Origin: Pseudomonadota bacterium
GTDB taxonomy: Bacteria; Pseudomonadota; Alphaproteobacteria; Acetobacterales; Acetobacteraceae
Reading direction: 5' to 3'
Length of the DNA: 45,385 nucleotides
Assembly: GCA_018971725.1 (NCBI GenBank)
Contig: JAGXAE010000004.1
Span: forward strand, 1-45,385
The notes under the pieces are model-generated. The model ran no database searches, was not told where the DNA came from, and worked only from the letters and a program-made list of their open reading frames with translations. Shown here in pieces: positions 1 through 45,385 of the stretch. How positions within the stretch are numbered: position 1 is the stretch's first letter; each line of letters opens with the position of its first letter. Both the position numbers and the translations under genes were made by a program.

Positions 1-78
1 CAAACGGATATCTTCAAGCTGAGGTACATTGCCGTCATGCACATGAAGTAGAGACCGAAGGTCGATTTTATTTGCCAT
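1..78 (-). CDS. N-terminus of an unidentified protein running off the left edge
   Basis: A leftward open frame begins with ATG at 78-76 and stays open to the window edge (26 codons, beginning MANKIDLRSLLHVHDG). Its composition (charged, amphipathic) looks protein-like, but no clear Shine-Dalgarno sequence precedes the start and 26 residues are too few to name a family. It could equally be a chance open frame. Its function cannot be judged from the window. Confidence 0.3.
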   Translation of the reverse strand, partial: MANKIDLRSLLHVHDGNVPQLEDIRL

Positions 79-481
79 AGAATAGCTAAGTACCGGCACC
101 TGATAAGAGCGTAACATTGTGAGGTCTGATGCCTCAGGTGCTAGGAACGGCGAAGTTTTTGATAAAAATAGCCTCCCAGCTTCAGGACAAGTTATGTTTC
201 AAGCAGATGATTTTCTCTGCGGCACAAGTTAGATTTATTAGACCCTATATGCCTTGTAAGCAATGCAGCAGAGTATGGAACTGCAAAACTAGCTTGAACA
301 GGGTCACTGCATATGGAGAATCTGTAGCTTTTATCGGCAAATCTTTTAGATTGATACTCGAACGTCTCCAGTCGCGGGTAGGTGACCTGAGGTAGAAAAT
401 CAGATAGCATCCTGAATTTTGCCTTTGTAATCCCTTTCATAAATCCCGATATAAACTGTTCTCCGGGAATAAGGAAAAACG
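79..481. other. No supported gene; AT-rich intergenic DNA
   Basis: I see no convincing gene here. Overlapping open frames exist on both strands (129-395 forward, 192-512 reverse), but neither has a good ribosome binding site or recognisable motif, and they exclude each other. The stretch is AT-rich accessory DNA that may hold the promoter of the small gene at 482. Confidence 0.5.
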
Positions 482-673
482 ATGAATCAACGCAAAATAC
501 TCTCCAAGGCATTCAGTCATAGACCGCATTCGAAACGAATCCTTTCTTCGAAAGGATATGCACAGGAAGAATTATTTATCGAAGACGGATGGGTATTTCG
601 TGAGCATCACGGTAAGCATGTAGCGTGCATCTGCCGAGGTGAAAAGATAGATGAGTTCTTCGCAATTTCTTAG
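482..673 (+). CDS. Small hypothetical protein (63 aa)
   Basis: Short frame of 63 codons starting with ATG, preceded by an AAGGA ribosome binding site about six bases upstream, which is the main reason to accept it. The product is basic at the N-terminus (MNQRKILSKAFSHRPHSKR) and ends in a mixed segment with HHGKH and a Cys-x-Cys-free C-terminus; I recognise no family and see no membrane segment or signal peptide. It stands alone, about 330 bases before the MrcB-like nuclease gene and on the same strand, but with too large a gap to be called one operon. It could be a remnant of a longer gene. Confidence 0.4.
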   Translation: MNQRKILSKAFSHRPHSKRILSSKGYAQEELFIEDGWVFREHHGKHVACICRGEKIDEFFAIS

Positions 674-1005
674 ATTACCTGAAACGGAGGCTGAGGCAAG
701 CCATGTCCGCTGTCCCTTTTTGAGCGACCAGTGTGTTATCTTGCAATAGAAGTAATATTGCCCGTCAAATTGAGGCTCCCAGAGCGGCTGCTTTCGGGAA
801 ATACCCCTGATCCCAGAAATGACCATCATGGGCGCTGAGCCGTTGCAGGCCAACGCCGGCGGATGACCGGTCTTGGTATTCCCGTCGCGGCCTCCCTATG
901 GCCGGGTAGGGTCGCATCCGGTCGTTTAATAGCGTGCGTGTCTAGATAGAAAAAATTAGTTATACTACTATTGGTTAATACAATGCCACTGAGGCGGAGA
1001 AGCCT
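674..1005. other. Intergenic region with GC-rich inverted segments, no gene seen
   Basis: No gene is supported. The middle part (about 790-930) is GC-rich with several short self-complementary CCGG-type stretches, while 940-985 turns AT-rich and contains TATACT at 960-965, a possible -10 element for the nuclease gene at 1006; I see no good -35 partner. The stretch may contain remnants of older insertions. Confidence 0.4.
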
Positions 1006-1956
1006 GTGCCCTTACGTGAGAGCTTTGAGAGGATACTCAACGAGTACACTGTGGCCAGTCAAGAAAATTTTGTGCGACACAAGCTTGCGAACTTTATACG
1101 CAGTAATCTCCGCGATGATGTGGCATTTGCCATCGGTGAAAGCGATCGCCTGCTAATTAAAGGCAGTGCTGGCCAAGGCACTTGGGCTCGCGGCCCGTGG
1201 GTAGGCATTTTTGATAAGCTTGTTACGTCGAGTGCTCAGAACGGCTACTATCCGGTCTATCTGTTCCGTGAAGATATGACGGGCCTCTATCTGAGCCTCA
1301 ATCAGGGGATGACTGAGGCGAAAAAGCTTTATAAAGCGGATGCCAAGACTGCCCTGAAATCACGAGCTGCCCATTTTCGAGCCATGCTTGGAAAAGAAAT
1401 TCATGACTACCCAGAGCTCAATATCGATTTGCGGTCTTCTGACTCGACTAATGACACAGCTTTCTACGAAGCCGGAAACATATGTGCCAAGTTATACCCC
1501 CTGGGACATCTTCCGAACGAGACTCAGCTAGTGTCGGACCTCCTCAACATGATTCAGCTCTATGATCTCCTCATTCAGGGAGAGACCAATAGTGGAGTAA
1601 GCAATACGACTAAGGAAGGCGACGAGCCCTCAGAAATGACGTACGAGGACGCCACCCGCTTTCGTATGCACAAGCGCATCGAACGTAACGCAAGCTTAGC
1701 TAAATCCGTCAAAAAGCTTCACGGCTATATTTGCCAAGTATGCGATATCGATTTTGAAATTATCTATGGAGAAATTGGTAAGGAATACATTGAAGCCCAT
1801 CACCTTAAGCCCCTGGCCTCACTTAAGGGGAAGAGGGTGGCGATGGATCCGGCAAAGGATTTTGCAGTACTCTGCGCTAATTGCCACCGTATGATCCATC
1901 GCTCAGGCTGTGTCGATGATATCGCTCAGTTCAAGAAGGAACACTATCGTGGTTAG
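1006..1956 (+). CDS. MrcB-like (DUF3578) HNH endonuclease
   Basis: Predicted DNA nuclease of 316 aa. The N-terminal two thirds resemble the MrcB N-terminal/DUF3578 domain found in modification-dependent restriction proteins (KGSAGQGTWARGPWVGIFD near residues 50-68, then YYPVYLFREDMTGLYLSLNQG). The C-terminus is an HNH nuclease with a zinc-type Cys frame: C243, C246, H265-H266, C290, C293-H294 and H298. It would act on incoming DNA in the cytoplasm, probably reading modified bases; that role is inferred from the family. Translation starts at a GTG behind a GGCGGAGAAG ribosome binding site. Its stop overlaps the start of the MazG-like gene, so the two are probably made together. Confidence 0.82.
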   Translation: MPLRESFERILNEYTVASQENFVRHKLANFIRSNLRDDVAFAIGESDRLLIKGSAGQGTWARGPWVGIFDKLVTSSAQNGYYPVYLFREDMTGLYLSLNQGMTEAKKLYKADAKTALKSRAAHFRAMLGKEIHDYPELNIDLRSSDSTNDTAFYEAGNICAKLYPLGHLPNETQLVSDLLNMIQLYDLLIQGETNSGVSNTTKEGDEPSEMTYEDATRFRMHKRIERNASLAKSVKKLHGYICQVCDIDFEIIYGEIGKEYIEAHHLKPLASLKGKRVAMDPAKDFAVLCANCHRMIHRSGCVDDIAQFKKEHYRG

Positions 1957-2311
1957 TCCATCTCCAATGAACCTGACCAAGCTCTGTGATGAGCTGCGGA
2001 TTTTTGCTCAGGAACGCGATTGGGAGCAGTTTCATACTCCGAAAAACCTTGCTTCTGCCCTGATTGTAGAGGCGAGCGAACTATTAGAACATTTCCAATG
2101 GCTCAAAACTGGCGAGCTCGCTGAGCTAGATGAGCGCAAGCAGAATGAAATTCGCCATGAACTGGCTGACGTACTAATGTATCTGGTTCGTCTCGCTGAC
2201 AAACTTGATGTTGATCTAATGGCCGCTGCCTCAGAAAAGCTTGAGCATAATCGCATAAAATATCCTACGGAAAAGGTTCGCGGAGATTCTAGGAAATATT
2301 CAGAGTACTAG
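1949..2311 (+). CDS. MazG-like nucleotide pyrophosphohydrolase
   Basis: All-alpha NTP pyrophosphohydrolase of the short MazG-like type (120 aa), which hydrolyses (d)NTPs to NMPs and pyrophosphate. The helical metal-binding signature is visible as ASALIVEASELLEHFQW followed by ELADVLMYLVRLADKLDVDL, matching the EExxE...ExxD layout of the family. I prefer the GTG at 1949, because AAGGA lies eight bases upstream and the start overlaps the stop of the nuclease gene; an ATG at 1967 is the alternative (114 aa). Coupling to an HNH nuclease suggests a defence or nucleotide-pool role rather than housekeeping; this is inference. Confidence 0.85.
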   Translation: MVSPSPMNLTKLCDELRIFAQERDWEQFHTPKNLASALIVEASELLEHFQWLKTGELAELDERKQNEIRHELADVLMYLVRLADKLDVDLMAAASEKLEHNRIKYPTEKVRGDSRKYSEY

Positions 2312-2394
2312 TATTAATGCCGAGGCGAAGTATTTTCGTTGCTACCTTTCGGATCAATGATCTTAGATATCACTTCTTTTATACCTACCTCGCA

Positions 2395-3597
2395 CTAACT
2401 TTTATACCGATCGACAGCATTACCCCTCTTCAGCGCCCTCTGTGCCATCCAGGTTTGTCCTCTGCCTGAATTGAGTTCCGGTACCTTGAACCCAATTTGG
2501 GTCAAAAATGCTGAGATCAATGCGTCAATGGATTTCGGCGTCCCGATTTGTGCAACCAATGCACGGCCAAGCTGCGGGTGCAGACGGACAACGCCGTCCT
2601 GTGAGATGGTAAAGTCCACCGGGCTGAAGCTGTTTGCCCGGATCATATCCAATACAATCCGGTCGACGGTTGCCCGAATGGGTTCGATAAGATCCATGAT
2701 CAGGGCTGGACGCTCGTAGCGGGATTGGTGAAGGAACCCAACGGTCATATCGAGACCGACTTTCGCGGTTTCGATCCGCAGCAGGCTCTCGACGACAGCG
2801 TAGCCATAGTTCAGCATGGCCTGGACGGGGTGTCGGGCAAATCTGTTGCTGTGGTTCGCCGGACCGCGTCTGACGCCGATCGACAGCCAGGATTGCGGAA
2901 TTGGCTTTCGGCTGATCCCCTTCCATGAGATCGGCACGGTGCGCCAGGCATCAAAATAAAGCGTAGCACACTTGCCCTCGACGCCGAGCAAGGCTTCCTT
3001 CGGTAGTTCCCATGGCCGATCAAGCTTTCTCAATCCGTCGGTGATACTGGTGTCGGCTCTCTTGCGAAGGTCGTTGTCCGGCAAGCAGGCCAGGATCGTC
3101 TCGCGGGTCGCAAGCAGTTTCTTTCGAATCAACCACGCACCTAGTTCACGGTTCTGTGCTGTTGCTTCTGATGCTGCAATCTGGAGGCGGACCAAGGCTG
3201 AGTCATGACCAATTCCGGAATGGCCGATTGCTGCAACGACGTTACCCCGATAGTCAAGTTGTAGCAGTGGAATGTTTTGTTCAGCCAGCCAGGATAGAAC
3301 GCTCAGGGTTATCGCACCATTGCTGCCAAGCATAACGATGCGGGATGGAGCGTCTCGGTCACCCGGAAAGATGCGGGTGATCTCTTGCTTTTGAGGGTAA
3401 TGGGTAAAGCCGTTTTGGGCTTCTAGTGCTCCGTAATTGATCCGGAGTCGCATACCGTGACCGCTCAAAATGAGCGGTCGTTTTTCTCCCTTGGCAAGAC
3501 CAATGCTACGGGCTCTAGTGGTCTTGCTGCTATTCCAATAGACAGATCGATCATGCCAGTCGCTTCGATTTGAATGATTGGCAATATCACGACTCAC
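2395..3597 (-). CDS. Stand-alone Cas1-family integrase (casposase-like)
   Basis: Cas1-family DNA integrase, 400 aa. The N-terminal beta-domain is clear (LILSGHGMRLRINYGALE, then IVMLGSNGAITLSVLSWLAE), followed by the helical catalytic domain. The metal-binding residues are present: E207 in LLGVEGKCATLYF, H290 in VGFLHQSR, and D302 with E305 in MDLIEP. It is longer than most CRISPR Cas1 proteins (about 300-340 aa) by an N-terminal extension of about 40 residues. There is no cas2, no other cas gene and no repeat array in the window, so it is not a spacer-acquisition locus but fits Cas1-solo proteins such as casposases, which integrate DNA with terminal repeats. The start is a GTG inside a 4-base GTGA overlap with the upstream HTH gene, so the two are translationally coupled. 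Confidence 0.88.
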   Translation of the reverse strand: MSRDIANHSNRSDWHDRSVYWNSSKTTRARSIGLAKGEKRPLILSGHGMRLRINYGALEAQNGFTHYPQKQEITRIFPGDRDAPSRIVMLGSNGAITLSVLSWLAEQNIPLLQLDYRGNVVAAIGHSGIGHDSALVRLQIAASEATAQNRELGAWLIRKKLLATRETILACLPDNDLRKRADTSITDGLRKLDRPWELPKEALLGVEGKCATLYFDAWRTVPISWKGISRKPIPQSWLSIGVRRGPANHSNRFARHPVQAMLNYGYAVVESLLRIETAKVGLDMTVGFLHQSRYERPALIMDLIEPIRATVDRIVLDMIRANSFSPVDFTISQDGVVRLHPQLGRALVAQIGTPKSIDALISAFLTQIGFKVPELNSGRGQTWMAQRALKRGNAVDRYKS

Positions 3598-4544
3598 TGA
3601 GTGAAATCTCCATTACGGAAAAAATCAATGACCTTATCGAAATCTTTAAATACGTCCTCTTGAAAGTCATAGATATCACGGGATGCGTGAAGGAGAATAC
3701 AAAAAACCATAAAGTTCCAAGGGAAATACCTTACGTTTTCACCGAAAACTTTGAATGAATTTGCCACTTCAACGAGATCAGGCCGATAAATCATAGCCAA
3801 ATCGGGTGCTTGCCTAGCTGCGAAGCTCAGCGTTTTGACAACTCGCCTAGTACTGACAAATGATTTTGGTGGAAGAGCTTTTAATGAATGCTCTGTTGAG
3901 TCCGGTATGGGCTCATCACCATCTTCAGCCAACTGCCCGATTCCTGGCATCTTTATACAATTCAGGAGAGATACTTCTAGTTCTCCAGAAATTTCTGGGA
4001 GTATTTTGCTAACTTCTAAAAGCAGATAATCAATATCGAAATCGGCTCCAAACCTTGCCGCACGATAATATCTATTAAATACTTCTTCTGAAAGTAAATC
4101 TCTGAACGCCTTTAGTCTGAGGTCTACCTTATCCTTATGCAAGGCCTTTGGAGGTTTATATTTTTCATCGGAAGTCCGCCTATTGACGCCATGATCGTTT
4201 CTGAGTGGACGATATATACTTTTCGAGAGGCGACGATACTCGTGAATCATTGAGTATCTTGTTCGTCGCGTAAGAGAAGACGAGCCTTTCAGCCACAGAT
4301 CTATCCGAAGTTGATCGAACGTTTTTGCGCCGAATTTCATCGATCGACACAAGTGAAGAATAGATCGATAACTATCGCGGGACCACTCCCATCGAGGTGC
4401 ACGTTGCCCTGGATTTCGAACGCGTATAGGGCCTAGGACAAGTTCTTCATTTACCCAATCAGTTAGCTGCACAGTCGTTACTGATATTCCGTAATGAGTG
4501 GTGGTCCAGCGGTTCGCTCGGTCAAGAAGATATTGGCGTTCCAT
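3594..4544 (-). CDS. HTH (MerR-like N-terminus) protein coupled to Cas1
   Basis: Protein of 316 aa that I cannot assign to a named family. Residues 5-85 have the layout of a MerR-type winged helix: HYGISVTTVQLTDWVNEELV, a basic wing with RVRNPGQRAPRWEW, then SYRSILHLCRSMKFGAKTFDQL. The rest is helical and charged, without catalytic motifs I recognise. It is the first gene of a two-gene leftward unit whose last codons overlap the cas1 start, which suggests that it guides Cas1 to DNA ends or targets, or regulates the pair. GC is clearly lower than in the core genes, consistent with acquired DNA. Confidence 0.7.
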   Translation of the reverse strand: MERQYLLDRANRWTTTHYGISVTTVQLTDWVNEELVLGPIRVRNPGQRAPRWEWSRDSYRSILHLCRSMKFGAKTFDQLRIDLWLKGSSSLTRRTRYSMIHEYRRLSKSIYRPLRNDHGVNRRTSDEKYKPPKALHKDKVDLRLKAFRDLLSEEVFNRYYRAARFGADFDIDYLLLEVSKILPEISGELEVSLLNCIKMPGIGQLAEDGDEPIPDSTEHSLKALPPKSFVSTRRVVKTLSFAARQAPDLAMIYRPDLVEVANSFKVFGENVRYFPWNFMVFCILLHASRDIYDFQEDVFKDFDKVIDFFRNGDFTQ

Positions 4545-4701
4545 GTCCGTTTTCCTGTTGGGAAAAGTGCATCAACTCAGAGGCGGCTAAAATGAGCATA
4601 GGGCGGCCCCCTATCCAATAACAACTATGACCGGATTTGGCTGAAATCCATCGGTAAGCCTGCCTACGGATAGCCCATGACTAATGTAGATGAGGCTTTC
4701 T
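4545..4701. promoter_or_regulatory. Divergent control region between HTH-cas1 and the ParB-Mom-PolB operon
   Basis: This 157-base gap separates two divergent transcription units. It contains a short perfect inverted repeat, GGATTT at 4633-4638 and AAATCC at 4644-4649 with a 5-base spacer, and a second imperfect one (ATCGGTA/TACGGAT, about 4650-4671). Either could be an operator or a binding site for the HTH or ParB-like protein encoded on each side. I see no consensus promoter that I would defend. Confidence 0.4.
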
Positions 4702-5529
4702 ATGTATGAACCATCGTTACCTGTCGGGCGGATCACGGTCGATCCGGGCCTGCAACCTCGCATCGGCGGCCTGGATCTTGATCATGTAAAAGAGCTTGAG
4801 ACAGTTCCAGAGTCATGGCCACCCTTGAAGGTGGTTGCGCGAGGTGAGTCCTTTATCATTGTCGACGGCTTTCACCGCTTCGCTGCCGCTCAGAACTTAG
4901 AGCTAGAGACTATTGCGGTTGAAGTCCTTGACCAGCCTAAAGACGGGGATTTACTTGGGCTAGCCTTTGATCTGAACATCTCACACGGGCGTCAGCTCAC
5001 TTTGAACGACAAACGGGCGTTCGCAGCCCGGCTGCTCAAAGCGCACCCGGAATTATCAGAGCGAGAGATCGGTCGCCGCGTTTGTCTGGTGCAGCCGACA
5101 ATCGCCAAAATCCGCCAGGAATTGGAGAGCCGGGACGTCATCCAGCCAACGGATACGCGCGTTGGCCGCGACGGCCGGAGTTACACTGTCGCGCATAAGA
5201 ATAGGCCAGCCGCTCCAGACCGCTATCAAACAGGCCCGACGCTGCTAGAGCGGGTTGGTGATGCTTTCACCCCGGCAGAACGGCGCAACCAGCGTGGGAT
5301 TGCCCGCTATTTGCAAAAGCTCGCGGATGCTCTGGAAGATCAGGACGAGCTTGCAGGCTTTGAAACCTTCGAGGACGCGGCAGATGCCTGCCGGGTGGTC
5401 TTGGGTACTGAAGCCGCTGGTGAACTGGCTGAGCGTTTGGGCTGGTCTGCCGCGAACATCCTCAAAATAGCTGAAGCCCTCGGTTATGAGCCCAACAATC
5501 CGTCGGCCGATGAAAAGGCCCAAGCCTGA
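4702..5529 (+). CDS. ParB/RepB-like nuclease-fold DNA-binding protein
   Basis: ParB-superfamily protein, 275 aa. The N-terminal ParB domain is recognised by VGRITVDPGLQPRIGGLDLDHVKEL, VVARGESFIIVDGFHRFAAAQ (the GxHR box) and a segment LAFDLNISHGRQLTLNDKR typical of ParB proteins. It is followed by an HTH (LSEREIGRRVCLVQPTIAKIRQELE). No ParA is present, so plasmid-type partition is not complete; such lone ParB-like proteins are common in phages and mobile elements as regulators or DNA-binding factors. The ATG at 4702 is chosen because TGAGG lies six bases upstream; the in-frame ATG at 4690 lacks a site. It is the first gene of a densely packed operon ending with the DNA polymerase. Confidence 0.83.
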   Translation: MYEPSLPVGRITVDPGLQPRIGGLDLDHVKELETVPESWPPLKVVARGESFIIVDGFHRFAAAQNLELETIAVEVLDQPKDGDLLGLAFDLNISHGRQLTLNDKRAFAARLLKAHPELSEREIGRRVCLVQPTIAKIRQELESRDVIQPTDTRVGRDGRSYTVAHKNRPAAPDRYQTGPTLLERVGDAFTPAERRNQRGIARYLQKLADALEDQDELAGFETFEDAADACRVVLGTEAAGELAERLGWSAANILKIAEALGYEPNNPSADEKAQA

Positions 5530-6242
5530 TGTGCGCGTGCGTCGTTCAAGGGCAGGATGGCGCGGACACCACCGCGCAGATGGGGGTTCGAATCCCACCC
5601 GCACGCTCCACCGCATCTGGGGTCAAAGATCTAACCGTACGCAAGGTGCTGCCGAGCGTGATCCGTCACCTTATAATAAGGAATCATTATCTTCATGCGA
5701 TGCCCGCCGCCGGTTGGCGCTGCTTCGGCATTTATGCTGGGCAGGAATTGAAGGGCGCTGCGGTATTCACCGCTGGACCACGCCACGGTTACCGCGTTCT
5801 GGTCGGAGGCAGACCCCAGCATGTCGCCGTCCTAGCGCGGCTGTGGCTGGCCGACGATTTACCCAAAAATTCCGAAAGTCGTGTACTCGGCATTCTGCTT
5901 CGACATGCCAAGCGTGAGAAGTTGTGGAAGCTGATCCTCTCCTATGCCGACCCGGCAGCGGGGCATTCAGGGATCATCTACCGGGCCACAGGCTGGCTCT
6001 ATCTCGGGCGTGGCCAACCCTCACGCTATTTGGCCCTTGCCGATGGGCAGGTCGTTCATCCCCGCACAGCCTATGATCGTTTCGGGTCGAATAACGCCGC
6101 GCATCTCTCCCGCACCGGGATCATCGCCCGGCATGTCAGCCAACGCGGCAAGCATCGCTATGCCTATATTCTTGATCCATCTTGGCGCTGGCGGCTGCGT
6201 GAAGCGGTGCAGCCCTATCCGGGCAAGGACGGTGCGCCATGA
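5529..6242 (+). CDS. Mom-like DNA hypermodification protein (GNAT-like fold)
   Basis: Resembles the phage Mu Mom family, which converts adenine in DNA to N6-carbamoylmethyl-adenine and so shields DNA from restriction. Recognisable parts are HLIIRNHYLHAMPAAGWRCFGIYAGQELKGAAVF, ARLWLADDLPKNSESRVLGILLRH and the Mom-type stretch LILSYADPAAGHSGIIYRATGWLYLGRG. Length is 237 aa from the ATG at 5529, which overlaps the ParB stop as TGATG. However, codons 3-28 coincide with the tRNA-like RNA, and the family-like sequence only starts near residue 33, so an internal start (for example GTG at 5646) is possible. The 3' end overlaps the next gene by ATGA. Protection of the element's own DNA is the likely role. 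Confidence 0.68.
   Translation: MCACVVQGQDGADTTAQMGVRIPPARSTASGVKDLTVRKVLPSVIRHLIIRNHYLHAMPAAGWRCFGIYAGQELKGAAVFTAGPRHGYRVLVGGRPQHVAVLARLWLADDLPKNSESRVLGILLRHAKREKLWKLILSYADPAAGHSGIIYRATGWLYLGRGQPSRYLALADGQVVHPRTAYDRFGSNNAAHLSRTGIIARHVSQRGKHRYAYILDPSWRWRLREAVQPYPGKDGAP
5535..5610 (+). tRNA. tRNA-Gly-like RNA with abnormal anticodon loop
   Basis: A 76-nt sequence folds as a tRNA. The acceptor stem is GCGTGCG/CGCACGC (5535-5541 with 5600-5606), the discriminator is U5607 and CCA is encoded at 5608-5610. The D-arm is GTTC/GGAT with an AAGGGCA loop, the anticodon stem GCGCG/CGCGC (5560-5564, 5573-5577) and the T-loop TTCGAAT (5587-5593). It resembles bacterial tRNA-Gly: G1-C72, C2-G71, U73, and ACC within the loop (C35, C36) are the known E. 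coli glycine identity elements. Oddities are an 8-base anticodon loop GACACCAC without U33, a G-A mismatch in the T-stem and one extra C before the acceptor strand. It may therefore be charged yet unable to decode. It sits between the ParB and Mom-like genes and overlaps the first codons of the latter. Confidence 0.7.
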
Positions 6243-6844
6243 GTAAGCGCATCCGCGATTACAAGGCCGAATACGCCCGCCGCATCTCACGCGGGCAAGC
6301 TCAAGGTCTGTCACGCTCTCAGGCCCGGGGCCATCCCAGGGCTTTGGAACCAACGAAACGCTCCATCAGCAAAGCCACTAAGCCGGCTCAAGCGGCCAAG
6401 CCTCCCAAGTTCGATCGCCGTTTGGAAGAAGGCTTTCGTGCGCTGCGTGATGGTCAGACACTGACCGCCAGTGCCAAGTCGGTACGTGTCTCACCGGAAC
6501 GCTTGCGCCGCTATGTCGCTGAAACCGGTATGGCTGAACGCAAAGGCAGTCGGTGGATTATCGGCCCCGATATACGCCCGCGCATCATGCAGATGTTCAG
6601 CAACGGTGAAATTCAGCATGTCACCGTTGCTCCTGATGAGGCGCGTTTAATTGGGGCTTATCATTCCGCCGTCGGACGGTTTTTGAACACGAATGACCCA
6701 GCCTTTTTAGACATCTTTGATGGGCAGTCCGTCACAGACATCAAAGGCAAATCTCATCCCTTCGAAACAGATCCAAACGCGCTGTACCGGCTTAGCGAAA
6801 CCGGCAGCGACAGTTTCGAAGACGTCTATCGCATCGTTGTTTAA
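6239..6844 (+). CDS. Basic HTH-like protein of unknown function in the Mom operon
   Basis: 201-aa protein that I cannot name. The first 60 residues are strongly basic and low in complexity (KRIRDYKAEYARRISRGQAQG, then a Lys/Ala/Pro stretch), as in DNA-binding tails. Residues about 65-110 read as a helix-turn-helix (FRALRDGQTLTASAKSVRVSPERLRRYV). The C-terminal part is acidic and mixed (DIFDGQSVTDIKGKSHPFETD). The start codon overlaps the stop of the Mom-like gene by ATGA, so it is translationally coupled and probably works with Mom, for example in target choice or regulation; this is inferred from position only. Confidence 0.6.
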   Translation: MSKRIRDYKAEYARRISRGQAQGLSRSQARGHPRALEPTKRSISKATKPAQAAKPPKFDRRLEEGFRALRDGQTLTASAKSVRVSPERLRRYVAETGMAERKGSRWIIGPDIRPRIMQMFSNGEIQHVTVAPDEARLIGAYHSAVGRFLNTNDPAFLDIFDGQSVTDIKGKSHPFETDPNALYRLSETGSDSFEDVYRIVV

Positions 6845-6860
6845 CATTAGGAGATCAAAC

Positions 6861-7253
6861 ATGCCTACCCCTAAGAAATTTGGTGACGACAAAAGCATGA
6901 AAGCTGGATTGAACGCTGAGGTTCGGCGGCGGCGGGCATTACAGCGCCTGGGCTGCGATAATCCACGCTGTTTGCGATGTGGAGAAGATGACCCGCACTG
7001 TCTGGAACTTCACCATCTCGCGGGCCAAGCTTATGACGGCACACTCGTGACTTTATGCCGGAACTGCCACCGCAAGGCGTCCGACATGCAGCGGGACCAT
7101 CCGCCACAGGTCAATGATCCACCAAATCTTACTGAGACGATCGGACGCTTCCTGTTGGGGTTGGCCGATCTTTTTATGCTCATCGTTGATAAATGCCGTG
7201 AATTTGGCTTCGCCTTGCTCGAATCATGCGGGCCAGACACGGCAGGAGACTAA
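6861..7253 (+). CDS. Small HNH-family protein
   Basis: 130-aa HNH nuclease-like protein. The core is a zinc-type HNH: CDNPRCLRCGEDDPHC, LELHHLAGQAYDGTLVTLCRNCHRKASD, with the paired His and the CxxCH motif intact. The C-terminal third carries a hydrophobic helix (IGRFLLGLADLFMLIV) that may be a membrane or packing helix and is unusual for HNH proteins. Start ATG at 6861 follows AGGAG by eight bases; the longer open frame that begins at 6717 overlaps the preceding gene and is not used. It lies 16 bases after the HTH-like gene and five before the polymerase gene. HNH nucleases accompany PolB and Cas1 in casposons, which fits this context. Confidence 0.78.
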   Translation: MPTPKKFGDDKSMKAGLNAEVRRRRALQRLGCDNPRCLRCGEDDPHCLELHHLAGQAYDGTLVTLCRNCHRKASDMQRDHPPQVNDPPNLTETIGRFLLGLADLFMLIVDKCREFGFALLESCGPDTAGD

Positions 7254-7258
7254 ACCTA

Positions 7259-10255
7259 ATGCCCGCCCAAATCCCTACTCTAATAGAGTCGATACCGGTT
7301 GCGATCCGAGCCTTTGCGGAGCGTCGAGACAACTCAATCTTTAATAGAGGTAGTTTCAAACGGCCCGATGAAGTCGACCCTTCAGAGTACACACTCATCT
7401 TCGACACCGAGACAAACACGGATGCAGCCCAACAGCTGCGCTTCGGATGCTTCCAAGTACGGAAAGGCAATACGCTAGAAACGGCAGGTATTTTCTATGA
7501 CCCAGAAACCTTGAGCGCTGACGAGATAGAAATTTTGAACGATTATGCTATACGTAATGATCTGACCGTTGGCTCGGTAGCAGAGTTCATCTCTGAGATA
7601 TTCCTTCCCTATGGCTATAGTCGCCGAGCGATGATCATTGGCTTCAATCTCCCGTTTGATATCTCGCGCATTGCCATTGGTCATGGCTCGGCCCGGGGCA
7701 AGATGATGCACGGAGGTTTCACGTTCAAATTATCAGGACGGAAGGACCGACCCGCCATCCAGGTCAAGCATTTATCACGGCGAGCTTCTGTCCTCCGCTT
7801 TGCCGTGCCCGGCAAACAGCTTACTCCCAGAGGTATGCGCAGGCGCCAGATCGCCGTACAGCCGCATCGTGGCTTCTTTGTTGATGTTAAGACCCTGGCA
7901 GCAGCGCTCACCAGCCGGTCCTTCAGCCTTGCCGGTTTGGGCGAGTTCCTTGGCGTGGCATCGGGCAAGCTGGAGACAGAAGAGCACGGCGGACCACTGA
8001 CCGATACATATCTCGATTATGCCATGCGAGATGTGCAAACCACTTGGGAATGTTTCCTCAAATTACGTGATCGCTATGACGCGCACGGTTTGACGGAAAC
8101 ACCTATCTATAAAATCTACAGCGAGGCGGGGTTGGGCAAGGCTTATCTGAAGCAGATGGGCATCCGTCCCTGGAAAGAAACCCAAGGCACGATGCCGCCG
8201 GAACTGATCGGCGCCATTGTCAGCAGTTATTCTGGCGGACGTTCCGAAGTGCATATTCGCCGGGACATTCAGCAAATCGCCTATTGTGACTTTCTCTCGA
8301 TGTATCCGACCGTCTGCGTGCTGATGGGGCTATGGCGCTTCGTGACCGCGCAAGGGATGACATGGCATGATGCCACTGACCCCACGCGTCAAATGCTCGA
8401 TAATATCACGCTTGCCGATGTGCAAGCTAAGTCGTTCTGGCCCGAACTGGCGACGCTGGTCGAAGTAGAACCCGACGATGATTTGTTTCCGGTGCGGGCG
8501 AAGTATGGTTCGGAAGCTCATTACACCATCGGCCTCAACCATCTGAGCAGCGACAAGCCGCTCTGGTTTACCTTGGCCGATTGCATCGCCGCCAAGCTGC
8601 TCACCGGCAAAACCCCGCGCATTTTGCGAGCCATCAGATTTGAGCCGGGACCGCCTCAGACTAACATGCAGCCGTGTAAGATTGCGGGGCGCAAGGAATT
8701 CAAGATCGACCCGCGCCGTGATGATTTCTACCGGCGGTTAATCGATCAGCGCACCGAGACCAAGCAGCGCATGAAGAGTGCGGGTGCGGGTAGCCGCGAG
8801 CAACTCGATGCCGCGCAGATGGCCCTGAAAATCCTGGCCAATTCGACCAGCTACGGAATTTTCTTTGAACTGAATGTCGAGGTACTGAGCAAGCCGGAGA
8901 TGGCGCAATGCTATGCCAGCCACGAGGCCGGATTTTCGGTGAAAATCAGCCAGGACGAGACGCCGGGGCAGTATTTTCATCCTCTACTGGCCACGCTCAT
9001 CACCGGGGCGGCGCGGCTGATGCTGGCCTGTGCTGAACGGCTGGTTTTGGATGCCGGGCTGGATTGGGTCTTCTGCGATACGGACAGCCTTGCCATCGCC
9101 AAGCCTAGCAATATGCCGGGTCCAGAATTCTTGGAGGCGGTCGAGGCCGTGCGGGGGTGGTTTGATCCGCTCAACCCCTACGCCAAGCCGGGGGCAATCC
9201 TGAAGCTTGAGGATGCCAATTACGGGTTGGAGGGGCAGAGGCCCGGAAAAGACTTGGCCCCACTCTATTGCTTCGCGGTCTCAGCCAAGCGCTACGCGCT
9301 GTTCAACCTCGACGACTTGGGTCTTCCGGTCATCCGCAAAGCGTCTGCCCATGGGCTGGGGCATTTGATTGTCCCTTACAAATCTGATGACGCCCCAGCC
9401 AACTTACCCGCGCCGCAGGCAAGCCTGAACGACATTGGCGTGGACCGTTGGCAGCATGATGTTTGGCATCGGATTGTCAGCGCGGCACTGGCAGGGCACC
9501 CGGAGCAGGTCCGGCTTGATGATCTGCCCGGCTTTAATGCCCCATCGGTCAGCCGCTATGCCGCCACCACGCCAGAACTGTTGCGCTGGTTCAAGCGGTT
9601 CAACCGAGGCAAGCCCTACCGCGAACAAGTCCGCCCCTTCGGCTTTATGCTGGCCTTCACCGCAGGAAACACTGCCCGAGGCGCAATGTCAGGTGAGTTG
9701 GTGGAAGGCGATGGAAAGCGCAGGGGTAGGCGCTCTGGGGTCAAGAAGCTCTCCGATGCCCCACGCGCTGTTGCACCATTCGATAAGGACATCACCCGCG
9801 CCGCCAAGCATTGCTTTGACCGGGATACTGGTCTCGCCGTTGCACCCAAGGCCCTGAAAACCTACCGGCAAGCTTTGTTGCGTTACCATCTCCATCCCGA
9901 GGCAAAGTTCCTGGGCGGGGACTATTTTGAGCGGGGTAGCACCACGAGGCGGCATATTCAGGTCACCGAAGTTCAGCGCATCGGCAAGGAAGCCAATCGC
10001 TGGGAGGAGCAGTTTTATCTGGGTGATGATCCTGAAGCGCAAGCCGAATATGGAGTGTCGGCGGAGGGCCAAGAGCAGGTGAATGCTATGGTCCAGCGTG
10101 CGGTCGCTCAATTTGGGCAGAGGAAATTGGCCAAAGCCGCCAGAATATCCCGAAACACTCTGGCGGCAGTGGTGAATGGCACTGCCACCATGCCGCCGCA
10201 GGCCGTGGAGCGAATTCGTCGGGCTGTTACAAAACTTAACACCTCGATTACTTGA
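7259..10255 (+). CDS. Family B DNA polymerase with 3'-5' exonuclease and C-terminal HTH
   Basis: 998-aa DNA polymerase of family B. Exonuclease motifs: D49/E51 in IFDTET (Exo I), N130 and D134 in GFNLPFD (Exo II), Y254 and D258 in YAMRD (Exo III). Polymerase motifs: D344 in CDFLSMYP (motif A), K524 with N528 and Y532-G533 in KILANSTSYG (motif B), D607 and D609 in CDTDS (motif C). All catalytic acids are present, so it should be an active proofreading polymerase. The last 60 residues (GQRKLAKAARISRNTLAAVVNG) form an XRE-like HTH, not usual for PolB. Start ATG at 7259 is preceded by AGGAG. It ends the operon and probably copies the mobile element; whether it is primed by protein, RNA or nothing cannot be told. 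Confidence 0.92.
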   Translation: MPAQIPTLIESIPVAIRAFAERRDNSIFNRGSFKRPDEVDPSEYTLIFDTETNTDAAQQLRFGCFQVRKGNTLETAGIFYDPETLSADEIEILNDYAIRNDLTVGSVAEFISEIFLPYGYSRRAMIIGFNLPFDISRIAIGHGSARGKMMHGGFTFKLSGRKDRPAIQVKHLSRRASVLRFAVPGKQLTPRGMRRRQIAVQPHRGFFVDVKTLAAALTSRSFSLAGLGEFLGVASGKLETEEHGGPLTDTYLDYAMRDVQTTWECFLKLRDRYDAHGLTETPIYKIYSEAGLGKAYLKQMGIRPWKETQGTMPPELIGAIVSSYSGGRSEVHIRRDIQQIAYCDFLSMYPTVCVLMGLWRFVTAQGMTWHDATDPTRQMLDNITLADVQAKSFWPELATLVEVEPDDDLFPVRAKYGSEAHYTIGLNHLSSDKPLWFTLADCIAAKLLTGKTPRILRAIRFEPGPPQTNMQPCKIAGRKEFKIDPRRDDFYRRLIDQRTETKQRMKSAGAGSREQLDAAQMALKILANSTSYGIFFELNVEVLSKPEMAQCYASHEAGFSVKISQDETPGQYFHPLLATLITGAARLMLACAERLVLDAGLDWVFCDTDSLAIAKPSNMPGPEFLEAVEAVRGWFDPLNPYAKPGAILKLEDANYGLEGQRPGKDLAPLYCFAVSAKRYALFNLDDLGLPVIRKASAHGLGHLIVPYKSDDAPANLPAPQASLNDIGVDRWQHDVWHRIVSAALAGHPEQVRLDDLPGFNAPSVSRYAATTPELLRWFKRFNRGKPYREQVRPFGFMLAFTAGNTARGAMSGELVEGDGKRRGRRSGVKKLSDAPRAVAPFDKDITRAAKHCFDRDTGLAVAPKALKTYRQALLRYHLHPEAKFLGGDYFERGSTTRRHIQVTEVQRIGKEANRWEEQFYLGDDPEAQAEYGVSAEGQEQVNAMVQRAVAQFGQRKLAKAARISRNTLAAVVNGTATMPPQAVERIRRAVTKLNTSIT

Positions 10256-10366
10256 AGGGCAAATAAGACCCAGTTCGAAAATAATGAATTAGAATAGGGT
10301 TCTTGAAAGCGGGCTTTGCTTACCCCTCTGTCGGTATTGGTATCGCCAGCCGATACACAGCCAGCG

Positions 10367-11047
10367 CTATCGAAGCGCCGCTCCGCCCCCGAGAACTGCT
10401 TGCGCTCTTGCCAATTTCTGAATTGATTTCGGGAAAAGTACAAAAATAAGACTTTTGAACCAATCGATCCCAAACTGCTGCTGCAAGAGCAGCTTAGCAT
10501 CTTTGGCTGTAGCCAACTTCGCTTCGCGATGGAACTTGATAATTTTTCCGAGTAGCTCAGTAGTCCGGTCGACTATTTTTAACTGAATGAATTCCTCAAC
10601 TTTGAAGAAGATTGCGGAGCTGAAATCTAGCGTACGGTTGCCTTTGGCTCCTATGACATCCACTAAGACAATATCGACACCGAAATTGTACTTCCATTGC
10701 GGAATTTTCTGCTCGAATTCGTCCTTAAATGACATGAAGGCCCGGGAGTTGTGGTAGGCGTTGATCCCATCAACTTCGCCGATGAGTACCGCGTGGTCCC
10801 CCTCATTTGGCCCAAAGAGCGATACCCCAGGCAAGAAGAAATGAATTTGTTTGCCCGAGTACTGATTCAGCAAGTTGATATTGTCTAGGAAATCAGAAAC
10901 CGGTTCTCGTCTAAGATTTTGGTCAAAAAAGATAAAACCAATCACATTACGTCCCGTAGGTATGCCTTGAGCAGGGTTATTCCCCACGAGAAAGTGTTCT
11001 TCATTTAGTATTTTATTGATATATCCGTAGTCTGGAGCAGGCAGCAA
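10367..11047 (-). CDS. Unidentified 226-aa protein
   Basis: I do not recognise this protein. It has mixed alpha/beta character (VIGFIFFDQNLRREPVSDFLDNINLLNQYSGKQIHFFLPG; then GVDIVLVDVIG) and a charged helical middle; no signal peptide is seen and no catalytic motif stands out. The start is a TTG at 11047, chosen because a perfect GGAGG (11055-11059, reverse strand) lies seven bases upstream. It is AT-rich like the two genes upstream on the same strand and convergent with the polymerase gene. The neighbourhood (PD-(D/E)XK-like protein, DUF2971) suggests a defence-island cargo gene. Confidence 0.6.
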   Translation of the reverse strand: MLPAPDYGYINKILNEEHFLVGNNPAQGIPTGRNVIGFIFFDQNLRREPVSDFLDNINLLNQYSGKQIHFFLPGVSLFGPNEGDHAVLIGEVDGINAYHNSRAFMSFKDEFEQKIPQWKYNFGVDIVLVDVIGAKGNRTLDFSSAIFFKVEEFIQLKIVDRTTELLGKIIKFHREAKLATAKDAKLLLQQQFGIDWFKSLIFVLFPKSIQKLARAQAVLGGGAALR

Positions 11048-11118
11048 AACACGTCCTCCCGAACTTCTACAAAAAAGATTTTACATTGAAGGATGGCGTT
11101 TATCCAAACGTAATTCTA

Positions 11119-11595
11119 TTATTTCCAGAAATGTGCCGCGAATTGGAGCCCTCGCAATATGACAAATTGCTCCGGAACAATTTCACCGTAGTAGCTGCGC
11201 CCTCGCAGTATTTCGCGGATTGGCTCCATGAACTCTGATAACATTTTTATCTTAGCGGCGCCAAGTTGGTCATGGTTCTTTTTGGCTCCAAATACAAAAA
11301 TTCCATCTTGTTCTATTTCGTCTTCTTTAACATCAAACCCTTTTAGTAAATCTGGAATGTATTGCCGACCACGGGTAAATTTTTTCTTAAGTTTTTCGAT
11401 ACGCTTTTCCCATCTATCGGCATCTGTTGATGTTTCGATGTGGACAATATGTCTCGGCGCAGGGCGGAATGCCACAACGTCTAGTTCAGCTTCATAACCG
11501 CCTCCACGAAGTTTTCCCACACGAACGTTCCGTAGAATGAAGTAGCCTTGATATTCATACCACTCGGCTACAAGCTGTTCCAAAAAATTTGCCAT
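11119..11595 (-). CDS. PD-(D/E)XK-like nuclease-fold protein (158 aa)
   Basis: Small protein whose N-terminal half has the layout of a restriction-endonuclease-like fold: FLEQLVAEWYEYQGYFILRNV (E11), GGYEAELDVVAFRP (D39) and HIVHIETSTD (E54-T-S56). The usual catalytic Lys of ExK is Ser here, so it may be inactive or use another residue. The family name is a judgement from pattern, not from a search. It begins with ATG at 11595 with only a weak AAAGAA site, 87 bases after the DUF2971 gene on the same strand and 71 bases ahead of the unidentified 226-aa gene. Nuclease or sensor roles in defence are possible. Confidence 0.6.
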   Translation of the reverse strand: MANFLEQLVAEWYEYQGYFILRNVRVGKLRGGGYEAELDVVAFRPAPRHIVHIETSTDADRWEKRIEKLKKKFTRGRQYIPDLLKGFDVKEDEIEQDGIFVFGAKKNHDQLGAAKIKMLSEFMEPIREILRGRSYYGEIVPEQFVILRGLQFAAHFWK

Positions 11596-11682
11596 TTCTT
11601 TGTTCTACCTCAAAATTATCAAAGCTCTTACGTCGCACCTTTACCCTCGTTTCTTGGGGTACTTGGCCATACGATCCATATT

Positions 11683-12513
11683 TCAGTATTTTAAAATTTC
11701 CAGTCCAAAGCAGCTTTCTTTTACTCTTGCCTCGTAAAGTGCGATGTGACTTCTCCCTCCCACCGCGTTTCTGACACGAGCTTTGTCTTCATCTGCCATG
11801 TTGCAACCGAGGATAACCCCGACAAGAGCTTGATCACAAAATTTTAGTGGTCCAGATTTTGGTGTAATCACTCGCCATTCTTGTTCATATGACCACCCCT
11901 GATCCTTAGTCAAAATAACGGCTTGGAAAAGCTGTCCGGCATCAAAATTTTGTCGGTTTAATATGAGAGGAAGACGCGTTGTACGATATGTAACCGGATA
12001 TAATGATTCTCTGATATCGGGCCATTTCTCCGAGGAAAAAATTAAACAAACCCCTCGGTGAGAACTGGCGTAGTGAGCCCACATAAGAATGCTATCATTG
12101 TTAATAGAGAAAGATATCACACCTGATTTGTTTACTTTCTCCTGAATATTTCTGAGTATGCATTCAAATTTTTTCTGCTCGTGCGCTTTCAAACCAGAAC
12201 GAAACGCTTTTAATTCTGTGTTCTTAAGCATGCGAGGAGCAACAAATTTTCTATACACTTCACAGTGCTCTTCTTCAGTTTTAGCGCTTCGAGCTGCAAT
12301 TAAATATCTAACAAATGCTGGATCATAAGAATCTACTGGCGGAACTTTGCAATCGAACGGATCGTTAAAGCTTGCCGGTGACGAACAATATATCTCGTTG
12401 GCTTGAATAATATGTAGCAATCTCTGTTTGTCGCAATCGCTTGCAAAGCTGCGGTACTTATACAAGTGTCCCGGCCTGAAGTTCGGCTCTTGCGTTCCGT
12501 GGATTATGCTCAT
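11683..12513 (-). CDS. DUF2971 family protein
   Basis: 276-aa protein of the DUF2971 family, recognised by the N-terminal LYKYRSFASD and IYCSSPASFNDPFDC, the central ISFSINNDSILMWAHYASSHRGVCLIF and the later WSYEQEWRVI. The molecular function of the family is unknown; members are frequent in defence islands and on mobile elements. The ATG at 12513 follows GAGGATAACCTC, which supplies a Shine-Dalgarno sequence and is itself a short palindrome. Codon use is AT-rich compared with the core chromosome genes. It is the first gene of a leftward group of three. Confidence 0.85.
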   Translation of the reverse strand: MSIIHGTQEPNFRPGHLYKYRSFASDCDKQRLLHIIQANEIYCSSPASFNDPFDCKVPPVDSYDPAFVRYLIAARSAKTEEEHCEVYRKFVAPRMLKNTELKAFRSGLKAHEQKKFECILRNIQEKVNKSGVISFSINNDSILMWAHYASSHRGVCLIFSSEKWPDIRESLYPVTYRTTRLPLILNRQNFDAGQLFQAVILTKDQGWSYEQEWRVITPKSGPLKFCDQALVGVILGCNMADEDKARVRNAVGGRSHIALYEARVKESCFGLEILKY

Positions 12514-12636
12514 GAGGTTATCCTCGAAATCGTCACGATACCGACATTATAGATGCGAGCCAACTCCTTCAATGTTGCCCCTTCGGTCCGACGTCGCTCG
12601 TCCTTCGACTGCTGCTACGAGTTAGAGCAGCCGGGT

Positions 12637-13150
12637 GGCCCACGCGCTGCCCGTGAGCCTTGGCCCGACTACCTCCCTCGGCCGGGGGGTATGGATTAGT
12701 TCATTCTCCATGTCTGCCAAGCACCCTTTGTAGCCGTTTACACATAAAATATGAGGGTCTTGTTGTCGTCTTATAAATTAGACAACGGGAGGTAACCCAT
12801 TGCCCCCCCTGATTTAAGTTTGGCTTCACTCATAAGAATCTGATTGGGTCCGCTATCGGACCACCCGACTCGGGACTTAATCTGCCGCTGCAAAGCGGTA
12901 GGTGGCTCTCTATTTAGAAATCACTATACCCCGATAGCTTGGCGTTGGGGGTATAGTGATATCCGAATTGAGAGCCACCCAGCCTTTGGCAGAGATGGAT
13001 AAGTCCCCGAGTTGGACGGTCCAAAGCTTAAGTTGAATTAAGGGCTGCCGTGGCTCGCTTGTTGTCGTCTAATTTATAAGACGGAGACGATGCCCCCGTG
13101 CAAAAACATAAATCCGACTAACCCGAGGTCCTCATATTCCAAGGGAGGGC
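12637..13150. repeat. Long imperfect palindromic repeat, full copy
   Basis: No gene; instead a large inverted repeat centred at 12940. Paired arms are 12858-12879 with 13000-13022 (GGACCACCCGACTCGGGA type), 12901-12910 with 12970-12979 (GGTGGCTCTC/GAGAGCCACC) and 12920-12932 with 12948-12960 (ATCACTATACCCC and its complement), with a loop near 12933-12947. Further out, the 16-mer GTCTTATAAATTAGAC at 12768-12783 recurs inverted at 13067-13082, with arms of unequal length. Upstream of the arms, 12637-12720 also matches the second copy near 27.5 kb. It could be a non-autonomous mobile element, a recombination site or a folded RNA. It marks the border between the Cas1/PolB region and the catabolic island. 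Confidence 0.75.
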
Positions 13151-13690
13151 AAATTTCTTTATGAGCCCCAATTCCAATCCGGCGCTCCCATGTATCGGCA
13201 GACCGTTCCATTCCGGTTCAGGTGGAAGTGCGACCCGGAACGGCCACTATGGTACCGCCGATCTCGTCTTTTCCATGCCGACCCATGGGTACGAGTTGCG
13301 CACGATCATTGAGCAAACGGCTCAGGTCATCAAAGAGGCGTGTTTGGCGGGGGTGGTGTGTTGGAACATCACAGCAGGCTATGCTGGGAAACCAGATCAA
13401 TAAATCGTGATGAGCCCCGGCGGGAGAAGGATGTGGGACCGTGATGTTTTTGCTGCTTTAGGTGGTTGAAAGCCTCCTGGTGTGTCGATACGGTAATTCA
13501 GCCGTTAGTCATTGTTAACCTTGGCGAATGGCTGGTTTAGCTTTGGCGCTTCCAATGCGTGCGTTTGCACATGCGGCGGGGATGGCTCTCGCCGCTTTGT
13601 GTGATTGTGAAAGCCTTGCGGCAAGCAAGGATCGAGGCATTGGTGGTAAATCAGGAAAGCGGTTTCATGCGGGACGGCGCATAAAACAAT
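13151..13690. other. No gene recognised; probable junction DNA
   Basis: I see no supportable gene in these 540 bases. An 80-codon forward frame (13161-13403) and a 60-codon reverse frame (13218-13400) overlap each other and neither shows a family motif. The segment from about 13510 leads into the truncated autotransporter and may be its old upstream region. Confidence 0.4.
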
Positions 13691-14149
13691 GTGGTGCAAG
13701 CAATGCTGTCCGGCACGACGCTGAGCCCTGACCATTTTGAGGAGCCAGGCCATCCCGCGCTTCGTCTGGTCCAAACCCGGGTCACCCGGCTTCGGGCGGC
13801 ACGCACGCGCATCCTCCTCACCACGGCCCTGACCACCGCTCTTGCCGGGATGGTCCCGCATCAGGCAAAGGCGGCAACCTGTTCAACAAACATAACGGCG
13901 AGTTGCACCGTCACCCAACTTCAGACCCTGGGACAACTGAGCAACTCCGGCAGCATCGGCACGCTGACCAATAGCGGCACTATTTATAGTCCGAGCTTTG
14001 CCGGGACGGGTACGCAAGCCTCCGGTTATGCCATCGTCAATTCAGGTGAGATCCAAGATTTCAATAATATCGGCACAATTCTTGGTGGCGGTACAGCTTT
14101 GACCATGGCGCAACCTGAGATTCAATCAAACGCCGTCTTTGTGGATTGA
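13691..14149 (+). pseudogene. Truncated autotransporter/adhesin N-terminus
   Basis: 152 codons that look like the first part of a large surface autotransporter. A long signal peptide of the type used by these proteins is visible (RILLTTALTTALAGMVPHQAKA, then ATCSTNITASC), followed by the short repeating Asn-Ser-Gly pattern of beta-helical passenger domains (LSNSGSIGTLTNSGTIYSPSF, YAIVNSGEIQDFNNIGTILGG). The frame stops at 14149 and no passenger or beta-barrel follows, whereas such proteins usually exceed 700 residues. I therefore call it a broken gene left by an insertion or deletion at the edge of the catabolic island. Confidence 0.65.
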
Positions 14150-14478
14150 GCCATCCAGCGTCGTCAGCCAGATTAGGCCACCGTATGCAGATCGCAAATC
14201 CGCCTTGACTCAAGCCGCGATAGAGAAGCGGACGTTGGTCTACATCTGCTACCTGGCAGGCCAGCGGAAAAGGCATCAAACATATTTCCTGATATGCCTG
14301 CGATGTGGTTACCGAGGCTAGCGAGAGGGGCAGTTTAGCGTCTTTCATTTGATTAAAGAAAATCGCCAACCTCTCCACATCAAGGGCGATGATGCCGCGA
14401 TCTGGGCCATTGCCGTGGCCTTGGTGCGCACGGACCTCTGAGCTATGCCCGTTTTGGTCTGACCGACCGCAATAGCTT
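14150..14478. other. No gene recognised between truncated autotransporter and flavoprotein gene
   Basis: These 329 bases carry no gene I can support. Reverse-strand frames read through (about 14061-14588) but overlap the end of the flavoprotein gene and have no motif I know. The sequence is probably debris from the rearrangement that cut the autotransporter gene. Confidence 0.4.
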
Positions 14479-16563
14479 CTATTGCTCCGGCGAGAGGGCT
14501 GTGACTTCGCGGCGGAAGCTGAGCGTGTCGCCCCATTCCTCGGTCCAGACCCCGGTATCCAGCTCCCGCGCATAGCGATGCCCGGCAAAGACGGCCCAGG
14601 CTATGGGGCCGGGGGCAGCGGCATCGCCGATGAGCTGCACGGAGTTGATGCCGGCATCCGCCCAATCTGCCTGGCGCGCCCGGAGCTGATGGTAAAGACC
14701 GTCATTGGCTTGGCGCGAGGCGACCATGACCAGCGCGTTCGCCTCAAACACCTTTCGCGCATCGGTATAGACGCAATTCGTCTCCACCCCGTCGGCGCGG
14801 ATTTCCGTGATGCCGGTGTTCAGCAGGATCTTCACCCCGGCCTCAATCAGGCGCCGGTGGATTGCGGCTTGTTCCAGCGTGTTGCGCGTCCAGTCTGAAA
14901 CATAGGCGCAAGGGGTGGTGAGAACGACCTCGCAGCCCGCCTGGGCCAGACGTTCAGCGAGAACACCGCCCATATAGTAATGATCGTCATCGAACAGCAC
15001 CACGCGGCCGGTGGGCAGGCGGCCATTCATGATATCGTCCGGCGTAAATACGGGCAGGTTGCCGCGAACTGGCATTGGCACCACATGCTGGCGCGCCACA
15101 CCATCCGCCCGCCAGACGCTGCCGGTGGCGATGCAGATATTCTGAAAGCCGAATTCCAGAACTTCCTCAACACCCAGTTCCGAGCCCGGATACATTTGCA
15201 CGTTTGGGCGCTGGCTCAGCTGATACAAGCGGTAATCCATCACCCGCCCCCAGGCGGAGAGGCCGGGCAGCAGACGCTCGCGCGCCACGCGCCCGCCGAA
15301 ACTCTCCTTCGCCTCGGCCAGGGCGACATCGTAACCGCGCAGGCTCAAGGCGCGCGCCGCTTCCAACCCAGCGGGGCCGGAGCCGATAACCAGAACGTTC
15401 TCCGAAGCCCCTTTCTCAGCGATTTTTTCCGGGTGCCAGCCCCGGCGCCATTCCTCCATGAAGGTGGGGTTCTGCGTACAACGGCTGACGGACATCGTCA
15501 TGTCTCCGGTGATGCAGATATTGCAGCCGATGCATTCGCGAATGTCGTCCTCCCGCCCTTCGTCAATCTTACGCGGCAGGAACGGGTCCGCGATGGAGGG
15601 CCGGGCGCAGCCAATGAAATCCAACACACCCTGCCGGATGAGCCGCGCCATCACATCCGGTGAAGTGAAGCGTCCCACCCCCACCACGGGCTTGGAGGTG
15701 AGATCCCGAATGCCTTTTACCAGAAGCTCCTGCGCTGCTTCCTCTTTGAAGCGCGAAGGTCCGGAGCAATCCTCCCAGGTGCCATGCGCCAGATCCCACA
15801 GATCAGGAAGGTCCTTGTTCATCGCGATGAAGTCGTGAACCTCAGCATTGGAGAAGCCTAGATCGCCGATCGTTTCGTCCAGGCTGACGCGCAGAGTAAT
15901 GGCCATCGTATCGCCCACGGCATCGCGGATGTCCGCAATGACCTCGTTCACGAAACGCGCGCGGTTTTCCAGGGTGCCGCCATATTCATCCGTGCGTTGA
16001 TTGGTGGCGCGGGAAAGGAAATGCTGAAACACACCAAAGCCATGCGCACCGTAGAGGCAGATGAGGTCAAACCCAGCGATTTTGCAACGCTTTGCCGCGT
16101 TCACGAACCAGCGCCGAAGGTTTTTGATGTCGCTCTTATCCATTGCCCGCGCCTGCACGGGATCGTTGGTGAAAGTGCGGATAGGCAGCGCGGAGGGGGC
16201 GAGCGGAATTTCCTTGGTGTAGAGATTCGGGCCGTTAATGCCGGAATAGGCGAGTTGTATGCCCGCCAGCGCGCCGTGGGATTTCATGGCATCGGACATG
16301 CGGCGGAGGGAGGGAATATCCGCATCCTCCCAAAGGCGCAGTTCGATGAAAGGGGTAATCTCGGATGTCTGGTGCATCTCGGTCTGTTCGGTGAAGATCA
16401 CGCCCCAGCCGCCTTCGGATTTGATGCCGCGCATCGCGGCAACCGCCGAAGGGTCGCGATAGCCGCCGCCGTTGCAATGCGGCACTTGGTAGAACCGGTT
16501 CTTGGCGGTTAGCGGGCCGATGGCGAGCGGTTCAAACAGGATATCGTAGCTGGGATTACGCAT
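14479..16563 (-). CDS. Trimethylamine-dehydrogenase-like FMN/4Fe-4S/FAD oxidoreductase
   Basis: 694-aa flavoprotein of the old-yellow-enzyme family with three parts, as in trimethylamine/dimethylamine/histamine dehydrogenase and N-methylproline demethylases. Residues 1-340 form the FMN TIM barrel (YDILFEPLAIGPLTAKNRF, LICLYGAHGFGVFQHFLS with Y171 and H174 at the active-site position, RTDEYGGTLENRARF). The 4Fe-4S cysteines are C344, C347, C350 and C362. Then a nucleotide-binding domain starts with VLVIGSGPAGLEAA. It probably oxidises a C-N bond of an amine substrate. The ATG at 16563 is used because family similarity begins there; the longer frame runs into the upstream gene. It lies 28 bases after the amidohydrolase gene, the last in a four-gene operon. 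Confidence 0.85.
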   Translation of the reverse strand: MRNPSYDILFEPLAIGPLTAKNRFYQVPHCNGGGYRDPSAVAAMRGIKSEGGWGVIFTEQTEMHQTSEITPFIELRLWEDADIPSLRRMSDAMKSHGALAGIQLAYSGINGPNLYTKEIPLAPSALPIRTFTNDPVQARAMDKSDIKNLRRWFVNAAKRCKIAGFDLICLYGAHGFGVFQHFLSRATNQRTDEYGGTLENRARFVNEVIADIRDAVGDTMAITLRVSLDETIGDLGFSNAEVHDFIAMNKDLPDLWDLAHGTWEDCSGPSRFKEEAAQELLVKGIRDLTSKPVVGVGRFTSPDVMARLIRQGVLDFIGCARPSIADPFLPRKIDEGREDDIRECIGCNICITGDMTMSVSRCTQNPTFMEEWRRGWHPEKIAEKGASENVLVIGSGPAGLEAARALSLRGYDVALAEAKESFGGRVARERLLPGLSAWGRVMDYRLYQLSQRPNVQMYPGSELGVEEVLEFGFQNICIATGSVWRADGVARQHVVPMPVRGNLPVFTPDDIMNGRLPTGRVVLFDDDHYYMGGVLAERLAQAGCEVVLTTPCAYVSDWTRNTLEQAAIHRRLIEAGVKILLNTGITEIRADGVETNCVYTDARKVFEANALVMVASRQANDGLYHQLRARQADWADAGINSVQLIGDAAAPGPIAWAVFAGHRYARELDTGVWTEEWGDTLSFRREVTALSPEQ

Positions 16564-16591
16564 TGGATTGGTCTCGTTCTTTTGAGGCGAT

Positions 16592-18244
16592 TTATAATTC
16601 AGGCGTCGCGTGCGAATAGCCGGGCAATGTGCCGTAGACGAGTTGGCCACCGACGAGCGTAGCTGTGACGTTCAAGGCCGAGAGGGTTTGCGGGTCCTGC
16701 GTCAAGGGGTCGCCTTCGAGGATCACGATATCCGCGAGCTTACCGGCGCTGATGCTGCCCTCCAGATGTTCACGGTGGCCGGCATAAGCCGCGCCTAAAG
16801 TGTAAGCGTGCAATGCGTCTTCAACCGTTACCGCCTGCGCGGGAATCCAGCCGGCTTCGGGCTGGCGGTCTATGCTTTGCCGCACGACGGCCTTTCTGAT
16901 ACCGAGCAGAGGGTTGAGGTCGATGATCGGCCAATCTGTACCAAAGGCGACGGCACCGCCGGTATCGAGAATGGCACGAACGGGAAAGGCGCGGGCAAGG
17001 TTCTCTTTGCCCGCTCTGACTTCCCAGATGCCTTCCATGCCCAGCCATTCATCCTTGGGATAGATCATTGAAGGCTGCAGGCTGGCGATGGCGCCGATTT
17101 CCTTGAAGCGCGCGATATCTTCCATGCGGGGGATTTCTACATGTTCAACGCGCGGGCGGCGTGATTTGGAGTTTTTGGCATCCGCCGCGTAAGCATCGAG
17201 CGCGATTTGGATGGCTCCCTCTCCGATCGCGTGGGTCCAAACTTGGAAGCCCGCCGATTGAACCTTCGCAACAGCGTTCTGGTAGGCTTCAGTTTTCCAT
17301 AAAAGCACGCCGGTTTCTTCCGGTTTGTCAGCATAGCCGCGCGGCATGTAACCCGTGTGGGATTCCAGTACGCCATCAAGGAAGAATTTTCCGATGAGGA
17401 ATTGGATATGGTCGTCATTATAGGCAGTACGAAATTCCGCCATCTCCGCGAGTTTTGCATCCACATCCGCTGAAGGATCGATGACGCTTGAGAGCGTGAA
17501 GCGGCAGGTTAACCGTCCTTCTTGTTGTAGCTCCTGCAAAATGGGGAAGACATGATCATCGTACCCGGCGCTTTGAACACGGGTGATGCCGCAACTGGCG
17601 GCCAGGGCGAGGGCTTTTTTCAGAGCTGCCTTAACCTCCTCCGCCGTGGCGGGCGGGATGAGGCGCTTGATGAGGGTGACGGCACTTTCCTTCAGCCATC
17701 CGGTGGGTTCGCCATGCTCGTCCCGCACGATGATCCCGCCTTCAGGGTCCGGAGTTTTGCTGTTTATCCCGGCGGCGGCGAGGGCTTTTGAGTTGACCCA
17801 AGCGGCGTGGGCCATGCCGGAATAGAAGAAAACCGGCCTGTCGCTCACCACGTCATCGAACATCGATTTGTGAAATGCGCCACCTTCTAGATCTGGATAG
17901 CCGTAGCTGAATTCATGGCCAACGAGCCATATTTTTTCTGGATTTTTCTTTGCGTAATCACCGAGTTTTGCCAGAACCTCAGACATGGTGCGTGCCTGGC
18001 GGACGCCGATATCCTCAACATATGAGGCGCCCCATGCGAAATGCAAATGCGCGTCGATGAATCCGGGCATGACAAAGCGGCCACCGAGATCAATAACTTC
18101 GTGGCTGCCAACTTTGGATTCGACTTCACGTTTATCCCCAGTCGCGACGATATACCCGGATTGTAGCGCGAATGCTTCAACCCACGGCCGTCGCGGGTCC
18201 ATGGTAAAAATTTTTCCGTTTGTGAATATCATCGTGTCGTTCAT
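16592..18244 (-). CDS. YtcJ-like metal-dependent amidohydrolase
   Basis: 550-aa amidohydrolase of the YtcJ/amidohydrolase-3 family. The N-terminal beta-sandwich strand MIFTNGKIFTMDPRRPWVEAFAL is followed by the metal-binding HxH in MPGFIDAHLHFAWG; later FQVWTHAIGEG, RRPRVEHVEIPRMEDI and AFGTDWPIIDLNPL give the further His and the catalytic Asp. It should hydrolyse an amide or cyclic amide bond of a small molecule in the cytoplasm; the substrate is not evident. The frame starts at ATG 18244 with a weak site; ATG at 18232 is an alternative. It is the third gene of the operon that begins with the P1-family peptidase, just after the NCS1 permease that may import its substrate. Confidence 0.88.
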   Translation of the reverse strand: MNDTMIFTNGKIFTMDPRRPWVEAFALQSGYIVATGDKREVESKVGSHEVIDLGGRFVMPGFIDAHLHFAWGASYVEDIGVRQARTMSEVLAKLGDYAKKNPEKIWLVGHEFSYGYPDLEGGAFHKSMFDDVVSDRPVFFYSGMAHAAWVNSKALAAAGINSKTPDPEGGIIVRDEHGEPTGWLKESAVTLIKRLIPPATAEEVKAALKKALALAASCGITRVQSAGYDDHVFPILQELQQEGRLTCRFTLSSVIDPSADVDAKLAEMAEFRTAYNDDHIQFLIGKFFLDGVLESHTGYMPRGYADKPEETGVLLWKTEAYQNAVAKVQSAGFQVWTHAIGEGAIQIALDAYAADAKNSKSRRPRVEHVEIPRMEDIARFKEIGAIASLQPSMIYPKDEWLGMEGIWEVRAGKENLARAFPVRAILDTGGAVAFGTDWPIIDLNPLLGIRKAVVRQSIDRQPEAGWIPAQAVTVEDALHAYTLGAAYAGHREHLEGSISAGKLADIVILEGDPLTQDPQTLSALNVTATLVGGQLVYGTLPGYSHATPEL

Positions 18245-18333
18245 GATCAGATTTCTTGCGTTGTCGGTTTACATATAAGCGAAAATGGCGGGCGGGATGA
18301 AGTTACGTTTGAAATCCCGGCCGCTGGGTTTGG

Positions 18334-19749
18334 CTATTGAGCGGCTGCGGCTTGTGGTTCTATCCTGCATAGATGCGGTGCGAACTTTGCCAGCAGTACA
18401 TAACCGACGATGCTGACGGTGAGTCCCACGAACCAGGCGATGTCCACCCCATGCAAGGCTGTTGCGATCGCCCCCGTGTAAAATGTGGTTACCAGGAAAG
18501 GAATTTGCGCGAGCACACCGATGGCGAACACAATCATGGCGCCGGTGTTCCAACGGCCATAGCGGCCGCCATCCGGCGTGCAGAAATCGCTCACCTCATA
18601 GTCGCCATGACGAATGACATAGTAGTCGATAAGATTGATCGCGGACCACGGAATCAGAGCGTAGAGCAGGATCGTTAGAAAGTTGAAGAACACATTAACG
18701 AAGTTGGTGGCGCCAGCGAAGGCGATCAGCATGCCGACAACATGCAGGGTGATGGTCATCCATATCCGCGCCGTCAGGCCGGGTTTCCAGCTCATAACGA
18801 ATGTCTCCACGAGGGTTAACGCGCAGAGGCAACTGCAATAGGCGTTCACGGCGTTGCCGGTCCAGGCGGCGATGGCAAAACCAAGCAGAACAATGGTGCC
18901 GAGGTTGACCCCGTCCAGTGCGTTCAGCCCTGCCATCGTGTCCTGATTTGTGGAGGCAAGACCAACCAGTGATCCAAGGGCCATCAACACGATGGTGCTG
19001 ACGACACAGCCAATATAGGTGCCCCAGAACGCGCCGGATGTGCCGCTATATTTCGGCATATATCGGGAATAGTCGGAGACATAGGGGGCGTAGGCAAGCT
19101 GCCATACAATGCCGATTGCCACCATGCTGGAAAAGCTGACAAGCGAGAAATGGCCCTTGGCGAAAATGGCCGACCAGTCTGGCACGAAGGCCAAGGCGAT
19201 GAAGGAAAAAACAACCAGCGCGCCGACGATGAAAGTGCTGATGGCGGTTACGAACCTGACCAGCTTGTAGCCAAAAATGGCGACGATGAAGCTGGCGACG
19301 ACACCGATGACGATGGCGGCATTATTGCCCACGGACGGGAGGATCGCCGTTGCGGATTGGGCCGCGACGACGAGGTTGGAGGCAAAGAAGCCGATAAACA
19401 TGATCGTCGCGACAAGAACGATGATAACGGCCCCATAGGTTCCAAACTGCCCGCGGGCCTGCAGCATTTGCGGAACACCGAGCCGCGGCCCCTGTGCCGA
19501 ATGCAGAGCCATGCCGATACCGCCAAGCAGATTCCCGACCAGGATGGCGATAATGGCCCAGCTGAGCGGCAGCCCGAGGGCGGTTGTGGCGGTGGCGCCG
19601 GTGACGACCGTGAGCGGCGTCATGTTCATCCCGCCCCAGATCGCGATCAGGCTTTTCGTGGAGCCATATCGCTGGTCTTCCGGGATTGGTTGGATCGTTC
19701 CTCTTTCTAACTCGAATAGTCCGGGATTGCCCGGATTTGTTTCCGACAT
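18334..19749 (-). CDS. NCS1-family nucleobase/cation symporter
   Basis: 471-aa inner-membrane permease of the NCS1 family (cytosine, purine, allantoin, hydantoin or thiamine transporters). About twelve hydrophobic segments are visible; family landmarks are SLIAIWGGMNMTPLTVVTGA at the start, LGGIGMALHSAQGPRLGVPQMLQARGQFG, and IPWSAINLIDYYVIRHG near the end. The ATG at 19749 follows a strong AAGGAGG. Between an aminopeptidase/amidase and an amidohydrolase, it probably brings in the nitrogen-containing compound that the operon degrades. Which nucleobase-like or cyclic compound is carried cannot be told. Confidence 0.9.
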   Translation of the reverse strand: MSETNPGNPGLFELERGTIQPIPEDQRYGSTKSLIAIWGGMNMTPLTVVTGATATTALGLPLSWAIIAILVGNLLGGIGMALHSAQGPRLGVPQMLQARGQFGTYGAVIIVLVATIMFIGFFASNLVVAAQSATAILPSVGNNAAIVIGVVASFIVAIFGYKLVRFVTAISTFIVGALVVFSFIALAFVPDWSAIFAKGHFSLVSFSSMVAIGIVWQLAYAPYVSDYSRYMPKYSGTSGAFWGTYIGCVVSTIVLMALGSLVGLASTNQDTMAGLNALDGVNLGTIVLLGFAIAAWTGNAVNAYCSCLCALTLVETFVMSWKPGLTARIWMTITLHVVGMLIAFAGATNFVNVFFNFLTILLYALIPWSAINLIDYYVIRHGDYEVSDFCTPDGGRYGRWNTGAMIVFAIGVLAQIPFLVTTFYTGAIATALHGVDIAWFVGLTVSIVGYVLLAKFAPHLCRIEPQAAAAQ

Positions 19750-19807
19750 ATCAGCCTCCTTGTTCGTTCGAATGCTTCTTGTTGAGCCGTGGCCTGCGTT
19801 TTTTGTT

Positions 19808-20899
19808 TTATGTTGCTTTTAAAATCAGGGAGCGCAGTCGCTCCGGATCGATCGCGTGAACTATATGCCCGTGTTTGCCCCGCATGGTCTCGGCGCCGAG
19901 CATCGCATTCAGGATCGCCTCGTCCACGGCTTCGACAGTCGCCAGGAAAAGCGCATCGAGATCGTCATTGCTGAGGGCGGTGAAACGCAGATGTTCCGGC
20001 TCCGGGAAGGGGCCATGATCGTTGGCTGTGGAAAAGGCGAGGAAAATATCGCCGGAATTATTGCCGCTTGGCGTGCCACCCCGCCCCATGCCAAGGGCAA
20101 TGCGCTGGGCAACGCGCTTGAGTTGGGTGGGCAAAAGCGGCGCATCCGTGCCGACGATGGCGATGATGGAGCCGCGTTCCGCCACCCAGAGGCGGTTTTC
20201 CGGCATCAGCTCGCCCACCGGTACGCCGCAGATTTTCAGCCAGGGGCGCACGCCGTGATTGGCCTGCACGATGGCGCCCAGGGTATAATCGCCAATGCGC
20301 GTGGAAAAGCGGCGCGAGGAGGTTCCTGTGCCACCCTTGAACTCATAGGCGATCATGCCCGTGCCGCCACCGACATTGCCTTCCGCAACTGGGCCGGTAG
20401 TTGCGCTTTCCAATGCCGCCAGCACATGGTCTTCCGTGATGTGCAACCCGGCGATGTCGTTCAGCCAGCCATCGAAGGTCTCGCCCACCACGGGCAATGG
20501 CCAATAGCTTTCGCCGAGTTTTTCAGGAAATTCGCGCGCCAGCCAGCGTACGATCGCGTGATGGACGATGCCGAGGGAGCACGTATTGGTGATGGCGATG
20601 GGGCCGGTGAAGGATCCGGCTTCGTTAATCCAGTGGCAACCTGTCAGCTCGCCATTGCCGTTCATGGAAAACGTGCCGGCCCAGACCGGATTCAGCAAAT
20701 CCGCCGGCTTGCGGGGCAGAATGGTGGTGATGCCCGTGCGGATGGGTTTGCCCCCCGGGGGATCGGCAATCAGGGTTGCGTAGCCCACGCTGACCCCGGG
20801 AACGTCTGTAATCGCGTTCAGGGGGCCTGTTGTGCCTGGCAGTGGCAACCCAAGATCCCGGCCGCGTGGCCTTGCCGACTTGCTGGAAACCCCGCTCAT
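19808..20899 (-). CDS. P1-family (DmpA/BapA-like) aminopeptidase-amidase
   Basis: Self-processing Ntn-hydrolase of peptidase family S58 (P1/DmpA), 363 aa. Landmarks are PLNAITDVPGVSVGYATL, NPVWAGTFSMNGNGELTG, SFTGPIAITNTCSLG, GNVGGGTGMIAYEFKGGTGTSSR and the processing site GGTPSGNNSGDIFLAFS, where the Ser after Asn-Asn becomes the N-terminal nucleophile. Family members cleave D- or beta-amino amides and esters. The ATG at 20899 is preferred because AGGAGATG lies just upstream; the longer frame to 21022 would overlap the divergent LuxR-type gene. As the first gene of the four-gene operon it lies next to a divergent regulator, a usual arrangement for substrate-induced catabolism. Confidence 0.88.
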   Translation of the reverse strand: MSGVSSKSARPRGRDLGLPLPGTTGPLNAITDVPGVSVGYATLIADPPGGKPIRTGITTILPRKPADLLNPVWAGTFSMNGNGELTGCHWINEAGSFTGPIAITNTCSLGIVHHAIVRWLAREFPEKLGESYWPLPVVGETFDGWLNDIAGLHITEDHVLAALESATTGPVAEGNVGGGTGMIAYEFKGGTGTSSRRFSTRIGDYTLGAIVQANHGVRPWLKICGVPVGELMPENRLWVAERGSIIAIVGTDAPLLPTQLKRVAQRIALGMGRGGTPSGNNSGDIFLAFSTANDHGPFPEPEHLRFTALSNDDLDALFLATVEAVDEAILNAMLGAETMRGKHGHIVHAIDPERLRSLILKAT

Positions 20900-20992
20900 C
20901 TCATCTCCTGTTGCAGGATGGAGAAAACTGCATATAAAAATGAGGAATTTCGATCCCATCTCGGGGGTAGCCGCATAACAACATAGGGGTAG
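20900..20992. promoter_or_regulatory. Divergent promoter region with repeated GGGGTAG
   Basis: The 93-base gap between the peptidase operon and the LuxR-type gene contains GGGGTAG twice in the same orientation (20964-20970 and 20986-20992), 22 bases apart, about two helical turns. The second copy doubles as the ribosome binding site of the regulator gene. This spacing suits a dimeric regulator or autoregulation, but the site is untested and may be chance. Confidence 0.4.
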
Positions 20993-21763
20993 ATGGTTCC
21001 CGTTTCCGATCTCGTTTTCCACCAGAGGCTAGGCCGCGTGCTGGAGCATTTGGGTGATGAGGGCTTCTGGGTGGCTCTGGCGGGTTTCTTGCGCCATGAC
21101 GCTGCTTTCGATTCCTGGGTGGCGCTGATTTTCCGCCCCCACCAGCCTCCGCACCTGCTAGGCGTAGGTGGCGAAAATCTTTTAGACGAGGCGCTGTTCA
21201 CCGAGTACGTGCAAAGTTTTTACGCGATCGACCCGTATTATTTGTTTTCTCTGGGGGATTTCGTCCCAGGCTTGTACCGGCTGGATGAGGTGGCGCCGGA
21301 ATATTTCCGGCAAACCGAGTATTACCAGCGCTACTTCGCGCTGAATGTGGTGGCGGACGAGGTTCAATTTTTGCTGCCGATGCCGCCGCATGGCACGCTA
21401 TCATTCTCGCTGGGCTGCCATCATCGGTTTACGAACGAGGAAATGGGCTGGCTTTGCTTGCTTCTGCCTTGGCTTTTGCCCCTGATGAAAATCGCCGTGG
21501 AAACGCAAATCTTGGCTTCAGGCATCGTGCCTAATCAGGCGCTCAGCCTGGAAACCCAACTGCGCCAGAAGGGTACCCCTCCGCTAACAGACCGCGAAAT
21601 TCAGATTGCGCTGCTGCTGCTGGCCGGGCATTCATCCAAGGCCGTCGCGGCGCGGCTGAATATTTCACCTGAGACGGTGAAAGTGCATCGCCGCAATTTG
21701 TATGAAAAGCTTGGCGTCTCCTGCCAGGCCGAGGTTTTCGCGCTGTTCATCACACAAGGTTAG
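20993..21763 (+). CDS. LuxR-family transcriptional regulator
   Basis: 256-aa regulator. The C-terminal GerE/LuxR HTH is unmistakable: PPLTDREIQIALLLLAGHSSKAVAARLNISPETVKVHRRNLYEKLGVSCQAE, cited here only by its start, recognition helix and end (about residues 195-250). The N-terminal 190 residues form a sensor-like domain without the acyl-homoserine-lactone signature that I can see, nor a receiver Asp, so the ligand is open. The ATG at 20993 is preceded by AGGGGT. It is transcribed away from the peptidase-permease-amidohydrolase-flavoprotein operon and is its likely regulator. Confidence 0.85.
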   Translation: MVPVSDLVFHQRLGRVLEHLGDEGFWVALAGFLRHDAAFDSWVALIFRPHQPPHLLGVGGENLLDEALFTEYVQSFYAIDPYYLFSLGDFVPGLYRLDEVAPEYFRQTEYYQRYFALNVVADEVQFLLPMPPHGTLSFSLGCHHRFTNEEMGWLCLLLPWLLPLMKIAVETQILASGIVPNQALSLETQLRQKGTPPLTDREIQIALLLLAGHSSKAVAARLNISPETVKVHRRNLYEKLGVSCQAEVFALFITQG

Positions 21764-21854
21764 GCTAAGGCCCGTGATCATTTGGGCCAATGCTTTGTCT
21801 CGATCTGCAGATCGGCCTGCATGCAGGGCAATAGATCTTCGGACGCGCAGCGCA

Positions 21855-23351
21855 TCAGAGTTTGTATTTGATCCACGTGGTTTTCAGGGCGGTGTACTTG
21901 TCGAAGGAATGTAGCGACAGGTCTCGGCCAAAGCCTGACTGCTTCATGCCGCCAAAAGGTGTTTGTGCAGACAAAGCATCGACGGTGTTAACCGAGACCG
22001 TGCCCACGTTGAGCCGGTCAGACACACGGCAGGCACGACTGAGGTCATCGGTCCATACAGAAGCAGCGAGCCCGTAGATTGAGTCGTTGGCCATTGTCAC
22101 CGCCTCTTCTTCTCGGTCGAAGGGAATAATCGAGAGTACGGGGCCAAATATCTCGTCACGAGCCAGCGGATTGTCATGGGCCACATCGGAGAAGATGGTT
22201 GGCTGGACGAAGCATCCCTTGCCGTTAATCTGCACTCGTTCGCCACCTGTCACGAGATTGGCGCTGGCTTTGCCATGATCAATAAATCGCATGATGCCTT
22301 GGGTCTGCTTTTCATCGACGATGGCGCCCATCTTCGACGCCGGGTCGAGCGGGTCGCCCGGTTGCATCCCTTGCGCCCGGGCGATCAGCTTTTCCACCAA
22401 CGCGTCCTTGATCGAACGTTCGACATAGAGGCGCGAATTAGCTGAACAAACCTCACCCTGATTAAAGAAGATACCAAAGGCCGCCATATCCGCCGCAGCA
22501 TCAAGATCTCCGCAATCGGCAAAGACGATGTTCGGACTCTTACCCCCGGTTTCAGGCCAAACCTGTTTTAGATTGGATTGCCCGGAATACTCCATGAATC
22601 GCTTTCCCGTGGCGGTCGATCCGGTGAAGGCCAGACAATCCACATCCATATGCAATCCCAGCGCCCTGCCTGCCGTTTCGCCATAGCCCGGCACCACGTT
22701 GAACACGCCATCCGGCACACCTGCCTCGGCGGCCAATTCCGCCAAGCGTAGTGCAGAGAGCGGCGATTGCTCCGCCGGCTTCAATACCACCGAGTTACCG
22801 GCAGCCAGCGCAGCGGCGGCTTTCCAGGTCGCCATGTCGAGCGGGAAGTTCCAGGGTACCACCGCTCCGACAACCCCCAGCGGCACGCGGCGTACCAGCG
22901 CCAGATTGCCAGGGCCGGTCGGGGCAACCTCATCATAAACTTTGTCGATGGCCTCTGCATACCACTGGAAAAAATAGGCCGAGCCTGGCGCATCGATGGT
23001 CGAGGCGTCGGTGATCGTTTTACCCATGTCGAGACAGTCAAGCAGCGCCAGTTCCTCGACATTGACCCGGATCAGGTCTGCCAGTTTGAGCAGTACCGTC
23101 TTGCGGTCGCCCGGCGCCATGCCGGACCAGCGCCTGTCTTCGAAGGCACGCCGTCCCGCGGCCACGGCCAAGTCAACATCCGTTGCGTCGCATTCAGCTA
23201 CGCTGGCCAGCACCGCACCGGTCGCGGGGTTGATGCTGTCGAAGGTCTTGCCTGAGACAGAATCAGTGAACTTGCCGTTGATGAAGGCTTGGCTTCGGAA
23301 TTTTAGCGATGCGGCTTTCAATCGCCAGTCCTGGGGGGTGATATCCAGCAT
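21855..23351 (-). CDS. PuuC-like NAD(P)-dependent aldehyde dehydrogenase
   Basis: 498-aa aldehyde dehydrogenase close to the PuuC type, which oxidises gamma-glutamyl-aminobutyraldehyde and similar aminoaldehydes to acids. Active-site residues fall at the canonical places: N168 in VPWNFP, K191, E267 in PETGGKSPN and C302 in GEVCSANS; the coenzyme loop FTGSTATGK is present. Length is normal. The ATG at 23351 follows AGGAAGG. It is the last gene of a leftward operon after a flavin monooxygenase and a RidA-family protein, so it probably oxidises an aldehyde released by them during amine breakdown. The physiological substrate is unknown. Confidence 0.92.
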   Translation of the reverse strand: MLDITPQDWRLKAASLKFRSQAFINGKFTDSVSGKTFDSINPATGAVLASVAECDATDVDLAVAAGRRAFEDRRWSGMAPGDRKTVLLKLADLIRVNVEELALLDCLDMGKTITDASTIDAPGSAYFFQWYAEAIDKVYDEVAPTGPGNLALVRRVPLGVVGAVVPWNFPLDMATWKAAAALAAGNSVVLKPAEQSPLSALRLAELAAEAGVPDGVFNVVPGYGETAGRALGLHMDVDCLAFTGSTATGKRFMEYSGQSNLKQVWPETGGKSPNIVFADCGDLDAAADMAAFGIFFNQGEVCSANSRLYVERSIKDALVEKLIARAQGMQPGDPLDPASKMGAIVDEKQTQGIMRFIDHGKASANLVTGGERVQINGKGCFVQPTIFSDVAHDNPLARDEIFGPVLSIIPFDREEEAVTMANDSIYGLAASVWTDDLSRACRVSDRLNVGTVSVNTVDALSAQTPFGGMKQSGFGRDLSLHSFDKYTALKTTWIKYKL

Positions 23352-23465
23352 CTGGTTTCCTTCCTGTGTTATTGATCGCTGGGCACGTCATAGGGCGGAG
23401 CCCAGCGATGATCGCTCACGCAATTTTCTGCCCAATCGCAGCGCAGCGAGCGACGATGGAGAAAG

Positions 23466-23894
23466 TCATGATTGGTACCCTTCCGGAATCACAGCGGTAC
23501 CATCGATTTCGACGAGCCATTCGGGACGAGCCAGAGCCTGAACCACTAGTCCCGTCGAGACTGGATGCACGCCCTTGATGTATTCGCCCATCGTCCGATA
23601 GACCGCCTCGCGGTAACGTACGTCTGTAATGTAGACCACCACCTTGACCAGATGTTCCATGCTGCCGCCAGCTTCTTCGATCAACTGGCGGATGTTCTGC
23701 ATCACCTTGTGGGTCTGTTCCACCGGGTCGTGGCTGTCGATGTTCTTCGCGTCCTCAAGACTTTGCGGACATTGACCGCGCAGCCAGACGGTTTTGCCGT
23801 TCTGGGTGACCACCGCCTGGCATAGGTCATTGTCGAGGTTCTGCTCAGGGTAGGTGTCGGAAGTGTTGAACTTACGAATACGGGTATGTGCCAT
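23466..23894 (-). CDS. RidA/YjgF-family protein lacking the usual catalytic arginine
   Basis: 142-aa protein of the RidA (YjgF/YER057c/UK114) family, which deaminates reactive enamines and imines. The family fold is visible in VVTQNGKTVWLRGQCPQ, VMQNIRQLIEEAGGSMEHLVKVVVYI and RPEWLVEIDGTAVIP. In archetypal RidA an Arg (position 105 in the E. coli protein) sits at the start of the ARSCVEV-type strand; here the matching stretch is STGLVVQAL, so that Arg is absent while the Glu of VEID remains. This places it in a divergent Rid subgroup, perhaps with hydrolase or other activity. AGGAG precedes the ATG at 23894. It lies 17 bases after the monooxygenase gene in the same operon. Confidence 0.87.
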   Translation of the reverse strand: MAHTRIRKFNTSDTYPEQNLDNDLCQAVVTQNGKTVWLRGQCPQSLEDAKNIDSHDPVEQTHKVMQNIRQLIEEAGGSMEHLVKVVVYITDVRYREAVYRTMGEYIKGVHPVSTGLVVQALARPEWLVEIDGTAVIPEGYQS

Positions 23895-23911
23895 TGCCCT
23901 TGCTCCTTGGG

Positions 23912-25189
23912 TTATTCGGCGGCGGCGGGAACAATGGCGGCCACACCATTGTATTGAAGATAAGACCGTTGGATCGCGATCTGGTCAGCGATGTACTTGG
24001 CGTCGTGCCAGACCCCCCAAAGAAAGGACGATCCGCGCCGGGATTGCCAAGGCAGGCCCAAGAAATAAACATCTGGTTCCTTTGACAGGCCGCGTTGGTG
24101 GATCGGCGCCCCTTTCTTGTCAAAGGCATCCACCTTGAGCCAGTTAAAATCCTGACGGAAACCGGTCGCCCAGATGATGGCCGTCACGTTTTCCTTAGCA
24201 AAGTTAAGCGAGGATAACGGGTTTGTCAGGCAGTCGGGATCCGGAAAGATTTCGCGCGCTTCCGGCTCTTCCGGCAGATCAAGGCCGGTGCGTTCCACAT
24301 AGGCGTCAGCCATATTCAGAAGTTCGTTGTAATTAGCGTCCCCCGCAGCCACGTTTTTGTACAGATTATCGGCAAAGCGCAGCACACCGTTCTCGAACCC
24401 TGTGGTCAAACCGGTCAGGATAACACCTTCACCGCCAAGCCGCCGGAAATCCATGGTTCGACCTCCATAGGCGCCGCTGACCGAGATCGTCACATGCTCC
24501 GTGCCCGGCGCCGGTGCTGCTATATCCCACAGACCTAGCACGCCCAGCCACCACACGAAATCCCGCCCGCGGTAACGGCGCGGCGGACGGTCATGAGGCC
24601 CCACCGACAAGAACACTCTGCGGCCCGCGCGGTTCAATTCGTCGGCAATCTGAGCGCCAGACGACCCCGCGCCGACGACCATCACCGCGCCATCTGGAAG
24701 TTGGTTGGGATTTTTGTAGTGAAAGGAATGGATCTGCATTACCCCAGCGGTCTCGGGTACGATCGACGGGATCACCGGGTACTGGAAGGCCCCTGTGGCG
24801 GCGACGATGCGGCGCGCCTCAATCTCGCCAGCGCTAGTCTTGACTAGAAAGCCGCCTTTGCCAGACCGGCGGCGAGCCTCAAGCACCTCAACCCCTTCGC
24901 GGATTGGTGCCTTGATCATCGCGGCGTAGTCTACAAGATACTGCGCCAAACGATCTTTGGTAACAAATTCGTCAGGATCGTTGCCCTCGAACTCAAGGTT
25001 GGGAAAACGGTCGTGCCAGGCCGGCCCGTTGGCAACGAGACTATCCCAGCGTCCTGTGCGCCAAGCCTCGGCCGTGCGTTGTTTTTCCAGCACCAAATGG
25101 GGGACGCCGGCTTTACCAAGATGCTCACTCATGGCGATGCCGGCCTGTCCGCCTCCGACAATCAGCGTATCAGTCTTTTCCATGGGCAT
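23912..25189 (-). CDS. Flavin-containing monooxygenase-like FAD/NAD(P) oxidoreductase
   Basis: 425-aa flavoprotein of the FMO/CzcO-like type. FAD site: TLIVGGGQAGIAMSEHLGKAG near residues 7-26; second dinucleotide site for NADPH: AVMVVGAGSSGAQIADELNR; the late ATGF in AIIWATGFRQDFNW is typical. It would add one oxygen atom to a nitrogen, sulfur or carbon centre of a small molecule. I place the start at 25189 because AGGAGGGA lies seven bases before this ATG; the ATG at 25207 lies upstream of that site. It heads the operon with RidA-family and aldehyde dehydrogenase genes, a set fitting stepwise amine oxidation. About 150 bases upstream lies a dead IS3 transposase. Confidence 0.88.
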   Translation of the reverse strand: MPMEKTDTLIVGGGQAGIAMSEHLGKAGVPHLVLEKQRTAEAWRTGRWDSLVANGPAWHDRFPNLEFEGNDPDEFVTKDRLAQYLVDYAAMIKAPIREGVEVLEARRRSGKGGFLVKTSAGEIEARRIVAATGAFQYPVIPSIVPETAGVMQIHSFHYKNPNQLPDGAVMVVGAGSSGAQIADELNRAGRRVFLSVGPHDRPPRRYRGRDFVWWLGVLGLWDIAAPAPGTEHVTISVSGAYGGRTMDFRRLGGEGVILTGLTTGFENGVLRFADNLYKNVAAGDANYNELLNMADAYVERTGLDLPEEPEAREIFPDPDCLTNPLSSLNFAKENVTAIIWATGFRQDFNWLKVDAFDKKGAPIHQRGLSKEPDVYFLGLPWQSRRGSSFLWGVWHDAKYIADQIAIQRSYLQYNGVAAIVPAAAE

Positions 25190-25343
25190 ATCAGCATCCC
25201 TCCTCATGAATCGTAAAACCCGCCCGGCGTAGGCTGTCTATTTGGTCTAGATGAGGGGGAGATCGGCAACAATTATGATTTCTCGTAGCATTGCTTAGGT
25301 TGCCTGAACCCTTAGTGTGCCACGTCCAGGCCGGTTGTCGCGC

Positions 25344-25658
25344 TCAATACTGGTGGTCCGCCGCCGTCGTTCGGGGCTTACAAGTTTCCCGCGCAAGGTC
25401 TTTGTGGATCTGCCTCTCAAGCGACAGATCCACGACCAGATGCTTCAACAAATTGTTTTCTTTGTATAATTTCTTCTGACGCCGCGCCTGATCCGTATCC
25501 AAGCCCGCCGTATTCTTTCCGGTATCGGCCGTAGCTGTTGTCTGGTATCCCGGCTTCACGGCACGCCGCTTGGATGGTCTTGCCTTGATCCTCTGAACTT
25601 CAATCTGCCGCAACAGCGCAACAATCTGCTCCCCGTTAATCCGTTCGTGGGCCTTCAA
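25344..25658 (-). pseudogene. Decayed IS3-family transposase OrfA
   Basis: Remnant of an IS3-group OrfA, the HTH protein of the transposase. The start INGEQIVALLRQIEV and the C-terminal leucine-zipper part DTDQARRQKKLYKENNLLKHL and VVDLSLERQIHKDLA are in one frame. The middle in that frame is nonsense, but another frame of the same strand reads QGKTIQAACREAGIPDN and YRKEYGG, the usual HTH. So two compensating frameshifts are present. No OrfB follows downstream. It is a dead copy, showing that mobile elements have worked on this island. The surrounding 25190-25837 holds no other gene that I can support. Confidence 0.75.
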
Positions 25659-25737
25659 ACGGCATACAATTAGGGCTCTGGACAGGCTGCCATGCAGGGT
25701 GTTGGCGAGAACGTTTTACAGATCGTCTCAGTTCATT

Positions 25738-25769
25738 CTAACTTCCATGCAAAAACGCATGGAAGTTAG
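25738..25769. promoter_or_regulatory. Perfect 13-bp inverted repeat, probable operator
   Basis: CTAACTTCCATGC (25738-25750) and its exact complement (25757-25769) are separated by AAAAAC. No T-run follows, so a terminator is unlikely, and the site lies 69 bases before the FMN reductase start. This is the size and symmetry expected of an operator for a dimeric repressor or activator. A looser inverted repeat, GCAATTTC and GAAATTTGC, follows at 25780-25800. No regulator gene adjoins it on this side. Confidence 0.6.
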
Positions 25770-25837
25770 GCGGATATGGGCAATTTCGGAAGAAATTTGC
25801 TGCCCTATATTTTTCACACCGATCAGGGAGATGGTGA

Positions 25838-26410
25838 ATGTCGCGCAATTTTAACGTCGCAGTCCTCGTAGGCAGCCTGCGCAAGGGCTCTTTCAACCGA
25901 AAGCTGGCCCATGCAATTGCTGCCGAGGCCCCTGAAAACCTCTCCTTCAAATTCGTCGAGATTGGCGACCTGCCGCTGTATAACGAAGATATTGAGACTG
26001 ACACCCCGCCTGCGGCCTGGACCCGATATCGTGAAGAAATGAACCATGCTGATGCGGTGCTGTTCGTAACGCCGGAATATAACCGTTCGGTCCCGGGCCC
26101 ATTGAAGAACGCCATCGACGTCGGCTCTCGTCCCTATGGCAAGGCCGTGTTTACAGGTAAGCCTGCTGCTGTCGTCACCGGTTCGCCGGGCCGGACCGGT
26201 GGGTTCGGTTCGAACCACCATCTGCGCCAGTCCCTCGTCTTCTTCAATATGCCGGTGATGGCCCAGCCTGAGGCGTATATCGGCGGAATGTGGGACTTGT
26301 TCGATGACGCTGGGCAATTGAAGAGTGAGGATACCCTGAAATTCCTGCGCACCATCGCGCAAAGCTTTGCGGCGTGGGTGGAACGCACCGCCGTTGGCGA
26401 AAAGGGGTAA
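25838..26410 (+). CDS. NADPH-dependent FMN reductase (flavodoxin-like fold)
   Basis: 190-aa flavodoxin-like reductase of the chromate/quinone/azo reductase type. The FMN phosphate loop VAVLVGSLRKGSFNRKLA is at residues 7-24; VLFVTPEYNRSVPGPLKNAIDVGSRP is the family signature. It reduces FMN or quinones with NAD(P)H and could supply reduced flavin or detoxify quinones formed by aromatic oxidation. The ATG at 25838 follows GGGAGATGGTGA. It lies five bases ahead of the dioxygenase gene, so the two are surely one operon, behind the inverted repeat at 25738. Confidence 0.92.
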   Translation: MSRNFNVAVLVGSLRKGSFNRKLAHAIAAEAPENLSFKFVEIGDLPLYNEDIETDTPPAAWTRYREEMNHADAVLFVTPEYNRSVPGPLKNAIDVGSRPYGKAVFTGKPAAVVTGSPGRTGGFGSNHHLRQSLVFFNMPVMAQPEAYIGGMWDLFDDAGQLKSEDTLKFLRTIAQSFAAWVERTAVGEKG

Positions 26411-26415
26411 GCGCC

Positions 26416-27195
26416 ATGGACATCATGCCCACACTATTCATCGGGCACGGCAGCCCGATGAACACGCTGGAACATAACGCCTTTACCGAGTCATGGCGGA
26501 TTATGGGGGAAGCGCTTCCCCGCCCGCGTGCGATCCTGGTGGTTTCGGCCCATTGGTTCATCGGATCGACGGTGGTAACGGCCATGCCCAACCCGCGCAC
26601 GATCCACGATTTCTACGGTTTCCCTCAGGCATTGTTCGATGTGCAATATCCCGCGCCTGGAAGTCCTGAACTGGCCCAGGAAATTGCCGAGGTGGTGAAG
26701 CCCAACTGGGTCGGCGCGGATATCGACCAATGGGGTTTCGACCATGGCACATGGAGTGTACTGAAGCACATGTACCCCGATGCTGATATCCCGGTGGTAC
26801 AACTGTCGATCAACTCGCAAAAGCCGATGGACTACCACATCAAGCTTGGGGCTCGGCTTGCTGAGTTGCAGAAGAGCGGGGTGCTGATCCTGGCCAGCGG
26901 AAACGTGGTTCACAATCTGCGCGCGATCGACTGGCATAATCCTGAAAGCGGCTTCGACTGGGCATACAGGTTCGACGAAGCGGCGGAAGAACTGCTGACG
27001 AGCAATCCAGGTGATGTGCTGAGACTGATGGATCACCCCGATTACGCAAAGGCGGTTCCGACACCGGATCATTTCATCCCGCTGCTCTACACCGCTACTA
27101 TTGCGGCTCAGAACAGCAAGCTCAGCTCCTTCGCCAAAGGTGTCGTCGTCGGGTCGATATCGATGACCAGTTACAGCTCCGGTTTGGCTGCCTGA
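26416..27195 (+). CDS. DODA-type class III extradiol ring-cleavage dioxygenase
   Basis: 259-aa member of the DODA/YgiD family of non-haem iron or zinc extradiol dioxygenases, which open catechol-type rings such as DOPA. Metal-ligand His lie in PTLFIGHGSPM, VVSAHWFIGS and VLILASGNVVHNLR; the family stretch TIHDFYGFPQALFDVQYPAPG and WGFDHGTWSVLKHMYPDADIPVVQLSI are typical. AAGGGG precedes ATG 26416; the longer frame from 26374 overlaps the reductase gene. With the FMN reductase it forms a two-gene unit suited to catechol or quinone turnover. The substrate is unknown. Confidence 0.9.
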   Translation: MDIMPTLFIGHGSPMNTLEHNAFTESWRIMGEALPRPRAILVVSAHWFIGSTVVTAMPNPRTIHDFYGFPQALFDVQYPAPGSPELAQEIAEVVKPNWVGADIDQWGFDHGTWSVLKHMYPDADIPVVQLSINSQKPMDYHIKLGARLAELQKSGVLILASGNVVHNLRAIDWHNPESGFDWAYRFDEAAEELLTSNPGDVLRLMDHPDYAKAVPTPDHFIPLLYTATIAAQNSKLSSFAKGVVVGSISMTSYSSGLAA

Positions 27196-27486
27196 ACCGC
27201 CGTCACAGTATCGCCTGTACCAATATTGCCGGGCCGGATGGTTCCTTCATCAATCTGAAGGGCAAGCTGGGCCTGATGATTGCTAGATCGGTTGAAGGGT
27301 TTGTCACATGGACGGTGTCAATCTCATTCACCGGTAGCGTGCCGATGACGGGTATACATAGGCCGTGAGCGTGCCCCATTAGGCGCCATGTTTCTCATTT
27401 CTCCAGCGGCGCGGTTGATCCGTTAAGTGTTGTTTATAGGGATTTTTGGGGCGCAACGCTTTCCATGGCCGGCGGCCCATATATTG
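27196..27486. other. No gene recognised at the right edge of the island
   Basis: These 291 bases show no gene that I can support. Short open frames exist but none has a ribosome binding site or known motif. The sequence may hold remnants of an element that once lay between the dioxygenase gene and the palindromic repeat. Confidence 0.4.
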
Positions 27487-27770
27487 GCCCACGCGCTTTT
27501 GCCCGGCTGCGACCTTCGGCCGTGCGGGTACGGATTAGGTCAGGCTCCATGTCTGCGAGGCCTCGCTGCCGTCTTATAAATTAGACGACAGGAAGCGGCT
27601 TACGGCCACCCGCAAGCCAATTTGAACTTGGACAGTCCGAACCGGGGCAAATCACTTCATTTGCTGCATTCGCTGAATGTGCGTTGAGCTGTTTTTGGGG
27701 CCAAGCAGGGTGCGAGGTGGCTCTTAATTTAGATATTGCCATACTCCGATAGCTTGGCGTTGCGCCCGTG
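27487..27770. repeat. Half copy of the long palindromic repeat
   Basis: This stretch repeats the left part of the element at 12637-13150, in the same orientation: GGCCCACGCGCT near 27487, GGATTAGnTCAnnCTCCATGTCTGC near 27532-27556, GTCTTATAAATTAGAC at 27571-27586, a GGACAGTCC arm near 27630, GGTGGCTCT at 27717-27725 and the loop CGATAGCTTGGCGTTG at about 27747-27762. The right arm is absent: homology ends right after the loop. The half copy therefore abuts the NDUFA12 gene and closes the island that the full copy opens. Confidence 0.72.
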
Positions 27771-27828
27771 TGCTGCGGTGCGATTTCCAAGATGGACCAT
27801 TTGCGCGGCTTCACTTATACCGAAGCCC

Positions 27829-28251
27829 ATGAGCACTGCCGCCCAGACGCCGTCCCCGAACGGCGCACCCGCCAAGGCCCGGCCGCTTGGCCTGAAGGGG
27901 CTTTTACGCAACCCGAGCCTTTTCTTCCTCACCATGTTCCGGGGCCGCTTCATCGGCCGCGATGGCATGGGCAACCAGTATTTCGAGCGTCCGGGCAAGC
28001 CGCACACCCGCCGCTGGGTGGTTTATGCCGGCCCGGCCGAGCCTTCCGTGGTGCCGCCCGAGTGGCATGCCTGGCTGCATCGTCTCACTGATGCGCCGCT
28101 TTCCGTCACACCGCGCCCCTGGCAGCGCCCGCACAAACCCAACCTCACCGGCACGCCGCAGAGCTACAGGCCGCCCGGTCATGACTATATGGGAGGTCAG
28201 CGCCCGCGCGCCTCATCCGATTATCAACCCTGGACGCCGGATCAGGCCTGA
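27829..28251 (+). CDS. NDUFA12-like NADH:ubiquinone oxidoreductase accessory subunit
   Basis: 140-aa homologue of the mitochondrial complex I subunit NDUFA12 (B17.2), found in alphaproteobacteria. Family marks are GLLRNPSLFFLTMFRGRFIGRDGMGNQYFE, RRWVVYAG and PPEWHAWLHRLTDAPL with the C-terminal Pro/Trp-rich tail (RPWQRPHKPNLTGTP). It sits on the peripheral arm of complex I and helps stability or assembly. The ATG at 27829 is preferred; the longer frame begins inside the palindromic repeat. The stop overlaps the mlaD start as TGATG, so they are co-translated. The island boundary lies only about 60 bases upstream, so the original promoter may have been replaced. Confidence 0.92.
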   Translation: MSTAAQTPSPNGAPAKARPLGLKGLLRNPSLFFLTMFRGRFIGRDGMGNQYFERPGKPHTRRWVVYAGPAEPSVVPPEWHAWLHRLTDAPLSVTPRPWQRPHKPNLTGTPQSYRPPGHDYMGGQRPRASSDYQPWTPDQA

Positions 28252-28784
28252 TGGTCCGCCGCGCGCCCGAACTCACCGCCGGCTTTGCCGTCATCATCGT
28301 CGCCGTGCTGTTTCTTGGCTATGCCTTGCGTGGGGCGGGGGAGCTCAATACCGGCGGTTATCCGCTACAGGCGCAGTTTGCCTCAATTGGCGGGCTGCCG
28401 GTGGGTGCCGATGTGAAGATCGGCGGCGTGGTCATCGGCCACGTCTCCTCCGAGCAGTTGAACCCGCAAACCTATGCCGCGATCGTCAAGCTGGCGATCA
28501 ATAAGGGCATTCAGGTACCGGATGACAGCAGCGCGTCCATCACCTCAGACAGCTTGCTGGGTGGCACCTATGTCGCGGTTTCGCCTGGCGGCTCCAACAG
28601 CATGCTCAAGCCCGGCGCGAGCTTTCCGGTCACCCAATCCGCGATCAACATCCAGGATCTGATCGGCAAGTTCATCTTCTCGATGGGTGGCGGATCATCG
28701 GGCAAGGGCCAGTCTGCCTCTGGCGGGCAGGCGCCGTCCTCCGGCGCGGGGCAATCCGGCAATCCCGCGGCGCTGTCCCCGTAA
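28251..28784 (+). CDS. mlaD: MlaD-family phospholipid-transport protein
   Basis: 177-aa MCE-domain protein of the Mla system, which keeps outer-membrane lipid asymmetry by moving phospholipids between membranes. One N-terminal membrane helix (LTAGFAVIIVAVLFLGYAL) anchors it in the inner membrane, and the periplasmic MCE domain follows (YPLQAQFASIGGLPVGADVKIGGVVIG, ASITSDSLLGGTYVAVSPGG). The tail is Gly/Ser/Ala-rich and low in complexity, as in other alphaproteobacterial MlaD. It starts on the last base of the NDUFA12 stop codon and its stop TAA is followed directly by the next ATG, so it is the middle gene of a three-gene unit. Confidence 0.92.
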   Translation: MVRRAPELTAGFAVIIVAVLFLGYALRGAGELNTGGYPLQAQFASIGGLPVGADVKIGGVVIGHVSSEQLNPQTYAAIVKLAINKGIQVPDDSSASITSDSLLGGTYVAVSPGGSNSMLKPGASFPVTQSAINIQDLIGKFIFSMGGGSSGKGQSASGGQAPSSGAGQSGNPAALSP

Positions 28785-29513
28785 ATGCGGCGCCTCATTC
28801 TGGCTTCGGCCGCCACGCTCATCGGCGGCGCGGCGCTGGCCCAAACCATGCTCGGGCAAAGCCTTCCTGGCCAGAACACGGTGGTTGTGCCGCCCGCGCC
28901 GCCCGTCGTGGCAGCACCCGCCAGCGTGCCGGCTGCCCCCACGGTGCCGGCGCCAGCACCTCCGCCCGGCCTGGTGCAGACTCCATTTCCGCCCTCAGGC
29001 AGCGAGGCTGACACTTCATCCGGTGATGCTAACGCCGGCGTCGGGGCGGGTAGCACCTCGCAGACGCAGGCGGTTTCACCATCGGCGGGGCCGTTGCCAT
29101 CGGTTAACAACGTGGCTCAGCCAAGCGGCGGGACCACCCCGCCTAGCAGCAGTACCGCCGTCACTCCGGCGCAGCCCGCTCCGGCAGACGTGGCGCCCGT
29201 GCCCGCCAATAACTGGGTGTCAGGAAAAACCGCCGAGCTTGGCGTTCTCAACAAGGTTGATGGCAGCACCAGCACGCTCTCCATTCCGGTCGGTGGACAG
29301 GCCGTGTCCGGGGATCTCACAGTAAGCGTGCAAGCCTGCATGGTGCGCCCGCCTGGCGCCTTGCCAGACGCCGCGATATTCGTTACGCTTCAAGAAAATA
29401 CGCCGCAGGGCGATGGTAACCAAATATATCGGGGTTGGATGGTCCGCTCCGCGCCCGGCGCCACCGATGTAGGCGATGCCGACGAAGCTTTCAGGGTTAT
29501 TGCTTGCTCGTAA
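28785..29513 (+). CDS. DUF2155 domain protein, exported
   Basis: 242-aa exported protein. A signal peptide (RRLILASAATLIGGAALAQ) is followed by about 120 residues of Pro/Ala/Ser-rich linker and the C-terminal DUF2155 domain (KTAELGVLNKVDGSTSTL, LTVSVQACMVRPPG, YRGWMVRSAPG, with two Cys likely forming a disulfide at the ends). The function of DUF2155 is unknown; in alphaproteobacteria it commonly neighbours the complex I accessory and mla genes as here. The ATG directly abuts the mlaD stop. Confidence 0.9.
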   Translation: MRRLILASAATLIGGAALAQTMLGQSLPGQNTVVVPPAPPVVAAPASVPAAPTVPAPAPPPGLVQTPFPPSGSEADTSSGDANAGVGAGSTSQTQAVSPSAGPLPSVNNVAQPSGGTTPPSSSTAVTPAQPAPADVAPVPANNWVSGKTAELGVLNKVDGSTSTLSIPVGGQAVSGDLTVSVQACMVRPPGALPDAAIFVTLQENTPQGDGNQIYRGWMVRSAPGATDVGDADEAFRVIACS

Positions 29514-29659
29514 TTCAATGGCTTCTGGGCCAAACTTGTGCCTAAAATGCAACACGGGGAGAATGTTAAAGCCAAACGTGAATTTGCCCTGTTGAATCTG
29601 CTTCCAGAGGATTAAATTGATTCAGGTTGATTAAATTCATTCCGTATTGGAGTTACGAC

Positions 29660-30736
29660 ATGAAGCTGCGCTTCGCTCTTGCCGCTGCCACTTGCCTTGT
29701 GCTGCCCATCGCTGCACACGCGCAGCCGGTCACCGGCCCTTACGTCAGCCTTGGCGCTGGCACCACCATCCAGGAGCCCATCAACTATAAAAGCTACTAC
29801 ACCGGCGAATCTGGTAAGATGCAGTTCCGCAATTCTTACTCCGGTGATGTCGCTGTCGGTTACGGCTTCGGCGATGGCTTCCGCGTCGAACTGAACGGCA
29901 ACTACTACCGCGATACGGTTCATAAGCTCACCGCCAATGGCACGCAGTATCCCGCGACCGGAGGCCTCGACACCTATGGCCCGATGGTGAACGTGCTGTA
30001 CGACATCAATGTAGGCCTGCCCGTGTTCCCCTATGTCGGTGCTGGTATCGGCTATCAGTGGCAGCGTTTCAACAGCCACATCCAGTCCGGCGCCACCTCC
30101 TACACCGGTTCCAAGGGCAGCTTCGCCTATAACATCATTGGCGGTCTTTCCTATCCGCTGCCGATGGTTCCGGGCCTGTCCCTCACCGCTGAGTACAAGT
30201 TCACCCAGCTGACCGCGAGCCGCAACTACAACACCTCGGTGATCGGCGGTTTCCCGGCGGGCAACCCGGTTGGCGGCACGATGCATTTCGGCCAATCCTC
30301 CAGCCACACCTTCCTGATCGGCCTTCGCTATCAGCTGTTCCAGCCGGCTCCGGCTCCGGCTCCTGCTCCGGCTCCGGCCCCCGTCGCTGCTCCGGCTCCA
30401 GCCCCGGCCAAGACCTATCTGGTGTTCTTCGATTGGGATAAGTACAGCCTGACCCCGAGCGCGACCCAGATCATCTCTCAGGCCGCGTCCGACTCCAAGA
30501 CCCAGAACGTCACGACCCTGGAAGTGAACGGCTACACCGACACCTCCGGTTCGGCCTCTTACAACATGGGCTTGTCCATCAAGCGCGCGAAGGCGGTTGC
30601 TGCCCAGTTGGTGGCCGATGGCGTTCCGGCTTCCGAGATTGAGATGCACGGTTACGGCGAAACCCACCTGCTGGTTCCGACCGGCCCGGATGTGCGCGAG
30701 CCGCAGAATCGTCGCGTGGAAATTATCTTCCACTAA
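29660..30736 (+). CDS. OmpA-family outer membrane protein (first of a tandem pair)
   Basis: 358-aa outer membrane porin-like protein. Signal peptide MKLRFALAAATCLVLPIAAHAQ; then an eight-strand-like beta-barrel (PYVSLGAGTTIQEP, VAVGYGFGDGFRVELNGNYYRD, FPYVGAGIGYQWQRF); a Pro-Ala linker of repeated PAP; and the C-terminal OmpA domain, which binds peptidoglycan (EVNGYTDTSGSASYNMGLS, KRAKAVAAQL, PQNRRVEIIF). The ATG at 29660 follows GGAG by seven bases; the frame from 29627 is too long. The OmpA domain is nearly identical to that of the next gene. A strong terminator follows directly. Confidence 0.93.
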   Translation: MKLRFALAAATCLVLPIAAHAQPVTGPYVSLGAGTTIQEPINYKSYYTGESGKMQFRNSYSGDVAVGYGFGDGFRVELNGNYYRDTVHKLTANGTQYPATGGLDTYGPMVNVLYDINVGLPVFPYVGAGIGYQWQRFNSHIQSGATSYTGSKGSFAYNIIGGLSYPLPMVPGLSLTAEYKFTQLTASRNYNTSVIGGFPAGNPVGGTMHFGQSSSHTFLIGLRYQLFQPAPAPAPAPAPAPVAAPAPAPAKTYLVFFDWDKYSLTPSATQIISQAASDSKTQNVTTLEVNGYTDTSGSASYNMGLSIKRAKAVAAQLVADGVPASEIEMHGYGETHLLVPTGPDVREPQNRRVEIIFH

Positions 30737-30759
30737 TCTCCACATCCGCGAGGAAAACG

Positions 30760-30789
30760 CCCCGGCAGGCAACTGCCGGGGTTTTTTTT
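30760..30789 (+). terminator. Rho-independent terminator of the first OmpA gene
   Basis: CCCCGGCAG (30760-30768) pairs perfectly with CTGCCGGGG (30773-30781) across a GCAA loop and is followed by eight T. It lies about 24 bases after the stop codon. Confidence 0.93.
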
Positions 30790-30970
30790 GCCCGGCTCGG
30801 GAATATAGAAGCGGGCGCCGCCAAAGCCATCGCGCGCCGGCAGTTGCATTTTGGCTACAGGAGTTGGCCGCCTGTGCATCCCCCCTTCGCAACGGGACAG
30901 TTTACCTCCACATAGGCAGCGTGCGGTGTTGTAAAATCCCGCGCGCGCCTCGTCGGAAGGGAGATACCTA

Positions 30971-32056
30971 ATGCAATTTCGAGCCGCCATTCTTGCCGCG
31001 ACAATGCTTGCCGCGCCGTTGGCTCTGGCGGGCCGCGCCGTGGCCCAGCCTGTCGCCGGCCCCTATGTCAGCCTGGACGGAGGGTTTGACCTGAAAAGTG
31101 CGGTGACGCAGAAAAACTTCAATGTTGGTGGCGTGAATCAGCTTGGTGATTCGAAGGCTGTCTTCAAGAACGGTTTCGATGGCACCGCCGCAATCGGCTA
31201 CGGCTTCAACGATGGCTGGCGCGTGGAGCTTGAGGGCGACTACATCCGCAATGGCGCGGACAAGCTGAAAACCGGCAATACCGCCGTTGCGGCGAGCGGG
31301 CACGAAAGCCAGTATGGCGGCTTCGTCAATGGCATCTATGATTTCGATATCGGCCTGCCCTGGCTGTACCCTTATGCGGGTGCGGGCGTTGGCTGGCAGG
31401 AAGCGCGCTATAATAATTTCAATGCTGGTGGTACCACCATCAACCAGTCGCGTGGCTCCTTTGCCTATCAAGGCATTGTCGGCTTGTCCTTCCCCATCGC
31501 GCCGGTGATGGGACTTTCCGCCACGCTGGAATATCGCTTTATTGGCCTGACGAACGAGCGCCGCTACGATGTCGGGAACACCGCACTGCCCACCAGCTTC
31601 CGGCAGCAGGGCGAGTATAACAACCAGATCAATGTCGGGCTGCGTTACGAATTCTCACCGCCGGCCCCGCCAGCCCCCGCGCCCATGCCGGCAGCGGCAC
31701 CGCAAGCGGCACCAGCTCCAACCCCAGCCAAAACCTATCTGGTGTTCTTCGATTGGGATAAATACAACCTGACCCCGAGTGCGACCCAGATCATCGCGCA
31801 GGCGGCGGCCGATTCCAAAACTCAGAATGTCACAATGCTTGAGGTGAACGGCTATACGGACACCTCCGGCGCGGCTGATTATAACATGGGCCTGTCCGTT
31901 AAACGTGCGAAGGCGGTGGCCGCGCAGCTGGTGGCCGATGGCGTGCCCGCCAATGAGATCGAGATGCACGGCTATGGCGAAACCCACCTGCTGGTGCCCA
32001 CCGGTGCTGATGTGCGCGAACCGCAAAACCGCCGCGTGGAAATCATCTTCCACTGA
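30971..32056 (+). CDS. OmpA-family outer membrane protein (second of a tandem pair)
   Basis: 361-aa paralogue of the previous protein: signal peptide (FRAAILAATMLAAPLALAGRAVA), beta-barrel (AAIGYGFNDGWRVELEGDYIRNG, YPYAGAGVGWQEARY, LSFPIAPVMGLSATLEYRF), Pro/Ala linker and OmpA peptidoglycan-binding domain (EVNGYTDTSGAADYNMGLS to PQNRRVEIIF). The barrel differs much from its neighbour, while the last 125 residues are almost the same. Its own upstream region (30790-30970) and terminator suggest a separate transcription unit. A GGAAGGGAG site lies before the ATG. Confidence 0.93.
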   Translation: MQFRAAILAATMLAAPLALAGRAVAQPVAGPYVSLDGGFDLKSAVTQKNFNVGGVNQLGDSKAVFKNGFDGTAAIGYGFNDGWRVELEGDYIRNGADKLKTGNTAVAASGHESQYGGFVNGIYDFDIGLPWLYPYAGAGVGWQEARYNNFNAGGTTINQSRGSFAYQGIVGLSFPIAPVMGLSATLEYRFIGLTNERRYDVGNTALPTSFRQQGEYNNQINVGLRYEFSPPAPPAPAPMPAAAPQAAPAPTPAKTYLVFFDWDKYNLTPSATQIIAQAAADSKTQNVTMLEVNGYTDTSGAADYNMGLSVKRAKAVAAQLVADGVPANEIEMHGYGETHLLVPTGADVREPQNRRVEIIFH

Positions 32057-32078
32057 TCCGGTCTGTCTGAAACAAAAA

Positions 32079-32104
32079 CCCCGGCGCTTGCGCCGGGGTT
32101 TTTT
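32079..32104 (+). terminator. Terminator between the second OmpA gene and the thiY-like gene
   Basis: CCCCGGCGC (32079-32087) and GCGCCGGGG (32090-32098) form a nine-pair stem, followed by six T on the forward strand and preceded by a run of A, so it can also stop the leftward thiY-like transcript that ends at 32109. Confidence 0.92.
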
Positions 32105-32108
32105 ATGG

Positions 32109-33062
32109 TCAGGAAACCGTCACCGCGTAATCGTGCAGCGGCAGTTTCTTCTTGATTACGCCGTTTTCGAACAGGAAATCCCGGTAAACCTTGTAGCGTT
32201 TCGCATCCAGCGCAGCCGGATCATTGTCGAAATAAGGCGGCAGGGCGTGCCAGGATGCGATGTCCAGCTTGTCATTCAGGCTTGGATTGTCCTTGAGGAA
32301 TTGCTTCAGCATCCCGTCCGGATCAGTCTTCAGCGCGGCAACACCTTCCTTCACCGCGGCAAGAAACGCCGGCAGCGCCGGGTTCTTCAAGCCGCTGGAG
32401 TTGGAGAGCACAATCAGCTCCTCCGACGGCGGCACGCCGTAATCTTCCGGCAGGAACACCACCGGGTCCAGCCCGGCCTCGGCCAGCTGGATATCCTCAT
32501 AGGTCCGGTAGGTGCCGATCACCGCGTCCACCTCGTTGGAGCGCAGCGAGGAGACCAGCTCGAAATTCACGTTCACTAGCTGAATATCCTTCAAGCTCAT
32601 GCCGACATGTTTCAGCATCGCGCCGATAATCACCGGCTCCACGCCCGCCACGGAATACCCCACCTTGCGGCCTTTCAGGTCCTGTAGCTTGGTGATGCCG
32701 CTGCGCTTCAGCGCGGTGAGGGTGTTCAGCGGTTTGTCGATCAGTGTGCCGGTGCGGCGCACGGGCAGCCCTTGGTCCACCAGCAGATAAAGCTGCGTCT
32801 GATACGTCAGCGCCGCATCCGCCTTGCCGGAGGCGACGAGGCGCGGCGGCAGGTCCGGGTCGGTGGGGGGAACCAGTTTCACATCAAGCCCGGCCTTCGC
32901 ATAAGCCCCGCAATATTTCGCGGCGAAAAGCGGCGCATGGTCCGGGTTCACGAACCAGTCCAGGATGAGTGTAAAAGGCATAGGCGCCGCGGCACGCGAA
33001 ATCACGGGTGCGGCAAGCGCCATTGAGGCGGTAGACAAAAATAAACGTCGATTGAGGGCCAT
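32109..33062 (-). CDS. thiY: ThiY-like periplasmic pyrimidine-precursor binding protein
   Basis: 317-aa substrate-binding protein of the NMT1/THI5 family, which binds thiamine pyrimidine precursors for an ABC importer. A signal peptide with twin-Arg-like start (LNRRLFLSTASMALAAPVISRAAA) leads into FTLILDWFVNPDHAPLFAAKYCG, a hallmark of the family, and DLKGRKVGYSVAGVEP. The gene lies directly behind a TPP riboswitch, which is strong support for thiamine salvage. No permease or ATPase gene adjoins it, which is odd as the usual thiXYZ set is together. The ATG at 33062 lies six bases after the end of the aptamer, whose AAGGGAG serves as ribosome binding site. Confidence 0.88.
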   Translation of the reverse strand: MALNRRLFLSTASMALAAPVISRAAAPMPFTLILDWFVNPDHAPLFAAKYCGAYAKAGLDVKLVPPTDPDLPPRLVASGKADAALTYQTQLYLLVDQGLPVRRTGTLIDKPLNTLTALKRSGITKLQDLKGRKVGYSVAGVEPVIIGAMLKHVGMSLKDIQLVNVNFELVSSLRSNEVDAVIGTYRTYEDIQLAEAGLDPVVFLPEDYGVPPSEELIVLSNSSGLKNPALPAFLAAVKEGVAALKTDPDGMLKQFLKDNPSLNDKLDIASWHALPPYFDNDPAALDAKRYKVYRDFLFENGVIKKKLPLHDYAVTVS

Positions 33063-33068
33063 TGGCGC

Positions 33069-33146
33069 TCTCCCTTCGCTGGCATGACCCAGACAGGTTC
33101 AACGGGTGTGATCTCAGTCCGCACCATGCGGACACCCCGGCGGCTC
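33069..33146 (-). ncRNA. TPP riboswitch (THI element)
   Basis: On the reverse strand the thiamine-pyrophosphate aptamer is evident: GGGGTGTCCG, a hairpin, GGACTGAGATCACACCC with the conserved CTGAGA, then GAACCTGTCTGGGTCATGCC and CAGCGAAGGGAG. These are the two ligand-binding helices of the class. The 3' end of the aptamer includes the AAGGGAG that precedes the ATG at 33062, so TPP binding would hide the ribosome binding site and block translation. No separate terminator hairpin is seen between aptamer and start, so translational control is the likely mechanism. Confidence 0.95.
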
Positions 33147-33171
33147 TAATGTCCCGGTTTCTCGTATGGCG

Positions 33172-33750
33172 TCAATGCCCGCCTAAAAGCTCGGTTTTCA
33201 GGTTCGGCGCATCCACATGCGGACCGATGAAAACGGCCAGCACCAGCTGCGCCATTTGCGGGTTGTTAACATGCCCCGCGGCCTGACCGTTCTCATAAGC
33301 GGTTAAACCCTGGCCGGAGAAAATAAACTCCACATTCTCCCCAGCGGTAACAGGCTTCAATGTCGCCAGAAAACTATCAAGCTCGGCATTGCTCAGCGTG
33401 CAGGGCGCCACGCAATTCGCGATCAGGCTTTTCTTCCAGGATTTACGCACTTCGGAGACACTCACATTGCGCAAGAAATGCAGCCACAAAATCTTCGGCG
33501 CCGTTGACTGGAGGATGCTGCTGGCGCTGGTCATCGGCTGCGGCAGATACAAAGCCGCCACATACACATGCACATGCAGGAACGAGAAGGTGCGCAACCC
33601 GATGCCGTTCAGCGTCAATGTCTGCGCCCCCAGCGATTCCGTGTCTGGCATGGTCACGCCGGCAAGCTGGGCTGCCTGGGCGCGTGGCGCCGCCGCCGCG
33701 CTGAGCGTCAGAAAAATAAGGGCAAGGCAGCAGGCTCTAAAATTCTTCAT
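33172..33750 (-). CDS. Exported chalcone-isomerase-like protein
   Basis: 192-aa exported protein of the bacterial chalcone-isomerase-like family. Signal peptide MKNFRACCLALIFLTLSAAAAPRAQA; then VTMPDTESLGAQTLTLNGIGLRTFSFLHVHVYVAALYLPQ, the typical beginning, and LWLHFLRNVSVSEVRKSWKKSL. Bacterial members do not make flavonoids and are thought to bind fatty acids or similar ligands; the true role is unknown. The ATG at 33750 is used because it opens a proper signal peptide; the upstream frame to 33807 adds none. It lies about 25 bases before the riboswitch-led gene on the same strand, which has its own promoter. Confidence 0.87.
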   Translation of the reverse strand: MKNFRACCLALIFLTLSAAAAPRAQAAQLAGVTMPDTESLGAQTLTLNGIGLRTFSFLHVHVYVAALYLPQPMTSASSILQSTAPKILWLHFLRNVSVSEVRKSWKKSLIANCVAPCTLSNAELDSFLATLKPVTAGENVEFIFSGQGLTAYENGQAAGHVNNPQMAQLVLAVFIGPHVDAPNLKTELLGGH

Positions 33751-33843
33751 TAAGCCAATATAATCGTTCACGCGGGCGCCGTGCGGGCTTACAGCCCATC
33801 TAAACATATAATAATTTTGCGTTTTGCCTATAGCCGACGCGGC

Positions 33844-34743
33844 TCATAGCCAGCCAATCAGGATCGCCGCCGCCACCGCCAACCCCACTTCGCGGTTGAG
33901 CTTGAACAGCGCGAGACAACGGGCCGGGTTGTCGATATCCAGCCGGATGATCTGCCAAACCATCAGAGCGGCGGGTACGACCATCAGCCGATAGCCCCAT
34001 ACATGCAGAGAGAACGCCCCCATGGCGACAAGAAGCAGCAGAATCGCTCCGCCATAGCACAGGCACAGCGCCTCCCGCGTGCGGTGGCCGAACAGCCGGG
34101 CGGTGGATTTCACCCCAATCAGTTCGTCATCCGCGCGGTCTTGGTGGGCGTAGATCGTGTCATAGCCGATGATCCAGAGAATCGCGGCGAGGTAGAGCGG
34201 GATCACCGGCCAGGTGAGGTGCCCGCGCGCGGCGGCATAGCCCAGTGGCGCGCCCCACCCGAAGGTGAGGCCCAGAAATACCTGTGGCCACCAGGTTATC
34301 CGCTTGGCCAGCGGGTACAGCGCCACCAGCACCAGAGAAACCACGCCCAACAGCCTGGCGGTATTGTTCAGCAGCAGTAAAATCCCCAGCCCCACGGCGC
34401 AAAGCAATGCCAGGAACAACAGCGCCTGGAACGGCGACACCGTACCCGCCGCCAGCGGCCGGCCGCGCGTGCGCTCCACCTGCGCGTCCATCTTGCGGTC
34501 CCACAGATCGTTCACTACGCAGCCAGCCCCGCGCATCACCACGGCGCCGATGGCGAACAGTATCGTCAGCCAAAGCCCATCCCAAAACCCATGCGCGGTG
34601 AGGCAGATGGCCCAGAAGCCCGGCAGAAACAGCAGCCAGGCGCCAATCGGCCGGTCCAATCGCGCAAGTAGAATGTAGGGGAGGTATTTTTCGGGCAGGC
34701 GCGCCACCCAGCCGCCGCGCCTGATATCGGTGAATCCGCTCAT
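33844..34743 (-). CDS. ubiA: 4-hydroxybenzoate polyprenyltransferase
   Basis: 299-aa integral membrane enzyme of ubiquinone synthesis which attaches the polyprenyl chain to 4-hydroxybenzoate. The two Mg-binding Asp motifs are complete: N78-D79 to D86 in NDLWDRKMD, and D195, D202, D205-D206 in GYDTIYAHQDRADD. About eight hydrophobic segments follow the family topology, and LLARLDRPIGAWLLFLPGFW is the usual beginning. It is divergent from rsmE with only 19 bases between the two start codons, so their promoters must overlap. Confidence 0.95.
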   Translation of the reverse strand: MSGFTDIRRGGWVARLPEKYLPYILLARLDRPIGAWLLFLPGFWAICLTAHGFWDGLWLTILFAIGAVVMRGAGCVVNDLWDRKMDAQVERTRGRPLAAGTVSPFQALLFLALLCAVGLGILLLLNNTARLLGVVSLVLVALYPLAKRITWWPQVFLGLTFGWGAPLGYAAARGHLTWPVIPLYLAAILWIIGYDTIYAHQDRADDELIGVKSTARLFGHRTREALCLCYGGAILLLLVAMGAFSLHVWGYRLMVVPAALMVWQIIRLDIDNPARCLALFKLNREVGLAVAAAILIGWL

Positions 34744-34762
34744 GGGTGCTATTCACCCCGGC

Positions 34763-35467
34763 ATGGCCGACACGTCAATTCGCCTCCACAAGCCCAATCT
34801 GCCGCCTCCGGGTGAGGCGTTTTCATTGTCCGATGCCCAGGCCCATTACCTTGCCAACGTCATGCGTCTGGCAGAGGGCGACACCATACGGATTTTTAAT
34901 GGCGATGCTGGGGAGTGGCGCGCCGCTATCACCAAAATTTCACGCAAGGCGGCGGTTCTGAAAACGGTGGCGCAAACCCGCCCCCCGGCGCCCGAGCCGG
35001 ATGCATGGCTTTGCTTTGCCCTCCTGAAGCGCCAGAAGACTGACATGGTGGTGGAAAAGGCGACGGAACTGGGCGTCTCGGTCATCCAGCCCATCATCAC
35101 CGCCCGCACCAATGCAGACCATGTGAATCTGGAGCGTTTGCGCGCCATCGCCACCGAGGCGGCGGAGCAGTGCGAGCGGCTGCACGTGCCGGAAATCCGT
35201 GAACCCATGCAGGTGATGAAGCTGATGGCCGATTGGCCGGACCGCCCGCTTTACGTGGCGGATGAACGCCGGACCGCGAATTTGCTTGGCCCCGCCACCG
35301 GCCCCAGCGCCGTTATGATCGGGCCGGAGGGCGGCTTTACCGATCAGGAGCTTGAAGCTATCGCTCGCACACCCCTCATTACACGCGTGTCATTGGGGCG
35401 CCGCATCCTGCGGGCCGAGACCGCCGCCATAGCCGGGCTGGCGCTGCTTCTGGCGGCGTCGCCTTAA
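34763..35467 (+). CDS. rsmE: 16S rRNA (uracil1498-N3)-methyltransferase
   Basis: 234-aa SPOUT methyltransferase that modifies U1498 of 16S rRNA. N-terminal PUA-like part (HKPNLPPPGEAFSLSDAQAHYLANVMRL) and C-terminal knot with ALLKRQKTDMVVEKATELGV, AVMIGPEGGFTDQELEA and VSLGRRILRAETAAIAGLALL, all classic. The ATG at 34763 is preferred as the domain begins there; a longer frame from 34730 reaches into the ubiA start. It is followed 22 bases later by gshA on the same strand, probably one operon. Confidence 0.94.
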   Translation: MADTSIRLHKPNLPPPGEAFSLSDAQAHYLANVMRLAEGDTIRIFNGDAGEWRAAITKISRKAAVLKTVAQTRPPAPEPDAWLCFALLKRQKTDMVVEKATELGVSVIQPIITARTNADHVNLERLRAIATEAAEQCERLHVPEIREPMQVMKLMADWPDRPLYVADERRTANLLGPATGPSAVMIGPEGGFTDQELEAIARTPLITRVSLGRRILRAETAAIAGLALLLAASP

Positions 35468-35489
35468 AGACGTTGAAGGAACAAAAGAC

Positions 35490-36860
35490 TTGTCAAACCC
35501 CGGCGACGCCGACGCGCGCGAGATCACCAGTATCTCAGATCTGGCGGCCTATCTGGAATCCGGCAGCAAGCCGCCGGCGGATTTCACCATCGGCACCGAG
35601 CATGAGGCCTTCGGCTTCCGGCGCACGGATTTTTCTCCGCCCGCCTATGACGGGGCGGGGGGCATCGGCGCGCTGCTGCAAGCGGTGCAGGCGCATGATG
35701 GTTGGGAGCCGATCCTCGACCATGGCAACATCATCGGATTGAAAGGGCAGGGCGGGGCCTCGCTCTCGCTGGAGCCAGGCGGGCAGTTCGAGCTTTCCGG
35801 CGCCATGCTGCGGGACCTGCATGCCACAAAGGCGGAACTGGACGCGCATATCGCCCGGCTGCATGACGTAGCGCCGGGCCTGGGGCTTGGCTTCGCGCCG
35901 CTTGGCTTCCACCCCGCCGCCAGCCGCGCTGATTTCCATTGGATGCCGAAGGGCCGCTACAAGATCATGCGCGCCTACATGCCAAAGGTGGGCACGCGTG
36001 GGCTGGACATGATGCTGCGCACCTGCACCGTGCAGGTGAATCTGGATTTTTGCTCCGAGGCGGACATGGTGGCGAAGATGCGCGTGGCGAGTGCCCTGCA
36101 GCCCTTGGCCACCGCTTTGTTCGCCAATTCACCATTTTATGAAGGCAAGCCGAACGGCCTGCTCTCCAACCGCGCCTATGTGTGGGGCGATACGGATAAT
36201 GCCCGTTCCGGCATCCCGGCGGCGATCTTCCAGGACGGTTTCGGCTTCGAGGCCTATGCCAACTGGCTGCTCGATGTGCCGATGTATTTCGTCTACCGCG
36301 ACGGCGTGTACCACGACGCGGCGGGCGCCTCATTTCGGGATTTCATGGCCGGAAAACTTGCCGCGCTGCCGGGCGAGCGCGCCACCATCGGCGATTTCGC
36401 TGACCATTCCACCACCGCCTTTCCGGATGTGCGCTTAAAGAAATACATCGAAACACGCGGCGCGGATTCCGGGCGGCCTGACATGATGCTGGCGCAATCC
36501 GCCCTCTGGACAGGATTGTTCTACAATCCCGCCGCCCTGGCCGCCGCGCAAACGCTTGTGAGGGATCTGGCCTACCCAGAGATTCTCGCCTTGCGTGAAG
36601 CCGTGCCCGCCACGGGCATCAACACCAGGTTTGGCACCGGAACGCTGCGGGATTTGGCGAAAGACGTGATCGCCATTGCCGCTGAAGGGCTAAAGGCCCG
36701 TGCCCGCCTGAACCAGGAAGGGCAGGATGAAGCGCTCTATCTCGCCCCGCTTCAGGAGATCGCCGCAGGTGCTCCCAGCCAGGCCGAACATTGGCTGACC
36801 CGCTATCATGGCGACTGGAACGGCGACGTGACCCGGATTTTCGAAGAGGCCGAGTTTTAG
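35490..36860 (+). CDS. gshA: Glutamate-cysteine ligase (alphaproteobacterial/plant type)
   Basis: 456-aa enzyme for the first step of glutathione synthesis, joining glutamate and cysteine with ATP. Typical landmarks: FTIGTEHEAFGF (metal-binding Glu), GASLSLEPGGQFELSGA, FHWMPKGRYKIMRAYMPKVGTRGLDMMLRTCTVQVNLDF (given in parts over residues 150-190), and DHSTTAFPDVRLKKYIE. The start is a TTG at 35490 with GAAGGAA nine bases upstream; no ATG is near, so the unusual start codon is well supported. It follows rsmE closely, and the GT87-like gene begins five bases after its stop. Confidence 0.94.
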   Translation: MSNPGDADAREITSISDLAAYLESGSKPPADFTIGTEHEAFGFRRTDFSPPAYDGAGGIGALLQAVQAHDGWEPILDHGNIIGLKGQGGASLSLEPGGQFELSGAMLRDLHATKAELDAHIARLHDVAPGLGLGFAPLGFHPAASRADFHWMPKGRYKIMRAYMPKVGTRGLDMMLRTCTVQVNLDFCSEADMVAKMRVASALQPLATALFANSPFYEGKPNGLLSNRAYVWGDTDNARSGIPAAIFQDGFGFEAYANWLLDVPMYFVYRDGVYHDAAGASFRDFMAGKLAALPGERATIGDFADHSTTAFPDVRLKKYIETRGADSGRPDMMLAQSALWTGLFYNPAALAAAQTLVRDLAYPEILALREAVPATGINTRFGTGTLRDLAKDVIAIAAEGLKARARLNQEGQDEALYLAPLQEIAAGAPSQAEHWLTRYHGDWNGDVTRIFEEAEF

Positions 36861-36865
36861 CGTTC

Positions 36866-37942
36866 ATGGAGCTTCGCCAGACAAGGTCGGGGATATGTAT
36901 CCTCATTGCGGCGGTTGGCGCTTTATTGGCGATTTTAATCGACATTCTGGTGTTGAAGCGCCAGTACATTGCGGGCGGTTGGACCGGGCCTGGGGATTTC
37001 CACATCTTCCGGGACGGTGCTCGCGCGATCTTTGAACATTCGTCTGCCGTGGGAGAGTTGCAGTATCCGCCTCCTTTTTTGTTGCTGATATCGCCGTTCG
37101 CTGTTTTGCCGCCAAACTTGGGCGATATTTTGTGGGTGCTGACGGGCGTTCTGGTTCTTGGTTTTGTGGGAATGAAGCTCGGGCTGGGGTTATGGCAAGT
37201 CATGCTGGGTCTGATCTCGCCACCGGCCTTGTATTGTGTGGTTATGGGGCAGACGGGGCTTTTCATATCGTCGGCCTTGCTGGTTGCCCTGGCCTGCGCT
37301 GACACTGCTCCTGTTCTGGCTGGAATCGCCGCCGGTTGCGTCGTCGTAAAACCCCAATTCGCAATACTGCTGCCTGTTTGCTTTCTTGCTGGCCGTCAAT
37401 GGCGGGCTTTTGTGGCGGCGGTGGCCACAGTGTTGGTGCTTTGCCTTTTGCCCGCTTTGGTGTTCGGGCCCTGGGTCTGGCAACTCTTCCTGCACAAGGA
37501 ACTGAAGGTTGCCTGGGCTGATGTCTCAGCGCCAGGGGCCATTCAAGAGCATATGATGGTAACCCCATTTGTGTTTTTCCGTACTTTGGGGGTTTCCGAT
37601 CATCTGTCGGGGATCATTCAGGTTGTAATCAGCCTTTCTACGATTTTTGCGTGTTGGCGGATTTGGTCTCTGCACCGTGAAAATAAAATTACTGCGGAAT
37701 ATCGCTTGGCGGTAACTGCGTGCCTGATATTTTTGGTGACACCTTTTGCTTACATCTATGATTTATCTGTGGTTGCCTTCTCACTCTTGCTGTATGCGGC
37801 AAGGCAGAGGCCGGGGTGGGCGGCGGCGATCGCGATATTTTGGAGCTTCACGGGCCTTTATGGTCTCATTTCGACCATTGCTTGGCCTGCGGGCGCGACA
37901 TTGGTTTTGGCAACAGCGCTTGCAATCCGGCCCTGGGAGTAA
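36866..37942 (+). CDS. DUF2029/GT87-like polytopic membrane glycosyltransferase
   Basis: 358-aa membrane protein with about nine to ten hydrophobic segments, resembling the DUF2029/GT87 family of polyprenyl-phosphate-mannose-dependent transferases. The family motif is seen as GDFHIFRDGARA (loop Asp) followed by ELQYPPPFLLLISPFAVLPP; KPQFAILLP in the middle is also typical. It would act at the outer face of the inner membrane on a lipid-linked sugar; acceptor unknown. The ATG at 36866 is preferred, five bases past gshA; the longer frame overlaps that gene. GC content is lower than its neighbours. A bidirectional terminator follows. Confidence 0.82.
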   Translation: MELRQTRSGICILIAAVGALLAILIDILVLKRQYIAGGWTGPGDFHIFRDGARAIFEHSSAVGELQYPPPFLLLISPFAVLPPNLGDILWVLTGVLVLGFVGMKLGLGLWQVMLGLISPPALYCVVMGQTGLFISSALLVALACADTAPVLAGIAAGCVVVKPQFAILLPVCFLAGRQWRAFVAAVATVLVLCLLPALVFGPWVWQLFLHKELKVAWADVSAPGAIQEHMMVTPFVFFRTLGVSDHLSGIIQVVISLSTIFACWRIWSLHRENKITAEYRLAVTACLIFLVTPFAYIYDLSVVAFSLLLYAARQRPGWAAAIAIFWSFTGLYGLISTIAWPAGATLVLATALAIRPWE

Positions 37943-38035
37943 ACCAGATCACGAATTTTAGGTGCGGCTGTTTCAATGACGGAGAGCCATAACCTAAATT
38001 TATCAATCGACCTTGAATGCCAAAATTGCTTTATG

Positions 38036-38062
38036 AAAAACCCGGCGAAAGCCGGGTTTTTC
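38036..38062. terminator. Bidirectional terminator
   Basis: AAAAACCCGGC (38036-38046), GAAA loop, and GCCGGGTTTTT (38051-38061) form a symmetrical hairpin with an A-run on one side and T-run on the other. It can end both the GT87-like transcript and the leftward lipoprotein transcript. Confidence 0.9.
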
Positions 38063-38079
38063 ATGGTTTCGTGCGGGGT

Positions 38080-38694
38080 TTATTTCGTAGTGCTGGCAAG
38101 CTCGGCGTTTTGAAGCTTGGCGGTTTTCGGTTTGGCCGTTTGCCCGGGTGGCTCGTCGGTCACAAAGCTGTCGAGCGCTTCAGGGGTTTTCAACGCCAGC
38201 ACGGCTTTGAATTCAGCGTCGTTATTCACGCAGAAAACGCTTCCCTGGCCGATGCCGGCAACGGACTGGTTGTTGGCCAGCAGGGTAATGTAGGTATCCT
38301 CCATCTTCCGGCCGCTGTAAGGGCCGCTGGCCTTGTAGAAATAGGCGTCCATCTGGTGCTGAGCGTCCAGCACATGAGGATGGAACATGTTCATGAAGGC
38401 ATCGTATTGGGACCGTTCGTCGCAGGAGAGGGCGGCCACCATCAAGGCCGATTTCAGCCCGATGACGTTAAAGGCCTGCTGAACCTTCTCCTCTTGAGCG
38501 GGTGTGAACTTGATTCTGGGAGACACCGGCGGTGGCACATCAACCGCCACGGGGTAAACATGCCCCACCGGCGCGGCGGGTGCCGTCGCGGCCAATTTAG
38601 GCGAGGACTGGGAACAGCCGGCCAAAACCAGGGCGGCGGCGCTCATGCCTAGAATCACCTTGCCGTAAGCACGGGCGTTGCGCGGTGTATGCAA
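38080..38694 (-). CDS. Putative lipoprotein of unknown function
   Basis: 204-aa predicted lipoprotein. The signal peptide ends with the lipobox LVLAGC (Cys near residue 27), so the mature protein is lipid-anchored. A Pro/Val linker is followed by a mainly helical domain (FTPAQEEKVQQAFNVIGLKSALMVAALSCDERSQYDAFMNMFHP and later VFCVNNDAEFKAVLALK; two Cys may pair) and a Lys/Thr tail. I recognise no named family. It is a single gene with the terminator right behind it and the pyk gene upstream on the same strand after a 279-base gap. Confidence 0.75.
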   Translation of the reverse strand: MHTPRNARAYGKVILGMSAAALVLAGCSQSSPKLAATAPAAPVGHVYPVAVDVPPPVSPRIKFTPAQEEKVQQAFNVIGLKSALMVAALSCDERSQYDAFMNMFHPHVLDAQHQMDAYFYKASGPYSGRKMEDTYITLLANNQSVAGIGQGSVFCVNNDAEFKAVLALKTPEALDSFVTDEPPGQTAKPKTAKLQNAELASTTK

Positions 38695-38853
38695 TGCAAA
38701 ATTCCTTTGTTTAAGCCCAGATCACAGTTTTCCCTTACAGCCAATCACTGGTCCGGCCAAGCCGCATTTGCGGCAAGGAAAAATTGCAACTCTTTAATAA
38801 TAAAACATTTGGTTGAAATCGAACGAAATCTACTCGCGCAGGAGCGCGGCGTC

Positions 38854-38885
38854 GTTAGGTCCGCTCATGGGGAAGCGAACCTAAC
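38854..38885. other. Interrupted hairpin in the lipoprotein-pyk intergenic region
   Basis: GTTAGGT (38854-38860) pairs with ACCTAAC (38879-38885), and inside it CGCT pairs with AGCG after one mismatch, around an 8-base loop. No T-run follows on either strand, so it is not a plain terminator. It could be an operator or an RNA structure. The rest of 38695-38973 shows no gene. Confidence 0.45.
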
Positions 38886-38973
38886 AGCCTGAATTGTCAT
38901 TCAAACTTTACGCGAAGGCAGGTTTTGATTTCAGGGGGTACCGCCGTGCGGCCTGCTCTGAAATTATCCGGCT

Positions 38974-40395
38974 TTAGATTTTGGCCACGCGCAGCGCGTT
39001 GGTGGTGCCAGCCTGGCCAAATGGCACGCCCGCAACCACTACGATCTCCTCACCCTTCTGTGCAAAGCCTTCCAGGCGGGAGATTTTCATAGCTTTTTCA
39101 ACGGCTTCTGTCATTGAATGCGCGGCGTCGGTGATGACAGCGTGCACGCCCCAGACGATGGAAAGGCGCCGGGCAACGCTCTGGTTCGTCGTCAACCCGA
39201 TCACATGGCAATCGGGCTTTTCACGCGCGACTCGCAAGGCGGTGGCGCCCGACTCGGTGAGGGCCACGATGGCCTTGGCGTTAATGGTGTGCGCCACCTG
39301 CACGGCGGCCGCGGCAATCGCGTCCGCCGAAGTCTTTTCCGGTTGCGGCCGCTTGGCGTCCAGCTCGGTGCGCCAATCCTCGTCGCGCTCCACGCGGGTG
39401 ATGATGCGGTCCATCATGTTCACGGCCTCGCGCGGGTATTGCCCGGCGGCGCTTTCGGCGGAGAGCATCACCACATCGGCGCCGTCGAACACGGCGGTGG
39501 CAACGTCGGAGGCTTCGGCGCGGGTGGGGGCAGGCGAGGAGATCATGCTCTCCAGCATCTGCGTGGCCACCACCACCGGCTTGCCGCGCTGCTGGGCGGC
39601 GCGGATGATGCGCTTCTGCGCCACGGGAATTTCCTCGGGCGGCAATTCCACGCCGAGATCCCCACGGGCGACCATCACGGAATCGGTCACGTCCATGATC
39701 TCTTCGAGGTTGTCCATGCCCTGCGGCTTTTCGAGCTTCACCATCGTCAGCGCGCGGCCGGCGGCGATCTCCTTCGCCTCCAGCACGTCTTTCGCCTGCT
39801 GCACGAAGGAAAGGCCGATATAGTCGATGCCCAGCGGCAGCACGAAATCCAGATCCGCGCGGTCCTTCTCGGTCAGCACCGGGATGGGCAGGATCACATC
39901 CGGCACGTTCACGCCCTTGCGCTCGGAAAGCACGCCGCCGACGATCACTTCGGTGAGCAGATGGTCGTCGCGGACGCGCAGCACGCGCAACCGCAGCTTG
40001 CCGTCATCCAGCAGTAGGGTGGAGCCGATTTCGGCCGCGGCGATGATCTCGGGGTGCGGCAGGCAGACGCGGCGGGTATCGCCAGGGGCGCGGTTCAGGT
40101 CGAGCGTGAATTGCTGCCCCGTTTGCAGTTGCACGCGGCCGGACTGGAACGTGCCAACCCGCAATTTTGGCCCCTGCACGTCGGCCAGAATGCCGATCGG
40201 CCGCCCGACGCGCTTTTCGACGGAGCGGATCATCTCGATGCGCGCGGCATGGTCCTCGTGGCTGCCATGGGAGAAGTTCAGCCGGAACATGTCCGTGCCG
40301 GCCTGGAAAAGCTGCAGGATCATCTCCGGTGACGAGCTGGCGGGGCCAAGAGTCGCGATGATCTTGGTGCGGCGGTGGCGGCGCAATTTATCCAT
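38974..40395 (-). CDS. pyk: Pyruvate kinase
   Basis: 473-aa glycolytic enzyme converting phosphoenolpyruvate and ADP to pyruvate and ATP. Landmarks: RRTKIIATLGPASSSPEMI, MFRLNFSHGSHEDH, ILADVQGPKLRVG, the catalytic MVKLEKPQGMDNLEEI and MVARGDLGVELPPEEIP, and the long signature ATQMLESMISSPAPTRAEASD with DGADVVMLSAESAAG. Length is normal. The ATG at 40395 gives the usual N-terminus (MDKLRRHRRTKI); the upstream frame to 40584 adds non-homologous sequence. It stands divergent from the DUF1244 gene. Confidence 0.96.
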   Translation of the reverse strand: MDKLRRHRRTKIIATLGPASSSPEMILQLFQAGTDMFRLNFSHGSHEDHAARIEMIRSVEKRVGRPIGILADVQGPKLRVGTFQSGRVQLQTGQQFTLDLNRAPGDTRRVCLPHPEIIAAAEIGSTLLLDDGKLRLRVLRVRDDHLLTEVIVGGVLSERKGVNVPDVILPIPVLTEKDRADLDFVLPLGIDYIGLSFVQQAKDVLEAKEIAAGRALTMVKLEKPQGMDNLEEIMDVTDSVMVARGDLGVELPPEEIPVAQKRIIRAAQQRGKPVVVATQMLESMISSPAPTRAEASDVATAVFDGADVVMLSAESAAGQYPREAVNMMDRIITRVERDEDWRTELDAKRPQPEKTSADAIAAAAVQVAHTINAKAIVALTESGATALRVAREKPDCHVIGLTTNQSVARRLSIVWGVHAVITDAAHSMTEAVEKAMKISRLEGFAQKGEEIVVVAGVPFGQAGTTNALRVAKI

Positions 40396-40670
40396 TTGAA
40401 TCCTCAGGCGGGAAAAGGGGGCAGCATGCCAGATGGCAGCCGGCTGTAAGCGAAGGCCATAGTCTTTGGCAACCCTGCCGGCACAGAAAGCAATATTGCG
40501 CGCGCCAACCGGCTGCGGCAGGCTGACAGCCGAGCGCAGCGCCCGGCCAAAAGCCGCGCAAGGGGCATCCGGCAGGCTGCGCATAGGTTTTTATGGCGCG
40601 ATGAACAGCGTTTCACGGCGCGATTATGAGCGGGAGCATAGGCTTGAGCAACCCCAAGCGAAATGAAGAT

Positions 40671-40955
40671 ATGACTGAGAAACTGGAAGCGGCGGCGTTT
40701 CGCGCGCTGGTGGCGCATTTGCGGGCCCGCACGGATGTGCAGAATATCGACCTGATGAACCTTGCCGGATTCTGCCGCAACTGCCTTTCGCGCTGGTACC
40801 GGGAGGCCGCCGAGGCCGAAGGGATGGCGCTGAGCGACCCCGAGGCGCGGGAGATTATCTACGGCATGCCTTATAAGGACTGGCAGGCCAAATATCAGAT
40901 GCCGGCGAGCGAGGCGCAGCAGGCCAAGATGAAAGAGGCCAATCCCGGCCATTGA
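40671..40955 (+). CDS. DUF1244 family protein
   Basis: 94-aa small protein of the DUF1244 family, marked by DVQNIDLMNLAGFCRNCLSRWY (Cys-x-x-Cys) and REIIYGMPYKDWQAKYQ. The function is not known; it is widespread and conserved in alphaproteobacteria. The ATG at 40671 gives the usual family length; an in-frame ATG at 40626 would add 15 residues but has no clear ribosome binding site. It lies ahead of DUF2312 on the same strand. Confidence 0.9.
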   Translation: MTEKLEAAAFRALVAHLRARTDVQNIDLMNLAGFCRNCLSRWYREAAEAEGMALSDPEAREIIYGMPYKDWQAKYQMPASEAQQAKMKEANPGH

Positions 40956-41029
40956 GCCGGCTGGTCGTATTCCCGGATTGACCAGCGTGCCCGGCGGTTA
41001 TATCCCCGCTGCCCGCATTGGAGATGAGT

Positions 41030-41287
41030 ATGTCCGTGTCCGCAGAAGAGAAACCGACCAACATTGCCGGCGAGCGGCTGCGCAGCGTGATCGAGCGCAT
41101 TGAGCGCCTGGAGGAGGAGCGCAAGGCGCTCGCCAATGATATCAAGGATATCTATTCCGAGGCGAAATCAGCCGGGTTCGATGTGAAGGTGATTCGCCAG
41201 CTCATCCGCATCCGCAAGCAGGAGCCGGCGGAGGTGGAGGAGCAGGAGACGCTGCTGGACGTTTACCGCCGCGCCATTGGGATGTAA
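41030..41287 (+). CDS. DUF2312 family protein
   Basis: 85-aa member of DUF2312 (GapR-like small DNA-associated proteins), recognised by ERLRSVIERIERLEEERKAL, DIKDIYSEAKSAGFDVKVIRQLIRIRK and the end ETLLDVYRRAIGM. GapR of Caulobacter, in this family, binds overtwisted AT-rich DNA ahead of replication and transcription; the same role is likely. The ATG at 41030 is preferred because GGAG lies six bases upstream; ATG 41024 and TTG 41018 lie too close to it. Confidence 0.92.
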   Translation: MSVSAEEKPTNIAGERLRSVIERIERLEEERKALANDIKDIYSEAKSAGFDVKVIRQLIRIRKQEPAEVEEQETLLDVYRRAIGM

Positions 41288-41357
41288 GCGCCGGGCCGTT
41301 TGACCTCTGCGCCACAGTGCCTAAATCTGTGGTCAGAATGTTTTGAACGGAGCGGTG

Positions 41358-43172
41358 ATGAAGACCACGAATTTGGCCCGGCATCCGGAAGGGATGACCG
41401 GCTCTCCGGCAACCGCGCTGCCGAGCTGGGACCTGAAGGATCTTTATGCCTCCCCCGCCGATCCGCGCATCGAAGCCGACCTGAAATCCGTTCAGGAGGG
41501 CGCGGAAAAATTCGCCGCCGCTTATCAGGGCAAGCTGGTGGGGCTTTCCGGCGCGGAACTGGCCGGGGCGATCCGCACCTACGAGGCGTTGCAGGAAATT
41601 CCCGGCCGCATCATGTCCTACGCGGTGCTGCTGTTCTCGGCGGATTCCTCCGTTCCCGCTCATGGGCAGTTTTACCAGACCATGGCCGAGCGCGTGACCG
41701 CTCTGGGCACCAAGACCTTGTTCTTCACGCTGGAGCTGAACCGGATTTCGGATGAGGCGCTGGCCGAGAAGTTGCAGGACAAGGCGCTGGCGCATTACGC
41801 CTCCTGGCTGCGGGATTTGCGCGTGTTCCTGCCGCATCAGCGGGAAGATGTGGTCGAGCAGCTGTTCATGGAAAAGGATGTGACCGGCCATTCCGCCTGG
41901 ACGCGCCTGTTCGACGAGACCATCGCTGGGCTGCGGCTGGATGTGGATGGTGAGGAACTGACCCTCTCCGCCGCGCTGAACAAACTCTCGGACTCCGACC
42001 GCGCCAAGCGCGAGGCCGCCGCCAAGGCTGTGGCCAAGGCAATGGAGCAGAATGAGAAATTATTCGCGCTCGTGCTGAATACCATCGCCAAGGACAAGGC
42101 GATTGAGGATGAGTGGCACGCCTATCCGCATCCATGGTCCTTCCGGAACCGGGCGAACATGGTTGAGGATGAGGTGGTGAACGCGCTGGTGGAGGCGGTG
42201 AAATCCTCCTATGGCCGCCTCTCGCACCGTTATTATGCGCTGAAGGCCAAATGGCTGGGGCTGGAGAAGCTGGAGCATTGGGACCGTAACGCGCCCTTGC
42301 CAACCGACGCGGACAAGCCGATTTCCTGGCCGCAGGCGCGGGACATTGTGCTGAACGCCTATGGCGGCTTCAGCCCGGAACTGGCCGAGACCATCAAGCC
42401 GTTCTTTGACAAAAACTGGATCGACGCGGCGCTGCGCCCCGGCAAGGCGGGCGGCGCGTTCTCGCACTCCACCGTGCCTTCCGCGCATCCTTATGTGCTG
42501 ATGAATTTCCACGGCAAAACGCGGGATGTGATGACATTGGCGCATGAGCTGGGCCATGGTGCGCATCAAAGCCTGGCGGCGAAGCAGGGCTATCTGCTGG
42601 CCGGAACCCCGCTGACCCTGGCCGAGACCGCCAGCGTGTTCGGTGAGATGCTAACCTTCCGCTCTTTGCTGGACGCTGAGACCGACCCTGCGCGCCGCCG
42701 CATCATGCTGGCGCAGAAGGTGGAGGACATGCTCAACACCGTGGTTCGGCAGATCGCCTTCCATGAGTTCGAGGTGGCGTTCCATACCGAGCGTGCCGAG
42801 GGCGAGATTCTGCCCGAGCGCATTTCCGAAATCTGGCTGGACGTGCAGACCCGCAGCCTTGGCCCGGCTTTCAATTTCACCGAGGATTACCGGAGCTTCT
42901 GGGCCTATATCTCGCATTTCTTCCACTCACCTTTCTATGTGTACGCCTATGCCTTTGGGGATTGCCTGGTGAACGCGCTGTACGCCGTTTATCAAGAGAG
43001 CCCGGACAAGGCTGGCTTCGCGGCGAAGTACCGGGAGATGCTGGCCGCCGGCGGCACCAAGCGGCATAAGGCGCTGTTGGCCCCCTTCGGGCTGGACGCA
43101 TCCGACCCCGCCTTCTGGAACAAGGGGCTGGACGTGATCTCGGGCTTTATCGACGAGCTTGAAAACGCATGA
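41358..43172 (+). CDS. pepF: M3-family oligoendopeptidase F
   Basis: 604-aa cytoplasmic zinc oligopeptidase of family M3. The zinc-binding HEXXH is H396-E397-L-G-H400 in TLAHELGHGAHQ, and the third ligand Glu is expected in TLAETASVFGEML, about 26 residues on. WDLKDLYASPADPRIEADLK is the usual N-terminus. The ATG at 41358 follows ACGGAG by six bases; a TTG at 41343 is less likely. It cleaves short peptides during protein turnover. Its last four bases overlap the start of the ABC1-kinase-like gene (ATGA). Confidence 0.94.
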   Translation: MKTTNLARHPEGMTGSPATALPSWDLKDLYASPADPRIEADLKSVQEGAEKFAAAYQGKLVGLSGAELAGAIRTYEALQEIPGRIMSYAVLLFSADSSVPAHGQFYQTMAERVTALGTKTLFFTLELNRISDEALAEKLQDKALAHYASWLRDLRVFLPHQREDVVEQLFMEKDVTGHSAWTRLFDETIAGLRLDVDGEELTLSAALNKLSDSDRAKREAAAKAVAKAMEQNEKLFALVLNTIAKDKAIEDEWHAYPHPWSFRNRANMVEDEVVNALVEAVKSSYGRLSHRYYALKAKWLGLEKLEHWDRNAPLPTDADKPISWPQARDIVLNAYGGFSPELAETIKPFFDKNWIDAALRPGKAGGAFSHSTVPSAHPYVLMNFHGKTRDVMTLAHELGHGAHQSLAAKQGYLLAGTPLTLAETASVFGEMLTFRSLLDAETDPARRRIMLAQKVEDMLNTVVRQIAFHEFEVAFHTERAEGEILPERISEIWLDVQTRSLGPAFNFTEDYRSFWAYISHFFHSPFYVYAYAFGDCLVNALYAVYQESPDKAGFAAKYREMLAAGGTKRHKALLAPFGLDASDPAFWNKGLDVISGFIDELENA

Positions 43173-44521
43173 GCGATCGCGGCGGCGGGAATCTGTTTGG
43201 CGAAATGCGGCGAATGGCCCGCACTTCGGGCGCTGTGGGAGGAATCGCCGCGCGCATTGCGGGCGAGCGGGTGTTCGGAATCAAGACCGATCAGGTGCGC
43301 CATGCGGAGGATCTGAAATCCCTGCTTGGCGGCCTGAAGGGGCCGATGATGAAGGTGGCGCAGTTCCTCTCCACCGTGCCGGACGCGCTGCCGCCCGAAT
43401 ACGCCAAGCAACTGGCCGAGCTGCAATCCAACGCGCCGCCGATGGGCTGGCCCTTCGTGCGTCGGCGCATGTCCGGCGAGCTGGGGCCGGATTGGGAGAG
43501 CAAGTTCAAGAGCTTTTCCCGCGAGGCGGTGGCCGCCGCTAGTCTGGGGCAAGTGCACCGCGCCGTGCTGCCGGATGGGCAGGATGTTGCGGTGAAGCTG
43601 CAATACCCGGACATGCCGAGCGTGATAGAGGCCGATTTGCGCCAGGTGAAGCTGGCCATGGCGGTTTATAAGCGCATGGATAACGCGATTATCCAGGACG
43701 ACATCTATGTCGAGCTGAGCGAGCGTTTCCGCGAGGAATTGGATTACCTGCGCGAGGCGGCGCAGATGCGGCTCTACCGGCAGATGCTGGCGGACGTGCC
43801 GGATATTAACGTGCCGGAGCCGGTGGAGAGCTATACCACCACCCGTCTGCTGACGATGAGTTGGCTGAAGGGGCAGGGGTTCCGCTCGTGGATGGATGCC
43901 GGTCCCAGCCAGGAGAGCCGCAACGCTTTGGCCACGGCTTTGTTCCGGGCCTGGTATATTCCGTTCTACCGCTACGGGGTGATCCATGGTGACCCGCATC
44001 TGGGCAATTACCAGGTGAGCGAGGCGGGCGGGCTGAACCTGCTGGATTACGGCTGCATCCGGGTGTTTCCGCCGAAATTCGTGGGCGGCGTGTTGGAGCT
44101 TTATGGCGCCGTGCGCGACCATAACGAAGCCCGCGCCCGCCATGCCTATGACATTTGGGGCTTCAAGGGCATCACCGACGAGCAGGTGGATGTGCTGAAT
44201 GAATGGGCGCGCTTTCTTTACCAGCCGCTGATCGAGGACCGGGTACGGCCGATCCAGGAAGGGCAGGGCACCGAATTCGGGCGCGAGGTGGCGCAGAAGG
44301 TACATGCCGGGTTGCAGCGCACCGGCGGCGTGCGCCCGCCGCGGGAGTTCGTGCTGATGGACCGTTCCGCCATCGGGCTGGGGGCGGTGTTCATGCGGCT
44401 GGGGGCCGAGCTGAACTGGTGCCGGCTGTTCCAGGAGACAGTGGAGGGGTTCAGCGAGGAAAGCCTCGCCGCGCGGCAGGCGAGAGCGCTCCAGGTTGCC
44501 GGGGTGCCGGCAGCCAAGTAA
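43169..44521 (+). CDS. ABC1/UbiB/ADCK-family atypical kinase
   Basis: 450-aa member of the ABC1 (UbiB/ADCK) family, atypical kinases linked with ubiquinone synthesis or lipid handling. The family KxGQ helix appears as KVAQFLSTVPDALPPEYAKQL, so Gly is Ala here. The Ala-rich loop AAASLGQVHRA, the lysine VAVKLQYP, the catalytic YGVIHGDPHLGNY and the metal-binding LLDYGCIR are present. It is in an operon with pepF (4-base overlap) and followed 10 bases later by a methyltransferase gene. The substrate is uncertain. Confidence 0.9.
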   Translation: MSDRGGGNLFGEMRRMARTSGAVGGIAARIAGERVFGIKTDQVRHAEDLKSLLGGLKGPMMKVAQFLSTVPDALPPEYAKQLAELQSNAPPMGWPFVRRRMSGELGPDWESKFKSFSREAVAAASLGQVHRAVLPDGQDVAVKLQYPDMPSVIEADLRQVKLAMAVYKRMDNAIIQDDIYVELSERFREELDYLREAAQMRLYRQMLADVPDINVPEPVESYTTTRLLTMSWLKGQGFRSWMDAGPSQESRNALATALFRAWYIPFYRYGVIHGDPHLGNYQVSEAGGLNLLDYGCIRVFPPKFVGGVLELYGAVRDHNEARARHAYDIWGFKGITDEQVDVLNEWARFLYQPLIEDRVRPIQEGQGTEFGREVAQKVHAGLQRTGGVRPPREFVLMDRSAIGLGAVFMRLGAELNWCRLFQETVEGFSEESLAARQARALQVAGVPAAK

Positions 44522-44530
44522 ACCCGCGCC

Positions 44531-45259
44531 ATGGCAATTCTTCAACGCGGCTTTTTGCGCTCCGGCTTCTTCGCCCGGGCTTACCGCAAGCTCCTCCACT
44601 CTATCTATGCCAATGATCTGTGGCTGGATTTGAGGCTGCATGCCAAGCGCGAGGCAGTGGACTACATCATCGCCCATATGAACGAGGCGATGGTGCTGGC
44701 TGACCGGGACGAACTGGCGCGCTTTGCGCTTTCCCGCGCGCCGAAGGAAGGGCTGGTGCTGGAGTTTGGCGTCGCCAAGGGCGCGTCTCTGCGCAACCTC
44801 GCGGCGCAGACCCCCAGGCAGGTGCATGGCTTCGACAGTTTTGGGGGGCTGCCGGAGGCATGGTCTGGCACCAAAGAGCAGGCTGGGGCGTTTACCCAGA
44901 AAGGCAAGCTGCCGAAGGTGCCGCCCAATGTGGTGCTGCATTCGGGCTGGTTTGACCAGACGCTGCCGCCGTTCCTGGCGGCGGAGGCCGGGTCGGTGGC
45001 GTTCCTGCATGTCGATTGTGACATATATACAAGTACGGTGACGATTTTCACCGCGCTGCGGGACCGGATCGCGCCCGGCACCGTGATTCTTTTTGATGAA
45101 TATTTCAACTATCCCGGTTGGCGGGCGCATGAGTATAAGGCCTTCCAGGAATTCATCGCCGCAACGGGGTTGAGCTACGAATATCTTGGATTTTCCGCCG
45201 AGAAAGGGCATGTGGCGGTGCGCATTGGCGCGGCTGGTGATCTAAAAGAACCGGTCTAG
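44531..45259 (+). CDS. TylF-like class I SAM-dependent methyltransferase
   Basis: 242-aa protein of the TylF/MycF-like methyltransferase family. The SAM-binding motif is VLEFGVAKGASLRNLA; HVDCDIYTSTVTIFTALRD, then APGTVILFDEYFNYPGW, gives the metal-binding Asp residues of this metal-dependent class. Proteins of this family methylate sugar or small-molecule hydroxyls; the acceptor here is unknown. It lies nine bases after the ABC1-like kinase gene. The last 126 bases of the window after it have no gene. Confidence 0.88.
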   Translation: MAILQRGFLRSGFFARAYRKLLHSIYANDLWLDLRLHAKREAVDYIIAHMNEAMVLADRDELARFALSRAPKEGLVLEFGVAKGASLRNLAAQTPRQVHGFDSFGGLPEAWSGTKEQAGAFTQKGKLPKVPPNVVLHSGWFDQTLPPFLAAEAGSVAFLHVDCDIYTSTVTIFTALRDRIAPGTVILFDEYFNYPGWRAHEYKAFQEFIAATGLSYEYLGFSAEKGHVAVRIGAAGDLKEPV

Positions 45260-45272
45260 CCGTGCTGATGGG

Positions 45273-45299
45273 TTTAACGAAAGCCAAAATGCATATAAT
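45273..45299 (+). promoter_or_regulatory. Possible promoter near the right edge
   Basis: TATAAT at 45294-45299 matches the -10 consensus. Upstream, TTTAAC at 45273-45278 is a weak -35 with a short 15-base spacer. The element may serve a gene beyond the window. The palindromic TGCATATAATGCA around it is an alternative explanation. Confidence 0.3.
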
Positions 45300-45385
45300 G
45301 CAGACTAGTTTACGCGGCTTAAACCGGGTAACAGCTTGCAATATTCGGCGCGTTAAACCTAAGGTGCCGCAAAACTTAAAGGGCT

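Follow-up and report, generated by a model that had tools for sequence, protein, structure and literature searches.

Mom produces N6-carbamoylmethyl-adenine, for which the name glycinamide is also used, and to our knowledge the source of the carbamoylmethyl group in this modification is not settled. In its passage on Mom, one review names an acyl-CoA as donor and gives ‘glycyl coA’ as the example (PMC7824862). Glycine carriers working outside translation have been proposed in staphylococci: the non-proteinogenic tRNA-Gly of Staphylococcus aureus has an altered T stem and has lost GG18-19, and staphylococcal tRNA-Gly species with altered T stems and D loops are thought to escape EF-Tu and to serve cell-wall synthesis, according to passages of PMC4052509. 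The glycine identity set of bacteria comprises U73, G1-C72, C2-G71, G3-C70, C35 and C36 (PMC9976931, Table 1).

Here, we describe a stretch of 45,385 nt (the window; contig JAGXAE010000004.1, positions 1 to 45,385, assembly GCA_018971725.1, Acetobacteraceae) in which a tRNA-Gly-like RNA lies across the start of a mom gene. From comparative sequence analysis we consider it likely that this RNA is a dedicated non-ribosomal tRNA-Gly and the partner of Mom in a casposon-like element, in many phages and in at least one plasmid, that it is charged by the host, and that its glycyl group is used by Mom. The partnership between RNA and Mom is well supported by these comparisons; charging and transfer we infer.

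A casposon-like element that encodes Mom

The first ~12 kb of the window appear to constitute a casposon-like element encoding Cas1, a ParB-like protein, Mom, an HNH endonuclease and PolB. The features considered are as follows.

2395..3597, minus strand: Cas1 (casposase-like), PF01867, E 5.3e-37; 48-71% identity in six related loci
4690..5529, plus strand: ParB-like gene directly upstream of Mom; PHROG ParB-like, 1.2e-12
5529..6242, plus strand: ORF of the Mom-like gene, the first 34 codons of which overlap the RNA
5535..5610, plus strand: tRNA-Gly-like RNA, identified by sequence, fold, relatives and covariance models
5535-5541/5600-5606, plus strand: acceptor stem of the RNA, GCGTGCG/CGCACGC
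5535-5606, plus strand: G1 to C72 of the RNA, followed by U73 at 5607 and an encoded CCA at 5608-5610
5631..6221, plus strand: Mom (GNAT-fold) domain, PF25680, E 6.7e-47
6239..6844, plus strand: conserved ORF downstream of Mom; no family hit, similar ORFs in relatives by eye
6717..7253, plus strand: HNH endonuclease ORF; PHROG HNH 9.1e-10, no Pfam hit, true start probably further in
7226..10255, plus strand: family B DNA polymerase; PF00136 9.1e-06, barely over the cut-off, and relatives

The combination by which a casposon is recognised, Cas1 together with a family B polymerase, is thus found in the window. Cas1, PolB and ParB recur in six related casposon loci from five genomes (in L250 and L251 only part of PolB is present, as the stretches available end there), and the ParB-like gene has been kept in all six of these loci examined, with 56-72% identity. 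A repeat search of positions 1-13500 gave no clear pair of element ends. Large nested inverted repeats, with arms of 75 nt and 60 nt, occupy 12767-13083 near a possible element end, and the outer pair of arms terminates in 17 perfectly matching bases, CGTCTTATAAATTAGAC. A restriction-like gene, MrcB_N-like plus HNH, adjoins the element at 1006-1956 on the plus strand. In a related casposon contig, ARAGORN reports a 93-base tRNA-Gly (ccc) ~1.4 kb past PolB (L009:12192-12284), which may be spurious.

The window Mom was compared with its family by sequence and by predicted structure. PF25680 matches residues 35-231 with 160.2 bits against a cut-off of 27.1, and phage Mu Mom (PDB 8bv8), which matches by sequence with E 8.3e-15, is also the top Foldseek match of the AlphaFold model (TM 0.65-0.75). 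Among the 50 of 1030 Foldseek matches listed, apart from Mom itself, none is named as an aminoacyl-tRNA transferase. Mean pLDDT of the model is 84, with residues 1-17 and 19-23 falling below 50. The preliminary description had the RNA fused into Mom; the Mom domain begins only at residue 35 (5631), so that the RNA overlaps just the first residues of the ORF, which are probably unstructured, and the notion of a fusion is not borne out. A proposed correspondence between Mu S124, mutated in 8bv8, and A127 of the window protein was discarded, residue 124 of the Mu sequence used not being a serine and the numbering of the deposit being different.

A tRNA fold with the glycine identity set

The remainder of that description fares better. 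The tRNA fold with an encoded CCA that it placed at the head of the Mom-like ORF is seen at 5535-5610, and the glycine identity elements that it listed (G1-C72, C2-G71, U73 and CC) are present in the sequence; indeed U73, G1-C72, C2-G71, G3-C70, C35 and C36 are all found, the position of CC within the 8-nt loop being ambiguous. It had also reported an 8-base loop without U33 and an anticodon ACC. The loop is indeed 8 nt long (GACACCAC), with CC inside and no clear U33, but the anticodon is ambiguous, as G32-C38 may pair and leave 6 nt. A bulged A in the T stem (CCC-A-CC), absent from the earlier description, is shared with most relatives, and U8 is retained. The window RNA thus departs from an elongator tRNA in its anticodon loop, which is not of 7 nt with a clear U33, and in its T stem, which is not regular.

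ARAGORN, run on the window, did not report this RNA, and the Rfam tRNA model gives it 21 bits where gathering requires 29 (E 0.053 when the whole library is run over 351 bases). The sole Rfam match over gathering score in the window is a TPP riboswitch at 33052-33149 on the minus strand (60.7 bits). We used two covariance models, R1, built from eight casposon RNAs, and R2, trained on the hits of R1; the window RNA scores 90.4 bits with R1, in whose training set it is included, and 60.8 bits with R2.

The fold, not the peptide, is conserved among casposon relatives

In L009, from another genome, Mom is 78% identical to the window protein and the RNA region is nearly unchanged between diverged flanks; ARAGORN types this RNA as tRNA-???. 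Alignment of eight casposon copies (A2, 7 distinct rows) gave 147 paired cells out of 147; both bases have been replaced at four pairs, three belonging to the acceptor stem. In the larger alignments A5 (47 distinct rows) and A10 (42 distinct rows from loci outside training), 97.2% and 98.9% of cells are paired, and changes on both sides of a pair number 231 and 217, respectively, where shuffling gives on average 61 and 54; both were fitted to the model structure, which favours that structure, and slid versions are 30-45% paired.

Over 397 genomes of the family, R1 gave nine hits of at least 78 bits in seven genomes, all nine of which adjoin Mom, the other ten hits (at most 56 bits) being ordinary tRNAs by ARAGORN. 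Over 385 genomes of the class there was, besides the window, no hit above 54 bits, and of 18 loci outside its own genome the 13 that were run through ARAGORN are ordinary tRNAs. A covariance-free descriptor, which requires CC at fixed loop positions, gave 0 hits in 2,088 kb of block-shuffled DNA; it finds 6 of 9 casposon copies and the RNA at 77 of the 80 Antuna-type and 9 of the 27 Salinibacter-type loci introduced below, and misses the window copy because of its 8-nt loop. A fold kept with compensatory changes, together with the lack of descriptor hits in shuffled DNA, argues that the window RNA has not arisen by chance.

Peptide coding was considered as the cause of this conservation and rejected. 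Insertions and deletions in the RNA region shift the frame between relatives while the fold stays, so that the overlapping peptide is not what is conserved; most of ORF residues 1-23 are, furthermore, modelled without confidence.

The RNA accompanies Mom in phages and a plasmid

A tRNA-Gly-like RNA beside other Mom homologues, for which the preliminary description had proposed a search, is found in several deep Mom lineages. In Microbacterium phage Antuna, an annotated tRNA-Gly lies ~30 bases from a ParB-Mom pair on the opposite strand. An annotated tRNA-Gly also follows the annotated Mom of Salinibacter phage B2_17 at a distance of ~30 bases; its T stem has the bulged A as well, and position 33 is G rather than U. 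The Mom frame of B2_17 (L076:2435-3070) appears to switch in its second half, where a broken gene or a sequencing error is possible.

Antuna Mom was used as a query against 2.9 million viral contigs, and the best 80 of 355 encoding a relative were taken as loci. When all methods are combined, the RNA lies beside Mom in every one of these best 80 of 355: the casposon-trained R1 found it in 63, with one hit elsewhere, and the remaining 17 were recovered by R2 (14), by alignment as an identical block (two) and by eye (one). ARAGORN reported seven tRNAs within 2 kb of Mom across the 80 loci, all seven of which are tRNA-Gly that either overlap the Mom match or lie no more than 40 bases from it. A ParB like that of Antuna is encoded at 20 of the 80. 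The RNA was likewise found at 22 of 27 Salinibacter-type loci (16 by R2, four by ARAGORN, two of these untyped, and two by eye), at 51 of 61 Bradyrhizobium-type loci (one of the 51 lying 0.8 kb away) and at four of 22 named phage and plasmid loci (Antuna, B2_17, BarretLemon and pCB82_1). In total, more than 150 Mom loci carry the RNA, near-copies included as in all our locus counts, whereas counts of RNA features use distinct RNAs only; ARAGORN mostly missed it, finding it at 7 of the 80 Antuna-type loci. Those tRNAs near Mom that ARAGORN does type are Gly or untyped, with a few of other isotypes more than 200 bases away.

The placement of the RNA relative to Mom is far from fixed. It overlaps the 5′ end of Mom in casposons and mostly the 3′ end in Antuna-type phages, and lies mostly 38-130 nt downstream in the Bradyrhizobium type, where all but one are within 130 bases after the Mom match and two are on the other strand; it is on the strand opposite Mom in Antuna, L210-L212, L221, L222, L305 and L308. 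Since it may thus be 5′, 3′, downstream or antisense, the RNA should act in trans.

Some loci contain further copies or unusual gene models. A second copy of the same score in pCB82_1 (L314, 307471-307540) lies inside an annotated 186-base ORF with no full-length annotated Mom adjoining, and is perhaps the remnant of a duplicated cassette. Two equal-score copies occur on one contig in L150 (18-91 and 2174-2247) and in L180 (1311-1380 and 2022-2091). At L066:3174-3243, an annotated plasmid CDS reads through the RNA, reflecting either a gene model that is too long or a casposon-like overlap of gene and RNA.

Mom lineages that lack the RNA

Not every Mom is so accompanied. R2, ARAGORN and the descriptor found no RNA at any of 20 Corynebacterium Stickynote-type Mom loci, and none was detected at 18 of the 22 named phage and plasmid loci, phage Mu included, or at 11 distant Mom-like matches in genomes, of which four score below the Pfam cut-off. 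Ten of the 61 Bradyrhizobium-type loci are without it, with nothing visible by eye in the next 230 bases. Among 299 genomes of the phylum, nine have a PF25680 match, five of them over the cut-off with the window included; ARAGORN found no tRNA in five of these phylum loci, and R2 gave no hit in eight (L112, L113, L115-L120). Searching viral contigs with the window Mom or A3 as query returned no relatives. In L204 and in L064 (Enterococcus phage phiEf11, which has a ParB-Mom pair), no RNA was found even though their Moms, sisters to one another, fall inside an RNA-carrying phage clade; here it has apparently been lost.

In a tree of 74 hand-picked Moms, the RNA occurs in at least four separate deep branches, one of which (L227) rests on a single locus. 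The query protein of the Bradyrhizobium plasmid type, which stands in the tree in place of the 61 viral loci of that type, groups with phage Mu Mom (support 100/99). Occurrence across deep branches together with absence from some indicates that the partnership is old or repeatedly acquired, and that it can be lost. The RNA, undetected in some lineages including Mu, is hence not required for every Mom; for those without it, host Gly-tRNA or some other donor would have to serve.

Glycine identity is retained while decoding features relax

Among 73 distinct RNAs, the acceptor stem is fully paired in 72, G1-C72 and C2-G71 are present in all 73, G3-C70 in 72 and U73 in 72, and CC occupies positions 35-36 in all 65 seven-nt loops, as parsed by a procedure that favoured CC. 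Other features are less constant: U33 is found in 30 of the 65 seven-nt loops and U8 in 14 of 73, a T-stem A is bulged in 60 of 73, and 52 encode their CCA. The 42 distinct Bradyrhizobium-type RNAs, which lie outside the training set and were parsed without favouring CC, behave similarly, with a paired acceptor stem in 40, G1-C72 and C2-G71 in 42, G3-C70 in 37, U73 in 40, CC in 32 of 33 loops, U33 in 13 of 33, U8 in 16 of 42, the bulged A in 41 of 42 and an encoded CCA in 35. The D arm is shrunken in many RNAs. Thirteen ordinary tRNA-Gly taken for comparison all have T8 and, on visual inspection, a T preceding the anticodon, and a few of the Mom-side copies stand near such tRNAs, with U33 present and no bulge.

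The part read by GlyRS is kept and much of the part read by the ribosome and EF-Tu is relaxed. R1 and R2 were trained on RNAs with the glycine identity elements, so that invariance among their hits is partly selection, a bias limited by the recovery of the RNA from nearly all of the 80 loci. An ordinary tRNA-Gly of phage Stickynote scores 39.7 bits with R2, which is close to the weakest Mom-side hits (~40 bits), and the BarretLemon copy is missed; because R2 fails to split weak members from ordinary tRNA-Gly, it is the position beside Mom that carries the weak cases. The preliminary description had suggested a dedicated glycyl donor, and the pattern predicted for one, in which glycine identity varies least and decoding features are often lost, is what the sequences display; that the donor is used by Mom we infer.

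Discussion

In the mechanism that we propose, the RNA would be transcribed and its ends matured, the CCA being encoded or added. With its glycine identity set intact, we propose, it is a substrate for charging by the glycyl-tRNA synthetase of the host, while the lost U33, the T-stem bulge and the lost U8 would keep it off EF-Tu and the ribosome, reserving the charged pool. Mom, a GNAT-fold enzyme, would then move the glycyl group to N6 of adenine in DNA. N6-glycyl-adenine and N6-carbamoylmethyl-adenine are isomers, and an intramolecular rearrangement of the former would thus give the known Mom product; on chemical grounds, the glycyl amine may attack C6 via a five-membered intermediate. DNA modified in this way would be expected to resist restriction. 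The GNAT fold itself does not decide between Gly-tRNA and acyl-CoA as donor.

Other roles for the RNA can be envisaged. The one that survives best, although we regard it as improbable, is that uncharged RNA binds Mom as a regulator, scaffold or decoy, in which case the bulged A might stand in for the target adenine of DNA or itself undergo modification. This A is one of the most consistent differences from tRNA (60/73 and 41/42), and its sequence context is often one, such as G-A-C, that has a partial resemblance to the Mom target. Binding of this kind would not, however, explain why the elements of glycine identity, which are divided between the anticodon and the acceptor end, have all been retained amid drift elsewhere, and some RNAs have no bulge at all.

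A slightly poorer prospect is a cis-acting tRNA-like element of the mom mRNA, through which synthesis of Mom would be controlled, by a switch in translation or by processing, much as it is by Com and the mom leader in Mu. Mom expression is risky to the host, so control is to be expected; Mu Mom is annotated as translationally regulated by Com, and in casposons the RNA overlaps the first mom codons. Yet the phage RNAs mostly overlap or follow the 3′ end of Mom, several of them on the opposite strand, and a leader needs no glycine identity at U73 and C35-C36.

We give little credence to an ordinary phage-style tRNA-Gly that aids translation or replaces host tRNA cut by defence nucleases. Some copies are typed as tRNA-Gly by ARAGORN and by the annotators of the records, and in a few U33 is present and the T stem regular; against this, U33 is gone in more than half of the 7-nt loops and U8 in most RNAs, most have the T-stem bulge, the D arm is often shrunken, and ARAGORN-typed tRNAs close to Mom are only Gly or untyped. 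Weakest of all is the idea of a relic of a tRNA gene that served as casposon integration site, for which there is a precedent in five euryarchaeal casposons that target the last bases of tRNA genes, as reported in passages of PMC4046053, and which we rejected because the RNA is internal to the element, between Cas1 and PolB, shows compensatory changes and recurs in phages and a plasmid.

Returning to the RNA as a dedicated glycine carrier for Mom, it is tempting to extend this reading to the family as a whole. With somewhat less assurance, we think it probable from the same comparisons that Mom enzymes are aminoacyl-tRNA-dependent DNA modifiers, that mobile elements carry a non-decoding tRNA-Gly to reserve glycine, and that Mu Mom uses host Gly-tRNA; one RNA-carrying Mom branches with Mu Mom, which would accordingly draw on the host pool. 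A conserved tRNA-Gly-like partner RNA offers a concrete, testable answer for the source of the carbamoylmethyl group. If this is correct, DNA would join proteins, lipids and the cell wall among the targets of tRNA-dependent chemistry, and the aminoacylation machinery would directly supply a class of DNA modification. Our findings also define an RNA family beside Mom, link casposons to DNA hypermodification and offer a non-decoding, probably chargeable tRNA scaffold. The sequences suggest that the elements may themselves supply the glycine carrier with which their DNA is decorated. In searches of open-access PubMed Central, none of the papers listed seems to describe a tRNA with Mom, which is a weak indication of novelty, since subscription journals and bioRxiv are mostly outside it.

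The system shares components with several that are already described. Phage Mu Mom (PF25680, PDB 8bv8) belongs to the same protein family and is the best fold match of the window Mom; it differs in that no such RNA was detected in the Mu genome, and its donor is described as acyl-CoA in the passage of PMC7824862 cited above, where tRNA is not mentioned. Bacterial casposons of family 3 (HenMar-C1 and others, PMC4046053) similarly combine Cas1, PolB and HNH, and the passages that describe them there do not mention a Mom gene with a tRNA-like RNA. Ordinary bacterial tRNA-Gly has in common with the Mom-linked RNA the glycine identity set, U73 and an acceptor GCG...CGC, whereas the latter often lacks U33, U8 and a regular T stem and is tied to Mom. 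A parallel in function would be the staphylococcal non-proteinogenic tRNA-Gly, proposed in the portions of PMC4052509 drawn on here as donors for FemX, FemA and FemB, which would likewise be steered from translation by changes in the T stem and D loop. There, the acceptor is a peptidoglycan precursor, whereas the enzyme partnered by the Mom-linked RNA modifies DNA; most Mom-linked RNAs are, moreover, far more degenerate than their staphylococcal counterparts, and they are carried by mobile elements.
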